Below are positions 1-64,000 of a stretch of DNA of 64,000 bases, one piece after another (position 1 is the stretch's first letter; each line of letters starts with the position of its first letter). Under the pieces are notes generated by a model that saw only the letters and a program-made list of their open reading frames with translations, made no database searches and was not told where the DNA came from. The position numbers and the translations under genes are program-made. This stretch comes from Hemileia vastatrix (taxonomy: Eukaryota; Basidiomycota; Pucciniomycetes; Pucciniales; Zaghouaniaceae): NCBI GenBank assembly GCA_030280995.1, contig JASXTE010000013.1:15609001-15673000 (forward strand), written 5' to 3'.

Positions 1-113
1 CAAGCTTAGTTAATTGAATCTTAAATTTACTTAGAGGGACAGGGATTTCTTTTTGTTTTCCCAACTCCTTTAGCTTCTGCTTACAGAAAGTCAACTGAAA
101 GCGTCTTTCTACA
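1..113 (+). repeat. 3' end of 5' LTR of copy A
   Basis: This matches the end of the 3' LTR at 8334-8445 (for example GGGATTTCTTTTTGTTT and CTGCTTACAGAAA) and ends in ACA. The rest of the LTR lies upstream of the window, so the element's left TSD cannot be seen. Confidence 0.9.
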
Positions 114-117
114 TTTT

Positions 118-134
118 TGGTGCCCAATGTGGGG
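118..134 (+). other. Primer binding site of copy A
   Basis: TGGTGCCCAATGTGGGG lies four bases after the LTR end. Copy D has TGGTGCCCAACGTGGGG in the same place. The leading TGG pairs with a tRNA CCA end. The rest resembles the tRNA-Lys(CUU)-type site of several vertebrate retroviruses (TGGCGCCCAACGTGGGG) apart from the fourth base. The tRNA identity is inferred. Confidence 0.85.
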
Positions 135-432
135 TTTCAAATTCTCTAGCTTCTGAAGAAACTTACTTGTTAGATTTTTCTGGATTTTGGTTTTATGGTT
201 GTTGGATTTTGATTGGTTGGTATTTTTGGTGATTTTGGTAACTGGCCTAACCATTACAGGATCTGTGGTTGTAGTTATCTAGGTATAGGGCTCAACCCTT
301 TCTTGATCTGTTGTTTTTGTTTTGTTTATTGGCTTATCTTAGTAAAGGGCTGGACCCTTGTAGGATATTGTTGGTTTTCTGGTAAAGGGCTTAACACTTG
401 CAGATTTTTATTGGTTGCTGGAACTATTTGGG
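135..432 (+). other. Leader of copy A with small repeated hairpins
   Basis: This is non-coding sequence between the PBS and the gag start. It holds short hairpins: AGGG-CTCAA-CCCT near 287-299, AAGGG-CTGGA-CCCTT near 345-359, and a decayed third copy near 386-399. Each has a 4-5 bp stem and a 5-nt loop. The leader of copy D has two hairpins of the same geometry. A packaging or dimerisation role is only inferred. Confidence 0.5.
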
Positions 433-1839
433 ATGTCTTCTCCATCCTGTGCTGGTGTTAGTTCTGCTTCTGCTGTTGGTGTTAGACCTTCAATATGAAT
501 TCAAACTTGGGATGGGCCCAAGTTTGTTGGTGATGTTGTAAAGTGGTTTTTGTGTAGAGATGAGGCTACTTCTGGAATTGATGGGGCTTCACATTTAGAT
601 ATGGCAAAGCATGTAATCTTTTTCATTGTTGATAGGGAATTTGAGAAGGAGATTACTGGTATGGAGGGTTATAATACTAGGGATTGGAAAAGGCTTAGTA
701 GGGAAATGGTGGACAGATGGGGTGTCAGATATTCTGTGGTGGATTTAAATAAGGTTGTTGGTGAATTGAAAGTGAAGGATTGAATCATTTCTTTGGTGAA
801 CTATATGAAGTTTGTTGGAAGTTTCAAGCTGTGGTAGAATATCTGGTGGAGGTAGAGGAAATGGCTCACAAAAATGTAGTCAAAGATTTATTTTGGTCCA
901 CTTTTGGGATGGATGTTAGGATGAATTCTTTAAAGGAGTTGTCTAGGAAGGATTTTAATGAAAACTTTACCTAATGTAGAGCAGAAGTTGCCATCTCTTA
1001 AGTTGGTTAAAGATTCTGTGGAATCTCACCTCAAGCTTTTGGCTGTGGAAAGTCATCAAGAAACTTTTACACAGTATGTCAGCAAAATTATTGAAGTTTT
1101 TGCTGATAATAGAAATATTATGAAGAAGAACCAGGAGGAAAGAAAATCTCAGTTGGGAAACTAGTTCCTAAGGTGGATGTGAATGTGGATAAGGAGATGG
1201 CAGATCAATTGGATGACTTAACAAAGCAATTGAAAGTTTTTATTTAAGAAACTCAGAAGGCCAGCAGGGTTTCTGCTTCATCCTCATCTTTATATTTGAG
1301 TAGATGTTCTGATAGGAGGAATGGTGGTACTGTTGATGTTTGGATTTGTTCCTACTGTAACCAGAAGGGACATAAGTCTAATGATTGTTGGACTTTGAAT
1401 AGGGATCTGGCTGCTGTTAGAGTCAAGTTTTATGGAAAGGTATTTGGTTTCCTGATGGATCATTCATCAATCCCAGTGAAGTTCAGGCACCTTTGGATCT
1501 GGTTAGGAGGAATGGTATGGGTGAAAACAGGGCTAGGTTTGAGGAATTTCCTACTGAGGCTTCTTCTGGTGCTGGAAATGATTCTAGAGATAAGTGGAAG
1601 GAAAAGTAGGTTATTAAGGCTACTCTTTCTACTTCTTAAAGTGGTTTGGAGTTGTTAAAGGTTGTTGAGGTGGATGTTGAGTGTATTGCTGGTGTCTATG
1701 AAGTGAAGGCTGCTAGGGGGCAGCTTCTTCCAAAGCTAAAAACAGTATTTTCAATCAGTTAAGGTCAAGAGGTGGAAAGGCAGATTCTAAGAAGGCAGAA
1801 GATTCCAAGAAGATTTAAACACTTAAAGAGATTCATAGG
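433..1839 (+). pseudogene. gag: gag, N-terminal part, copy A (broken)
   Basis: Gag is the structural protein that forms the cytoplasmic particle. The ATG at 433 (MSSPS) matches the gag start of copy D (MSSAV). Recognisable blocks follow in order: WDGPKF, ASHLDMAKHVIFFI, DRWGVRYSVVDLNK, and a helical segment ending ESHQETFTQYVSKI. A zinc knuckle follows at about 1347-1388 (CSYCNQKGHKSNDC, spacing CX2CX4HX4C). Several stops and frame changes interrupt it (for example TGA near 496 and 781). Copies B, C and D lack the first knuckle cysteine. The family assignment rests on alignment by eye with B, C and D. Confidence 0.85.
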
Positions 1840-2760
1840 ATGCAGAAAGGGATAGCTGATATGGGTTCCCCTAGTTTTGGAGCTTTTGATCTTAATGATG
1901 AGCCTATGCCTTTGGATGATGGATCAGATTCAGAGGAGGATGTGCTTTTGGCTTCTTTTCCTAGGCCAAGTTCTAGTGGGCCAATGGAAGGAGTTAGAAC
2001 TACTCTTTATGGTTCTAGTTTGATCTCTGTGGATGAAAAGGTTCATGGGGATAATTCTGATGTGGAGATGTGTGATTTTGTTGGTAATGTGGGACGTCAG
2101 GAGTCTTCTAGGGCAAAGATTGTTAGGAGTAAGGCTCATTATGAGAGGCCAGTGGTTTCTGGTCAACAGAACGCTATGGATTTTGTTTTGGGAAGGGTGA
2201 ATCAGCTTCAGATTCTATTATCTTTGGTTTATTTGTTCACTATTAGTCCTTCCCTTGCTAAAAATCAGAAGAAGCATTTGACTAGGAGAAGAGTGGCTAC
2301 TTGTGAGGTGGAGTATATGTGTAAAAATGTGGAGAAGTTTGGTAATGAGATAGAGACTCGTTTTTCTGCTCCTTTGGGGTATTTTGTGGTTTCTTTAAAT
2401 GGAAAATATGTGAAGGCATTGGTTGATTCTGGCTCACAAAAAAATTTAACTTCATTGGATCAAGCAACTAGTCTCGATATTCCAATTAAAGCTGGTGTTG
2501 ATGAAAATCTCAGAGGGATTGGTGGGCATGCTACTGAGTATTTTGGTACAGCAGAGCAGGTAAAATTAGGTGTTTCTGGAGCTTTTGGAAAAGTTCATTT
2601 TTATATGGCTAGAGGAGCTGTGAAGACAGTTTTAGGAGAGCCATTTTTAATGGATATTGAGGCCAAGATTGGTTATCAGTCTGGTGTTGGGATTAGTTTG
2701 GAGATTACTTGGGAGGATATGAGGTGTTTACATATGAGGTTGGCACCCCCAGGTGATTAA
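1840..2760 (+). CDS. gag C-terminus and aspartic protease, copy A (306 codons open)
   Basis: This is the longest open frame of copy A. It runs from a linker (MQKGIADMG, also in copies C and D) through an acidic PMPLDDGSDSEEDV block into a retropepsin-like domain. The active site is ALVDSGSQKNL (about residues 193-203), with the downstream blocks GIGGHATE and VLGEPFLMD typical of this gypsy lineage. The enzyme would cut the Gag-Pol polyprotein inside the particle. The open start at 1840 is an internal methionine, and the natural protein is a continuation of gag. DSGS is retained, although neighbouring genes are broken. Confidence 0.85.
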   Translation: MQKGIADMGSPSFGAFDLNDEPMPLDDGSDSEEDVLLASFPRPSSSGPMEGVRTTLYGSSLISVDEKVHGDNSDVEMCDFVGNVGRQESSRAKIVRSKAHYERPVVSGQQNAMDFVLGRVNQLQILLSLVYLFTISPSLAKNQKKHLTRRRVATCEVEYMCKNVEKFGNEIETRFSAPLGYFVVSLNGKYVKALVDSGSQKNLTSLDQATSLDIPIKAGVDENLRGIGGHATEYFGTAEQVKLGVSGAFGKVHFYMARGAVKTVLGEPFLMDIEAKIGYQSGVGISLEITWEDMRCLHMRLAPPGD

Positions 2761-3721
2761 GGTTGCAAAACTAGGCCTGGTGTTTCTGCAGCTTGTCAGA
2801 GTTTCACTTGAACTAGGAAGAGAAAAGATTTGAAGTCCTTTTCTGGTGTATTTGAAGATAGTGGTGATCATTTTGTTGAAGATCCTTCTTTTTTAGGGTA
2901 GAAAGGGCTGATCTGTCTAGTGCTGTAGTCACTTCTCAAGATGAGATGCCTGATTGTGGTAGGTCAGCTCATGTGGAATCTAAAATTTTTGTAGAAAATA
3001 ATACTTTAATATGTCAATGTTCAGACTATTTGTCTGGTTTCATTTTATCTTCAAGTTTATCAATCAATTTTATTTCAAGTTCTCAAGATGTTTTAGGGAA
3101 TATTTTATTGGTATGGAAAAGATTTGGAGTGGTATAAAATGGGTTTAAAAGTAAGTCCTCCCAATTGTGCACAGTTAGGGTTTCTTCTACACCTTTTAAA
3201 AACATTACCATGGCCACACATGTGAGCATTGGGGACACCCCTGATTTTTTTCTAGGTATAGCATTATTCCATTGGACCAAAATCTAGAAAAAAATCTCAA
3301 GATAAATGAAAATAAACATAAAAAATTTTTATTTAAAGATATTATCAATAGGGCTGAGCCTACTTGTCACACTTGTAACCTTCCACATGAGGTTAAACTT
3401 ACTGGTTCTATTTTTGTAGAATTTGATGATGTCAATGGTCTAGATGATCATGGGGTTTTTGTAGATTAGGATGATGTGGTTTTTTGGTATAATTGGAAGT
3501 TTTTAATGGTGTGAATGATTGGGATCTGAAAGAGGATAGTGGTAGCATTGAAAAATGTTCAAATGAGGTGGATTATGTGGAATTCAGTAAACAGCTAAAT
3601 GCTCAGAGAATGATTTCTCACTCACAAGTAGGAGACATTGGGGAAAGAGAGTTTCCTTTAGATGATATATTATTGGATTTTTTCTGATGAAATTTGGGGC
3701 CAGACTGGGTTTAATTTTTTA
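2761..3721 (+). pseudogene. Protease-integrase linker with RT and RNase H deleted
   Basis: About 960 bp stand where roughly 2.5 kb of RT and RNase H are expected. The left part (about 2761-3120) matches the post-protease linker of copy B. The right part (about 3350-3690, LPHEVKLTGS) matches the spacer after RNase H in copy C (LPQEVKLAGS). No YxDD/FxDD box or RNase H motif was found in any frame. The join lies around 3140-3340. This looks like an internal deletion. Confidence 0.75.
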
Positions 3722-4966
3722 ATGGTGAAATATTTTTTGTCTCTTGGAAAAACAGAAGAATGTGACGAAGATGAATGGGTGGATTTCAAAAGGAAGTGAC
3801 TTGGTTTTTATTTTTCTAGTAGAAGGTTGATGAAAAGAAGACATCGTAATCCTCAAGTTTTTGTATCTCAAAGAAAAAGTCAAGAATTGGTGATGAAATC
3901 TCTTCATGAAGATTTAGGGCATAGGGGCTTTGGAGAAACTTATAAGCGGATTGCTGATAGATTTTGGTGGCCTGGAATGAAGATGGCTGTTAGATCTTGG
4001 GTTCAGTCATGTGAAGAATGTCAGAGAAGAATTTATTTAAGGCCAAAAAAACCTGGACATGGTACTGGTGAAAATACTATCTTTGGAAGGGTTAGTTTTG
4101 ATGCTGTTCACATCAAGGAAGGTAAATATAAGTTCTTGATTGTGGCAAGGGATGATTTTTCTGGTTGGGTTGAGGCTATTACTCTTATTACTTTATCTTC
4201 TAAAAATTTAGTAGAATTTTTGATGAAGGAATGGGTGAATAGGTATGGTGTTATGAAGTTGGTAACTGTTGATGGTGGCTCTGAGTTTGGTGCAGACTTC
4301 AAGGAAGTTGTTTCAGAAATCGGCTCAATGGTTAGGGTAGTGTCCTTATATTTTCCTGAAGGAGAAAGAATGGTTGAATGGGGGAAGTAAGTTATTAAGG
4401 ATTCTTTGGTTAAAATTTTTGGAAAAAGTGCTGAAAAATGGAGGCATTCTTTACTCCTTGTTTTATTTGCTGACAGGATAACCACCAAGAGGACATCTGG
4501 TTATCCTCCTGATGAATTAGTTTTTGGTCAGAAAGCTTCTCTACCAGTTGATCTTGAAGCTGAATCTTATCTTTTTGTTGATTGGGATGTTTTCAAAACT
4601 ACTGAAGATATGCTCTGTGATAGAATGCAACAGTTAGAGAAGAAGGAAGAATATCTGGATAAGGCATAGGCTAGGATGATCAAGATCAGGGATCAGTCTG
4701 TCAGGTATTGGAATAAAAGTGTGACTCATAGACTCAAGAAACCTTTGAGGTCTGGTGATATGGCGTTGGTGTATAATAGGAGTTTGGAAAGACAGTGGGG
4801 GAGAATGTTTGCTGATAGATGGAATGGACCATATAGGATTAGAGAACAGGTTTCTGGTGGTTCATATGTTTTGAAAGAACTGGATGTTGTTGTCTTAAAG
4901 AAGAGTGTAGATTCTGATAAAGTGAAGAAGTTTTACCCTAGGGGCACAAAGAGTGCTGAAGTTTGA
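3722..4966 (+). pseudogene. pol: Integrase, copy A
   Basis: Integrase inserts the cDNA into chromosomes. An HHCC zinc domain is visible (HEDLGH ... CEEC, about 3904-4022), then the DDE core with D in SFDAVHI, D in TVDGGSEF and E in EGERMVEW. After the core comes a basic C-terminal domain (RWNGPYRIREQVSGGSYVLKEL). Two in-frame stops interrupt it, at 4388-4390 and 4667-4669, and there is one break before 3827. All catalytic residues remain. Copy C has the same protein at 47932-48960. Confidence 0.85.
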
Positions 4967-5094
4967 CTCCGAAATGAGGATAAACTACAACATCAATCTT
5001 TTAGGAAATCTCACACTCTTTCTAAAAATCTATCATTACTTCAATTTTGAAATTTGATTATGTGGTGAAAATATGAGAGGGAAACAAATTTTTT

Positions 5095-5180
5095 AGGAGT
5101 GTTCACAGGAGAGCCTTCTAGATTTTATGTTGGCAAGTTTGGGGGTAATTGATGAGTTTGAAGCTCAATACACAATTACC
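5095..5180 (+). repeat. Hairpin module 1 of copy A
   Basis: The stem GGTAATTG (5144-5151) pairs with CAATTACC (5173-5180). Conserved flanking text (CCTTCTAGATTT, GGCAAGT) precedes it. Paralogous modules are at 5804-5890, 44569-44660, 47425-47520 and 47685-47780. Confidence 0.8.
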
Positions 5181-5410
5181 TTACAATGTTTGTTTCCAAC
5201 CCTTCTCTGTTTCTAGTTGAATCCTGGCTTTCTTTTTGTTATATAGGTAGTCCTCTATGACTATAAACTGAAAATTTACGCCAACGCAGCACAGTCTTTT
5301 GGAAGTCTGGATTCATGAGTTTTGTTTTGACTCATTTTATTTGTTTTTATGTTTTGTTGTGTTTTTTGCTTTATTTTATTTTTAATTTTAAAAAAAAATG
5401 TTGTTATACT

Positions 5411-5480
5411 GGGGTGGATGATCACTCCTGGTCTCCAATCATTTTTACAAATTGGAGGGAGCCCACCCAGTGATTATTGG
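5411..5480 (+). repeat. Large hairpin of copy A
   Basis: The inner stem is CTCCAAT/ATTGGAG with an 11-nt loop. The outer part pairs ATCACT with AGTGAT and GGGTGG with CCACCC, with offsets. The same hairpin is kept in copy C on the minus strand at 47221-47290, with the loop sequence largely unchanged. Confidence 0.65.
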
Positions 5481-5803
5481 CTTGTTTTCATGATTTTCAT
5501 TAAATTATAATTTTTCAAATTTTCAAAAAATTTATTTATTTTATATTTTTAATTTCCCTTTCTTGTGTATCCAAAATCAAGGTGCACTTGTATTTTGGTA
5601 TGGTGTCAGGGGTTTGGCTCATCCAAATGGCTAGGGGAAATCTTTTCTTTTTTTTTATTCTGTTAGTCCATAAAGACTTAAAACTGAAAATTCTTTTCAA
5701 TATTATTTATGATTGGTCCTAAACTTCAAGACCATGGAAAACTGAAGATTTCAATAAAACTAGGAGCTATAATGGTCAAGATTTGAGGAGGATTTATTTT
5801 AGT

Positions 5804-5890
5804 TAGAAGTGTTCATTGGGGAACCTTGTAGATTTAATATTGGCAATTGTGGGGGTAACTGATGGGCTGGCTGCTCTATAAACAGTTACC
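5804..5890 (+). repeat. Hairpin module 2 of copy A
   Basis: The stem GGTAACTG (5854-5861) pairs with CAGTTACC (5883-5890). Compared with module 1 the T-A pair is replaced by C-G, so pairing is preserved. The loop shares GATGGGCTGGCTGCTCT with the copy C modules. Confidence 0.8.
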
Positions 5891-6344
5891 ACACAAAAAA
5901 TATTTACCTGTTTATTTTTTTCTAGGTTGATCTCTAGCATTGGTTTTTTGATGCAGGCAAAAGTCTTCTAAGACTATAACTGGTGAATTTTTATGCTTAA
6001 AGACCTAAATATATCAAGTTGAAGATATTTTCATGGTCCTCTATGACCTTAAACTGGAACTTTTGTCAATTGTTTGTCTGGAAACTCATTAGGAAGAATT
6101 TTAATGATTTTGGAGGTCACAGTCATTTTTTTATTAATCACTCATTTATAGGATTATATGAAATATATCTCCTCAATTTACAACTATGCAGAAAACTTTG
6201 GATCATGGACTTTTTTTTTTATTACCTTCAAGATTTATTTTAGAAGAGGAATGGAATTATGTTGGTAATAGGTGATTTAGTTGGTAAAAAAATTTGTTTG
6301 TCAATATTTTTTGCTGTAGGTCTAAATTTGTGATGTAGGAATAT

Positions 6345-6560
6345 TGGTATGATGGATGAAGTTGAGTAAATCAGAGGACCTTATGGCATTTTCTAGATCA
6401 TTTCAGTTCTAGCTTAGTAGGGGTGAAAGCCTACTCTCTTAATATCATTGAGGATGTAAAGTTTGCTAGAGAAGAATCGGAGGAACTTATGGAAATGTCT
6501 AGATCATTGCAGTTCTAGCTCAGTAGGGTTGGTAGCATACTCTCTTATTCTTAGTGATAA
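6345..6560 (+). repeat. Tandem duplication with a tRNA D-arm-like core
   Basis: Two units of about 110 bp repeat a block containing TCTAGATCATT.CAGTTCTAGC. The core TAGCTCAGTAGGGTTGGTA (second unit) resembles an A box/D arm of a tRNA. No acceptor stem or B box in the right place was found, so this is not called as a tRNA gene. Confidence 0.5.
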
Positions 6561-6770
6561 AAACATCAAAATAAGATTGTTATTTTTTTATATAACTCAG
6601 AACCAACTAAATTGTCAAAATTCAATCATACAAAACTAATAATTTTGGTTAAAGGTTTTATCAAGAATGGCTTATTTTGATCATTAGAAAATTTCTCAGA
6701 AGTCATTTTAAAATTTAAAATGAAAGCCTGAAATTCTTCAAGGTCAAAAGGAGAATAATATGGGCCTGAT

Positions 6771-7029
6771 CTAAAGTTTAGAATTGTTTTTTGGAAGAAT
6801 AATTCCAACATAGTTGTCGTCATTGTCCAACTGGCTGGAAGAAGAAGCCTCAGGGGGCTTAGGTTTATCTATATGGGTTAAAAATTTTTAATTTTGATAA
6901 AATTTATTGTTTACAGAGCTCACCTTCTGTTGCAATAGAGCTGGTTATATGTTGTTGACCGGCTGATGAAGAAATTATGGAAGAATTAGAAGATCCACTA
7001 GGAAAACAAGGGGAATTAGAAGAGTTCAT
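6771..7029 (-). CDS. Antisense gene remnant of copy A, two exons
   Basis: On the strand opposite to gag-pol and only 80 bp from the 3' LTR, an ATG at 7029 opens a Ser-rich exon (7029-6924). A 55-nt GTGAGC...TATAG intron (6923-6869, phase 1) follows, then an exon ending in a stop at 6771. The spliced product is 67 residues. Its second exon (PPEASSSSQLDNDDNYVG) matches the second exon of the antisense gene of copy C at 35042 (PPSSDSDDNNVG), and the intron sits at the same place and phase. The N-terminal cysteine cluster of the copy C genes is missing. Helix-like text similar to the C-terminus of the C protein continues after the stop (about 6760-6630). The function is unknown. Confidence 0.6.
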
Positions 7030-7099
7030 GATGACAATGATGGTAGTTGATAAATAAATGTTGAATGCATAATTTTTAGGAATGAGGACATTCCATATT

Positions 7100-7109
7100 G
7101 GAGAGAGGA
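7100..7109 (+). other. Polypurine tract of copy A
   Basis: GGAGAGAGGA lies directly before the 3' LTR start (TGTAAC). This is where plus-strand DNA synthesis would be primed. Confidence 0.8.
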
Positions 7110-8445
7110 TGTAACATTTCACATCTGGGTATTAATTCAGTTATTATGAATTTTTTGGGTTGATTTTTGGCATTTTGGAATAGTTATATGGTGATATTTT
7201 TATTGTGATTTGATGGTTTTATGGATTTGGTAATGGTTGGTCGTATTGGATTTTTGGGGTGATTCTCTGTCTTTTGGGTAATTTCTGGGGCTCTTTTGGG
7301 TTTATTGTTTGCAAGATTAGTAGCAATTTTCTGGATTATCAGGCTGAATATTTGGAATTTTTGAAGGTGATTATTATCATTGGATAGCCCAGATTTTTCT
7401 CTATCTTTTATGTCTTGTTGGTTTCTTATCACAGTTTACTGTTTTCTTAGTGTTTTACTTGATTTAGTGTCTTTTAGTATTATTGGTGGATATGGTGTGC
7501 TGATGGAATGGCTACTGAGCTCCAGTGCTTTGGTGATTTTCTGGTGCAAAAGCAAAATGTCATGAAAAATTCTGTCATGGTGGCAAAATTATCTCACAGT
7601 GAAAAATTTAACTCAATCTGGAAAAATTATCTCATTGTGGAAAAAACAGCTCAATGTGGCAAGATTTTCTCACAATGGCAAATTCTGGTCACTGGGTTAA
7701 AATTTGGCTATTGTGGCAAATTTTCGTTAAAGTTATTATGCTTATTAGATCAATAGTTTATTGTAGATCATATGCATGTAGGGTATTGTTAGAAAGGTCT
7801 GGAGCAGAAGAATCAGGAGGAGAAGAAAGAATCTTAGTCTTCTACATTTTTTTATCTTTTTAGGTTTGATAATAAGTGTCTTTTTCATAATTAACAATAT
7901 TTTAAAAAAGAACAACAATTATAATAAAAAATGATAACATATAGGGTACCATTGGATAGCTCTCATCCTGGGTGACTCAAATTTATTAATATTCTCATAT
8001 AATTTATAAGATAAAAATAAAATAAATTACACTCTTTAATTTTGGTGGGAAACTTGATAAACCTGAGTCAGTCCTTTAATAAGGCACCTTTGAACAGGTC
8101 ATTCCAAGGGTAGTTTCTGGAGTACTTTACTGCACTTTTCAGTCTCTGGGGCATGTTTTTCAGCTTGTTTTAAGTATTTTCCATGACTGTTATCAGTGTA
8201 ATGTGGTACTATGTATTCTTTTGGATTATTTAAACATTGGTTGCACTTAGATTTGTCTTTATTATAGGTTTCCAACACGTTTAAAGTCTAACTCTCAGAA
8301 TTTTAACTCATTCAACTATTCAAGCAGATCTTCAAGCTTAGTTAATTTAACCTTACATTTACTCAGATGGTCAGGGATTTCTTTTTGTTTCTCAAACTCC
8401 TTAGGATTCTGCTTACAGAAAGGGGACTGTAAGAGTCTTTCTACA
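7110..8445 (+). repeat. 3' LTR of copy A (1336 bp)
   Basis: It starts TGTAACATTTCACATCTGGG after the PPT and ends CTTTCTACA, like the 5' LTR end at 113. A second LTR of this subtype is at 32284-33520 (start TGTGGCATTCCAAATCTGGG). Open frames inside it (for example 7508-7863) are not shared between copies and are ignored. Confidence 0.9.
7555..7725 (+). repeat. Degenerate short tandem repeat in the LTR of copy A
   Basis: Repeats of about 19-21 bp built on CTCA..GTGGCAAAA are found here. The same array is clearer in the related LTR at 32646-32818. Confidence 0.7.
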
Positions 8446-9329
8446 ATAAGGTGGCATGGAAATTTAAGCTTAAGTTACCAACAATGCTTTTGGGAGAAGC
8501 TATGCCCGCTCATTAATATGGAAAATGTATAAGAAAAATAAGTACAAGCGCTAGAAAGTCAAAAGGCTTTACAATTAGTGCTCAATAAAAGGATAAGAAA
8601 GATAAGACTTGATATAGGAAAGTCATTTTCTGAAGCGTGAAGGGTTTTACAATTAGTGGATACTTGGGTCACCAGAGTGGGTCATTGAAATAGGTATGAG
8701 AGGTAGTGCAGTAGCTATTATTTAGTGAGGGATTGTAAGAAGTGTAGGTTTCAGATGCTATTGGAGTCAAGAATCATGCTAATAAATTTACTTAGATTTT
8801 GAGATATTTATATACAATTTGATATACTTGTATTAGCGCTAAACTTGTGTAGGAAAACCTGTAGGGAAAGGAAACATAGAAAGGGGTTCTGAAAATAAAA
8901 ATGTATATAAGTACTCACTTGTAAATATTAGAGGTGTGTGAGTGCATGTGTGTGAAAGCTAGTAATCAATAGATAAAAAGATATATATATGTATACTTTT
9001 GGTAAATATTGGGTGTGCATACCAGAAGTGGCACTGAAGAGTTATTTTATTGCTACATTAAGGATAGTATTAGATAGAGCACTTCAGGAGGGAGTGACTG
9101 AGAAGAATAGCTCTTACTGAGAATATATCTAGCCAACAGCTTTATTGCTTGAATTAAAATATATTTATTCTTATCCCCTATTATTGTTTTTAACTTTCAT
9201 GATACTTCCACCTCCACACCCTGAATAAATAATCAGACTTACAATATGTGCTTTCACTGTCTTTATACTTATTAGAATTGAAGGCACTTCTTTTTAAAGT
9301 AATTTTTAGGAAGGAGAACCAACCCATCT
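8446..9329. other. Unassigned AT-rich sequence
   Basis: No open frame or known motif is supported here. A short internal duplication is visible (GGCTTTACAATTAGTG near 8565 and GGGTTTTACAATTAGTGG near 8643). The base ATAAG after the LTR could be a TSD of copy A, but its partner is outside the window. Confidence 0.5.
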
Positions 9330-11090
9330 CAGAATTTTTTCTATAGTTTACTATTATATATTTCTTTCTTGTCTAAAAAGGTATTCAAAAAGAAGTTTTT
9401 CTAAATTTTTCACTTCATCTTTTGATATATTCATCAGGGCTAGAAAGTTTGTAATTGAAATAAAAGTTGTCAATGAATTTAGTAGTATTGATTCTCTGGA
9501 CCGTAATTCTAAGCCCATTGAACATCCCTGTGATTATGTCCAAAGTGGTATCAATGGAAGTGGATAGTAGAAAATAAATGGTACATGCCACTTAGCTGCC
9601 TTGAGTGAGCCTCCAGTTTTTGATCCAATTTTTTCGGTACCCATGTAAGACAAGAAGGAGTTATTGTCTTCCGAATAATCTTCCTTACCAGTAGCAATTC
9701 ATCTCCTGTCAATCTAGAGTCTAAATAGTCTTAATAATCTTCTACTTCTTTACTCAAAGAATTTTTATTTCCCTTACCTGTTTTTTGCGAACCCTCAGAA
9801 GAGTTTTCACTAGCTATTTTTGATGATTCACCATTTTTTGACTCCAGAAATTATATCTTGAGCTAACACAAATACCACTCAAGTTATTAAAAAATATGCT
9901 TGAAGATTTTTACTGTGATTGGGATCTGAGGAAATGACTATAAGTTTTTCGAAAATTCTTTACATTGACACTCATTTCACTTGCTATCATTTTAAGATTT
10001 AACTCAGTTAAAGGTTGCATACTACCACTACTGGACAGTAAAAATTCTGGCCTATTCTCTTGATCAGATTCATACTTCAGCCTATTAGAACTTCTTAAGT
10101 CTTTCTCTGGATAAACTGAATCATAAAATATTTAATATTCCAAGTTTCTTCCTTCTTCAACTTCTTTTCAAGATAAATCACAGCATCGTCAATTTGTAAA
10201 AACATCCTCCTATTATCCTCAAGATTACCCAGCATATGGAAACACATCATATCCAAAGCACAATATTCTATTGGTCTCCAGTAGCCCAATTCATTCAAAA
10301 AACTACATCAGACACCATTCTCTAAAACAATTTTTTTCTTTTTCCCAATGTGTTGATGCTTTTTTAAATTCTTTTGCATGTTTCATGTGTTCTTCATGGG
10401 TTTTACAAGTAAATTTATTCACATCATACTCATCATTTTAATTAATTGATAAAAACCACAAAGATTAAAATTGTGTTGCTGAGTTACCAGAAAAGCCTGC
10501 TACTTTTCAAAGTTCTGGAATATTTGATATTATTGGAAAGATTGCAGCTTGGATTTTTTCATCTTCTGGATGAGAATGTGTGGATCTGACCCATATGCCT
10601 TCCCAAAATACCTTGAATTCATCAAATAGAGGTTTCAAAAGATGGTAAAAATTTTCTTTTGTTGGCTAATTTGGACCTGGTATTATTGAGAGTCAAAATA
10701 AACTTTCTTCACAAGATTTTTAAGATTGTGGTAAGCTCATACAAATAAGCATAATCAACCCAACAGATTTCTGGTGACTTCCAATACAATTACCTCCAGG
10801 CTGGAACCAGTCCACATATAAGCTGAACACCAATTTTCCTGGAGTTGAAGAAAAAGCAGAATAGCCATCCTCTGAAGAATTTGATTCTTCAGGGAAATTC
10901 TTCCAAACCCTTCCTTCCCAGATGTAATCCATTACATCACAATCTTTTTCTTAAAAGATTTACACTTTTGAATCCCTTCATCAAAATCCTTCTGCTTCAG
11001 TTTCATCAAAAGCCAATGAGCAAACACATTATATAGAAATATTCTTTTGGTTTGTAACTGATGATTTTTTCTCATTGTAAGATTTAGTGT
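9330..11090 (-). pseudogene. Plavaka-type (KDZ superfamily) transposase fossil
   Basis: Reading down the minus strand in changing frames, blocks diagnostic of the large basidiomycete Plavaka transposase appear in the right order. They are YNVFAHWLLMKLKQ (about 11040), IWEGRVWKNFP and VFSLYVDWFQPGGN...QKSVGLIMLICMSLP (10932-10720), IIPGPN.PT and WVRSTHSHP (about 10670-10570), KVAGFSGNSATQF (about 10510), LGYWRPIEYCALDMMCFHMLG (10295-10225), LTGDELLLVRKII (about 9690) and GGSLKAAKWHVPF (about 9580). The protein would cut and paste a DNA transposon. Many stops and frameshifts make it non-functional. The family call rests on recalled conserved motifs. Confidence 0.75.
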
Positions 11091-11699
11091 AAAAATCTTC
11101 ATTACACTGCAGAGACTTTTATTTTTCTGGTAACTGTTTCACATATTGTTTTGATGATGAAATAAATGCTTGGTTGCATGTTTTAATAGAAGGATTATCA
11201 TCCAGTTTAAATTCATAAAGAGCAAAACATTTAGCACAGCATGTCCATGTCAAAAGTGTTGGGTTGAGTTTAAGATAGAAAATTACTGTTTCAAGTGACT
11301 GGGGAATTTAATTAATGATTCCATCAACCTTCAATGAGAGATCATCCCCAAGAATTTTCAAATTTTTTATTAGGTCTTTTACAAAAGATTCACATCTTCT
11401 TAAGTTGTTTTTATGTCATGAATAAGGATTTACTTCCTGTAACATTACTGATAAACTATACTTCTCCTCAGCTACCATGCTACACTGGCCAAGAATAGTG
11501 CCAGTTAAATTTGGAGTTAAATAGTTCTGTAACTAAAAAATAAATTTCTTAGATTTGATTCTCTAAAAATTCTCTGCACATAAAACCTTTTTGAATTTAA
11601 AAAATTGAAAATTAACTGATATGAACTACCAGAATTTCCCTCCAACATAAACACTTTAATTCAGTCTGTATCAATTTTCTTTGCACATTTGGTTTGACT
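11091..11699 (-). other. Probable upstream part of the transposase fossil
   Basis: AT-rich DNA directly upstream of the recognisable transposase blocks. It may hold the protein's decayed N-terminal region, but I recognise no motif in it. Confidence 0.3.
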
Positions 11700-12715
11700 A
11701 TTCTTGTAAAATCTTGTGAAAACAGCTTATGTATCCACCACTAAATAAGCTCAACGTAGCTGAAAGGTATTTCAAAAGCTGGCCTGCTATGTCAGCTGGG
11801 ATTTTCTCATAGTAACCAGACATTCCTCCCCCCCAAAAAGTGAGATCCCGGTTACCTGACCCAGTACATCTAATCATCAGATATGCAATATCTCTTGTTT
11901 GTGGCTGCCCTACATTGTGGAAGTGTCAGATTAGCCTTGAACTCTCCTGCTTTAAAGGCTAGTTTTATATTGCTATTAATATTTCATTGCTTAGAGTGTA
12001 GCATTAGGCTAGTCATTATTTTCCATCATGCTTTAAGTTGATGTTATTTCTCTGGTACCTGGGCAAGGTGAAATTGGCAAAATGAGATGAAAAATAGATA
12101 GGTGATCTCAGAACAAAAAATAGATATCAAGTTTTAGTAAAATTTTAAAAATAAGATTTATTTCCAAAAAAATTTCATAGGCTTTACATTCAAACACAGG
12201 TTTGGGTGCTAATTTCTAAATAAGATTACTAGACAGCTAAAATAGCAAAAAAAATTATAATTATAAAATAGAAAATAATATTCTATGTTAGAAGAAAAGT
12301 GGTGTGATCTAGATAAAAAAAGTGCAACATTCAGTTTTGAAGTAAACAAGATAGAGGAGAGATTTGAGGGTGAAAAAAATGAAAATTTACAGAATAAACC
12401 ACAAGTGGGTAGCTAGATAAAAAAAGAAAATAAAGGAAAACAAGAAACACAACAGTCAGTTTTGAGGGAAGCAACAATGTGGCAAGAGGGAATGAGGAGA
12501 CTGGTTGGGGAACTGATTGCATATAAAATGTTTGGATGTAATGGGTCAGGTAACCGGGATCTCAATTTTTTTTGGGGGGGGGAGGAATGTGTGGTTCCTG
12601 TGACAAAAACCAGCCAATATAGTGGGCCAGATTTTGAAATACCTTTCTGCTAAATTTCCCTGACATAGAAGTGGATACATTGGCTGTTTGCACATGGTGT
12701 AAAAATTTGCAGTTT
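11700..12715. repeat. Long inverted repeat (about 1 kb)
   Basis: The left arm, about 11700-11880, and the right arm, about 12530-12715, are reverse complements with modest divergence. Shared blocks include GAAAGGTATTTCAAAA, ACATTCCTCCCCCCCC, GAGATCCCGGTTACCTGACC and TATGTATCCAC (with small changes). The arms are about 180 bp and flank about 650 bp without a gene. It could be a foldback or MITE-type element, or the terminal repeats of a deleted DNA transposon. No TSD was identified. Confidence 0.75.
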
Positions 12716-14685
12716 TATATATAACTCCTTTTTGGTAGGCTCAAAGTGGAGTTAGATGAACCTTGAATGCATAACCTAATGTTGTACATTCACAAATTTC
12801 TGGCTGAAATGGAATTTATGATGGATATTTGGAATTTGGAAAATAAATTTGAAGTTTGGGAGGGAAATTTTAAAAATAAATGTTAAAACTAATTTTTTTG
12901 TCCTAGAATTTATAAATAATAATTTTTTGCATTTGCATAATTGCTAATATGAATATAAATTTTATGTAAGTTACTAGAGTAAACTATTCAATTTTTTTCA
13001 TGTTTAAATGTACTTTCATTAAGAGATTAATCAAAAAATATGTTTTCACCTCTAAGTACTAGAAATAATTCCTCTATCTCTTCAATGAGACTAAAACTAT
13101 TCAATATCTGGTGTTATTAATCTTAATTTATAATTTTGAGATAATTTTATTTATTATAATAATTTATTAAATTATCATTTATAGAAATATTGATATCTTA
13201 AAATGGTACCAGAATCATACATTTTTAGTTTTACACAGGTTTCAATAAATAATCAATCCATCACATAATAATAATAATTTTGGAAAAAATTATCTCAAGG
13301 ATGAATTTTCATTTTGTAGCAGAATATTGAGAATAATAATACAAGAAAAATAACACAAATATTTTTTTTCCTTATTGATTTTATATATTTTATTCCTTAA
13401 CTCACTCCACTCTAATCTCCTTTTTTTTAAATATATTCAATTTTTCTTGAATCTCACCTACTGAAAATTATTTTGTGAAATTTCCACAAGGTAGCAGCTG
13501 ATATGAGTTAACCCATGTTTTTGGTGTTGGTATCAGTGATAAAGTTTTGCACAAACTATAAAAAAACTGTACTTTGATATTTTTTGAGATTCATTATAAT
13601 CTTTAAATTATTGATAAAATTATATAAACTAGTTCTATCATGAGATATTCCTTTAATTCATCAATAATTTTTTTTCTTTATCTTATGAGTTTTCCTTCCA
13701 ATTTTTGGGTGGGGACTTTATTTTATGGTCAAAAAATAGAGTACACCTCATTGATTTGGGGCATCATGTGAGATCACTAACTTTATGTTCTTTAGGTCTG
13801 TGGGAATAAATAATTAAACCAATGCTACATAAATGAATTTTTTACTTTGCCATTACTAAAATAATAGTCTTCTAATTCTACTAAAGAATTATAATTTTAA
13901 TCATAGGAAATAGTTCCATCAAGATTTATAGTTAGCATATATGAGTAATTAACCTCTAGATATCCTTTAGATATTTCCTGAACATTCTTTTTTAAACTCT
14001 ATTTTATGGGTGAATAATAAAATTCACCTCTTGCATTAGGTTTGTCAATTGCAATTAATAGCCCAATGTTTTTTTGGCTCATTCAGAAGAATTGATTCAA
14101 AAATATTCCCATAGAAATCTTTTGATTGGTTACCTTTTTAAAAGATAATGGCCTGGTCTTTTAAAAAAAATTCATGTAAATAATTCGAACTGACTCATAT
14201 CAAGTATATTTTTTGTACATGCATATTTGATATCTAATTTTCATCATGTTGTTCAATTGCTATTTTAATTATGAGTGGCATTTTATAGACAAAGAATAGT
14301 ATTCATTTCAGAGAAATGTCATTTTGTAAATAATATTTACTTAATGTTGTTTGTTTTTATACTTCCCTTTCAGGGAATGCTCATCACCTCTACATATTAA
14401 AATATCAATATTATTTTTCTCAGTACACTCCTTTGATAACCATGCTTTACTCAGATGTATGAAAACTCAGATCATGTAATAAAATCAGTTTAAACTGATA
14501 CTCCTTTTAACTTATTGTTTTTAAGGCTCATTCCTGAGTGTATATTCATTTTTTAGCAATTTCTTTGTAATATCCTCACATCACTGTTGGAGCTATCATA
14601 TAAGATTGACAACTTCTGCTCTTGGATTAACCTCCATACTATAGAATTTATTATACATAGCTCTTTATAAATATTCCTGATTATT
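12716..14685. other. Unassigned AT-rich sequence
   Basis: About 2 kb of very AT-rich DNA. I find no open frame, repeat or motif that I can support. Confidence 0.5.
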
Positions 14686-16185
14686 TTTCAGCCTTTATAT
14701 CCCCAGGACTGAGTAAAAATTACTTATAAGTTATTTTAAACACATGAACTATGCATGGGAATAATAATTAAGAGTACACAAACAGTATACATAAGTAAAA
14801 TTATGATAATATACAAAATATGCCATTATAACACCTTATATACATGCATATATCCACCTTTTATAAGTCTTATGTACTTAATATTAAGTTGGAATATGTT
14901 AGGGTAATATTAAGAGCCTTAAGTATAAGGCTACATAATTTTTAAGTACACTTAAGCTGTTATTTTCACTGTTTTATGCAAAAAACAAGAAATGCGTTTT
15001 ATTTCACTTAAAAGTTGACTATATGCGCCATAAATTTGAGAATATCAAAATTGCGCTTTGACAGATCAATTTTTCTCATTTAGTACTATTGATTTGGCTA
15101 TTTAAATGCATAAAAATAACCCTTTTAAAATTTGGTGTTTTTTATGCCAGAAATGGCTTCTGTGTACTGGCCACATACTGCCTGCTTTTTTCCCATGTGA
15201 ATAGCTTCATTTTTAGCAAAGTTAGCTTTATCACACTATAATTACCCCACATTCTATGCCCACTGTGGGGAAACACACTAAATTAGGCGACAGGCGCTTA
15301 TTTAGTGTCCTAGCTTAATTAATAATGCATTGACCCTCTTTATATGCAGTAATTTCATTAATAACCTCACTCTTGGCGGCTTATTTCACTACCACGCTTA
15401 AATTTGCCTAAAATTAGTCAAGGATTTACCCGTGCAAGCACCTGCCAAGTACTTCATGTAGTTACCCCACATCTCACGCTCTTTTTTGAGTTTTTGGGTG
15501 GTTTCTCAGTCAATATTGGTTATTCTGAATGGGAATTTCACGTAGTATAATGTCAGGATTAGCCCCATTATTTCTACAGTGAATCCTCCTTATTATTAAG
15601 CTATTATTAACCTTAAAAAAATTTCCTTTTAGTCTTTTATATTAATGTTTAATACGCATATACTCTCTTTTTATTTTATTCTTTAATTTTGATAGATTTT
15701 CCTTATTATTACAGGATTTTGACGGTTTTTACTCTTCTAATTATGTCATGGGTTACTGGGAATGTTGATGAGAATGTCTATTAGTTGTTTAGAGGCGTCA
15801 TTAACTGTGTATTGGGTGGTACATCAAGGGACTCATTGGGGAACTCAGTGTGTATAAAAGGAGGAGGTTTTGGGTTGTGTTTCTACATTCATTATCATTA
15901 CAATTTACCCTATATAACCAAATAAATTACAATAAATATCAATTAGTACTTTTATAAGACTTTTGAATAGTATCTGAATTATTAAACTCTATTTTTCTAC
16001 CAACTAAAAAGATTGTAAGCCACATATAAAAATAGTGAGAATTATATTACTGAGACCTTCATTTTGGATTATATTTTACTATTTGTTGGATTTATACTAC
16101 AGTATTCATATAGTACCATTAAAATATTCTATAAAACTGACCATTCAAGATAGTTCACGTCTTTGTACTTGACCTCAGACTGACA
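14686..16185 (+). repeat. Solo LTR with 5-bp TSD TTATT
   Basis: This 1500-bp repeat is about as long as, and closely similar throughout to, the one at 30013-31515. It begins TTTCAGCCT (TGTCAGCCT in the other copy) and ends CTGACA, so the ends are inverted. Perfect 5-bp flanks TTATT (14681-14685 and 16186-16190) prove insertion as a unit. A TATA box (GTGTATAAAAGG, near 15850) gives the + orientation. An internal hairpin CCCCACA/TGTGGGG is present near 15246-15272. No PBS or coding sequence adjoins it. Confidence 0.95.
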
Positions 16186-16949
16186 TTATTGGTCTTACTT
16201 TCCTTTTGGAAAAATTCCCAGAAACTATTGTCAAATAAATAAAATATTTTCTGAAATTTTTCCTCCTTTTAATTCTACTTTTTGTTGCTGAATCCATAGT
16301 TTTTGTAGAGCTCTTATGCAGATATCTCCCACTTAAATATCTTGCAAACACTTTCCTACAATCACCAGATTTTTAAATGCTCTTTGATTACACATGAGTC
16401 TATTACATTCCCTGTACAGATTTATTTAGCTTCAAGCTCTAGTATTGTGACAGAAAAAGTTCCTCATTCATATTATGAAGCATTTCTCAATGATTATTAA
16501 TCATAAGACTTTCTAGGTCATAATTTTGCTTGGAATATGGAATGGCACTCTCACTGGAATCAGTGCTTTGCTCAACTTATCATCAAACATTGGGGCAATG
16601 CTTTCTGAATGATGGATTTTGCTTCATACCCTATCAATTCAAACACAATTTCCTCTTCTAATAAAATAGAAGAGGAAATTGTAGAAAAAAGAATGTTGAA
16701 AATTTCTGACCCAATAAAAATCAATAATCTTTTCCAACTGACTGCTCCAACTTCTTCAACTCACTTAGAACTTCATCAAGAAAAATCTTTTTAAGCTCAA
16801 ATTGTTCATCTCCACTATTTGGTACACTTAGCCTTGAAAATAAAAATTTAAATAATTAGTTTTCATTTTTTCATCATTAAAAAGTTTATTTTACATACAT
16901 GGTTAACTTCTCACTTTTTCGTTTAAAGTTGTACATACTGAACTAAATA
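16186..16949 (-). other. Region downstream of the helicase fossil
   Basis: No supported gene. A perfect inverted repeat (AATTTCCTCTTCTA / TAGAAGAGGAAATT, about 16649-16681) is visible. Minus-strand text near 16620-16790 (SELKKLEQSVGKDY) may be the C-terminal tail of the adjacent helicase, but this is weak. Confidence 0.35.
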
Positions 16950-19180
16950 CTCTTTCTCACATAATATTTAATGAGATGGACCTTGATTTTTTGACCCATT
17001 CAAAAAAGCTAATCAATAACTTGAGATTCTATTTATGGATTCCAGCTTGGCTCGTTCACAAATTCAGAATAATAAAACATTCAATTAATAAGTTTTCCCA
17101 GTTTAATTTCTTGTATTAAGGGAAAATTATGAGCCAAAATACCATTGTGTAAACATTTTGTGCACATTGAAGATCATTAACATGCCCTGCTGACTTAATG
17201 GAGCCAAGAAGAACAAAGCAATGATATTGTTTTTAAACCTTTTGAGACTTTCATCTTGTGCCCTCAAACTCAAATAACCTACATCAATTGTAAAGCCAAT
17301 GTTATATTCTTTTAGGGCTTTGGAAATCCTTTTGAAAATAATAATTCCTTTAATTTTCCTTCATAAAAAAATATTAAGTTAGTCACTTACATTTCTAAAA
17401 AGTCTACATATTCTGAAAAGATGACTTCTTTGGGCACCTTTATCCCTCTTTTCCCTTGGGCAAACTCCATTGCATTCTGAATGAGATGTAATATCTTAGC
17501 TGAATCTCTCCACGTATACCCATCAGGCCGTTTATCTTTTCTAAATTCATACATTGGATGGTTGCAAAATAGTTTTAAAACCTTTAGCTGCCATAGAAAT
17601 TCACTATTATCCCAATATTTTTTTGTTCACAATTCAGGCCAAATTGCTTGAAAAATACTTCCTGTAGTTTTTCCAGTCTTTTTTCCCAGTGTCTTCCAAA
17701 GCTCACCAATATACCTTCTTCAACATTTTTAGGGTGATTTAGTACAACATCTATTTTCTCTGTAAGGAGACTTCCTTCATAAGGTGGTTTATAGTTTTGA
17801 GTTCCTGCAATGAACCAACTTTCAATTTCACTGTATTTTTTTCTCTCCAAAGAGACTCCTCATTCCATCCACCCTCTGAAGAAAAGTTATTAAACTCTGA
17901 AGATTTTATTGTCAGTTTTGTAATGGTGTTCCTGTCAAACATAGTTGATGCTTGAATAGTAAACTAAAAATCTTCTGTGTCCATTTGGCTAGAGGATTTT
18001 TGATGTAGCTATAATAAATCATTGGTTCTTGTTAATTTTCTTAACATCATTTTTTGTTTCAAGATACATATATAACTTACTGTGCTTCATCCAGAACAAT
18101 TAAATACCATATAAATTTATTTATCAGGGGTAACTTTCTTTTCATTTGCTTAGTTATTTCTTAGTTATTGTTGAAGGGATGACTCTTTCATAAGTGGTAA
18201 GTACAATTGCATTTTGATGGAGCTTTTCTTCTTGTAAATTATCACAAATCTGACCATGAAATACATTTTATGGAAGTGATTGAAGGTTCAAATGAAGATT
18301 TATTTCATCTTCCCAGTTTGAGAGTACAAATAATGTGGATATAATTAGTGTGAAATTTTTTTGCTTTTTACGAAAAAGCTCCTATCTTTGTTGAAATTAT
18401 ATCGCTTTCTCTTGTGTTTCGCTTATAAGAGCAGGCATCATTAGCACTTTTCCTAAACCTATGTCATCAGCAATTATTGACCCATATCCACCAAAGTGTT
18501 GTTAAATATTTTCATAATTTTGTTTTTGAGGATTGTACACACTGTGAAGCCATTTATTATCATCATTCTCCCAAAGCTTATCCAGTTTATCTTTCATAAC
18601 TTTTTTTTTGTCAATCATAAAGCTGACTTCTTGAAGTTGGTTCTTTTTTAATGCTTTTTTATTCCTAGTATTTGATTTTGAGTTATCAAAATCTGACTAA
18701 TCCCAAATGAGTCAATTTCTGACCAATAAGAAGCAAAATTGTAAAATGTTTCAAAGTCATAATCATCAATTTGAAGTATACTTATTCCAGCAAGATAAAA
18801 TATCTGTTTTATTTAATTAAGATGCATTTCAATTTCAAATAAAGTGCTCAACAGCTGAAATGTTTCCATTTATGTTTGACTATGTATCTCTGAAAACAGG
18901 CCTTGTGCTGTGGCTTAATCACAGATTCAAAATTCAACCTATGAGAACATTTGTTAATTTATCCAAGAAGTGGTCAAATTTTTTTACTTTGCTTTTTTAA
19001 AGAATCTTCAATAATTTTAAGGGTCTTTGGGTCTAAAATAGAAATAATATGAACTCTTTTTCTACCTCTCTGAAGCATTTCCTTTTCAATTTGGTTTTTT
19101 GATAATTTTAATATCATATATGATGGTGTTAGCTCAAACAGAACCATAAATTGACCAAGAAATTTCAAGGAACTCATTTT
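16950..19180 (-). pseudogene. SNF2-family helicase/ATPase fossil
   Basis: Minus-strand fragments give the motifs of a Snf2 chromatin-remodelling or repair ATPase in order. They are motif I ADDIGLGK (about 18472-18449; Lys kept), Ia-like TLFVLSNWEDEI (about 18330), LTTYERV (about 18200), motif II DEAQ (18097-18080) and motif III LCLTGTPLQN (about 17945-17915). Downstream come a linker HPKNVEEGILVSFGRHWEKRLEKLQEVF (17730-17640), CNHPMY (about 17555), VIFSEYVDFLEM (about 17415-17395) and PSWNP..ESQVID (about 17055-17015). The final motif VI arginine finger is eroded (LFEWVKKSR where HRIGQ is normal). Stops and frameshifts are frequent, and some gaps could be introns. It is probably a dead copy. 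Whether host gene or transposon cargo is unknown. Confidence 0.75.
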
Positions 19181-19859
19181 GTGGAGATATGAGAAGTAGT
19201 AAAAATGAATACAAATGGTTTAGCAGTTTGATAATTCAATTAATCAATCTTTAGACATATTGAATGAATATGCACATCATATTATCCAGGAGCCCAGTGA
19301 CTCCATGGAAATGATCAGTAAAATGTAATTAATAAAACACTAATTTTTTTCATAATTTGAAGTGATTTCATAACTACCTTGAATAGGTTTTTAACTGAAC
19401 CCATACCATTACTAAAAATATTGATAATTATCTTCTTAAAATTCCAAAAAGTTATGTACATATTAATTCTTTCAGTTAAAATGAATTTCAATAATTTTTC
19501 TACAAGGAATCAATATATGTTATAAGAGTATTAAAAATTTCACATGAAATTATACTTTGAGTAAAATATTTAGATATTTTTCTTACATTTTTTTTTCATC
19601 AGATAATATACATCAAAAATGTGTGGATTAAAAAAATGGTTGGTTTTAAGAGATCCCAAGACTTCTGAAATTCCCAAAAATAATCTTGAATAAATAAGCC
19701 ACTCATAATGTATTATCAATTTAAAAAAATAATTATATCATTAAAATGAGAGAATTAAAAAAATACTAATAAGCCTACATCATCAGTCTCCTGAATTTTA
19801 AAGCTGAAAATTATAATTCAGTCTAAAAGAATGGCTTTCAATTTTGACTAATCATCATG
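19181..19859. other. Unassigned AT-rich sequence
   Basis: No open frame or motif supported. It may contain the untraceable left part of copy B or of the MITE relative. Confidence 0.4.
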
Positions 19860-20080
19860 AAACAGAAAATCATTCATCTTTTACTTGTTTCAAGGGCAAA
19901 ATATCATGTGATCCTCTATTGAGACATTCATCATAATTTCACAGAAGATCCATTGAGTATTAGCACAGATTTCAGGATAATGAAAAGCAGATTTCAGTCT
20001 CATTTGATTATGAGTTCAGTCTGAATTAAGTCTGAGTTCCACCTGACTTCAAGTTGAGGACTTTCTAGAAAGTCCCCCCA
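19860..20080 (+). mobile_element. Diverged relative of the 235-bp MITE
   Basis: The right half aligns with the MITE inside copy F (59750-59984), sharing TATGAGTTCAGTCTGA, TCTGAGTTCCA and GTTGAGGACTT. It ends with the palindrome GGACTTTCTAGAAAGTCC (20058-20075) and CCCC. The left end is not resolved. It appears to interrupt the gag of copy B. Confidence 0.65.
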
Positions 20081-20088
20081 AATATTTT

Positions 20089-21586
20089 ATGGTGGGAAAG
20101 ATGAATTTTTAGGTATTATATGGTGGACCTGAAAGATTTTTAGTGTCTTTCAGGCAAAAGGTGATTTTGCTTCTCTGGTGGACTATAATAAAGTCCTTGG
20201 GAAGTTTAATATAGTGGTGAGATATCTATTTTAGTGGATGATACTACTAATGAGAATCAAGCTAAGGATATCTTTTGGTCTGCTTTTAGTAGAAGTTTTA
20301 GGATGGATGTGTTAAAGGGATTTTCTAGGAAAATTCTGATGAAGACTGCTGCTAATGGGGAGCATGAACTACCTTATCTGGAAGTTATTTAGGAGAATGT
20401 GGATTTTTACCTCAAACTTATGGCTTTTGACCACTATCAAGAATCTTGTACTCAATATTTCAGTGAGATTAGTGAAGTACTAGCTGAAAATAACAATCTA
20501 ATGGTAGGATCTCAAGAAGCCAACAAGGCTCAGATGGGAAAGCCAGTTGCTAAAAAAGAAGATAAGGTGGATAATCAGATGGTGGATCAGTTTGCTGACT
20601 TAACAAAGAAGCTTGAAAGTTTTTTTAAGAGACACATAAGGTCAAAAAGGCTACTTTTGGGTCCTTTTCTTCTTCTTCTAATCAATCTAGGGGTTATGTG
20701 AGGAGGAATTATAGTTATAATGGCTACAATAATTGATTTTCTGGAAATTTAAATGTCATTGGTAATGGTGGGAATAGTTTTAGAGGTGGATATGGCAAAC
20801 CTAGGGTGTGATCTTATTGTAATAAGAGAAGAATAGAGCTGGTGATTTTTTTTACTTGGATAAGGACTTGAATTATGATAGAGTCAAATTTTGTGGAAAT
20901 GTCTACAAGTTTCCTCCTGGATACTTCATCAAGCCCAGTGAAGATCAAACTCCCTCATATTTGGTTAGGAAGAATATGATGGATGTAAAGATGGCAATAT
21001 TTGAGGATTTACCTGGTGATTATGATGAAAATGTTGGGAAAGGTAAAAATAATGGTGGTAATGATGGTGGAAAAATTGATAAGGGTAAAGGGAAGGAGGT
21101 CAATAAGGCAAATTTTTAAACTTCTTTTTGTGGATTGGATTTATGCTCTAATGTTAGAGTGTATTGAACCTGTATGGCAGGGGAATATGATTTGAATGCT
21201 TCTAGAAGGGCTGCTGCTACTAAAGAAAAGAGTAGCATTCAGAGCCAATTAAAGGCTAAGCCAGGCAAGGGGGGACAAAAAAAGGTGGAAAAGAAAAGTT
21301 TTTCAAAAGATGAAATATATAGGATTCATAAGGGGATGGAAGTTATGGGGTTTTCTAGTTTTGGTACTTTGGATATTAATGGTTTATCTATGCCTGTGGA
21401 TGAAGATTTGGATTCTGAGGAGAGTTCACCTTTGGCTTCTCTCCCCAGAACAAGTTTTAGAGGTCCCACTCCAATGGAGTGAGTGAGGAGGACCAGTGAT
21501 ATATATCTGTATTATTTAAAGTAGTAGGTGATGTAGCAAGAGTTATTAATTCTGAATATATTGGAGTAGCTGATGATGATGGCAAT
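20089..21586 (+). pseudogene. gag: gag, copy B
   Basis: Matches copy D gag from FQAKGDFASLVDYNKV onward. NENQAKDIFWSAFSR, MDVLKGFSRK and QESCTQYFSEISEVLAENNNLM are visible, as is the start of the knuckle (SYCNK), where a TGG codon has become TGA. The C-terminal part includes KFCGNVYKFPPGYFIKPS and LASLPRTSFRGPTPME. It is interrupted by stops (for example 20392-20394 and 20701) and frame changes. Confidence 0.85.
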
Positions 21587-22340
21587 GTGGGTCCCCATGA
21601 GGTAGCCAGGGCCAAGGTGGAAAAATCAAAAGCTCAGTATGAAAGGCCAGTAGTGGTTTTTCAGGAAAATGCAATGGATATTTCTTTGGGTAGAGTTAAT
21701 CAAATTCAGATTCCTCTATCTTTGGTTGAATTTTTTTCAATCAGTCCTTCCCTTGCAGAGAAGCAGAAGAAGCATCTGAAAAGGAGACAGACAGCTGCTG
21801 GAGAGGTGGAGTATATGTTTGAAAATATTGATAAGTTTTGTAAGGATGTGGAAATTCATTTTTCTGCTCTGGGATATTTAATAGAGACTCTTAATGGTAA
21901 AGAAGTAAAGGCCCTGGTTGATTCTGGGTCCCAAGTTAATTTAATTTCTTTAGCTCAGGCTACAAGTATTGGTCTTACTATCAAGACTGGAGCTGGTGGA
22001 AACTTTAGAGGTACTGGTTTGAATGCTACCAAGCATATGGGAAAAGCAGAGCATGTTAATTTGGGTGTTGGTTGATCTGTTGCAAAAGTACATTTCTATG
22101 TGTCCAGAGAGGCTGTAAAAACAGTTCTTGGTGGTCCTTTTTTGATGGATTTTGAAACCAAGATCAGATATCAATCTGGTATGGGAATAAGTCTGAAGAT
22201 TACTGGGTATCATATGAGAAGGTTAAATGTTTGGTTGGCACCACCTAGAGATGAAGTTTGGGAGAATAGGCCTGGGTTAACTTCTATGTGTCGGTGTTGT
22301 GTATGCCTAGAAGAGGAGAATTATAAGGTCAGCTTTGGGT
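21587..22340 (+). pseudogene. pol: Aspartic protease region, copy B
   Basis: The frame is open over 21587-22075 and continues after one stop (TGA at 22073-22075) and a shift to 22340. The active site ALVDSGSQVNLISL is intact, followed by GTGLNATKHMG and VLGGPFLMDF. It ends with a cysteine-rich tail (RPGLTSMCRCCVC) that copy D also has (RPGITTLCQCCVC). Confidence 0.85.
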
Positions 22341-23245
22341 GAATTAATAAAAGATATTGGTAATTTAGACCCCTATTTTTTGGGGTACAAAGAGCTGATT
22401 TCTCTAATTTTGTAATTTCTCCTCAAAATGAGATCCTGAATTGCAATAGTTCATCTCACTTGGAGATAATTCAAGTGGATTCTCAATTATTCTCTGTGTA
22501 TATTTAATTACTTTGCAATTATATGTTGTAATTTTCTATATGTATTTTGTCGATATATAATTTTTCTTTAATATTTAATAATGAGTCAAGTGGAAAGATG
22601 GGATTTATAGTGTTGGATAAACATTGGAATTGTAATTTAGTTAATATGGTGGATAAAAGTGATTCTGCTTCTATGGGGATATTTTCTGGCCTCCAGAAAG
22701 AGGATAAACTGCAAATAACTCAAAAAAATTTAAAAAAAATCTTAGTATAAATAATTCACAAATAAACATTTGTGATAATTCTATTTATTTCCTCCATAAA
22801 TAGGTTGAACTACCAAATTTATTCACTTGATATTTCAAGGCAGAAAATTATGGTTATGATTATGGAAAGTTAGTTGTAAAATGATATGAAAGTAAAGGGG
22901 ACAAAAGGTTAAAGAATAATTATGATTATTATGATGTTTCAGATTATTTTCTTTCTGATTCTGATGATGAATAATATTCTGATTACAAATTATTTAATGG
23001 TAGATCAAGAAAATATCTTATTCCTTGAGTCAAAGTGGAAGACAATGCAAAAAAATATAAAAAGGTAGCTTATAAGGTCAGAACTATTAACAAACTGCTA
23101 ACAGCTGAATCAAAACCACCTTTGAAGAGGCCAAGTTTGTCAAGAGATCCTTTTGACAGTCTTTTAGTCAAGAATACACCTGAATTTACTGAAAAATTAA
23201 GAATAACTTTTGAGAGATTGGGTGTTGTAAATTTTGGACCTGGGT
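22341..23245 (+). pseudogene. pol: Protease-RT linker, copy B
   Basis: Decayed polyprotein between protease and RT. At its end the frame 23035-23245 reads PEFTEKLRITFERLGVVNFGPG, which matches the start of the RT module of copy C (minus strand, about 51100-51000). It is cut in mid-frame by the solo LTR at 23246 and resumes at 24055. Confidence 0.7.
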
Positions 23246-24054
23246 TGTCACGCGCCACATGACACTCGAGACAAAAGCAGCTCATTAAATCAATAATACA
23301 GAGGTCTAAATCCATACTCAAAGCGCAGAAAAAAATTCTACATAGCAACTGTGACTATCCTTTGTGTACTCACTATTCAACCGTGCTAATCTAAACTTTA
23401 AATCTAAATTAGTCAATCTCTCAATAGTGTGTTTAGTCTTTTCTTTGATAAGCGACGCACAGCGCAATAGTTAATGCAATATTCTGCTAAAAGGTTTATT
23501 AAGTTTCTGTGGGTTATTAACAGGGATAGTGAGAATGGAAGGGATGGTTAGTGGAGTATTAAAGGGTCAACGGATGTTAGTGAGCGGGTTCCAGGTGTAA
23601 TGGGTGTATTTTTGAAGGTCTGTGGTGTGCGGAAGGATGGATGGGTATGAGGTCAATGCGAGGAGGAGTAATGGATATAAAAGGGGTTGGATTGTGGTTT
23701 GATATTTCTTTAGAATTAAATTATAAAATGTATATATAGTTAATAGTGGTAAAGCTTTAGGTTAAATCATTATTATTGCACATTTCCTTTTTTTCTCAGT
23801 AATCATTTCTAAATCCTAAATCTTTGATTATTGAGTTTCCAACTCTTTGTGAGATCTTAAGAATATTAATATCACCTTTAAATTATATTAAGATTCTTAT
23901 CGAACATATCTCAAAGCAGTAGCTCTTCCTTTGAGTCATCTTCAAATCACTTCCTAGAACATTTCCTCTGTGCTTCAAAGAAGTTTCTAAAATCCTTCTT
24001 CCATCTCACTTTCCAGGAACACCCTTGAACTTGTGCGTAGATTGTCCGGTGACA
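23246..24054 (-). repeat. Family III solo LTR with TSD TGGGT, reverse relative to copy G's + strand LTRs
   Basis: An 809-bp LTR (TGTCAC...GTGACA) that is the reverse complement of the two LTRs of copy G; its transcription direction is therefore + here. Flanks TGGGT at 23241-23245 and 24055-24059 are identical. A TATA box (GATATAAAAGG, near 23674) stands about 35 bp before AGAATTAAATTATA (23711-23724), the predicted RNA 5' end that matches the self-priming site of copy G. It sits inside the pol of copy B. The strand is given relative to the family III LTRs as written on the + strand. Confidence 0.95.
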
Positions 24055-24203
24055 TGGGTATTGGTTTTCAGGTGAAGAAAAGAAGTTGTTGTTGGATGTG
24101 ATGGTAAAAATGGAGAAGGCCATTGCTTTTTTAGAGGAGAAAATATGTGTGTTGAAGAATTCTTATTATCTGCCATGGTGCATAAGGAGGTTCAATATGT
24201 TGC
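24055..24203 (+). pseudogene. pol: Start of RT module, copy B (after LTR insertion)
   Basis: Continues the polyprotein after the TSD: WFSGEEKKLLLDVMVKMEKAIAFLEE then LKNSYYLPW. Copy C has WLSDEEKKFLLQVIV and LKHSYGEPYLIPV in the same order. It stops at the junction with copy E. Confidence 0.75.
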
Positions 24204-24556
24204 ATTAATCCATCTCATTTACAAGTCAATCTTTTTGATTTTTGGCAAGAATAACAGGATTCAACATATATTTTGGTGTCTTCAGACATATTATCTTACC
24301 AAGAAGTGTTTTTAATTCTGATAAATGTTTTTTCAAGATCAAAATGTCCAGCGAATATGTCATCATGACAAATTTTCAAGATGATCTCTTTCATAGAAGG
24401 AGGAATAAAAATAAAATTACTCAACTTTCTTCTATAATAAAGGTGGCCTTCATCAATTTAAAATTTACCTTTTTCTAAAGTAATCTGGTACTTTGGTGGA
24501 AGGGTTCTAATTAATTCTTGTATTGAAGCATTCTTTGGATCAATTAATATGGTACA
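24204..24556 (-). pseudogene. pol: Integrase N-terminus, copy E (truncated)
   Basis: The minus strand reads FYYRRKLSNFIFIPPSMKE, then HDDIFAGHFDLEKT and CYSCQKSKRLT. This is the HHCC zinc domain of integrase, matching copy F at about 59380-59590. The protein is lost beyond the zinc domain. Confidence 0.75.
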
Positions 24557-25132
24557 TTACTTTTTTAAGTCAGTGTCCTTATCATATGAATCCATAATAA
24601 GCTGTAATATCTCTTCCTCCATATAAACCACATATATCTCATGAATATGAATAATTTCATCCTCAGGAACATATGCAGGATTTAAGTAATCATTTGGCAA
24701 AGGTAACCTTGATAACATATCCACACTTGAGTGAACAATACCAGCCCTATGAATTATTGTCATTCTCCCTCTATATTCTTGAAAATCCAGTTGCCATCTG
24801 AACAAATGTTTGTTAGGTGTTTAAAGTTTAGTAGAGACTTAACTGCACTGCAGTCAGTGAAAAGTTCAAATTTCTGGTCATACAGGTAATAATGTAGCTT
24901 TTCTAGAGCCCATACTACTGATAAACATTCTAGTTGAGTGGCGCCATATTTCAATTCACTATTCCTCAAGGTCCTTGAGATATAAAAAATTACTACTTCT
25001 GATACCTTATCATCATCACTTGTTTCTGATGTAGGGTAGCAAAAAGAACAATAAAAATGGCATCAGTGTATAAAACAAATAGTTTATTAAAGTCAGGTAA
25101 AGCAAAAATTGGTGCTGACATCAAACAATGTT
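24557..25132 (-). pseudogene. pol: RNase H, copy E
   Basis: Two overlapping frames give SELKYGATQLECLSVVWALEKLHYYL, ELFTDCSAVKSLL and WQLDFQEYRGRMTIIHRAG..VHSSVDMLSRLPLP. These are the RNase H core after its first acidic motif. A frameshift lies near 24800, and the N-terminal DAS motif falls in a decayed stretch before 24969. Confidence 0.8.
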
Positions 25133-26154
25133 TTATAGTATCAAAGGTCTTTGTCTTTCACTGTTACAGAAAAAAGCAAAATTTTTCATAGTCAGTTGGA
25201 TAAGGGGTAATGGTATGACTTGGTAAGTTTTTATATACTGTCTATAGTATCCACACATTCCCAAAACTCTTTGTAGCTCTCTATCTGTGATAAGAGCCTT
25301 CACCTGCTGTATGGATGCCAATTTTTTTTTGTCAACACATATCTGTAACCCTGAGACAACATGAACAAGCACTTTTAAGGAATGAAAACCAAATTTACAT
25401 ATTTTAAAAGCCAGTGTCATATTTATCTCATCCATATTATGAAAAATTTTACACAGGTGGTTAAGATGGTCCTCAAAGTTTTAGAGAATATAATGATGTC
25501 ATCAATATAAACCATCAACCATCCTTCAATTATTTCTTGATGGAATGTGTTATCCATAACTTTTTGAAAATCTGAAGGGGCATCTTTAGGGCAAAATGGC
25601 ATCCTAATATACTTATAAATACCTATATGAGTAGCAATCATCAGAAAATTCTGAGAATTCTTCTCAACAGGTACCTGGTGATATCCCTTATTACCATCCA
25701 GACAGCTGATATATTTAGCACCTTGTAGGGTAGAATGTATAGAGCTAATTCTGGGTAAAGGATAGATATAATCATCAGTATAAGTGTTTGATGCTCTATA
25801 ATCACCACATAACCCGGATTTATCTTTCTCATAAGAAATTAGGACATATGAGATAACACAATGTTTAGGTTTTTCAACTAACTTTTCAATTATATTCATC
25901 TTTAAAAGGGTAGAGATATTGTCTTCAATATCCTTTCTCTTTGTGGGAGAAGCTGGATAAGGATTCTTCCTTAAAGTAGGTTGTATTTCTGTCAATGGAA
26001 AAGATAATAAAAGCTTCATTTCTTCTTTTACCAATCCTAATACATGTGATCCATGAGCAAAGGCCATAGGAAAAGATTTTATCAATTTAAAGATGGAATC
26101 TTTATCCTCACCAGAAAGTTGTTCTCCAAAAGAAGCATTGTCAATTTCAGACAC
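25133..26154 (-). pseudogene. pol: Reverse transcriptase, copy E
   Basis: RT copies the element RNA into DNA. The 243-codon frame 26154-25423 contains CGDYRASN, SCLDGNKGYHQVPVEKNSQNF, MPFCPKDAPSDFQKVMD and the catalytic box YIDDIIIFS. The thumb region (FLHVVSGLQICVDKKK, LGMCGYYRQYIK) follows in another frame (25435-25133). YIDD is intact, but a frameshift separates palm and thumb. Confidence 0.9.
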
Positions 26155-26205
26155 AAGGGCAGGTATTTCTTTTGTAGATCTTCCTTTATATTGAACTAAA
26201 GAATG

Positions 26206-26639
26206 TCATGTGTTCAATCCTGGTGTTAATAATTTCATGGGGGAGGAAATTTTAAATTTTCTCTTCCCATTCATCCCCATTGTGAAGCATTGTTTTGAAG
26301 GATCCAATTTTATTCCATATTTGGTTAAAATGTCATTTCCCACAATGAACCAAATACTCAAGCTATCATTTTTCATGACAACAAAATCAAATATAGCTCT
26401 TACAAAACCATGGTTATATTTGAAAAATACTGTGGCTTTGTATTTACCAATGGGGGACAAAACAGAGCCATAGCCTCTCCAATTCTCAGAAATGATAGGC
26501 ATAAGTTTTGATTTATAATCTTGGTCCACTGAGCAAGTGCTTTTTCAGATAGTACACTTCCTTTAGCTCCAGAATCTAACACAACCTCAATGTTGTTTCC
26601 ATTGATCAAGACTGGTGCCTTGAGAGGGGCAATAATAAT
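26206..26639 (-). pseudogene. pol: Aspartic protease, copy E
   Basis: The active site VVLDSGAKGSVLS (about 26585-26550) is followed, after one frameshift, by NWRGYGSVLSPIGKYKATVFFKYNHG and FIVGNDILTKYGIKLDPS. It is nearly residue-for-residue parallel to copy F. Confidence 0.85.
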
Positions 26640-29085
26640 TTAGCTTTCCTCAAGGTTTTTTATGATCTCAGCATTCTCTACTGCTAATAAATCATTATTC
26701 TCAATATCAATCATATTTAAATAATGAATATCCTCTTCCAGAATTAATATTTCCTGGTGAGATTCATATGAGATATTGCTGGCACAATCACTTGAAGTTT
26801 CATCCAGTGCTATTGTTTCATCAGAATGTTCCTCTGCTTCCTCAACAAGATGTATCTTCTTGTCAAAATAATGACCTTTCTGCCAAGGCTTACCACATTT
26901 GAAGCAAGTATCTGTTGCATACTATTTGGGTGAAACAGGGGCAGAAGGTTTACCAACCTTTTCCAGAGGTTTTTGTTGGTAATTGGAGGTTTTCTCCAAT
27001 GAAGTTCTAGAAATGAATCTTATAGCATCATACTTGTTGTTTAGAGGGCTCTCATTTCAATTATTAATAAAAGAAGAAGGTTCCTTTAAGAACTCAGTCC
27101 TAGCAACTATTAATTCTCTCAGAGATATAGGATATTTACAGAGGCTCCTGTCCTTCCATAACTCAAACTCCGTATCTGGATCCATTTTGCTCAAGATTTT
27201 CACAAGTTTCATCAAGAACTCAATAGGTTTATTAGTAGAAGAGGTATATTTGGTTTCTTCATATTGCCTTTGTTGAGCTAATCTAAACTTGGAACCACCA
27301 AATTGTGCTTTAATTAATTTTTTCCAATCTTCCCATGAGTAGTCATTTTTATCCAAGAAAACAGATTCATACCGCATTAGGGATATATTGGTAAATAAAG
27401 ATATTAATTTCGACACAATTTCATCATCTGGGAGTTTTTAAGAACTTTTCAGATTATCAAACCTGCAAATGAAATGTTGCCAATCAGAGGAAGATTCACT
27501 ATCAAATGTTGGATACTGGTCAAGTTTTTGGCCAATTCTTTTGATTTGGATTAGTTTCCTTATTACAAGCTTGTTTCTGAGTGAGAAGGAGCTGTAAATT
27601 CTCCAATTGGGCGGTATTTTCGTTGTTAGATACTTCTGTGGATGATACAGGTACATCATCAATTTTTGATGGAAACTCAGTGATATCAACAAGTGTTTCT
27701 AGAACTAATTTTCCTTTAGATGAACTAGGAATAAGTAAAATTGGGGTATCCTTCTCAACAGGTTCTTTTAAAGAGATTTCAGAAAACTTTTGATTATATA
27801 AAAATGAAATCAATTTCTCTTCAATGGTTGTTAACCTAGTTTTTACTCTTGGAATGCTAGATAGATTCTCATTGATGGTTTCAAAAGATAATTAATTCTT
27901 ATTTTGTAAATATGAATAATAGTTAATCAATCTTTCTAAGTTCATCTTATGTCCCTCTAGCTCCTGGAAACAGATGGACACAGTATCTTTTAATATAGAC
28001 AAATCATTCTTGATATTTTGCCATAAAGCAACTTTCTTTTCATGAGTTACTTTGTAATGAAAAAAATCATCAGAAACTCTCTGTAACTCACTCCTCAATG
28101 CTTGATAACCCTTTTCAGTTAACAAACTATTATATTTATGAGTCAATTTCATGTTATTCATTATATGATTTTGTTTGGTAATAATATCCCTCAAATATGC
28201 ATCATTAATGTTAGCTACATCTGGAGTATTTCTCAATTGTGAAACAGAATAACTTTCCAGATTCTCATAAAACTCAGGATCAAGTGTTTCATTAATAATA
28301 CCCATATTCAGATTTATCATTGAAGTAGCGATTAAAACCAAAGGATTAGATACATTAGAGTATTGAGCAATTTTTCTACTATTCTCAGCCTCTGCTGGTC
28401 TCACAGTATCATCTCCTCTTCCAGAATTACTTAAAGGAACTGAATCAGTTACAAGAAATGGTTCTTGAGATTCAATAGAGGGGCTTGCCATGGATTTGGA
28501 AAGACTTTAATGTGATTGTTTTTTCTATTTCTTCCTCCTTGATAGCGGTGAGGAGGTGTGGGGTTGAACTGATTGGTTCTTGAAGGACCTGCCTGAGGTA
28601 CTTGTTGCTGTTGATGTTGGGACAGATAGTCCCACTTCCACTTTGAGACTTCCACATTTTCTTGTTCCTGGGGGGCCAGTTTTGGAAGGGCTTTTGAAGG
28701 AGAAGGTTTCCTCTTCTCTTGAAGAAAGGACTCTATTTTTCTTACCTTGTTTTATAGAGAGTCTGTTTTTGACCTCAAATTGAGGTTTTCTGACCTCAAC
28801 TCCTTGATGTGAGTGGAGTAATTTCTGACTTGCTGATTCAAGGGCATATTTTTTATTTTGAAGCCTTTTGGAAGCTCTTCTGGGGGGTTGATAGAAGGCT
28901 TTTGATCCTGAGCAGTTGTCTCCACTAATATTTCCATTTACTGCATTTCTACATCCTGATTGGTCCAGTAATTGATTAATTTGAGAAAATTTTGTAGTCA
29001 AAGGAGAACTAACAGAAGAAGCTTAATCATAATCAAATAAATCTAGTTCCTCATCACGGCCAGCAAAAGCACCTTGATCAGTCAT
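26640..29085 (-). pseudogene. gag: gag, copy E
   Basis: Gag starts at the ATG at 29085 (MTDQGAFAG). A basic, Gln/Ser-rich N-terminal part leads to a long helical segment (28491-27892, open for 199 codons), a capsid-like block (FGGSKFRLAQQRQYEETKY, 27416-27057) and a zinc knuckle near 26890 (CFKCGKPWQKGH, final Cys changed). Frames change several times, with stops near 29027 and between 27892 and 27813. Copy F has the same order. Confidence 0.8.
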
Positions 29086-29180
29086 AGTTGTGATTAACCT
29101 GAACTGAGAGAAAGAAATATTTAATCAGTTATTCTTTTTACTTTATTTAAAGAAAAATACGGAAAAAAATTTATTAGTTA

Positions 29181-29491
29181 TTATCAGGACTAGAAGTCAA
29201 CTGAAGAATTCCATTACCAGGAATTAATTTCAACTAAAATAAATTTAATTACTAGGACTCAATGTCAACTGAAATAATTTAATTACCAGGACTTATTGTC
29301 AACTGAAATAATTTTAATTACCAGGAATTAATTTCAACTGAAATAATTTAATTACCAGGACTTATTTTCAACTGAAATAATTTGATATAATTAATTTAAT
29401 TAATTTTTATTATTAATTTACTGCAAGGACAATTTGTCAACAGAAACAATAATATAAAATTTTAATTATCAGAACAGAAATCAACTGAAAT
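29181..29491 (-). repeat. 34-35-bp tandem repeat in the leader of copy E
   Basis: Six clear and two decayed units built on AATTACCAGGACTTATTGTC plus AACTGAAATAATTT (as read on +). Units 3-6 are almost identical. They lie upstream of gag on the element's sense strand, and copy F has no such array in its leader. Confidence 0.85.
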
Positions 29492-30012
29492 AATTAAAAA
29501 AATATATAATTAATTTAATTTTTTTATATCACTTCTAGGTCTAAGAAAAATATAGTTCTATCTTTTTCAACTAGGAAAAAAAAATTATTTTCAAGAAACG
29601 TCCCCCTGTAATATGAGCAAGTTATTGCCACTTTACAGAGTGCTGAGTGATAAAAGATGTACGTGGACAATGAAATGTGAAAAATGACCCAAAAATAGTA
29701 ATCAAATAATTACCACAAATATATATGACTATTGTTGGTATATGAACCTAAATTTTGGAGTGCGGTTTGATTCCCGGTTGCAGTAAAAAAGTAAGTCACG
29801 TGGTTGATGATGTTTGTTGTCTTTGTTGTCTACTCGTCCTACTGGTACCTCCTTGTCAATGGTCCCTCGGTTACAGGCTTCAAGATATCAATGCTCCATC
29901 AACGATTCAGAAAGGGCCTCAAGTTTCAATGGGTCTTTTAAGTCTAGAAGGTTTTTAATGGAGGTCCAAAGGCAGTGATAGAGGAATTTTAGGATTTCAA
30001 AGTTAAAATACA
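29492..30012 (-). other. Leader/LTR remnant of copy E, unresolved
   Basis: No gene. The region contains GGTTTGATTCC (29764-29774), which resembles a pol III B box, but no matching A box or cloverleaf. It probably belongs to the 5' end of copy E and is then interrupted by the solo LTR at 30013. Confidence 0.35.
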
Positions 30013-31515
30013 TGTCAGCCTGTATATCCCCAGGACTGAGTAAAGAGTGCTTATAAGTTATGTTAAAAACATGAACTATGCATGGGAACAATAAATGAGA
30101 GTACACAAACAGTATACATAAGTAAAATTATGATAATACACAAAAAAATGCCATTATAACACCTTATATATGCGCATATATCCACCTTTTATAGGTCTTA
30201 TGTACTTAATATTAAGTTGTAATATGTTAAGGTAATATTAAGAACCTTAAGTATAAGGCTACATAATTTTTAAGTACACTTAAAGCTGTTATATTCATTG
30301 TTTTGCGCAAAAAACAAGAAATGCGCTTTATGTCACTTAAAAGTTGACTATATGCGCTATAAAATTGAGAATATCAAAAATGCGCTTTGACAGATCAATT
30401 GGGCTCATTTAGGACTATTGATTTGGCTATTTAAATGCATAAAAATAACACTTTTCAAAATTGGTGTTTTTTATGCCAGAAATGGCTTCTGTGTACTGGC
30501 TACATACTGCCTGCTTTTTTCCCATGTGAATAGCTTCATTTTTAGAAAAGTTAGCTTTTTCACACTATAGATACCCCACATTCTACGCCCACTGTGGGGA
30601 AACACACTAAAATAGGCAACAGGCGCTTATTTAGTGTCCTAGCTTAATTAATAATGCATTGACCTTGTTTATATGCACTAATTTCATTAATAACCTCATT
30701 CTTGGCATCTTATTTCATCACCACACTTAAACTCGCCTAATTTTAGTCAAGGATTTACCCGTGAAAGCACCTGCCAAGTACTGCATGTAGTTACCCCACA
30801 TCTCACGCTCTTTTTTGAGTTTTTGGGTGGTTTCTCAGTCAATATTGGTTATTTTTGAATGGGAATTTCACGTAGTATAATGTCAGGATTAGCCCCATTA
30901 TTTCTACAGTAAATCTCTCTTATTCTTAAGCTATTATTAACCTTAAAAAGTCTCCTTTAGTCTTTTATATTATTGTTTTATATGCATATACTCTCTTTTT
31001 GTCTTTTTCTTTAATTTTGATGGATTTCCCTTATTATTACAGGATTTTTGTGGTTTTTACTTGTCTAATTATGTCATGGATAACTAAGGATGTTACTGGG
31101 CAGGTCTATAAGTGGATTTGAGGCGTCATTAACTGTGTATTGGATGGTATATCAAAGGATTTATTGGGGAACTCAGTGTGTATAAAAAGAGAAGGTTTTT
31201 GGGTCTTGTTTTCTTCATTCTTTATCACTTCAATTTATCCAATATAACCAAAAAAAATTACAAAACAAAACAATTAGTACTTTTATAAGACTTTTGAATA
31301 TTATCTGAAATTATTGAATCTTTTTTTCTACCAACTAAAAAGATTGTAAGCCACATATAAGAATAGTGAGAATTATATTACTGAAACCTTTATTCTGATT
31401 TATATTTTACTATTTGTTGGATTTATACTACAGTATTCATATAGGACCATTTAAATCTTCTAGACAAAGTCTTTTCAAGCTAGTTCACGTCCAATTAGTT
31501 GATCTTAGCCTGACA
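30013..31515 (+). repeat. Solo LTR with 5-bp TSD ATACA
   Basis: A 1503-bp LTR, TGTCAGCCTGTATATCC...CTTAGCCTGACA, closely similar to 14686-16185. The flanks ATACA (30008-30012 and 31516-31520) are identical. It has a TATA box (GTGTATAAAAAG near 31178). Its first 25 bases or so resemble the start of the LTR of copy F (53193), hinting at a distant relation with family II. Confidence 0.95.
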
Positions 31516-32222
31516 ATACATATGTTGATCTTTTTTATTTATTTTACTGAAATTTAAGAGGTAATAATATAAAATTATTATTATAATTAATGAGTTAGAA
31601 CTAAGTGAATGTAAATACTAAAACAATTATAAATTGTAATAAATATTTAAGTATAGTAAATGTTATTGTAATATAAGTAAGTAATGAATTATTAAAAATA
31701 ACCAGAAAGGGAGGCCTAATATAGGCAAAGGAGAGACAAAGCATGGTGTTAAAATCCTACATGCAGTAGTCTGAGAGAAGAAAGGAATATTCCACAAAAA
31801 TATTTCCAAATAATAAGTTTGTTCCAAAAAGAAGGCGTCAGAAAAGTGTATTTACAGTATATGACAGAAATAACTTAATTTATTTAAAATTTACTGTAAA
31901 TGTAAACTCTAAATAAGTATTTTGAATTCTTTGTAGAAAGTTATTTTTATTTAAAAATTAAATTTTTATTTAATTTTTATAATTTATTTTAATATTAATT
32001 TTTTTCTTTTAAACTGTCATTGAGCACGGTGTTAGAAAAAAAAAATATAAGGGTCATTTTAATATTAATTTTAATTATTCACTAAATTTACCCCTTTTTA
32101 ATTAGTTAATTTAATATAGGTGATTTTGATGTAAATATATTATAATTAATAAAAAATAATAAGTTGTGGCTTCATCCCAGTAAATAATTAATTATTTTAC
32201 TGGGTAAGTCTAGCAGACTGGC
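31516..32222. other. Unassigned AT-rich sequence
   Basis: Low-complexity A/T-rich DNA with short runs such as TTTATTTAATTTTTAT. No gene or repeat boundary found. Confidence 0.5.
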
Positions 32223-32283
32223 TGACATTTTAGGTGGTTTCTGACTTAAGGGAGGTCTGGCCGCTTCTAGGAGGGCCTCCAGC

Positions 32284-33520
32284 TGTGGCATTCCAAATCT
32301 GGGTAGGCTACTTAGGTGAAAATTTGATTGGACCTTGGTTGGAAGAAAATCATGGTGTTAGCAGGTGTTAATTTGGTTGAAGGGAGTTAACTGGATTTTT
32401 TTTGGGTGGATTAATGGTGATTTTTGGAGGATTTTTTGTGATTTTTTGGAGGATTTATGGTGTTTTGGAATGGATATATGTTGGTATTCCTTTTGTTATT
32501 TGATGGTTTCATGGATTGGGTATTGGTTTTACTGAATTTTCTAGGGCTCTCTTGGTATTTTTGGTGGATGCAGTGTGCTCATGGAGTAGCCATCTTTTTC
32601 TGGTGCGCTCCGGTTCCCTCCGGTGATTTTCCGGTGCAAAAGCGAAGTCACTGTGGCAAAGTTGGTCATTGTGGCAAAGTTTGGTCACTGCGGAAAAGTC
32701 TAGGCACTGTGGCAAAGTTTGGTCACTGCAGAAAAGTCTGGGCACTGTGGCAAAGTTTGGTCACTGTAGAAAAGTCTGATCACCAGTGCAAAGTTTGGCT
32801 ATTGTGGCAAAATTTGGTTAGAAAGTTATTATGCTTACTAGATCATATACATGTAGGGTATTGTTGGAAAGGTCTGGAGGAGGAGAATCATATGGGGAGT
32901 GGAGAATCTTAGTCTTCTACATGTTTTTTGTCTTTTAGTTTCGATAATAAGGGTCTTTTTTGATAATTAACAATATTTAACATATAACAAAAATTATAAT
33001 AAAAAATATCAACATATAGGGTACCATTGGATAGCTCTCATCCTGGGTGACTCAAATTTATTTCTTTTCTTATAAAATTTATAAAATAAAAATATAATAA
33101 AGAACACTCTTTAATTTGGTGGGAAACTGGGTAAATCTGGGGCAGACCTTTAATAAGGTACCTTTGAACAGATCATCCCAAGGGTAGTTTCTGGGGTACT
33201 TTACTGTACTTTTCAGTCTCTGGGGCAAGTGTTGCGGCTTGTTCTAAGTATTTGCTGTGACTTGTATCAGTGTAATCTGGTATTAGGTATTTGTTTTGGG
33301 GGTGTAATCATTTATTGCACTTTTTTTTTCTATATTATACGTTTCCAACACTTTTAAAGTCTATCTCTCAGATTTTCAACTTATCCAACTCTTCAAGCAG
33401 ATCTTCGAGCTTAGTTAATTGAATCTTATGTTTACTTAGAGGGACAGGGATTTCTTTTTGTTTTTCCAACTCCCTTGGATTTTTCCTGCAGCAAGGTGAA
33501 TGTAGGAGTCTACTCTACAC
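32284..33520 (+). repeat. A-type family I solo LTR
   Basis: A 1237-bp LTR, TGTGGCATTCCAAATCTGGG...CTACTCTACA, homologous to 7110-8445. It is inserted in a C-type LTR. The flanking 5-mers (CCAGC and CCGCC) agree at three positions only, so the TSD is decayed or the border is off by a base. The 151-codon frame inside it is not conserved in the other copy. Confidence 0.85.
32646..32818 (+). repeat. 19-bp tandem repeat (38-bp dimers) in the LTR
   Basis: Nine units of GTCACTGTGGCAAAGTTTG. Alternate units vary as GTCACTGCAGAAAAGTCTG, giving a 38-bp higher-order unit. They stand in the U3 part of the LTR, upstream of the LTR end common to all copies. Confidence 0.9.
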
Positions 33521-33981
33521 CGCCTCTATTATAGAAGGCTGGGGAGCACTTCTAGAGGGTTTTTATTCTAATTGGCTGTAAAAATCTCCAAATTTATTGC
33601 TGTGCATGCATTTTTTCAGATGGTGGTCTGTGTGTACATACTGAATAAGACATTTTGGGGCAACTTTAACTATCATAAAACCATAAAGAGGTGTTATAGT
33701 TGTTCTCACTCAGTTTTCACTGTTTTTTTGGCCACAATTGGCTTTGTTTGTTGCAAGGTTAAATCTTCATTTAGCTCAACTTTGGCAACTGGATTCTCTG
33801 GTGTAGCTTTTCAACCTGTATCAAGTATTATTTCTGTTTTATGTGCAACAAGTTCACAGTGTTTTTTTTTCTAGTGTGAATCTTTCTTCATTTTAGGATT
33901 CTGGTTCTTTGGTTCTCAGTGGTCTTCTATTGGCTACTGTCTTGACTTGTTAAGCAGCCAAGAAGTGTTTTTGAAAGGGTA

Positions 33982-34691
33982 TAGTAACAGTCTCTAATTT
34001 GCTGTAGCAAAGAAATCTCAACTGGTGTAGACAATCCTTTAGTACTAGCTATAGGCCTTGACCAAGGGAGTTGGAGAAAAACCAGAGAGAAAATCCCCTG
34101 TCCCTTTAGAAAAATATAGTTAGATTTACTTGCTGAAGTAAGTTGGTTCCTGTTTGCTAAAGCCCCTCTTTCAACACACTTGACTTCTTGATGAGCCAAG
34201 AAATTAGTCCCCAGACAGACTAACAGACCAAAGAACTGAAATGTAGACCAATGTCCACACCAGAGAAGGCAAAGATACTTGATGTAGGCTGAAAATACAC
34301 ACCAGAGACAGCAATAATACTTGATATAGCTTGAAAGACTATACCAGAGAACCTGTTGACAAAGTTGAGTTAAATGAAGAACTAACCTTGCAACAAACAC
34401 AGCCAATTGTGGCCCAAAACAGTGAAAACTGAGTGAGGAACAATGATATTACCTCCAGATGGTTGTATGATAATTAAAGTTGCCCCAATCTGTCTTTTTA
34501 CTATGTACACAGACCACCATCTAAGAGCCCATGCACACCAAAAAATTTGGCTCCTGTACCAGCCAAATTGAATAAAAACCCTTCAGAAGCTATCCCCAAC
34601 CTTCTAAAACAGAGGTGGGCGGGACGCCGGACGTTGGAGATGCCACCTGAAGCGGCCCGGCCTCCCTGAAGCCAGAAAACCAATAAAAACA
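33982..34691 (-). repeat. 3' LTR of copy C (about 710 bp)
   Basis: On the minus strand it begins TGTTTTTATTGGTTTTCTGG and ends ...GACTGTTACTATA. Near its end the text AAGGGACAGGGGATTTTCTC resembles the LTR end of copy A. It faces the C-type LTR fragment on the + strand, so 33539-33981 and 34161-34601 form a long imperfect inverted repeat. Confidence 0.7.
34258..34350 (-). repeat. 42-bp tandem repeat in the C-type LTR
   Basis: Two full units and the start of a third, beginning CCAGAGA at 34260, 34302 and 34344. Each contains ATACTTGAT.TAG.TTGAAA. Confidence 0.8.
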
Positions 34692-35041
34692 CCTAATCTA
34701 CTTAGAAAAATTAGCTACAACTACTAAAACCTTTAAAACACCGAATTTTACTATAACAACATTGTGACATGAAATATAGAGCTAAATCAGCCCTATCCAA
34801 TGGTACTAAGTACTTAACCCTAAGACTTAAGGTTAGCCCATAAAACACGAAAAACAAAATTAAACAGCTATCTTTTGTAACTGAAGAATGAGGAATTGAC
34901 CCCTTAAAACTTAGAATATGAAAAATATTATCAAGACATGAAATATATAGAAAAGCTGGGGCTATCCAATGATAGTACCCACATACCTGCAGACCCAATA
35001 TCCACAGAATAAAACCTGAAAAATACCTAACTCTTCAACAG
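34692..35041 (+). other. Stretch between the LTR of copy C and antisense gene 1
   Basis: About 350 bp in which a block is duplicated: near 34742-34836 and again near 34899-34982 the text ACATGAAATATA..., GGCTATCCAATG..AGTAC recurs. It would hold the promoter and 5' leader of antisense gene 1, but no clear TATA box was identified. Confidence 0.4.
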
Positions 35042-35691
35042 ATGTCAATTAAGACATGCACAAACAGCGCCAAAACACACAACAAAGGCCCCTGCCAATG
35101 TTGGAAAACCACATCCTCCCTCCAATTCAGAATGTCCACATTCTTTCTTCATCAAACCACCATGTTCAACCTCCTTCCCAAATCCCCCTCTGAAATGGGT
35201 CCTTGCCAATACTGCATTGACAATAATCTAATATGCACCATCACACCTCCTCTCCATCCATGCAGAACATCCTGAAATGTCTGCCAATCTAGAAAGAAGT
35301 CCTGCTACAGACCTGGTCCATTATCCTCTGAAACAGCTTCACCTCCACCCCAACCTGGTCCATCTTTTACCAGCACCACAAGATCTAGGCCATCCATCTT
35401 GATTCCCAGATTAATCAAAAGGCTACACCCTTCCAAGAAGAGTGCCAAAACCACTAAAACAACAAGTTCCACCATCCCTGGTCCATCTGATGGTAAAAAC
35501 TTCCATTTCTTCTTTCCACTTTATAAAACTTATGACTTCTCAGTTCCTCCATCTTCTGACAGTGATGATAACAATGTAGGATCCATTGAACCAACAACAC
35601 CAAACAACTTGCCCACCATTAAGGCCAAGTTCCAACAACACATGTCTCAACAGAAACACCTTCTGCTAAACTACTTCCAATCCACTCCTGC

Positions 35692-35696
35692 TAGAG
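35692..35696. other. Target site duplication TAGAG of copy G
   Basis: TAGAG here equals TAGAG at 44211-44215. It shows copy G inserted as a whole into antisense gene 1. Confidence 0.95.
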
Positions 35697-36506
35697 TGTC
35701 ACCAGACAACCTACGCACAAGGTCAAGGGTGTTCCTGGAAGTGAGATGGAGGGAGGAGTTTTGAAACTTCATCGACGCACAGAGGAAATGTCCAAGGAAG
35801 TGATTTGAAGATGACTCAAAGGAAGAGCTACTGCTTCGAGATATGTTCCAGTAGAGTTCTAATATAATTTAAAGTAAATATTAAATTCTTAAAATCTCAA
35901 GAAGGGTTGAAATTTCAATAATCAAAGATTTAGGATTTAGAAATGATTACTGAGAAAATAAGGAAAGATAAAATAATAATGATTTAACCTAAATCTTTTA
36001 CCACTATTAACTATATATACGTTTTATAATTTAATTCTAAAGAATTTAGAACCAAAAACCCAACCCCTTTTATATTCTTTACTCCTCCTCCCATTGACCT
36101 CATACCCATCCACTATTCCACACACAACAGACCATTATAAAATACACCCGTTACACCTGGACCCTCCTCACTAACATCCGTCAACCCTTTAATCCTCCAC
36201 TAACCATTCCGTCCATGCTTACTACCCATTTTAATAATCCACAGACATTTAATAAACCTTTTAGCGTAATATTACATTGACTATTGCGCTGTGCATCGCT
36301 TATTGAGGAAAAGACTGAGACACACTATTGAGAGATTGACTAATTTAGATTTAGGGTTTAGACTAGTGCTGTTGAATAGTGAGTACACAAAGGAAAGTCG
36401 CAGTTGCTATGTAGAATTGCTTTCTGCGCTTCAAATATGGATTTAGACCTCTGTATTATTGATTTAATGAGCTGCTTTTGCCTCAAGTGTCACGTGGCGT
36501 GTGACA
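35697..36506 (-). repeat. 3' LTR of copy G
   Basis: On the + strand it reads TGTCACCAGACA...GGCGTGTGACA. It matches 43402-44210 and the solo LTR at 23246. An open frame on the + strand (from 36404) runs out of it into the antisense gene, so an antisense transcript could start in this LTR. Confidence 0.95.
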
Positions 36507-36607
36507 GATGCCCAGGCATAAAAACGCAAGCTCCATTGAGTGTGAGACATATACTTCCCACACTATTTTCCCTTTATTTAATTCTTGTTTATTTATTTAT
36601 TATTATT

Positions 36608-37626
36608 ATGTCAGCTTGTCCAACTCCAGCTCCCACGCCTCCTCACCCCAAAGTGGATGGTGGGCTCCTTACTCGACAGTACTCCAAAGAATGCATGGCT
36701 TTTGAATTGATGGAGTACTTCTGTGTTTAAAGCACAGCCACTTGAGGTCTTTTCCAGAAATGCGAGTTTTGCCAATGGAGACGGGTGGCGTGCAATGTTT
36801 TAGCAAAAAATTCTGACATCAAACAAAGGTTTACCAAGACTAAATATTGGGTAGTACCAAAGACTAAAGAAGTGGTCATAGACATATGGGACGTGTCAAT
36901 CGGGGATGATCAATCTGAAGCAGCTGAGGAGCAAGTCAAGGACACTATGGCATCCTGGGTAACTCAAGCCATGGGTAAACAAAAGGGTAGAAGAGGAGGT
37001 GGATGAATTGGTGGAGGAAGATGAGGAGGAAGTTCCCATTTCAAGGCGGACACCAAAAAAGCGGCAGATATTTATTGAAGATGACGAGGAAGAAAAAAAA
37101 GTAACAGTGGGATTCAAATCAAAGTTATTTCTAGAGGCTGATCGGATGTTTGAAGTAAGTTTTCTTTTATTTTATTTTAATTTAATTTTTTTTTTCAAAG
37201 AATAATTTTACTGATGACCATATGATTTAGAATTTAGATGTCATTGCGGAAGCCCCTACGGTGGAAGCCTTGAGTTTGGGAGCTCCAATTGCGGAAACCA
37301 CTGCTGTGGAAGTGGCGCTGTTGATCCCTACCGAAGAACAGTTACCAGTGATTGCCTCAAGGGAGGATAATGAAGAAACTCTTGACCAGGTATGGTCAAA
37401 AAAACCTCTCCAGGGTCGACAAGCTAGGTTTATTGAAGATTTAAGCGGTGAAGTTGATAAGATTTTTGATTCTGCCTCCTTTGACGTGGCCGAAGAATTA
37501 CCAGAAACTGGGGAAGTGGTACTGGTAGGAGTGGAGGAGGTTTTTGAGAAATGCAGGAAGGTAATAAGGGTGATTTTGGAGAAGATGAAGGGATTGGTTC
37601 GAGAGAAGATAAAGGAGAGAATTTAA
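36608..37626 (+). pseudogene. Antisense gene of copy G, two exons
   Basis: Starts about 100 bp inside the 3' LTR, opposite to gag-pol. Exon 1 (36608-37154) begins MSACPTPAPTPPHPKVDGG. It contains KCEFCQWRRVACN (CX2CX6C) and then an acidic stretch (DELVEEDEEEVP) followed by a basic one (RRTPKKRQ). A 76-nt GTAAGT..TTTAG intron (37155-37230, phase 0) follows, and exon 2 reads openly to the TAA at 37624-37626. Two stops (TAA and TGA near 36728 and 36743) precede the cysteine box and could come from CAA and TGG by single transitions. One frameshift lies near 36980. Without these it would be a zinc-box, acidic-basic protein of about 310 residues. The function is unknown. Confidence 0.65.
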
Positions 37627-38507
37627 AATGGAAGGAAAAAAGGAAAAAGAAATAAAGAGGAAAGAAAAGTAGAAACAATTTGTATATTTAGTTATTTTTA
37701 TTTTGTTGTTTTATTTAAAATTTTAATATTTATTTTTATAAGATTTTGAGAGAAAAAGAAAAAGAAAGAAAAAGATTTAAATAAAATTTTGTTTTAAATT
37801 TTGAAAGAAGAAATAAAAGAATATTTAATTGAAGTAGTTTTAGTTTAAATTTTGAAAAGAAAAAAAATTTAAGTAAGAAAAAAAAAAGAAATAGTTGATT
37901 AAAATAATTTTGTTGAAAATGAAAATTTAATAAAAGAAAAATTTGTTATTTGTGAAAGTTTATTTGTTGAAGTTTTGAGTAATTTTAGTTATTTGAAAAG
38001 AAAGAAAGAAAAGAAGAGAAAAAATAATTTTTCAAAAGAATTTGAAAGAAAGAAGTAATTGTTTGAAGAAATTTTAAAAGAGAGATTTAGATGTTGAAGT
38101 GAAATTCTAGAAGGATTGTTGTGTTGCGTTTGTGAAAATTTTTTGATAGTTCGAGGAAAAGAATTTTTTAAGGAAAGAATGTTTATACAAAATTTGAAAA
38201 GAAAAGAAAGAAAAGAAAAGAAATTTTAAAGAAATTTTAGAATTTTTTATGAATTTTTTATTTATTTTGTTTTAAACTTTATTTTATTTTACTTTAATTT
38301 AATTTAATTTTTTTTATTTTAATTTAATTTGATTTTATTTTTATTTTATTTTATTTATTTTAAAGAAGGTTGAAAAACTTTTGAAAGAAAAAAAAAGAAG
38401 AAAGAAGAAAAAGAAAACAAAGAATAAGAAAATTTTAGAGGTAGAGATTTTTTAGATTTTAAAGAGAAGAAGGAAAAAATAAAGAAAAGAAAGAAAAAAA
38501 AAGAGTT
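37627..38507 (+). repeat. Strand-biased purine-rich tract
   Basis: About 880 bp in which the + strand is almost only A, G and T, with runs such as GAAAGAAAAGAAAGAAAAG and hardly any C. It separates the convergent ends of the antisense gene (37626) and pol (38508), so it would be the shared 3' UTR of both transcripts. No gene is present. Confidence 0.8.
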
Positions 38508-38915
38508 TTAAGGTTTTGGTTTTAAAGGATATTTAAGATGAAAAGATTTTAGGAGTTCAGGGGCGTTAAAAACATTGATGGCTGGTTCCCAGGATGTCTT
38601 GTCTGAATCATCAAGGAAGCCTTCCTATTCCACGAGGTATTGAAGTTTTCCCTTGCGCATTCTTGAATCAAGGATACGACTTACTTCCCACTCTAGATGG
38701 TCTTCTACTTCGACCGGTTTGGGAGGAGGTTGGTTCTTGCCTGGGTATGTTTCTTGAGCCAGCTCCAGGAGAGATACATGGAAAACAGGGTGAATAGCCT
38801 GCCATTTAGGAGGTAGCTTGAGTCGAAATGCAGTTTTAGAGACTTCAGAGTCAATTTAGAATGGTCCCAAGTGTTTTTCAGCCAGTTTCTTTGATGGTTG
38901 AGTCGTTCTAATGTT
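38508..38915 (-). pseudogene. pol: Integrase C-terminus and chromodomain, copy G
   Basis: On the minus strand PSKKLAEKHLGPF and LKLPPKWQAIHPVFHVSLLE (the gypsy C-terminal module) lead to EWEVSRILDSRMRKGKLQYLVE.EGF and DDSDKTSWEPAINVFNAPELL, a chromodomain. It ends FHLKYPLKPKP and TAA at 38508. Chromodomains target integration to heterochromatin by binding methylated histone H3. Stops occur at a Trp (TGG to TAG) and two other places. Confidence 0.85.
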
Positions 38916-39994
38916 TCATGCGTTGAGCCATACTTTGTCGCCTGGTTTAAAAGAAGGAGCAGATTGTCGATATTTGTCGGCCTGTTCCTTGTATCTTTGA
39001 ATCACTAATTCCAAATTTGATTTAAGTTCCTCTTGAAGTTGTAATATGGTTTGAAGATAATGTTCCGCAGGATGATTAGTTCCAACATGGATTGAGTTGA
39101 ATTGAGGATGTCTTCCATAAACAGTTTTGAAAGGAGATTGTCGTGTTGAAGAATGAGTCGAGTGATTATAAGAAAATTCGGCCAATGGTAACCATGTGGT
39201 CCAATCTTCTTTTTGGTAACTGACATACATTCAAAGATTTTATTCAAGGATTTGATTGACCCTTTCCCTTTTCCCATCGGTTTCAGGATGATAGGACTTG
39301 GAGAGGTTCCTTGTGATATTGAGTTGTCAACACAGTTGAGTCCAGAATGTGGATACAAACAATGAGCCTCTATCTGAGATAATATCATTAGGTAAGCCAT
39401 GTTTGGAAAATACATATTCTAGAAACAATTTTGAAAAATCTTCTGCTGTAGCAGTAGTAGTGGTTTTAATGAAAATAGACATTTTTGAAAATCTATCTAC
39501 TATTACTAATATAGCATCAAAATTATTAGAAAGAAAAGTTGAGAAATGAAATCCATTGATAAAGATTCCCAAGGTTTAGAGGGAATAGGAAGTGGTTGAA
39601 GCAACCTATGCTTTCAGTGACGGGGAGCCTTATTCCTATTACATTTGTAACAAGCTCTTATATAGGCCTTGATTTCTCTGGTCATTCCTGGCCAGAAGAA
39701 ATCCCTTGATATTAACTGGTAGGTTTTATCAACCCTAAAATGACCAGCTAATGGAGAATAATGTCGACTATTGAAAATCCATAATTTTATTTCATTGTTG
39801 TCGGGTATGACTACTCTACCTTCGAAAACTAATTGACCTGATTCAATTCTAAATATTTTGGCCCCTTTCTTTGAGAGTATTTTGTCTTTTAACCCTAAAC
39901 AATAATTGTCCTTCAACTGAGCTTCCAGGATGTTGGATAGTGGATTTTGAAAAGATTGAATTGTCATTGAATTAAGTTGATGAGTTGTTAACAT
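38916..39994 (-). pseudogene. pol: Integrase zinc and catalytic domains, copy G
   Basis: The HHCC domain is HYSPLAGHFRVDKTYQLI...CYKCNRNK (about 39760-39620). Core residues are D in MDFIS (about 39575), D in IISDRGSLFVSTFW (about 39370) and E in GKRERVNQ (about 39260). LPLAEFSYNHSTHSSTRQSPF follows and leads into the C-terminal module. Three frame changes are needed. Confidence 0.85.
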
Positions 39995-40014
39995 TGATTA
40001 ATTGAAAATTGATT

Positions 40015-40464
40015 TCACATTTGCTGGGTTCTTGTCAGCAAATGTGTCCTCCACTGTGGGTAAACGTCATCCCTACGTGACAAGATATCTGGGACAATAC
40101 AGTTCTTACCTGGGCGATAGGAAGTAGAAAAAGGAAATTCAGACAGAAATTCAGCCCACCTGGATTGACGCCTGGTAAACACTTTGGAAGACATAAAGTA
40201 TTTCAAAGCATTATTTTCTGTTAGAATTCGAAAAGTACTATCTAGGCTGAGAAGAAATGAGTGCCATTTTTTAAGACAATGGATTATGGCTAAAAGCTCT
40301 TTGTCATGAATTTCATAATTTAATTCTGGTGCAATGAGTTTGCGTGACTCAAAAGTAACAGGATGAAACAATTTTGTTTCAGGATTTAATTGAGAAATGA
40401 CCCCTGAAATAGCATAATGGCTAGCGCCTGTGTTGACTATTGTCAAAGCAGAAGGATCAAAGTG
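40015..40464 (-). pseudogene. pol: RNase H, copy G
   Basis: TGASHYAISGVISQLN stands where TDAS is expected, so the first catalytic Asp is Gly. ELLAIIHCLKKWHSFL keeps the Glu. LTENNALKYFM has Glu for the usual Asp. SRWAEFLSEFPFSTSYRPGKNCIVPDILSR completes the domain. It is probably inactive. Confidence 0.85.
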
Positions 40465-41352
40465 TCAAAGAATTGGGGCTGTAGTGAACGCAGTCTTCAA
40501 TGCTTCAAATTCCTTTCGTGCTGTAGAAGTAAAAACAAAATCAATATCTTTTCTAAGAAGAGAAGTGAGATAAGAAATAGTTTTAGAGTAATCTTTAATA
40601 AATCTTCTATAGAAATTCACAAAACTCAAAAATCCTTGGAGGGATTTAATGGTTTTGGGCTCAGGCCATTCCAGGACTTTTTGGACCTTTTTGTTGTCCA
40701 TGACTAAACCATCAGTGGATAACGTAAAACCCAAAAAATCGATTGATTTAAGATGGAATTCGCATTTATTGTGCTTGGCGTAGAGACTGTGATCTCAAAG
40801 TCGATTTAAAACCTTTCAAACATGATGAATGTGTTCATCCAGTGTCTTTGAGAAAATTAAAATATCATCTAAATAGACAATAACATCCTGAAAGATGTCA
40901 TTGACAAAAGTTTGAAAAGTTGATGGTGCTTTGAAAAATCCAAAAGGCATAACTAAATATTCAAAATTACCAAATCTAGTGCGCATTGCAGTCAGTGGTT
41001 CATGAACTTCCACAATGCAAATAAGATTATAAGTGCCTCTAAGGTCAATTTTAGAAAAGAAATTAGCACCATTGAAAAGGGTAAGAAGTAATGACATAAG
41101 AGGAACAGGATATGCATTCTTCTTAGTGACTGTGTTGAGATTTCTATAGTCAACACACAACCTAAGACTACCATCCTTCTTCATTACAAAATGAACAGGG
41201 GAGCCGGTTGGAGATTTACTGGCTCTGATGAAACCTTTGGCTACATTCTCTGCAATGTAGTCTCAAAGAACTTGAGATTTTTCCTTCAACAAAGAATAGA
41301 CAGGACCTGCCGGAGGTACTGGACCTATTAAATCTATTTGATGGTCTTAGGG
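40465..41352 (-). pseudogene. pol: Reverse transcriptase, copy G
   Basis: The palm reads [58 protein letters not shown] and the catalytic box YLDDILIFS (41184-40816). The thumb follows in another frame after a stop (CEFHLKSIDFLGFTLSTDG, FLSFVNFYRRFIKDYS). YLDD is intact. Confidence 0.9.
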
Positions 41353-42123
41353 TCAATGAGGTTGTAACTTATTGGTCTTGCTGATTGAGAAAACATCAAG
41401 GAAATCATGATAGATTTCTGGTAGAGTTGATTTAATGGCTTCAACGTTGATTTGGTCGTCCTCATCATCTTCGAAAGAATCTGTCAAAGGAAAACCAGAA
41501 TTGAGAGAGCATAATTCAATTACTTTGAGGCAATTTAAATCCTCTTTGAGTGAAGTCATTGAGCTAGAAGGGTTATCCAATTGCTCATTTAGAGAAAGAT
41601 CAGATGCTTGCAAGTCATCTGGCAGAGATTTTTCCTCTAGCAGGAGGTTGTCAGGCTGGTTGTTTAACTCCCTATTGACCTGCATTGAAGAATTAGAAAT
41701 ATACTTAGTGCGTGGGGTGATCAATCCCCCTGACCAATCAATTTCAGGATTCAAATGCGTTAAAAAGTCATGGCCAAGGATGGTATCGTTTATTCTTGGG
41801 GTGTCCAAGACTGATAATTCCCACTCAAAGGGGGGAAAGTTTGGAAAGTCAAAAACCCATAAAACTTTCTTACTTACCCAATATTTGGGTTCCTCTTATT
41901 TGACTAAGTAAATTTGAGTTCAATCAATATCTGTAAATTTTAGTTGTAACTTCTTGGCAAAAGATAAACTAACAAAAGAAATTGAAGCTCCAGAGTCTAT
42001 AAGACAACTGAAGGGGGTATCCTCCTTAAAAAGAATGAATCTCAAGCGGTTTAAGTTAACTCCAGTCCTTAAGACATGGAGGTTCTGTGCACTGGGTGAT
42101 ATAAGATAGTTTGCTTTGCACAC
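41353..42123 (-). pseudogene. pol: Aspartic protease and linker, copy G
   Basis: The active site is CLIDSGASISFVS (about 42025-41985). After a stop and frameshift near 41915 the flap/C-terminal block TILGHDFLTHLNPEIDW follows, and then an acidic linker. Its order relative to RT matches other chromoviruses. Confidence 0.85.
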
Positions 42124-42137
42124 AAGTAAAATATCTA

Positions 42138-43324
42138 CTAGTTTTTTGACTTGGAACTAGTACCTTCTCTTTCCTTCAACTTTACACACTCTTCCAGCTT
42201 CTGCTTACCCTCACAATACATACATAACCCATTATCCGCTTGTATCTTCCTCTCAGCTTCTTTAAGTTCCCCTTTAGGATCCAGTGTTTTGGTGATATCA
42301 CCTGGGGTCAAGCTTTTAGGTCGAGGTTTGTCCTTTCCCTTATTAGGTTTGGATTGAGTTGAGGAGGATTGAATTTTCCGTGGGTGTGAAGAAGGTCCCG
42401 ATTTAAAATTTAGGCCTTGAGATTGTTGGCGTATTGACAATGTTGAAGTCATCCTTGGTAAATGCCGTCGAGTTCAAGGGTTCGATCCATTAAATCTGTT
42501 AAAGTAGTCATCTTCTGACCGTGAATATTTAACTGATCCAGAATCCTCGAAGGAAGTCCTTTTTTGAAATGAGACTTGAGGGTAGCATCATTCCAACCTA
42601 ATTGAGTTTAAAGTGCTCTGAAATTTGAAATATATTCAGAGGCTTTACCATTATCACTCATGCAAAGAAAATCAAGTTCAATTTCTGCATTGTCAGTTTC
42701 ATTAGGATCACTGAACAACGTGAAGAGTTGCTCTTTGAGCTTTTCCCAGTTATTAATAAGTAAGTGGGTTTCTGTCAAAGAGATCATGAGAAGATAAAGT
42801 TCAAACCATCTTGCTGCTTTTCTGGCTAGGAATGAAGAAGCGTAAACAACCTTTGACCGGTCCTTATTGAAGGTTTGAGGATCATTGTGGAACAGGAGCT
42901 TGCAGGTTTGCAAGAAGGGCCGCAATCTTTCTGCATGTTCTCCATTAAATTTATCAGGAGATTTCATAGAAGGAGTTTTGAATTTAGATCCCTCCGAAGA
43001 CGTTGAATTTGAAACGGTCTTCATGAAAATTCTCATGAAATCTTCCAGAGAATAAGATGGTCCAGGTTCCGAAGGTTGACCAGAAGGGTGAGTAACAGGG
43101 GCCAATGGTGCCTCGTGCATTGTATCCTCTCCTTCTTCATCATCACTAGAGTCATCAAAATCTTGTGGGATGTCTTCTAAAGATTGGACTGAATGTTGCC
43201 GTTCCCTAAGGTTGAGAGGTTCCAAGGAGTGAGTGCAGGAAACAGGCCGTGTGGCTGTTGGCCTGCCTCTGGCGCGAGCTCTAGTAGTAGCGCCAATAGA
43301 AGGAGTGCGTTGAACAGATTCCAT
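42138..43324 (-). pseudogene. gag: gag, copy G
   Basis: The ATG at 43324 gives MESVQRTPSIGATTRARARG. The capsid block KFKTPSMKSPDKFNGEHAER and ARKAARWFELYL is typical of fungal chromovirus Gag. After a CAA-to-TAA stop (near 42607) and a frameshift (near 42460) comes a damaged zinc knuckle CMYCEGKQKLEEC, whose histidine is lost. Confidence 0.85.
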
Positions 43325-43386
43325 TTTAAATATTTAGAAAAAACACCTGAAAAGGGACGTAGTAGTGCAAAGAATCAGAAATACAG

Positions 43387-43400
43387 AGAATTAAGTTATA
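43387..43400 (-). other. Self-priming site of copy G
   Basis: One base inside the 5' LTR the minus strand reads TATAACTTAATTCT. It is complementary at 13 of 14 positions to the predicted RNA 5' end AGAATTAAATTATA (43744-43731). No TGG-type tRNA site follows the LTR. This is the arrangement of Tf1, whose RNA primes its own cDNA. Confidence 0.7.
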
Positions 43401-43401
43401 C

Positions 43402-44210
43402 TGTCACTGGATGACCTACGCACAAGGTCGAGGGTGTTCCTGGAAGTTAGATGGAGAGAGGAGTTTAGAAACTTTGTTGAGGCACAGAGGAAATGTCCAA
43501 GGAAGTGATTCGAAGATGACTTGAAGGAAGAGCTACTGCTTCAAGATATGTTCGAGATGAGTTCTAATATAATTTAAAGGTAATATTAAAATTCTTAAAA
43601 TCTCATGAAGGGTTGGAAACTCAATAATCAAAGATTTAGGATTTAGAAATTATTAATGAGAAAATAAGGAAAGATACAATAATAATGATTTAACCTAAAT
43701 ATTTTACCACTATTAACTATATATATATTTTATAATTTAATTCTAAAGAATTTCAAAGCAAAAACCCAACCCCTTTTATATTCTTTACTCCTCCTCGCAT
43801 TGACCTCATACCCATCCACTATTCCACACACCACAGACCATTAAAAAATACACCCATTACACCTGGACCCTCCTCACTAACATCCGTCAACCCTTTAATC
43901 CTCCACTAACCATTCCGTCCATGCTTACTACCCCTTTTAATAATCCACAGACATTTAATAAACCTTATAGCGTACTATTACATTGACTATTGCGCTGTGC
44001 GTCGCTTATTGAGGAAAATACTGAGACACACTATTGAGAGATTGACTAATTTAGATTTAGAGTTTAGACTAGCACTGTTGAATAGTGAGTACACAAATAA
44101 AGTCGCAGTTGCTATGTAGAATTGCTTTCTGCGTTCAAGTATGGATTTAGACCTATGTATTATTGATTTAATGAGCTGCTTTTTCCTCGAGGGTCACGTG
44201 GGGCGTGACA
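43402..44210 (-). repeat. 5' LTR of copy G
   Basis: An 809-bp LTR at the gag side of the element, TGTCAC...GTGACA. It holds the promoter, and TSD TAGAG follows at 44211-44215. Confidence 0.95.
43731..43780 (-). promoter_or_regulatory. TATA box and predicted start of family III RNA
   Basis: TATAAAAGGGG on the minus strand (43780-43770) is 36 nt upstream of AGAATTAAATTATA (43744-43731), the segment matching the priming site. The same pair occurs in the solo LTR at about 23674 and 23711. Confidence 0.65.
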
Positions 44211-44322
44211 TAGAGATCCACAGGACATTGAGAACAGAAGACACCTCATTCACCAGTTCAAGGCTAATTCTGAACACTTCATTTCATCTCTTGATTCCCT
44301 CTGTAATTCCACTAGTACTTGA

Positions 44323-44995
44323 GTTTGATTCAGAAAAGAAAAATTGACCACACCCTCTATAGGATGTAACCACAAAACAAACCTCAGTTTTAAGTCTTGG
44401 GGGACCATCCTCATTTTATAATCTTGTGGGACTCCAAAAACCTCAGTTTCAAGTCTTGAAGGACTCAAAAACCCTCAGTTTAAAGTCTTGGGGAACTCAA
44501 AAACCTAAATCATAAACCCAGAACCAGAGATCAACCATATTAAGACACAGAGAAAAAACGAAAATTCTGGGGTAATTGTGAATAGAGCTTCCAGCCCATC
44601 AATTACCCCCAAAATTGCCTTTGCTAAATTCAGAGGATCCCCCTGTGGATACCCTCTGCCAATATTTCAAACCCATTCCAACAACAAAAAACTCATTCCT
44701 CAGTTTATAGTCTTGGGGGACTACACCATCAAAAAATCCTCAGTTTAAAGTCTTGGGGGACTAATCTTGAAACCATAGATTTTTCAGTTTAGAGTCTTGA
44801 TGGACTTTTCTTGAAACCAGCCAGTTTAAAGTCTTGGAGGACTCCCAGAGTTTTGCATAAAATAAACGCAGCCAATTTCATACAGAACACACCTACAGCC
44901 AAACTGCTGAACTTCCACCTTCACTTCATCATCTACCCATCACTGACAAAAATCTCCTTCTTATCTCTTTCCATCATCTTTTCTCATCACAGATC
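44323..44995 (-). other. Hairpin and AGTC-motif region between the two antisense genes of copy C
   Basis: Seven copies of the motif written on + as CAGTTTAAAGTCTTGGGGGACT (with variants, each under 23 bp) stand at about 44390, 44441, 44475, 44699, 44738, 44786 and 44821. The hairpin GGGGTAATTG/CAATTACCCC (44569-44578 with 44600-44609) lies among them. No sense-strand gene is present. Confidence 0.75.
44569..44660 (-). repeat. Hairpin module of copy C (first)
   Basis: Perfect 10-bp stem, 21-nt loop. The loop contains CCAGCCCATC as in the other modules. The stem has the T-A version of the variable pair. Confidence 0.8.
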
Positions 44996-46564
44996 ATGGC
45001 TGGATCCCCTGATGTTGACCCCTCTACTCTTCCTTGCTTCACTGCTCCCAAGGACTATGCCTGCAAACAGTGCTTCCACATGTGCAGACCTTGGACATTC
45101 ACTCTTCCAACTCCTGAAGCCCAATTCTACAACAGGGCTTGTGATTCTTGCTACTCCAAAAAGAAGAAATGTGACAGAGATGCCAAATACCCTATTCCTC
45201 CTCCTTCACCTTCTCATAAATACCTCTCCATATCCCCTACAAGATCCCCAGAGCTTGGTTCAGCCTCTTCATCTTTATCCTCAGCACCATCCAGAAGATT
45301 CCGGAACTCAGTTTCCAGAACTCTCCCAAAAAGGCCTGCGTTAACTTCCCAAGAAACAGCTTTTATCTCTGCTAAATTAGCTACAAAAGCTTCCAAATAA
45401 GCTTCTAGGCTTCTAGACCACATCCAGGGGGCCCGGCCAACATTGGGCAGCCCTCCCGCCTCACAAGACAGTAAAAATCAGGCTCAAAACCTCCAAAGAC
45501 AACCATAAGACAGCCAAATTCAACCAATCAACGAAAACAACTCCACACAATTACCTCCCACTACTTCCAGAGCAATGCAGCCAACCCTTCCAAGGTCCAA
45601 AAACTCCAAATTTACCCAAACTTCAAGGAGAAATGCCAGAGTACCTCAGGAAGAAACCAGAGCACCCAACACTGCACCAAAGCAACAACTTCATCCCCAG
45701 TTAAGACAACAAAACTACATCTCTCCTCTGTCAGCCAACTATTCTTCTGACAGTTCCATTCCCTCAAAAGCTCCATCCAGAAGAGATCAATCTACTTCCA
45801 AATCACCCTCTCCTGCTCCATCCTTTGAAAATCCTGGTACTCCATCACCAGCACCTCCTCCGACTGAATCCAACAGAAATATCAACCACAAAAACAACAA
45901 CAATCCCACTGCTCCAACTAGGCCCCAGGAACATCAGCCTCCTAGTTCACCTTCTCAAAATCTTTCAGAGGAAGACCAAGTGAATCCATATCTTTCCCTG
46001 ATTGATCCACCTACTATGACCATTCCAAAATCTTCAGAAGTCCAAATTACAGCTGCTTACAAATTTGATGAGCTTCTAATCTGTAAGTACCAAATTAATT
46101 CATCCCATTTCTTCAAAAAAAATAATTACTGATCCAATTCTTCTTGTCTATTTGGCACCCCTCCTCCTGAATCTACTATTGGAGTTGGACAACCTCTAGA
46201 AACTTCTTTGACCCTGGATTATGGAGACATGAAACAACACCTCAGCACCATGTGTTCAAACATGCTGAAAGCCTTTGCCCTCCATGGACCATTAAATGAC
46301 TTTGAGAAAACCTTGAGGAAACAACTATTGGACGACCACTGGAAGATGTCTAGGATCATTAAGCACACCTTCCAACAATCCATTCCTGCCTCTTCTTCTT
46401 CTTCCTCTGAACTTCCCTCTAATCCAATTCCTGCCCATTACAATTCATATAATCTCTCCAGCAGGATGCACTTCAAAGTACACAGTGCTTCCCACAACCC
46501 CAACAAAAAACAAAAACGACATCATAATCCAGACCAGCCTCCAGAAACTTCATCATCCAGATAA
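44996..46564 (+). pseudogene. Antisense gene 2 of copy C, two exons
   Basis: Opposite to gag-pol. Exon 1 (44996-46082) starts MAGSPDVDPSTLPC and carries CKQCFHMC and CDSCYSKKKKCDRD, a fungal zinc-cluster-like pair with a basic second half. A long Pro/Ser/Asn-rich stretch follows. The frame is continuous with two stops (TAA at 45398-45400 and another near 45508). A phase-1 intron (GTAAGT at 46083 to about 46151, 69 nt, with branch-like ACTGAT) precedes exon 2. Exon 2 (GTPPPESTIGVGQPL, then MKQHLSTMCSNMLKAFALHG...LRKQLLDDHWKM) ends in a basic tail NKKQKRHH. The acceptor reads CTAT where CTAG would fit the frame. About 499 residues if whole. Intron place, phase and layout match antisense gene 1. 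Confidence 0.65.
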
Positions 46565-47424
46565 TGAGATCCTGAAAAAAGATTAAAAATATAATAATAA
46601 ATAAATAATAAAAACAATTAATAACTATAAATTCTAATTATTTTTAATTTTTTAATTTTTAATTTTTAATTTTTTTTTGACTCACTCTACTAACATACTA
46701 AACTTGAAAATTGATAAATAAAATAAAAATAAATGAAGTAAAATAAAAGATAAAAAATAACACAAATGGTATCCCCCAGCCAATTGAGGAGCTGATCCCC
46801 TGATACCTTGCCCACATCCAAGTGCACCTTGATGTGATACACCTTAAATAATTTAAATGATTTGAAATAAGAAACAGAAATTGAGGGTAATCATGAGAAT
46901 AATAATAATAAAAAATAACATTAATGAAAATAAAAATAAAAAATAAAATAAAATAAAATGATAAAATAGCATTGCCCGGCCAATTGATGAGCCTTTCCCC
47001 ACCAATGCTTGCCCACATCCAGGTGACCCTGATGTGGTAACACCCTATATTTTTGATTTTATAATTTTAACAACCCCCATAAAAAGATTAAAAGAAAAAA
47101 AGAGAAAAAAAATAATCTGAAACTACTATCTAGCAAAATCATAACTAAAAAATCAGAGAAAGTCCAGCTCCATGGATGGTCCAGATTAAGAGAAGGTCCA
47201 GTAGGATAAACCAGTTTATAGAAATGATCACTGGGTGGGCTCCCTCCAATAAGTAAAAATGATGGGAGACCACCAGTAATCCACCACCAAACCAAAAAAA
47301 AAAACAAAAGATAAAGAAGCCAGTCCCAAACCAGTTTAAAGTCATAGTTGACTTGAAACCTGAATAAAAACCAACAGAACTAGAATTCAACTAGGAAAAA
47401 CAAAAGACTTGAGACAGACATTCT

Positions 47425-47520
47425 GGGGTAACTGTTCTACAGAGCAGCCAGCTCATCAGTTACCCCCACACTTTCCAAAATAAAATCTAGAAGCCCTCCC
47501 TGGGTACCTTCTAACAAAAA
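47425..47520 (-). repeat. Hairpin module of copy C (second)
   Basis: Stem GGGGTAACTG (47425-47434) with CAGTTACCCC (47457-47466), followed by AAATCTAGAAGCCCTCC. Variable pair C-G. Confidence 0.8.
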
Positions 47521-47684
47521 CACAACATCCAACACAATAAACCAAAACCAATAAGTTTGAAGAGTCCAGCACTTGAAAACTAAAGTAAATTCCAGTTTAA
47601 AGTCATAGAGTACTAAAACCTGTGAAAAGAAACCAATACTAGGGTTCAACCAAATTAAGAGAAATGGTTGGAAACAGACAATCT

Positions 47685-47780
47685 GGGGTAACTGTTCTAC
47701 AGAGCAACCAGCCCATCAGTTACCCCTACACTTGCCAAGATCAAATCTAGAAGCCCCACCTATGGGTACCTTCTAACAAA
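47685..47780 (-). repeat. Hairpin module of copy C (third)
   Basis: Stem GGGGTAACTG (47685-47694) with CAGTTACCCC (47717-47726). It is near-identical to the second module, which suggests a tandem duplication of about 260 bp. Confidence 0.8.
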
Positions 47781-47931
47781 TAGTTTCCAACACAAAAGTT
47801 GCTCTGAAACTCCAAAAATTCCAAAATTCAAAGAAAGTTCCATTGTTTATCCTCATTGCAGAGTCAATCTTCTTCATGTCTAGTGGCTCTGGGACAAAAC
47901 CTCTTCACCTGATCTGCAGCCACTCTCTTCT

Positions 47932-48960
47932 TTAAGATTGCACCATCCAACTGTTCCAAAACATAAGAACCTTCAGAAACCTGAGATCTGACTCTGTAAG
48001 GTCAATTCCATCTGTCAGAAAACATTTTTCCCACTGACTCTCCAAACTTCTATTATACACCAAAGCCAAAGAACTAGGTTTCAAGGTATTCCTGAGTCTA
48101 TGAGCCAAATTCTTGTCCAGGTATCTGACTGATTGATTCCTAATCTTCATCATTCTAGAGTATGACTTCTCTTGACATTCCTCTGTACATTCCAACTGTT
48201 GCATCCTGGCACAGAGAAATTCTTCTGTTGAGTGCACATCATCCCAATCAATTCCAAGATAAGAAACAGCTTCCAAATCCACTAGTAGAATAGCTTTCTT
48301 CCCAAAGATTAATTCATAAGGGGAATAGCCAGTTTTCCTTTTCACAGTGACCTTATTAGCAAATAACACTAAGGGTAAATAAGACCTCCACTTTTCAGCA
48401 ATAACTCCACACATCTTCACCAAAGAATTCTTGACAACTTGATGGCCTCTTTCAACCATTCCTTCAGCTTCAGTATAATAAGGTGTAGCCTCTCTAACTT
48501 TAAAACCAATACTTGACACATTTTCTTTTAATTCAGCTCCAAACTCTGGCCCACCATCAACAGTCACCAACTTCATCAATCCATATCTAAACACCCATTC
48601 CTTCTTTAAAAATTCTGCCACATTTTTGGCAATCAAATTAACCAGAGGCATGGCCTCAACCCAACCAGAAAAATCATTCCTAGCAAAAATCAAGTATTTA
48701 TACATGTTGTCTTTAATATGGCCAGAATCCTGAGTAACTCTTCCAAACACAGTTACTTCAACATTAGCACGGCCAGCCTCTTTAGGTTTCAAGTGATGTC
48801 TTCTCCGAAATTCTTCACCAGATTAAACCCAACCCTGAACATCCAACTTCATACCTGGCCACTAAAATCTATCTGCTACTCTCCTATAATTCTCCCCAAA
48901 GCCTCTAAGACCAAGTTCTTCATGCAAAGACTTCCACACTAACTCTTGAACCTTCTTCTG
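47932..48960 (-). pseudogene. pol: Integrase, copy C
   Basis: An open frame of 286 codons (48792-47932) holds most of the core: the first Asp in QDSGHI, TVDGGPEFGAE and EAEGMVERGHQ with Asp and Glu kept. SYLPLVLFANKVTVKRKTGYSPYELIFG and NRSLESQW follow. The upstream zinc domain (48950-48800) is damaged: HEELGL lacks the second His, both cysteines are replaced, and TGG in RF.WPG has become TAG. Confidence 0.85.
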
Positions 48961-49223
48961 AGTCACCACTACTTAAGGATTCAGATGTCTCCTCCTCATT
49001 TATCTCCTTCCTGACACATAGAATTCAGGACTCTTCTTCTTTATTTCCACTCAACTATTATCATCACAAATATCTGGCCTCTCCAAGGTTAACAGATATT
49101 TAACCATAATAAAATAAAACCCAGTCCGACCCCAGGTCTCATTTTCAAAATCCAGCAAAACAACATTCAAGGGTACACCCTGTCATGAAAATCTCCAGTG
49201 TGCACATGAGAAACACAACCAGC
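48961..49223 (-). other. pol: RNase H-integrase spacer of copy C
   Basis: Decayed polyprotein spacer. It is related to 3470-3700 of copy A by position; no catalytic motif is expected here. Confidence 0.5.
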
Positions 49224-50007
49224 TCATCCAGGACACCAATCCCTAAACTTTGGTAAATCTTTTTCCTTCCACTGAATCTTAAGGGAATTCATTTCACTAA
49301 AAAAAACATTATCTAATTTTGAGTCAACCCAAACAACAGGCCCATCTTCATCAACAACGATATCCTGATCACCAGAATCAAGATCAGATCCAGCCAGTTT
49401 TACCTCTTGGGGGAGGAGAGAACAATCTTCCAGTTTAGTTTCATGTAGGAAGAGAGAAAAATCTTCATCACCCTTTGTGCTGGCCCTAACCACTTGGACA
49501 TCTTCATCAAATTCTTCATAGTCTAAATCTTCATCTGTGGGTGGTCTTCTTGATAATCCATCTGGCATTGTAAAAGTTTTTCCAGGTTTTTGTACCAGGT
49601 CAAACGCAAAATGCTGATTAAATTCCACCCACATAGTCATTGGAGCATATGAAAGACTAGGTTTTTTGATCATTTGAACCAGAGATTTTTCATCCACCTG
49701 CAGCTCAAAATTCTGCCCCGAAAAAACAGTTTGCAGCTTCTTCAAAAAAATTTTCTATACCACAAAATTCAAACTTAGGCTGAGAATATCTAGATTCAAT
49801 TTCATTAAATACCATGGACTCCTATCTTACTGGCCCGACCCTCCCATTTTTATCTTCCTGAGACAAAACAGCACCAGCAGCAATATAACTTGAGTCCACT
49901 TCCAGATAAATTTTTCAAGCTCCCACTACATAATCCAACTTTTGAAGAATAATATTTTCATCTACCATCTTCTTCAACTTCTAAAAAGCCTCTTCACACT
50001 CTTCAGT
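49224..50007 (-). pseudogene. pol: RNase H and spacer, copy C
   Basis: The frame 49745-49224 reads FELQVDEKSLVQMIKKPSL and FDLVQKPGKTFTMPDGLSRRPP, the C-terminal half of a gypsy RNase H. It then continues as an acidic spacer ending RDWCPG. The N-terminal half (49746-50007) is decayed, with only partial text (SGSYIAAGAVLSQED-like) visible. Confidence 0.75.
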
Positions 50008-51221
50008 TCATACCCACTCTGCGCCTTTCTCAGTCAACTTCCTCAAAGGTGAAGCCAACAAAGAAAAATGGTTAAGAAAAATTCTGACATTCACACAAAC
50101 CCCCAAAAATGCTCTGACTTCAGTAGTATTTTTAGGCCTTGGCCATGACTGAATTTTATTAAATTTTTTCTTTGCCATAATCCTTCTGTCTTTACATACC
50201 ACATGACCCAGAATTTCTAGAGCCATAACACAACAACAAAGATTTGACCCAGAAATGGTCAACCCAGCCTCTTCAATCCTAAGCAATATTTTTTCAAGAG
50301 TGATCAAATACTCCCAAACAAGCCTTCTTATACCTGGATTCTCTTTCAGCACCTCATTTCTATAATCAGTGGAGGGTCTTTTGATTCCACCATCATCAAT
50401 AAAAATACCAGCATGATTAGGAACCTCATCCTGTAAAATACAAGCCATTTTTGCTTGATATACTGCTACTGAATTAGTTGCTACTTGAGGCAACCTAATG
50501 AGCTGAAATCTTCCCATAGGAGTCTCAAAAGTTTTAAGTGGCCTTGAAACCATGTGAAGTTACATTTCATCATAACCACCTATAATATCCCCCAAACCGT
50601 AACACACCCTTCAGAAAAAGCTTCCACAAAGTCCTCTGCACTTGGAGGCATTCCAGAATCCTTTATAGTGACTCTATTTAAGGCTCTTAGATTATGCACC
50701 ACCCTCAGCTTCCAATTCTTCCTCTTTACACAGAAAACTGGACTTGAGTAACTAGAAGTTGATTGTTCGTATAAAAATGTCCTGACTCTTTCCCTAAAAA
50801 TCCTTACAAAATCATCCCTAATAGTAGCTGGAGTTAGAATAGGTTTGATTTGCAAAGGTTCATGACAAACCACAGGAATTAAGTAAGGTTCCCCATAAGA
50901 GTGTTTCAACACACCCCTTGTCTCTTCAACAAATGCCACTGCTTCTCCCTCAGCACAATAACTTGCAACAAAAACTTCTTTTCCTCATCAGACAACCACC
51001 CATCAGGACCAAGATTAACAACTTTCAAACTTTCCACAGTAACTCTAGAAGTTTCCACAAAATCAGGGGGATTATCACCAGAGGATTACAGTACCAATTT
51101 CTTGACAAAGGAGGTTTCTTCAAAGGAGGATTTAAACCTACAAGAATAGAATTATTGATAGGCCTAATCTTCTGTGCTACCTTCTTATAATTTGAAGCTC
51201 TGCCTTCAATTTTAGGGATCT
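50008..51221 (-). pseudogene. pol: Reverse transcriptase, copy C
   Basis: Starts with NLGPDGWLSDEEKKFLLQVIV (about 51000). The frame 50939-50580 carries SSPVFCVKRKNWKLRVVHNLRALNRVTI. After a frameshift near 50580-50550 the frame 50553-50008 contains RPLKTFETPMGRFQL and the catalytic box FIDDGGIK (about 50405), then LEILGHVV and VRAFLGVCVNVRIF. FIDD is a legal variant of YxDD. Confidence 0.85.
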
Positions 51222-51739
51222 TCAGGACATCTTCACCACCAGACCTGGAAAAAAAACCAAGCTTCTAGTCTCCCTTCCAATCAGAATAACATTGAAATAA
51301 ACCAGAGGTGCAGAAAAATGAGTCTCCAGCCCCTCACCAAGTTTTCCAGCAGAATCACAAATGTATTCTACCTCCCCAGAAGAAACCCTTCTCCTAGTCA
51401 ACAGAATCTTCTGCCTATAAGCCAACCCAGGACTGAAAGCATACCACTTCCAATAAGTAAGGGAAACCTGACCCTGATTTATCCTTTCCAGGACAGAGTC
51501 CATAACATTAACTTGGCCAGAAACCACTGGCCTCTCAAAGTGACTCTTTGCTTCACTACCTTGGTCCTAGAAGATTCTTGAGGACCAGAACCACCAAAAT
51601 ATTTATCATCAACAGGAATCAAACCAGATCCCTCACCAGAACCTCTAACTCCAGAGGGCTTTGGCAATGAAGCAAAAGGGACATCTTCCTCAGAATCAGA
51701 ATCAACATCCATAGGCATTGGCTCACCATTCATGTCCAA
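51222..51739 (-). pseudogene. pol: Gag end and protease remnant, copy C
   Basis: MDMNGEPMPMDVDSDSEEDVPFASLP matches the acidic block of copies A and D. A frameshift follows, then RRRVSSGEVEYICDSAGKLGEG and FSAPLVYF. The text breaks off just before the DSGS active site, so the protease core is deleted. Confidence 0.8.
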
Positions 51740-53179
51740 TTCTCCAAAACAAGGGGGCCCATATCTGCCATATCTTTCTGCATTTTATACAGCTACTCTT
51801 TTCTGTACTTTTTCCTAGCTGTACTCAGATTAGGATCCACCTTTGAAGCCTTAGGCTTTGGTTGGGCCTGAGAACTGCTCTTAGGCCTTCCCACCTTTCC
51901 TGCTTCCACATCATAAACACCAGCCAAGAATTTCCCACTTGACTTTCTACCACAAGAATACAACTCCAAACCAAAAAAGGAAGATGTAAATGAGACTCTA
52001 TTAGCCTCCTTTCCCTTTCCCTTTCCATAATCTCCACATTTAAGAGAAGAAGAAGCCTCATTAGGCAACTCTTCAAATCTGTGCCTCTTTGAGTTGAAAT
52101 TATCTCTCGTCCTGACCAAGTCCACTGGAGCCTGACCATCATTAGACTTCACAAAAGAGCTATCTGGAAACTTGAACACTTTCCAATCAAATTCTACCTT
52201 CCCTTCAGACACATCCCTATTCAGTGCCCAACAATCATCGGACTTGTGGCCCTTCCTGCTGCAATAAGAGCTGACCCAAGGATCACTCCTACCAGCCCTC
52301 CTTTCAAAATCTACAGGCTGAGAAGGAGCCTTATTGGTCTTCTGAACCTCTGAACAAAAATATGTAGCTGTTTTTTCAAATCAGACAACTGCTCCACTAC
52401 TGGATCAACCTCTTTTGGCTTCTCAGGAGCCTTTCCCTTATTCACATTTTCCATATTCCTAGATTCCTCCATATATTCAGAAAAAGCTTCACTGACCTTG
52501 GTAACATACTTGGTGCTTGATCTTGGAAAGAATCCACTTCCAAAAGTTTCAGATGACCCTCCACAAACTCCTTAACCACAGAAAGAGCAGGTAATTTCTG
52601 ATTACCATTAGGAAGAGTCATCATCTTATTCTTCCTTTCCAACTCCTTCAGCACATCAATCCTGACATTCCTATTAAGAGCAGACCAGAATATATTCCTT
52701 TCAGAATCAGTACTCTCCAACTCCTGAATATCCACCAAATAATCCACCACTGGCTCCAACTGAGCCAGAATCTTCCTATAAGTATGGAGGTTGTCCACAA
52801 CTCCATAAGATTGCCATTCACTTGCAATCATATTGAGATCCACCATTTAATATCTGGATCCCCACCTTTCTGTCATTTGCAGACACAACTTTTTCTAATC
52901 TTTCCTCCTATAACCCTCCATAGCAGCAACCTTCTTCACCAGAGCTCTTCCACTAATGTAGAAGATGACTTGCTTCACCATGTCCAAGTGAGAAGCAGTA
53001 TTCACATTCCCAGCAGCTTCAAAAAGCTTCAGAAACAACTTCAAATCCTCCCCCATAAACATAGGCCTCTTCCAAGACTTGATCATGACAGAAGGCCTTA
53101 AAGAAACAGGAGGATTACTATCCTCAGGTGAACCAGATCCACCCCTACCAACACTAGAGAAAGAGGGCCCAGAAGCCAT
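51740..53179 (-). pseudogene. gag: gag, copy C
   Basis: The ATG at 53179 opens MASGPSFSSVGRGGSGSPEDS. TASHLDMVKQVIFYI and SERNIFWSALNRNVRIDVLKELERK follow, then a knuckle YCSRKGHKSDDC near 52260-52220 without its first Cys, and VEFDWKVFKFPDSSFVKS. Stops and three or more frame changes interrupt it. F's LTR begins 13 bp upstream of the start codon. Confidence 0.85.
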
Positions 53180-53192
53180 GGTCCAATAGATT

Positions 53193-54597
53193 TGTCAGCC
53201 TAGATATCCTTAGGACTGATTATTTCTTATGCTTACAGTAAGATAACCTTAAGTAAATTAAGCTTATATCTTAAAAATAAGGTTAAAATAATAATATATA
53301 TTATTATATTATATATATATATAATTAGTATTCTATTATATAACTTATAGTAGTTTAAATAGCTTATCCATAGCCTAATAATACTTATTAAGGTGTTAAT
53401 GGAGTCATAATATACTTATCTTAAGTAATATGAAGTAATTATGAACATACATAAGCTTATATGTATACATAAATCTCATATTCAGTGAAATATGCAGTAT
53501 ATTATGTATATTTAGGTATATAAGTGGGTTTTAGCCCCTTAATAGCCTATAAACTTTGTTTTTCTGCTTATTTTAGGTCATATGGACAAAATCAGTGGAC
53601 TGACATTGCCTACAGAAGCATAGACACCTATATCAGGCGCATACACCTAGTTTGGACAACTTAAATTACTTCCTTGGATGGTTATTCACGGATTTATGGG
53701 TTGGAAGGACATTTCTGGGTTAATGTGGATGCTTGGGGATATTATTGGGGGCTTGGAAATTTTATTTGTTTCCTTTATATGCTTTTGGTTTCATTAAATC
53801 TCTTTTTGATTGTTTATTTTACCTGTTTCTTTATGGTATCTGCTTTTATCTGGATTTTCTATTTGTGGTATAGATCTGTGGTATCATTAATAGTGATGGA
53901 GGGTCCTTACTGGAGGTCTGGGTGTTGAATCTTCTTGAAGTGGACGCCATGGGGAGTTGATGGGCCCTCACAGTGCTGTAATTGCCGGGGATAGCAGTGA
54001 CATCATCTGGATTGAAGGTCTGTGCACTCCAGTATATTTGGGTATAAGTAAGGAGGGATTTTTACGGTTATTTATCATCATTCAACTACTAAAATTCAAA
54101 TAAACACTACTATACAATTATTAGCATTCAGAAATATATTATAAAGCCATTATAAATTGATATTATCTTTATATAAGCTATAACTATATTTTATACATCT
54201 ATTTTCCACCACTAGCACGCATTTAAATCCAAGTATTGTGAGTTTTATTTGAGTATAACTATTTTATTAGTCTTTCCCTGAGGTTTAATCACTAAAATTT
54301 ATCAATAAGTAGTAGGACCATAAATAAATACTATCATATCATACTTATATACTAGACTATAATGACAATTGGGGGTCTTTCCTTATATTTTACTTATTAT
54401 TTAGTATAAGCCTTGGGACGTGATTTTTACTTTAGTGCAGCTCAAAATAACCAAATATTTAGGTCTGCTGCATGTTAGTGGGTCATCATAGCTCAGTGAT
54501 TGTGGAAAAGAACCCTTAAAATAATTGTACTAATTTTTTATCATAAAAATTAGGTATTTACAGTAGTAACTGTACCCAAAATAAACCCAATTTCACA
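53193..54597 (+). repeat. 5' LTR of copy F (right end tentative)
   Basis: Starts TGTCAGCCTAGATATCC, like the solo LTRs at 14686 and 30013. The right end is set at ...TTTCACA because TGGTATTTGGACACC, a possible primer site, follows. The TATA-like GGGTATAAGTAAGG near 54043 is in the right zone. No second LTR is available to confirm the end. Confidence 0.55.
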
Positions 54598-54876
54598 TGG
54601 TATTTGGACACCAATATAAAACCCAATAAAATTGGTATTTGGTTAAATCTTGGTAAGCTAATTATTCACCCTTATAAAGGTCTAGTTGAACTTATTATTA
54701 TATTTTTAACAGATTTTTTCAAATTTTCTTATAATTTATTTAAATAAATAAAGATATAAATTCAGGGTAAGCTCCTTTTCTTTTTTATTAGTAATATCAT
54801 TGCTAATATCTTTTGTCTACTAATTCCATAGAGTTTTTCCTTTTTGAAGACGTAAAATATTGTCATTCTTAACAAT
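54598..54876 (+). other. Leader of copy F with possible primer site
   Basis: TGGTATTTGGACACC at 54598 follows the tentative LTR end. The rest is AT-rich and carries no repeat like that of copy E. Confidence 0.4.
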
Positions 54877-56218
54877 ATGAGTGCTCCCCAGGACAGTGTA
54901 AATGAAAAGCCTGCTTATAATACCAGGTCTAAAGCTAACAAAAACTTTCCAGGACATCACCATGGAGGTTCAACAATACCCCCAAGCAGAAAGCATTAGT
55001 ATAGAGGAAAAGGACGCCCTCTTAAAAAAGATAACTATAAAAAAGACGTCTCCTCCTCTTCAGGATCAACTTTCCCACCTGGCCAAACAGGTTCTGAAGT
55101 TGGAAGAATCCAAATCACTCATGTTCAAAGAGGTAGAGCAATTGCAAAACAATTGAAAGGTAGGGTTTCAGAAGATGAATCAGGCATTGGCAGAGTTAAA
55201 GGGAGGCCAGCCCAGTCAGCCAAATCAGCAACCCCCTACCCAAGGCGGGTCAACTCACTCCCAGGAGAAAATCCTGGTAGACAAATGGAAATGGGACTGG
55301 TTTCATCAACAGTGGACCAGCCACAGTTGCAACAGGGATCCACCACCTCATCTGACTTCCTCAGCTCACCCTTACAAAGGAAAAAAGCACCAAAAATCAG
55401 GACTGGCATCTATCCCATGATAAGTAGATTACCCTCTCAGATTGAACACAATACTGATAATTACAATATAGGTAATCCTATTGATGTTAAATCTGTGCAA
55501 AAAATAAAGGAGGATTTAAGAAATTTAAGTTTTAGAGTAGATACACCTGACTTGTCTTTTGTCCACAATAACAGTACTATTTATAATGATAATACTGTTA
55601 ACCCTCAGTTGCAACCACCTACTAGTGAGATGAGAAGTTCACAGTAGAGAGAGAGAATTGAAAAGGAAGACATGGAATATTTTAACAATAATCCAACTGT
55701 CCATAGAATTGTTTCAGCATTGTGGAATAGAATGACCGATTGTGAGGAACAGACAGTTAAGCTCACTAGTGATACAATTTCATCCTTGACATTAAACATT
55801 TCTCAATTAGCAACACGTAACAAAGAATTAGAGAAAGAACATTTGTCTCTAACTCTTAAATATGATTCATTGAGTAATAAATATAATGAACTTTAAAACC
55901 AATTCTGTGAGTTAGAAAAATTATATGAAACACATTTATTGAAAACTGAATCAAGAAAAAAGTTATCTTTTGCCCAGACAAATCAAAGTGTCTCTGAGTT
56001 GCTACAAAGATTAACTAAAGTTGAGATTGAAACTTCCAATCTACTAATGAACCAGGATAATCATAAGTATAATCAATATAATAATAATCCTTTCATTGGA
56101 AAAAGTGAATCTCATTCCTTCCCTATACCAACATAATTAAAACCATCTGGTGGTAGTGTCAAATCTGAAAATGTAAGTCACAAATCTGCACAGGAGGAAA
56201 TACAAGACCATTTATAAA
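54877..56218 (+). pseudogene. gag: gag N-terminal part, copy F
   Basis: The ATG at 54877 gives MSAPQDSVNEKPAYNTRSK. A Ser/Gln/Pro-rich basic segment (to about 55420) leads to a helical segment with TVKLTSDTISSLTLNISQLATRN. Stops include 55645-55647, 55894-55896, 56134-56136 and 56216-56218, mostly TAA or TAG. It corresponds to 29085-27892 of copy E. Confidence 0.75.
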
Positions 56219-58220
56219 AAGTGAATAAGTTGTTGAATTTACCTAAAATTAATGAGATAAAATCCAATCAGAAAAACTGGCCTAAGATAGATCAGTACCC
56301 AACTTATGATGGGGATGCCAGCTCTGATTGGCAACATTTTATTCAAAGAATTGACAACTTGAAATTCTCATATAAGTTACCAGATGAAGAAATAACATCA
56401 AAATTAATTTCTTTATTTAAGGATGTTGCTTTATTATGGTTTGAAGCTGTCTTGAGTGAGGGTAAAGATTACTCTTGGGCTGAATGGAAACAACTTATTG
56501 AAAAACAATTTGGAGGTTCTAAATTCAGGCTTACTCAGCAGAGACTTTATGAGAAGACTAGGTATAATCCGTTGAATGGTGACAAACCTATGGTATTTTT
56601 AATGAATTTAAATAAAATATTAAAAGCCATTGAGCCTCATATGGATTTTAACTTATGGAAAGATAAGATAATATATAAATTACCTATATCTGTCAGAGAC
56701 ATTGTTGTAGCTAGAACATTAAATGTTACTGAATATTCTGATTTTATTAATATTTGCAATGAAATATTATTAAACCATAAGTATGAATCAAGGAATTCCA
56801 CTTATAAACAAAATGTTGAACCTGTAAAAATTCAGAATTTAAAAACACTTCAGGAGAAGCAGAAAAAACCTACTGCACCTGTAGTACCTAAAAAGTATGA
56901 AACAAATACTTGTTATAAGTGTAACAAACCTTGGGTAAAAGGTCACAAAGGTGAGAAAAACATAAATATTGTTGAAAATCAACGTGAATCTGAAACTGAA
57001 ACTGAAAAAAGTAAAGAATCAAGTGATTATGACAGAAATATCTCATATAGTGATGAAAATGAAGTCTGTATGTTGGAAGATGATTTGTCCATCTTTGAAA
57101 ATCCAATATTAAATATGGACTCAAATGAATCTTTAATGAATTTTGAGGATGCTGAAATCATTAAGGATATACAAGCTGATAACTTTAGAATGACACCTAT
57201 CATGGTTCCAGCTATCATTTCTGGTGAAAATTTTAATATAGTACTGGACACAGGAGCTGCTGGTTCTGTTGTTTCCACTAATACATTACAGAAAATTGAT
57301 AGTGAATATAAGTCTAAGCTTGAACCACTTCAAAGTAAAAATTGGAGAGGTTTTGGATCAGTGCTACACCCCATTGGTAAATATAAAGCTTCTGTTTTCT
57401 TTAAACATCAACATGGTTATGTAAGGGTAACTTGTGACTTTGTAGTAATGGATAATACTAACTGTAGTAACTATTTTATCATTGGAAATGATGTTCTGAC
57501 TAAATTTGGTGTAACATTAGACCCTTCTAATAACAATTTTACAATTGGAATGAATGGTAAAAGGAAATTTAAAATAAATTCCTTTAACACAGTCTTACAC
57601 ATTGAGTCAGTAACAAATTCCCCATGTAAAGGAAGAGAATCCAATGAGATGGAACTTCTGGAAACAGAAATTTCAAAAGCATCATTTGGCACTCAGATAA
57701 GTAAAGCTGAGAAAAATAATATTTTGGAATTAATTAAAGCATTTCCAATGGCTTTTGCACATGGTACAAATGAACTTGGCCTTGTAAAAAATCATGAAAT
57801 GAAGATTAGTTTAACCTGTGATATGGATAATATTCCTGCTAGTCTTAAAAAGAAACGATACCCTGCTTCACCAATTAAGAGGAAAGACATAGAGGATAAT
57901 ATTAAGATGTTATTGAATATGAACATTCTTGAGAAGGTTGAAACTACACCAAAATATTGTGTAATATCACCAGTGCTAATTTCTTATGAGCAAGATAAAG
58001 CAAGACTGTGTGGTGATTATAGAGAATTAAATACATTTACAGTAGATTATATTTATCACTTGCCAAGGATTGCCTCTATACATGCTACCCTTAAAGGTTC
58101 TAAATATATAAGTTGCCTAGATGGAAATAAAGGGTACCACCAAATTCCTGTTGAAAAGAATTCACAGAACTTTTTGTTGATAACAACACACATAGGAATT
58201 TATATGTCAGAATACCATTT
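56219..58220 (+). CDS. pol: gag C-terminus, protease and first half of RT, copy F (open frame)
   Basis: One uninterrupted frame. The capsid block is SDWQHFIQRIDNLKFSY and FGGSKFRLTQQRLYEKT. The zinc knuckle CYKCNKPWVKGHKG (about 56911-56952) has its last Cys changed. An acidic spacer follows, then the protease site IVLDTGAAGSVVS (about 57238-57276) with FIIGNDVLTKFGVTLDPS. The RT begins at PASPIKRKDIEDNI and includes CGDYRELNTF and SCLDGNKGYHQIPVEKNSQNF. After about 58205 the frame leaves the RT sequence through a frameshift and ends at 58266. The start shown is where the frame opens, not a natural start codon. Confidence 0.9.
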
Positions 58221-59206
58221 GGACCAAAAAAAGCTCCATCAGTATTTCAGAAGTAAATGGATATAACATTCCATAATGAAATGATTGAGGGATGGTTAAT
58301 GGTATACATTGATGACATCATAGTGTTCTCTAAAACTTATGATGAACACTTAATCCATTTAAGGAAAGTATTTCAAAAAATGTATGAAATAAAAATGACC
58401 CTTGCATTGAAAAAATGTAAATTTGGGTTTGAATCTTTAAAAGTGCTTGGTCATATTGTATCTGTCTTACAAATATGTGTAGACCAAAATAAAGTGGCTG
58501 CAATAAAGAATATTGGCATTCCTCAAATATAAAGGATGTACAATCTTTTCTTGGAATGTGTGGTTATTATAGACAATATATAAAAAACTACCAATCAATT
58601 GCTGCACCATTGACCACACTGATAAAGAAATCAGAAGCTTTCATTTGGAATAATGAAAGACGGCAGGCTTTTAATAAGTTGAAAGAATGTTTAATGATAG
58701 CTCCTATCTTGGGATTACCAGATTTCCAATTACCTTTTGTATTATATACAGATGCAAGTTTTATTGATCTGGGTGCTGCTTTGCATCAAAAACAACTTAT
58801 TGAAGGAAAAATTTCAGAAGTAGTAATCTGCTATATTTCACATACTCTGAGAAGTAGTGAATTGAAATATGGTGCTACTCAACTTGAATGTTTGGCAGTA
58901 GTATGGGCTCTTGAGAAGCTACATTATTACCTTGAAGACCAAAAATTTGAGTTAATAACTGACTGTAGTGCAGTTAAGTCACTCTTAAACATGAAAACTC
59001 CTAATAGACACATGTTTAGATGGCAATTAGCTGTACAAGAATACAGAGGACGGATGACTATTACACATAGAGCAGGAACCTTGCACTCTAATGTATATCT
59101 GCTATCTAGAGTACCTCTGCCTAATAATGATGATAATCCTGCTTATGTTCCTGAGTCAGAGATTATTAACATTTATGGCATTTATATTGTAGATCTTGAG
59201 GATTAA
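58221..59206 (+). pseudogene. pol: RT catalytic part and RNase H, copy F
   Basis: After the frameshift, IEGWLMVYIDDIIVFSKT gives the YIDD box, followed by LGHIVSVLQICVDQNK and, after a stop at 58530-58532, FLGMCGYYRQYIKNYQ. RNase H motifs are YTDASFIDLGAAL, LECLAVVWALEKL, ITDCSAVKSLLN and HRAGTLHSNVYLLSR (last Asp replaced). The frame is open to 59206. Confidence 0.9.
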
Positions 59207-60302
59207 TTTATGCAATCAATTCTTGATAATTATAATTCAGATCCTGACTTGAGTAAACTAACTACAATATTAAATGATCCATCTAGTGCTTTAATGAATG
59301 TTTTAATAAAAACATTACCAAATAAGTATAAAGAGGCATTAGAAAAAGGAAAATTTTCCATTGAGGATGGTTTTATATATTACAGGAAAAAATTAAGTAA
59401 TGTAATTGTGATTCCCCCTTCAATGAAGGAGTTAATGTCAAGTATATGTCATGATGATATATTAGCAGGTCATTTTGACTACCATAAAACATTAACCAGA
59501 GTAAAAAACACAGCTTGGTGGATTAACATGTCTGAGGATGTTCAGAAATATGTTGAAACATGTGATTCTTGTCAAAAATCTAAAAGATTAACAGGCAAAA
59601 GAGCTGGTTTATTACAACAAATTGAGAGACCAAAAGCTCCATGGGAAATCATTAACATGGACTTTGTAACAGGTTTGCCAATAGCAGGGCATAAGAAGTA
59701 TAACTCCTGCTGGGTAATTGTAGATAGATTTACAAACACCACACAATATGGGGGGCGAACTTGCTAGTGAGTCCGCAACCTTGGACCCAAACTCACAACA
59801 GATTGAACACACATTGAGCTATTGATAAAGGAACCATACAATCAGGAATGAACACCACTCAGCAGAACAGTTTTAGGTGGGTTTTCAAGTAGAGTTCAGT
59901 TTGGGTTCAGTATGAGTTCAGTCTGAGTTCCATCTGAGTTCCATCTCAGTTCAGGTTGAGGACTTGCTAGCAAGTCCACCCCCTATATTGCGTAGTGAAA
60001 GATGTGTAAATTTATTCCTACCCACAAAGAGGTTTCTGCAAAGGACTTAGCTTTTTTATGGTGGACACAAATGTTAAATATAGCAGGTTTCCCCAAAGCT
60101 ATAGTTTCTGACAGAGATCCTAAATTTACTTCTGAGTTCTGGACATCACTTATGGATGTTTCAGGGTGTTAATTAAAACTTTCTACAGCACACCATCCAC
60201 AGACTGATGGGCTAGCAGAATGAATGATACAAACTTTAGAAGATATGATAAGAAGATACTGTGCTTTTGGTCTTAATTTTAAAGACAATGACAATTTCAC
60301 GC
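59207..60302 (+). pseudogene. pol: Integrase, copy F, with MITE and copy D inserted
   Basis: The zinc domain HDDILAGHFDYHKT...CDSCQKSKR (about 59448-59585) is followed by core Asp in NMDFVTGLP (about 59655) and VDRFTNTTQY, where the MITE is inserted. After it, PTHKEVSAKDLAFLWWTQM and VSDRDPKFTSEFW (second Asp) continue in a shifted frame, then HPQTDGLAE to about 60220. A stop stands near 60222 and copy D cuts the gene at 60302. Confidence 0.85.
59750..59984 (+). mobile_element. 235-bp MITE with palindromic ends, TSD ATAT
   Basis: Terminal inverted repeats of about 25 bp pair at 20 of 25 positions (left GGGGGGCGAACTTGCTAG..., right ...CTAGCAAGTCCACCCCCT). The flanking ATAT (59746-59749 and 59985-59988) restores the integrase text if one copy is removed. 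The right end contains the perfect palindrome GGACTTGCTAGCAAGTCC. Inside is a short tandem array of TGAGTTCCATC-like units (about 59905-59955). There is no coding capacity. The transposase family cannot be named. Confidence 0.8.
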
Positions 60303-61424
60303 TGTGGTAGCCTAAAGTTTAGTATGGCACCTATATAGGAAAATGGAGTTTTTACGGCGTGCAAGATTGGCGTTATTATTTTTTATAAAAGGGTTTTATT
60401 TAATTTATTTGAGTTTTAAATATGAAGAAATTGGTCAAGAGCGAATGCCTACGCGAAAACAATTTATTTTACGGAGAGAACTTATTTTTACGGTCTGAAG
60501 AGTTTATAAGTATCAAGTCGAGTCACTCAAGAACCTTGGGAAATTTTCCCAGAATTTTTACTATTTTTCTTATATTTTTAAATGAATTTTAAAGTTTTAT
60601 AGAAATATTTACGTTTTTAGAAAATACTTAACTTTGATGAATTTTCACAGGGTGATTAGAGCTGCGCAGGCTACGAAAATTAGTCGGGAATGTCTAGGGG
60701 GAGTGGCTCTATCATGTGTAATTTTTCTAGATTTTTTATTTTAGTTTTAAAGGTTCTAATTGAGTCTGGAGGTCCGGACGGACTCCGTTTGGACTCCGGA
60801 CGGGCTCCGGATTGACTCTGGGTGAGCTCTGGAGGGGAAAACTTAGGCACGTGACTAGGTATACTTAAGAGCCTCTCAGACTCGAAATTGGGCATCATCT
60901 TAAAATCATCTTACAATCATCAGGGAACATACATCTTACTCTTTAACCACCATGGTCTCATTTTTTATTACTCAACAAATTTAAATTAATTTGTAATACC
61001 CTTATAACTTTATATTTTATATATAACATTTTAGAAATACTACTCAACAATTTAAATCACACTTCAATCAGGGTATCTTTAGAAAGGTCTTCATCACTGG
61101 GACTTGATTATTTCTGTCTCATAAAAATTCAAAATATTATAAAAACATAAAAGTCAATCTTTTCAGATCTTTCACTGGTACACCTTAATTGTTGTTATCA
61201 GTATTTCTTTCTCAACAGCCACTTTTATTTAAATCTCAATAAGTGTTAAATATTTTAGAGTTTCATTATTTTTTATACAATCAGATCCAAGTAGACAGGT
61301 TAGCTTAGTGATTAAGAATTCCCATTTTGTTATTTTTATTGGAAGGACGGGGTTTTCAGCTAAATCCACTTATCTTCTCCGGATTCTGCTTACAGAAAGG
61401 CGACTGTAAGAGTTTACCTTACCA
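60303..61424 (+). repeat. 5' LTR of copy D (1122 bp)
   Basis: Starts TGTGGTAGCCTAAAG exactly where the integrase of F breaks off. It ends GTTTACCTTACCA, four bases before the PBS. Its last 110 bp resemble the LTR end of copy A (GATTCTGCTTACAGAAAGG.GACTGTAAGAGT shared in pieces), while the rest is different. Confidence 0.8.
60757..60836 (+). repeat. CpG-rich short repeats in the LTR of copy D
   Basis: About seven units of a 10-11-bp motif near GGACTCCG/GGGCTCCG, with several CpGs, in otherwise AT-rich sequence. Confidence 0.75.
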
Positions 61425-61428
61425 TAGT

Positions 61429-61445
61429 TGGTGCCCAACGTGGGG
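61429..61445 (+). other. Primer binding site of copy D
   Basis: TGGTGCCCAACGTGGGG, one base different from copy A, four bases after the LTR. Confidence 0.9.
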
Positions 61446-61601
61446 TTCGATTTCTCTAGCTTTCTTTAAAGACTTACTTGGATCAAGAACGTTCTTAGCC
61501 TGCAAGAGGCTTATTTTCTGGAACTCTAATTGGATTTTTGTTATTGGCCTGAAAGAGGCTTGATATTTTATCAATTGTTAACGCTTTCATTACTTATTGG
61601 G
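61446..61601 (+). other. Leader of copy D with two small hairpins
   Basis: AGCCT-GCAAG-AGGCT (61497-61511) and GGCCT-GAAAG-AGGCT (61546-61560), each a 5-bp stem (one G-T) with a 5-nt loop, 49 nt apart. Confidence 0.55.
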
Positions 61602-63337
61602 ATGTCTTCTGCTGTTGCTTCTGGATCTCCTCAAACTCTTACTCCCTCTGTTAGGATTGTTTCTTGGGATGGCCCAAAGTTTGATGGGGAGGAGGTTAAA
61701 TGGTTCATTAGCAGGTATGAAGCTGCTGCTGCTGTTGATGGTGCTTCTCATGTGGATATGGTAAAGCAAGTTAGATTTTTTATTGCTGATAGGGAGGTGG
61801 AAAAAGAGGTTATTGCTATGCAGGCATTTAAGGACAAGGATTGGGTTAAGCTTTCTAAAGCTATGGTTGATAGATGGGGTGGTAGGTTTACTATGATGGA
61901 CCTCAATAAAATTGTTGGAGACTGGCAAGCAAAAGGTGGAGTTTCTTCTATGGCTGACTTCAAAAAGCTCTGTGTTCAGTTTGATGAAGTGGTGTAATAT
62001 CTCATATTGGTGGACGAGTTAGTGCATGAGAACCAGGCAAAAGATTTGTTTTGGTCAGCATGCAGCAGGGATATTTGAATGGACGTCTTGAAGGATCATT
62101 CAAGAAAAGATTTGATGAAGGAACTGCCTAATGGTGAGCAGAAACTTCTGGCTCTGGAGGTTATCAAAGAGAACATTCAGGCCCATCTCAAGTTGTTAGC
62201 GTTGGACAAATATCAAGAGTCCTGCACTCAATATGTTAGCAAGGTTAGCGAAGTTTTGGCCGAAAACAACGATATTATGGTCAAAGCCCAGGAGGCCAAG
62301 AAGGCTCAAATGGGACTACCGGCTGCAAAAGTTGAGGGCAATGTAGATAATAAGATGGTCAATCACTTGGCCGATTTGACTAAACAATTAAAAATATTTG
62401 TTCAAGAGACACAGAAGGCTAACAAGGCCCCAATTGCTTCTTCATCAATGTTAGCTTCATATCAGTCCAGAGGTTATGAATGTCGAAATTATAATGGAAA
62501 TAATAATGGTAACCGCTTCTCAGGCAATGGGAGAAACGGTGGGAATGGTGGTAATGGATATAGAGGTGGCTACAATGAGCCAAAGGTGTGGTCCTATTGT
62601 AATAGGAGTGGCACAGAGAAACAGTTTGTTTTGCTCTTGATAAGGATATGGATTCTGGGCGAGTTTTATTTGATGGTAAAGTTTATAAATTTCCTGATGG
62701 TTTGTTCATCAAGCACAGTGATGGACAGTCTCCTTCTGATTTGGTCAGAAGAAATTTAATGGCTGAAAGGAGAGCCAGATTTGAAGAGATAAATGATGAA
62801 GATGTTAATGCCAAGGGTGGCAAGAATGGTAATGGTAATGGTGGAAAAGCTGACAAAGGTAAAGAGAAAGAGGTGAGTAAAGCCACATTTTCTACTTCTT
62901 TTGGAGGTTTAAAGGCCAATAACAAAGTGAACCCTTACTCTAAGGACAAGAATTCTAGTGCTCAAACTGCTGCCAACAAATTGAACCCTTACTCTAAGGA
63001 CGAATTATATAAAATGCAGAAGGGGATTGCCGATATGGGGCCCCCTAGTTATGGCAAGTTTGATTTAAATGGTGAGCCTATGCCAGAGGATGATTTGGAT
63101 TCTGAGGAGGACGTACCGTTGGCGTCTCTACCCAGACCAAGTTTTAGGGGTCCCATCCCAATGGAGGGTGTAAGAAGGACTAGCAATGGATCAGGATTAG
63201 TTCAAGAAGCTGGTGATGGAGTTAGGGTTATAGAAAGTGAAGATGTTATGATGGGGGTGAAGATGGCTCGGTTGGACCTCAAGAGGTACACAGGGCCAAG
63301 GTTGTTAAATCAAAGGTCCAGTATGAGCGGCCAGTAG
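61602..63337 (+). pseudogene. gag: gag, copy D
   Basis: The ATG at 61602 (MSSAVASGSP) is chosen because copy A has the same context. One frame runs to about 62610 with only two stops (61995-61997 and 62076-62078). It covers WDGPKFDGEEVKWF, DRWGGRFTMMDLNKI, NENQ-like AKDLFWSA and QESCTQYVSKVSEVLAENND, then a Gly/Asn-rich stretch (62470-62580) and a knuckle remnant (SYCNRSG). A 1-nt frameshift inside the knuckle leads to the frame 62648-63337 (GRVLFDGKVYKFPDG, LASLPRPSFRGPIPMEGV). Confidence 0.9.
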
Positions 63338-64000
63338 TTTCTGGTCAAGCTAATGCAATGGACAAAGTTTTGAATAGGGTGAATCAACTGCAGATTCTGT
63401 TATCTTTGGAGGAGTTTTTTACGATTAGTCCAGCGCTTGCTGAAAAGCAAAAGAAGCATTTGACAAGGCGTCGGGTTTCCTCTGGAGAGGTGGAATATAT
63501 TTGTGAAAATGTTGAAAAGTTTGGGGAAGATGTAGATACACATTTTTCCGCTCCCCTGGGTTACCTGGTGGTAACTATTAATGGTAAAGAAGTGAAGGCC
63601 TTGGTCGATTCAGGGTCTCAAATTAATTTAATTTTATTGGAGCAAGCGGCGAGTATAGGTTTGCCAATTAAAAGTGGAACTGGGGGAAACCTCAGAGACA
63701 TTGGAGGGCATGCAACAGAGCTGATGGGCACAGATGAGCATGTCAGGTTAGGCATTTGTGGATCTGTTCGTAAGGTTCACTTTTATGTGGCCAGAGGAGC
63801 AGTCAAAACTGTTCTTGGTGGTCCTTTTTTGATGGATTTTGAGGCCAGGATAGGGTATCAAGCTGGCATGGGGATTAGTTTGGAAATCACTGGTGAGAGA
63901 TGCGGAGGTTACATATGCAGTTAGCGCCTCCTGGAGATGAAGGTTTGGAAACGCGGCCAGGAATTACTACTCTGTGCCAGTGTTGTGTTTGCACCAAGAA
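63338..64000 (+). pseudogene. pol: Aspartic protease, copy D (partial)
   Basis: After a frameshift near 63280 the text RAKVVKSKVQYERPVVSGQ leads into the open frame 63358-63924. The active site is ALVDSGSQINLI, with IGGHATELMG and VLGGPFLMDF downstream. A 1-nt shift near 63895 precedes RRLHMQLAPPGDEG and RPGITTLCQCCVC. The gene runs off the window. Confidence 0.9.

Follow-up and report, generated by a model that had tools for sequence, protein, structure and literature searches.

The window, a 64,000-nt stretch of the Hemileia vastatrix genome, contains a Ty3/gypsy element (family C) with two spliced genes, gene 1 and gene 2, running antisense to its gag-pol (Table 1). Both antisense genes are real, and both are broken in this copy. 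Copies of the host element scored above the Pfam cut-offs for protease, RNase H, H2C2 and rve, while RVT_1, at 26.9 bits, stayed below its cut-off of 29.6. LTR pairs typical of Ty3/gypsy were found in both copies examined (L040:1612-2680/L043:3417-4503, 93.9%; L042:1427-2518/L044:3477-4549, 92.5%), and a target-site duplication was read for the nested element only. As initially read from the window, the genes lie between integrase and the 3' LTR, and they do so in all four ten-kb copies as well. Family C thus carries an aORF-3R, an ORF opposite gag-pol in the interval between integrase and the 3' LTR.

Table 1. Features of the window (positions in nt; rows, aligned genomic copies).
Feature	Position	Strand	Remarks
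3' LTR of the host, a family-C Ty3 element on the - strand	34026-35113	-	Homologous to LTR pairs of L040/L043 and L042/L044
GC-rich stretch with CGG/CCG in family-C LTR	34620-34660	.	Candidate zinc-cluster operator, partly decayed in window
Gene 1 exon 1	35042-35492	+	First part inside LTR; conserved coding from ~MFNLL at 35162
Polypurine tract adjoining 3' LTR, read on - strand	35114-35128	-	By eye; abuts LTR edge
Gene 1 intron, phase 1	35493-35543	+	GT/AG without exception across 19 rows
Gene 1 exon 2, first part	35544-35696	+	Through target-site duplication TAGAG
Second Ty3 element (family N), cuts gene 1	35697-44210	-	LTRs 35697-36506 and 43402-44210
Gene N, antisense gene of nested element, broken in window	36608-37626	+	One intron ~37155-37230
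Gene 1 exon 2, remainder including stop codon	44216-44322	+	tblastn 44212-44322, 89% identity
Gene 2 exon 1	44996-46082	+	Relatives show CX2CX6CX15CX2CX6C; linker rich in Ser/Pro
Gene 2 intron, phase 1	46083-46151	+	Acceptor AG changed to AT in window copy
Gene 2 exon 2	46152-46564	+	Ser-rich and basic tail, helical look by eye
gag-pol of host element, with stops and frameshifts	47932-53194	-	Integrase is the part nearest the antisense genes
LTR of T3-family element, then gag frame	60303-61426	+	CGG/CCG cluster ~60792-60811

The sequence-only reading had placed a spliced antisense pair inside one Ty3 element. The frames, introns and cysteine motifs are where it put them, but a separate Ty3 element of family N splits gene 1. 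The two LTRs of this nested element are 93% identical, its target-site duplication is TAGAG, and its insertion site is empty in four of four family-C copies (L039-L042). Elements inserted into one another also occur at several other loci. The nested element carries a third antisense zinc gene, gene N, which had been missed and whose position between pol and the 3' LTR was seen in the window only. Relatives of gene N show CX2CX6CX12CX2CX6C, the cysteine spacing of gene 1, and the gene is under purifying selection (14 rows). Its intron is in phase 0 in L073 (ATG to donor, 546 nt), as opposed to phase 1 in gene 1 and in its T3 orthologue described below. Profile comparison with T3/gene 1 (hhalign) aligned the six cysteines without gaps at an E value of 0.0019 and a probability of 14%; a common origin of these genes is tentative. 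Gene 2 is more securely related to gene 1/T3, with a probability of 92% and an E value of 6.6e-7, while its comparison with gene N yielded 1%.

Gene 1 spans 236 codons in the window, with one stop (35273-35275) replacing a cysteine of the second half. The start first assigned to it falls in the LTR, and selection is seen only from about the MFNLL codons (35162) onwards; the in-LTR part carries no selection signal (2 N and 1 S changes on internal branches). The intron diverges at the noncoding rate between splice sites that do not vary. Gene 2 has two stops in the window (45398-45400 and 45506-45508). Its phase-1 intron lies at the place proposed, but the window has lost the acceptor and is the sole exception among 30 untruncated rows, 29 of which keep AG. 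Loss of frame and intron among related copies had been named as evidence against the genes; across rows, both are conserved. A 19-nt deletion shortens the protein in many gene-2 copies, yet the family spread.

The tandem arrangement recurs elsewhere in the genome: every one of the 15 gene-1 loci and of the 30 gene-2 loci holds the partner. Among the loci counted are L009, which is the window itself, and L045, which duplicates the place of L042. Genes of this kind are also present in two further Ty3 families. ORF length also exceeds expectation. In 44216-46600, the four longest plus-strand ORFs sum to 712 codons, compared with a 99th percentile of 505 in 500 shuffles; the longest single one (207 codons) lies above the 95th percentile (168) and below the 99th (215). 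The longest ORF of gene 1 (183 codons) exceeds the 99th shuffle percentile (171). Conservation among copies is stronger evidence than ORF length.

Frames are open in many genome-wide copies of the antisense genes, and we estimated dN/dS from these copies. On internal branches, gene 2 gave 0.12 for codons 1-134 (0.20 for codons 1-65 alone), 0.52 for the linker and 0.32 for exon 2, and gene 1 gave 0.11 for the zinc part, 0.54 for the rest of exon 1 and 0.43 for exon 2. Internal values across genes 1, 2 and N thus run from 0.11 to 0.54, rather than the value of 1 that would have spoken against coding, whereas plus-strand controls (shifted frames and noncoding sequence) gave 0.87-3.1. Terminal branches are higher than internal ones, the mark of a gene selected during element replication. 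The loci had been picked as the top scorers, out of thousands, against a query exon, which biases dN/dS downwards for codons within that query. Three parts lay outside the queries, namely the gene-2 linker and the second exons of both genes, and dN/dS is low there too. Within gene 1, codons 23-39 show 8 N and 0 S changes on internal branches, and one stop in the zinc part arose on an internal branch. Gene 2 counts comprise 28 rows: truncated loci (L015, L017, L032) and near-duplicates (L022 of L021, L026 of L014) were left out, L009 was entered as the window row, L040 was dropped as the same place as L013, and the 3' ends of L014, L020 and L016 were masked. Gene 1 counts comprise 20 rows (L045 being the same place as L042) and gene N counts 14, with the mutation spectrum taken from third positions because little flanking sequence was available.

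We also considered the ORFs as shadows of coding on the opposite strand. The minus-strand frame that shares the wobble position has internal dN/dS of 0.27 over gene 2 codons 1-134 and 0.45 over exon 2, but over codons 1-134 it contains a stop in every row; the plus frame is stop-free there in 23 of 28 rows and each minus frame in none of 28. On these counts the shadow explanation was rejected, and the antisense reading is preferred over the minus-strand frames. Conserved coding of the antisense genes is well supported. That they are captured host genes or chance ORFs, functionless in the element, is very improbable: zinc-cluster genes are common in fungi and no single ORF of the gene-2 region exceeds the 99th shuffle percentile, but internal dN/dS well below 1, complete pairing and conservation across families argue against it.

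Gene 1 has an orthologue in T3, a related element of very recent age, with 27% identity and the same phase-1 intron (198 columns, E 4e-19); this intron is 83 nt long in L060. Exon 1 is stop-free in all 150 scored places, and the gene lies antisense between pol and the 3' LTR in the one copy that shows pol, a copy whose 5' side is cut off. Gene 2 within the T3 element was considered and rejected, as the T3 locus L072 holds no gene-2 match outside the T3 zinc regions. Copy A of the window, said to keep the same exon junction, did not bear this out: the best exon-2 remnant scores 51 (shuffle 95% level 47, shuffle maximum 61), and both T3 exons score under their shuffle 95% level there.

The spread of T3 with intact genes weighs against the antisense gene limiting the element and sparing the host, whether as an HBZ-like self-repressor or as antisense RNA. 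The gene does lie antisense to the genomic RNA, and HBZ of HTLV-1 is a precedent, but RNA-only action is contradicted because selection acts at the amino-acid level. A dsRNA or siRNA route is raised in the available passages of PMC7264820; overall, we regard repression as distinctly unlikely.

The zinc-cluster reading is supported by the Pfam score of the T3 orthologue. The Zn2Cys6 consensus spacing is CX2CX6CX5-12CX2CX6-8C. T3, gene 1 and gene N, with 12 residues between the halves, fit this pattern, and gene 2, with 15, lies outside the CX5-12 range. Against the Pfam Zn_clus family (PF00172, gathering cut-off 21 bits), T3 scored 25.8 bits (22.6 in another search), gene 1 18.6 bits (12.1 in another search) and gene 2 10.6-11.5 bits; gene N gave no Zn_clus match. 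Each half is matched on its own by Pfam, apparently in swapped order, with the basic half second. The T3 zinc model is of low confidence (mean pLDDT 50.5), and all 19 Foldseek matches to it are zinc-cluster proteins, none significant (best E 0.56), so fold similarity backs the reading weakly. A single match in a PDB sequence search (E 0.86) was dismissed as chance. For T3 exon 2 a helical hairpin is predicted (pLDDT block means 91-94, residues 31-70). No match to TRP28 (PF04195) was listed for eight antisense exon pieces from T3 and genes 1, 2 and N (E <=10, HMMER filters on), and we found no other Pfam domain, catalytic or not, in the antisense zinc proteins. From its sequence, the protein probably binds DNA.

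A zinc-cluster protein with no catalytic Pfam domain, encoded beside integrase, might instead tether the integration complex to CGG-rich DNA or bring it into the nucleus, and the nested insertions would suit such a cofactor. We give this only a small chance, as the sole target-site duplication read, TAGAG, is AT-rich and the antisense gene would have to be expressed independently once the element is integrated.

CGG is the half-site of Zn2Cys6 proteins. The T3 LTR holds ten CGG/CCG triplets within 50 nt, a density reached in none of 1,000 shuffles. At the same position, the L042 LTR, the sole family-C LTR tested by shuffling, holds five in 50 nt (2 of 1,000 shuffles). The T3 cluster is only mildly more conserved than the remaining LTR (216 of 1,045 windows as low or lower). 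Family-N LTRs have at most two triplets per 50 nt and no cluster, and the copy A LTR has none. A 16-nt GC-rich string common to the L042 LTR and L041 gene 2 was set aside, since exact copies turned up in no more than 4 of 73 loci, including L042's own place.

CpG observed/expected is 0.08-0.62 in six older LTRs versus 0.98 in the young T3 LTR, which hints at CpG decay and perhaps methylation in the older ones. This contrast would suit an anti-silencing factor, a zinc-cluster protein that binds the element and keeps off heterochromatin, DNA methylation or RNAi. The anatomy is the same, an element-encoded, apparently DNA-binding protein with a clustered motif in noncoding sequence. VANC of the VANDAL DNA transposons, according to the accessible parts of PMC5735166 and PMC10398659, is such a sequence-specific accessory protein acting on the transposon's own noncoding motifs, albeit in another transposon class and host. 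The present data do not separate this role from plain promoter control; we consider it rather unlikely.

We favour, at a probability of roughly 0.4, a Zn2Cys6 regulator that the element encodes and that would act on the element's LTR, made from the spliced gene antisense to gag-pol just inside the 3' LTR. Antisense transcription would probably start in or beside the 3' LTR (34026-35113), within which a candidate promoter would lie, and yield a small, putatively nuclear Zn2Cys6-type DNA-binding protein with a cysteine cluster, a basic Ser/Pro-rich linker and a helical tail that perhaps dimerises. It may bind the CGG/CCG sites of the element's own LTRs and tune the sense promoter, most likely keeping it on, so that an LTR-borne circuit would work as a retroviral regulator does, with two such genes in one family. 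More tentatively still, a fungal Ty3 group may possess its own antisense zinc-cluster transcription factor with swapped halves, while its LTRs would supply the matching CGG operators, making a self-contained circuit in at least two and perhaps three families, duplicated in one. Since the predicted protein class suggests DNA binding and a candidate site is present in the LTR, the question of function is directly testable in vitro. If true, an LTR retrotransposon turns a fungal transcription-factor fold on itself, and its many LTR target sites across a repeat-rich genome could rewire neighbouring genes.

HBZ is a spliced bZIP protein, in contrast to the zinc clusters here, and we claim no sequence relation. 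The likeness is that of an antisense nuclear regulator, with an antisense promoter in the HTLV 3' LTR (passages of PMC11963269 and PMC7264820). Judging from the accessible text of the sources, antisense extra ORFs are already known in plant and Botrytis elements, and the zinc-cluster type is a variant on these. Their function is described as unknown in PMC7264820, and DNA binding and a regulatory role are proposed for plant aORF-3R in PMC7264820 and PMC11963269. The plant cases, maize Grande gene23, rice RIRE2 and Silene Retand, share the antisense position between pol and the 3' LTR but, in the same partial texts, have TRP28 (PF04195, Retand) or no clear known domain, unlike the zinc cluster, conserved intron, gene pair in one family and fungal host found here. 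The brtn gene of Boty-like Ty3 elements in Botrytis cinerea (Zhao et al. 2011) is an additional gene on the antisense strand of a Ty3 element from a fungus, compared here solely through excerpts of the papers citing it (PMC7264820, PMC8365987). Fungal Zn2Cys6 factors such as Gal4, Leu3 and Put3 (PF00172) share CX2CX6CXnCX2CX6C together with Pfam and fold similarity; the element proteins differ in their seemingly swapped halves, 12-15-residue linker, lack of another detected Pfam domain and retrotransposon origin. No paper among the matches listed from the open-licence literature describes a Ty3 element with an antisense gene for a zinc-cluster protein.

No protein relatives outside the host genome emerged, either for exon 1 of gene 2 (E <=0.01, 18 candidates) or for the T3 plus gene-1 alignment (526 candidates), and no related loci were found with pol in viral and genome contigs or with alignment A1 in viral contigs. 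The pol query matched 562 proteins at E <=1e-10 among 7,978 scored; within the best 120 of these 562, the named ones come from Puccinia, Austropuccinia, Phenoliferia and Tilletia, along with two partial proteins from a bacterial MAG.

The window is a 64-kb piece of the 747.6-Mb genome (791 contigs), with a GC content of 34.6%; among the named matches listed, the nearest relatives of its pol proteins come from rust fungi and allied Pucciniomycotina. Gene 1 and gene 2, the antisense zinc-cluster-like genes of the host Ty3 element (family C), lie on the + strand and are positioned between integrase and the 3′ LTR, with gene 1 starting at the LTR edge or just beyond and gene 2 downstream of it. 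In the two family-C copies taken further, LTR pairs were 93.9% and 92.5% identical. The gene 1 flanks of the nested family-N element are contiguous in 4/4 10-kb copies, which thus represent the empty site. Elsewhere, open stretches at 17127-17859 (−) resemble by eye a SNF2-helicase-type protein and are perhaps another mobile or host gene.

Features of the Ty3 elements and their antisense genes (window positions, or L loci fetched from the same genome with their own coordinates)
Feature	Position	Strand	Remarks
Family C Ty3 gag-pol	about 53194 to 47932	−	Ty3 element on − strand
Family C 3′ LTR	34026-35113	−	corresponds to LTRs of copies
Family N Ty3 element	35697-44210		interrupts gene 1; LTRs 93% identical; TSD TAGAG
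Gene N	36608-37626	+	antisense gene of nested family N, absent from the sequence-only reading; broken in window
T3 family, very young Ty3	L039:212-661; L060-L072	− (L039)	exon 1 copies 99-100% identical

The orthologue of gene 1 in the related T3 family aligns with it over 198 columns at 27% identity (E 4e-19). Both have the pattern CX2CX6CX12CX2CX6C, a basic Ser/Pro-rich linker, a related tail (predicted in T3 to be a helical hairpin) and a phase-1 intron at the equivalent place. Among the T3 copies, pol is visible only in L072, which another LTR truncates on its 5′ side; here the T3 gene runs antisense to a 968-codon pol frame and adjoins an LTR resembling window 60303-61426. Gene 2, with X15 between its cysteine halves and a phase-1 intron, matches the T3/gene 1 cysteine region (hhalign probability 92%). 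Relatives of gene N show CX2CX6CX12CX2CX6C, spaced as in T3/gene 1; exon 1 is open in several of them, and exon 2 of L073 has stops.

T3 scores above the Pfam Zn_clus cut-off (25.8 versus 21 bits). Its best match places the second cysteine half on the profile start and that of gene 1 places the first half on the profile end, so the halves appear, from these two short matches, to be in swapped order relative to Zn_clus. Modelled with low confidence (mean pLDDT 50.5), T3 exon 1 shows a single short helix in each cysteine half. All 19 Foldseek matches to this model up to E 10 were zinc-cluster proteins, with none below E 0.5; their titles include Leu3, Put3, Gal4, Ppr1, Pho7 and Hap1, which belong to this class, and we assign 1cld ('DNA-binding protein') and 6gys_B (CBF3-CEN3) to it as well.

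The intron junctions proposed in the sequence-only reading (35492/35544 and 46082/46152) are correctly placed, although the gene 2 acceptor has decayed in the window copy. In gene 1, each of 19 rows retains the donor GT and the acceptor AG, and the intron has diverged (0.063) like the LTR (0.062) and 3′ noncoding sequence (0.067), whereas exon divergence is lower (0.044-0.049). Among 30 untruncated gene 2 rows, the donor is GT in 28 and GC in two, and the acceptor AG is kept in 29; both T3 splice sites are kept in 12/12 loci. ACTGAT precedes the acceptor in the introns of genes 1, 2 and N alike and is a possible common branch point.

Across the genome, we scored the best 150 of 18334 (gene 1), 9882 (gene 2 exon 1) and 5419 (gene N) first-look candidates, and the best 150 of 8717 for T3 exon 1; owing to this restriction, the scored places give no copy numbers and do not sample the copies evenly. 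For gene 1, 138/150 were stop-free (counted from the listing). All 150 scored T3 copies were stop-free and 99-100% identical, which suggests a recent burst. Gene 2 is present at 15/15 gene 1 loci and gene 1 exon 2 at 30/30 gene 2 loci; the two genes move as a pair. Downstream of codon 134, some gene 2 copies (for example, L011, L019 and L033) have lost a GC-rich stretch of 19 nt flanked by short repeats; the resulting frameshift reduces the product to a zinc-domain protein about 150 codons long. Rows with the deletion are scattered over the tree, and it is perhaps recurrent template slippage.

Selection was estimated from parsimony counts of changes on the tree (28 rows for gene 2, 20 for gene 1), with flanking noncoding sequence as the neutral spectrum. 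For gene 2, internal and terminal dN/dS were 0.12 (N 15, S 42) and 0.56 in codons 1-134, 0.20 (N 6, S 9) and 0.55 in codons 1-65 alone, 0.52 (N 104, S 68) and 0.87 in the linker, and 0.32 (N 43, S 43) and 0.94 in exon 2, versus 3.1 and 2.6 in shifted frames and 1.4 in noncoding sequence. Internal values for gene 1 were 0.11 in the zinc part (N 3, S 9, plus one stop), 0.54 in the remainder of exon 1 (N 13, S 9) and 0.43 in exon 2 (N 15, S 12); from MFNLL on, dN/dS was 0.36 internally (N 31, S 30) and 0.59 terminally (controls: shifted frames 0.87 and 1.29, LTR 1.23, 3′ 1.09). This combination of low internal and higher terminal values is what a gene required for element spread should show. The opposite-strand frame sharing the wobble position of gene 2 also gave a low value (0.27), but 0/28 rows lack stops in that frame versus 23/28 in the + frame. 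Gene N (14 rows, neutral spectrum from third positions) is likewise under purifying selection, at 0.34 internally (0.45 in codons 1-65, 0.31 in codons 66-181) and 0.67 terminally, with shifted frames at 2.4 and 1.5.

We take the product to be a putative zinc-cluster regulator, encoded by the element and acting on its own LTR. CGG is the half-site of Zn2Cys6 proteins. The T3 LTR (L072) holds ten CGG/CCG triplets in 50 nt (matched by 0/1000 shuffles), and the family-C LTR tested (L042) five at the corresponding position (2/1000), making this cluster a candidate target; the LTRs of family N and copy A, another element copy, lack it. In 14 T3 LTR rows, the cluster keeps 94.6% of its CpGs versus about 80% outside and has diverged by 0.028 versus a mean of 0.047, but 216/1045 windows have diverged as little. 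Six older LTRs have CpG observed/expected ratios of 0.08-0.62, compared with 0.98 for the young T3 one, as expected if old copies undergo CpG methylation and decay. Besides regulation of the LTR, an anti-silencing role of the gene, tethering of integration by its protein and self-limitation of the element remain as alternatives.

Antisense ORFs at the same element position are already described for plants and Boty (PMC7264820, PMC11963269, PMC8365987, PMC4227169). None of the literature matches listed showed a zinc cluster, splicing that is conserved, paired genes or a matching LTR cluster.

A 16-nt GC-rich string (CCAACGTCGGGCGGCC), with few exact copies, occurs in the family-C LTR (L042:2026) and, in opposite orientation, in gene 2 exon 1 (L041:4442). 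Finally, at window about 59998-60305 a T3-family LTR, and at L042:1121-1428 a family-C LTR, adjoins one and the same point (window 60305) of a third Ty3 type: two different elements form junctions with it at nearly one base.
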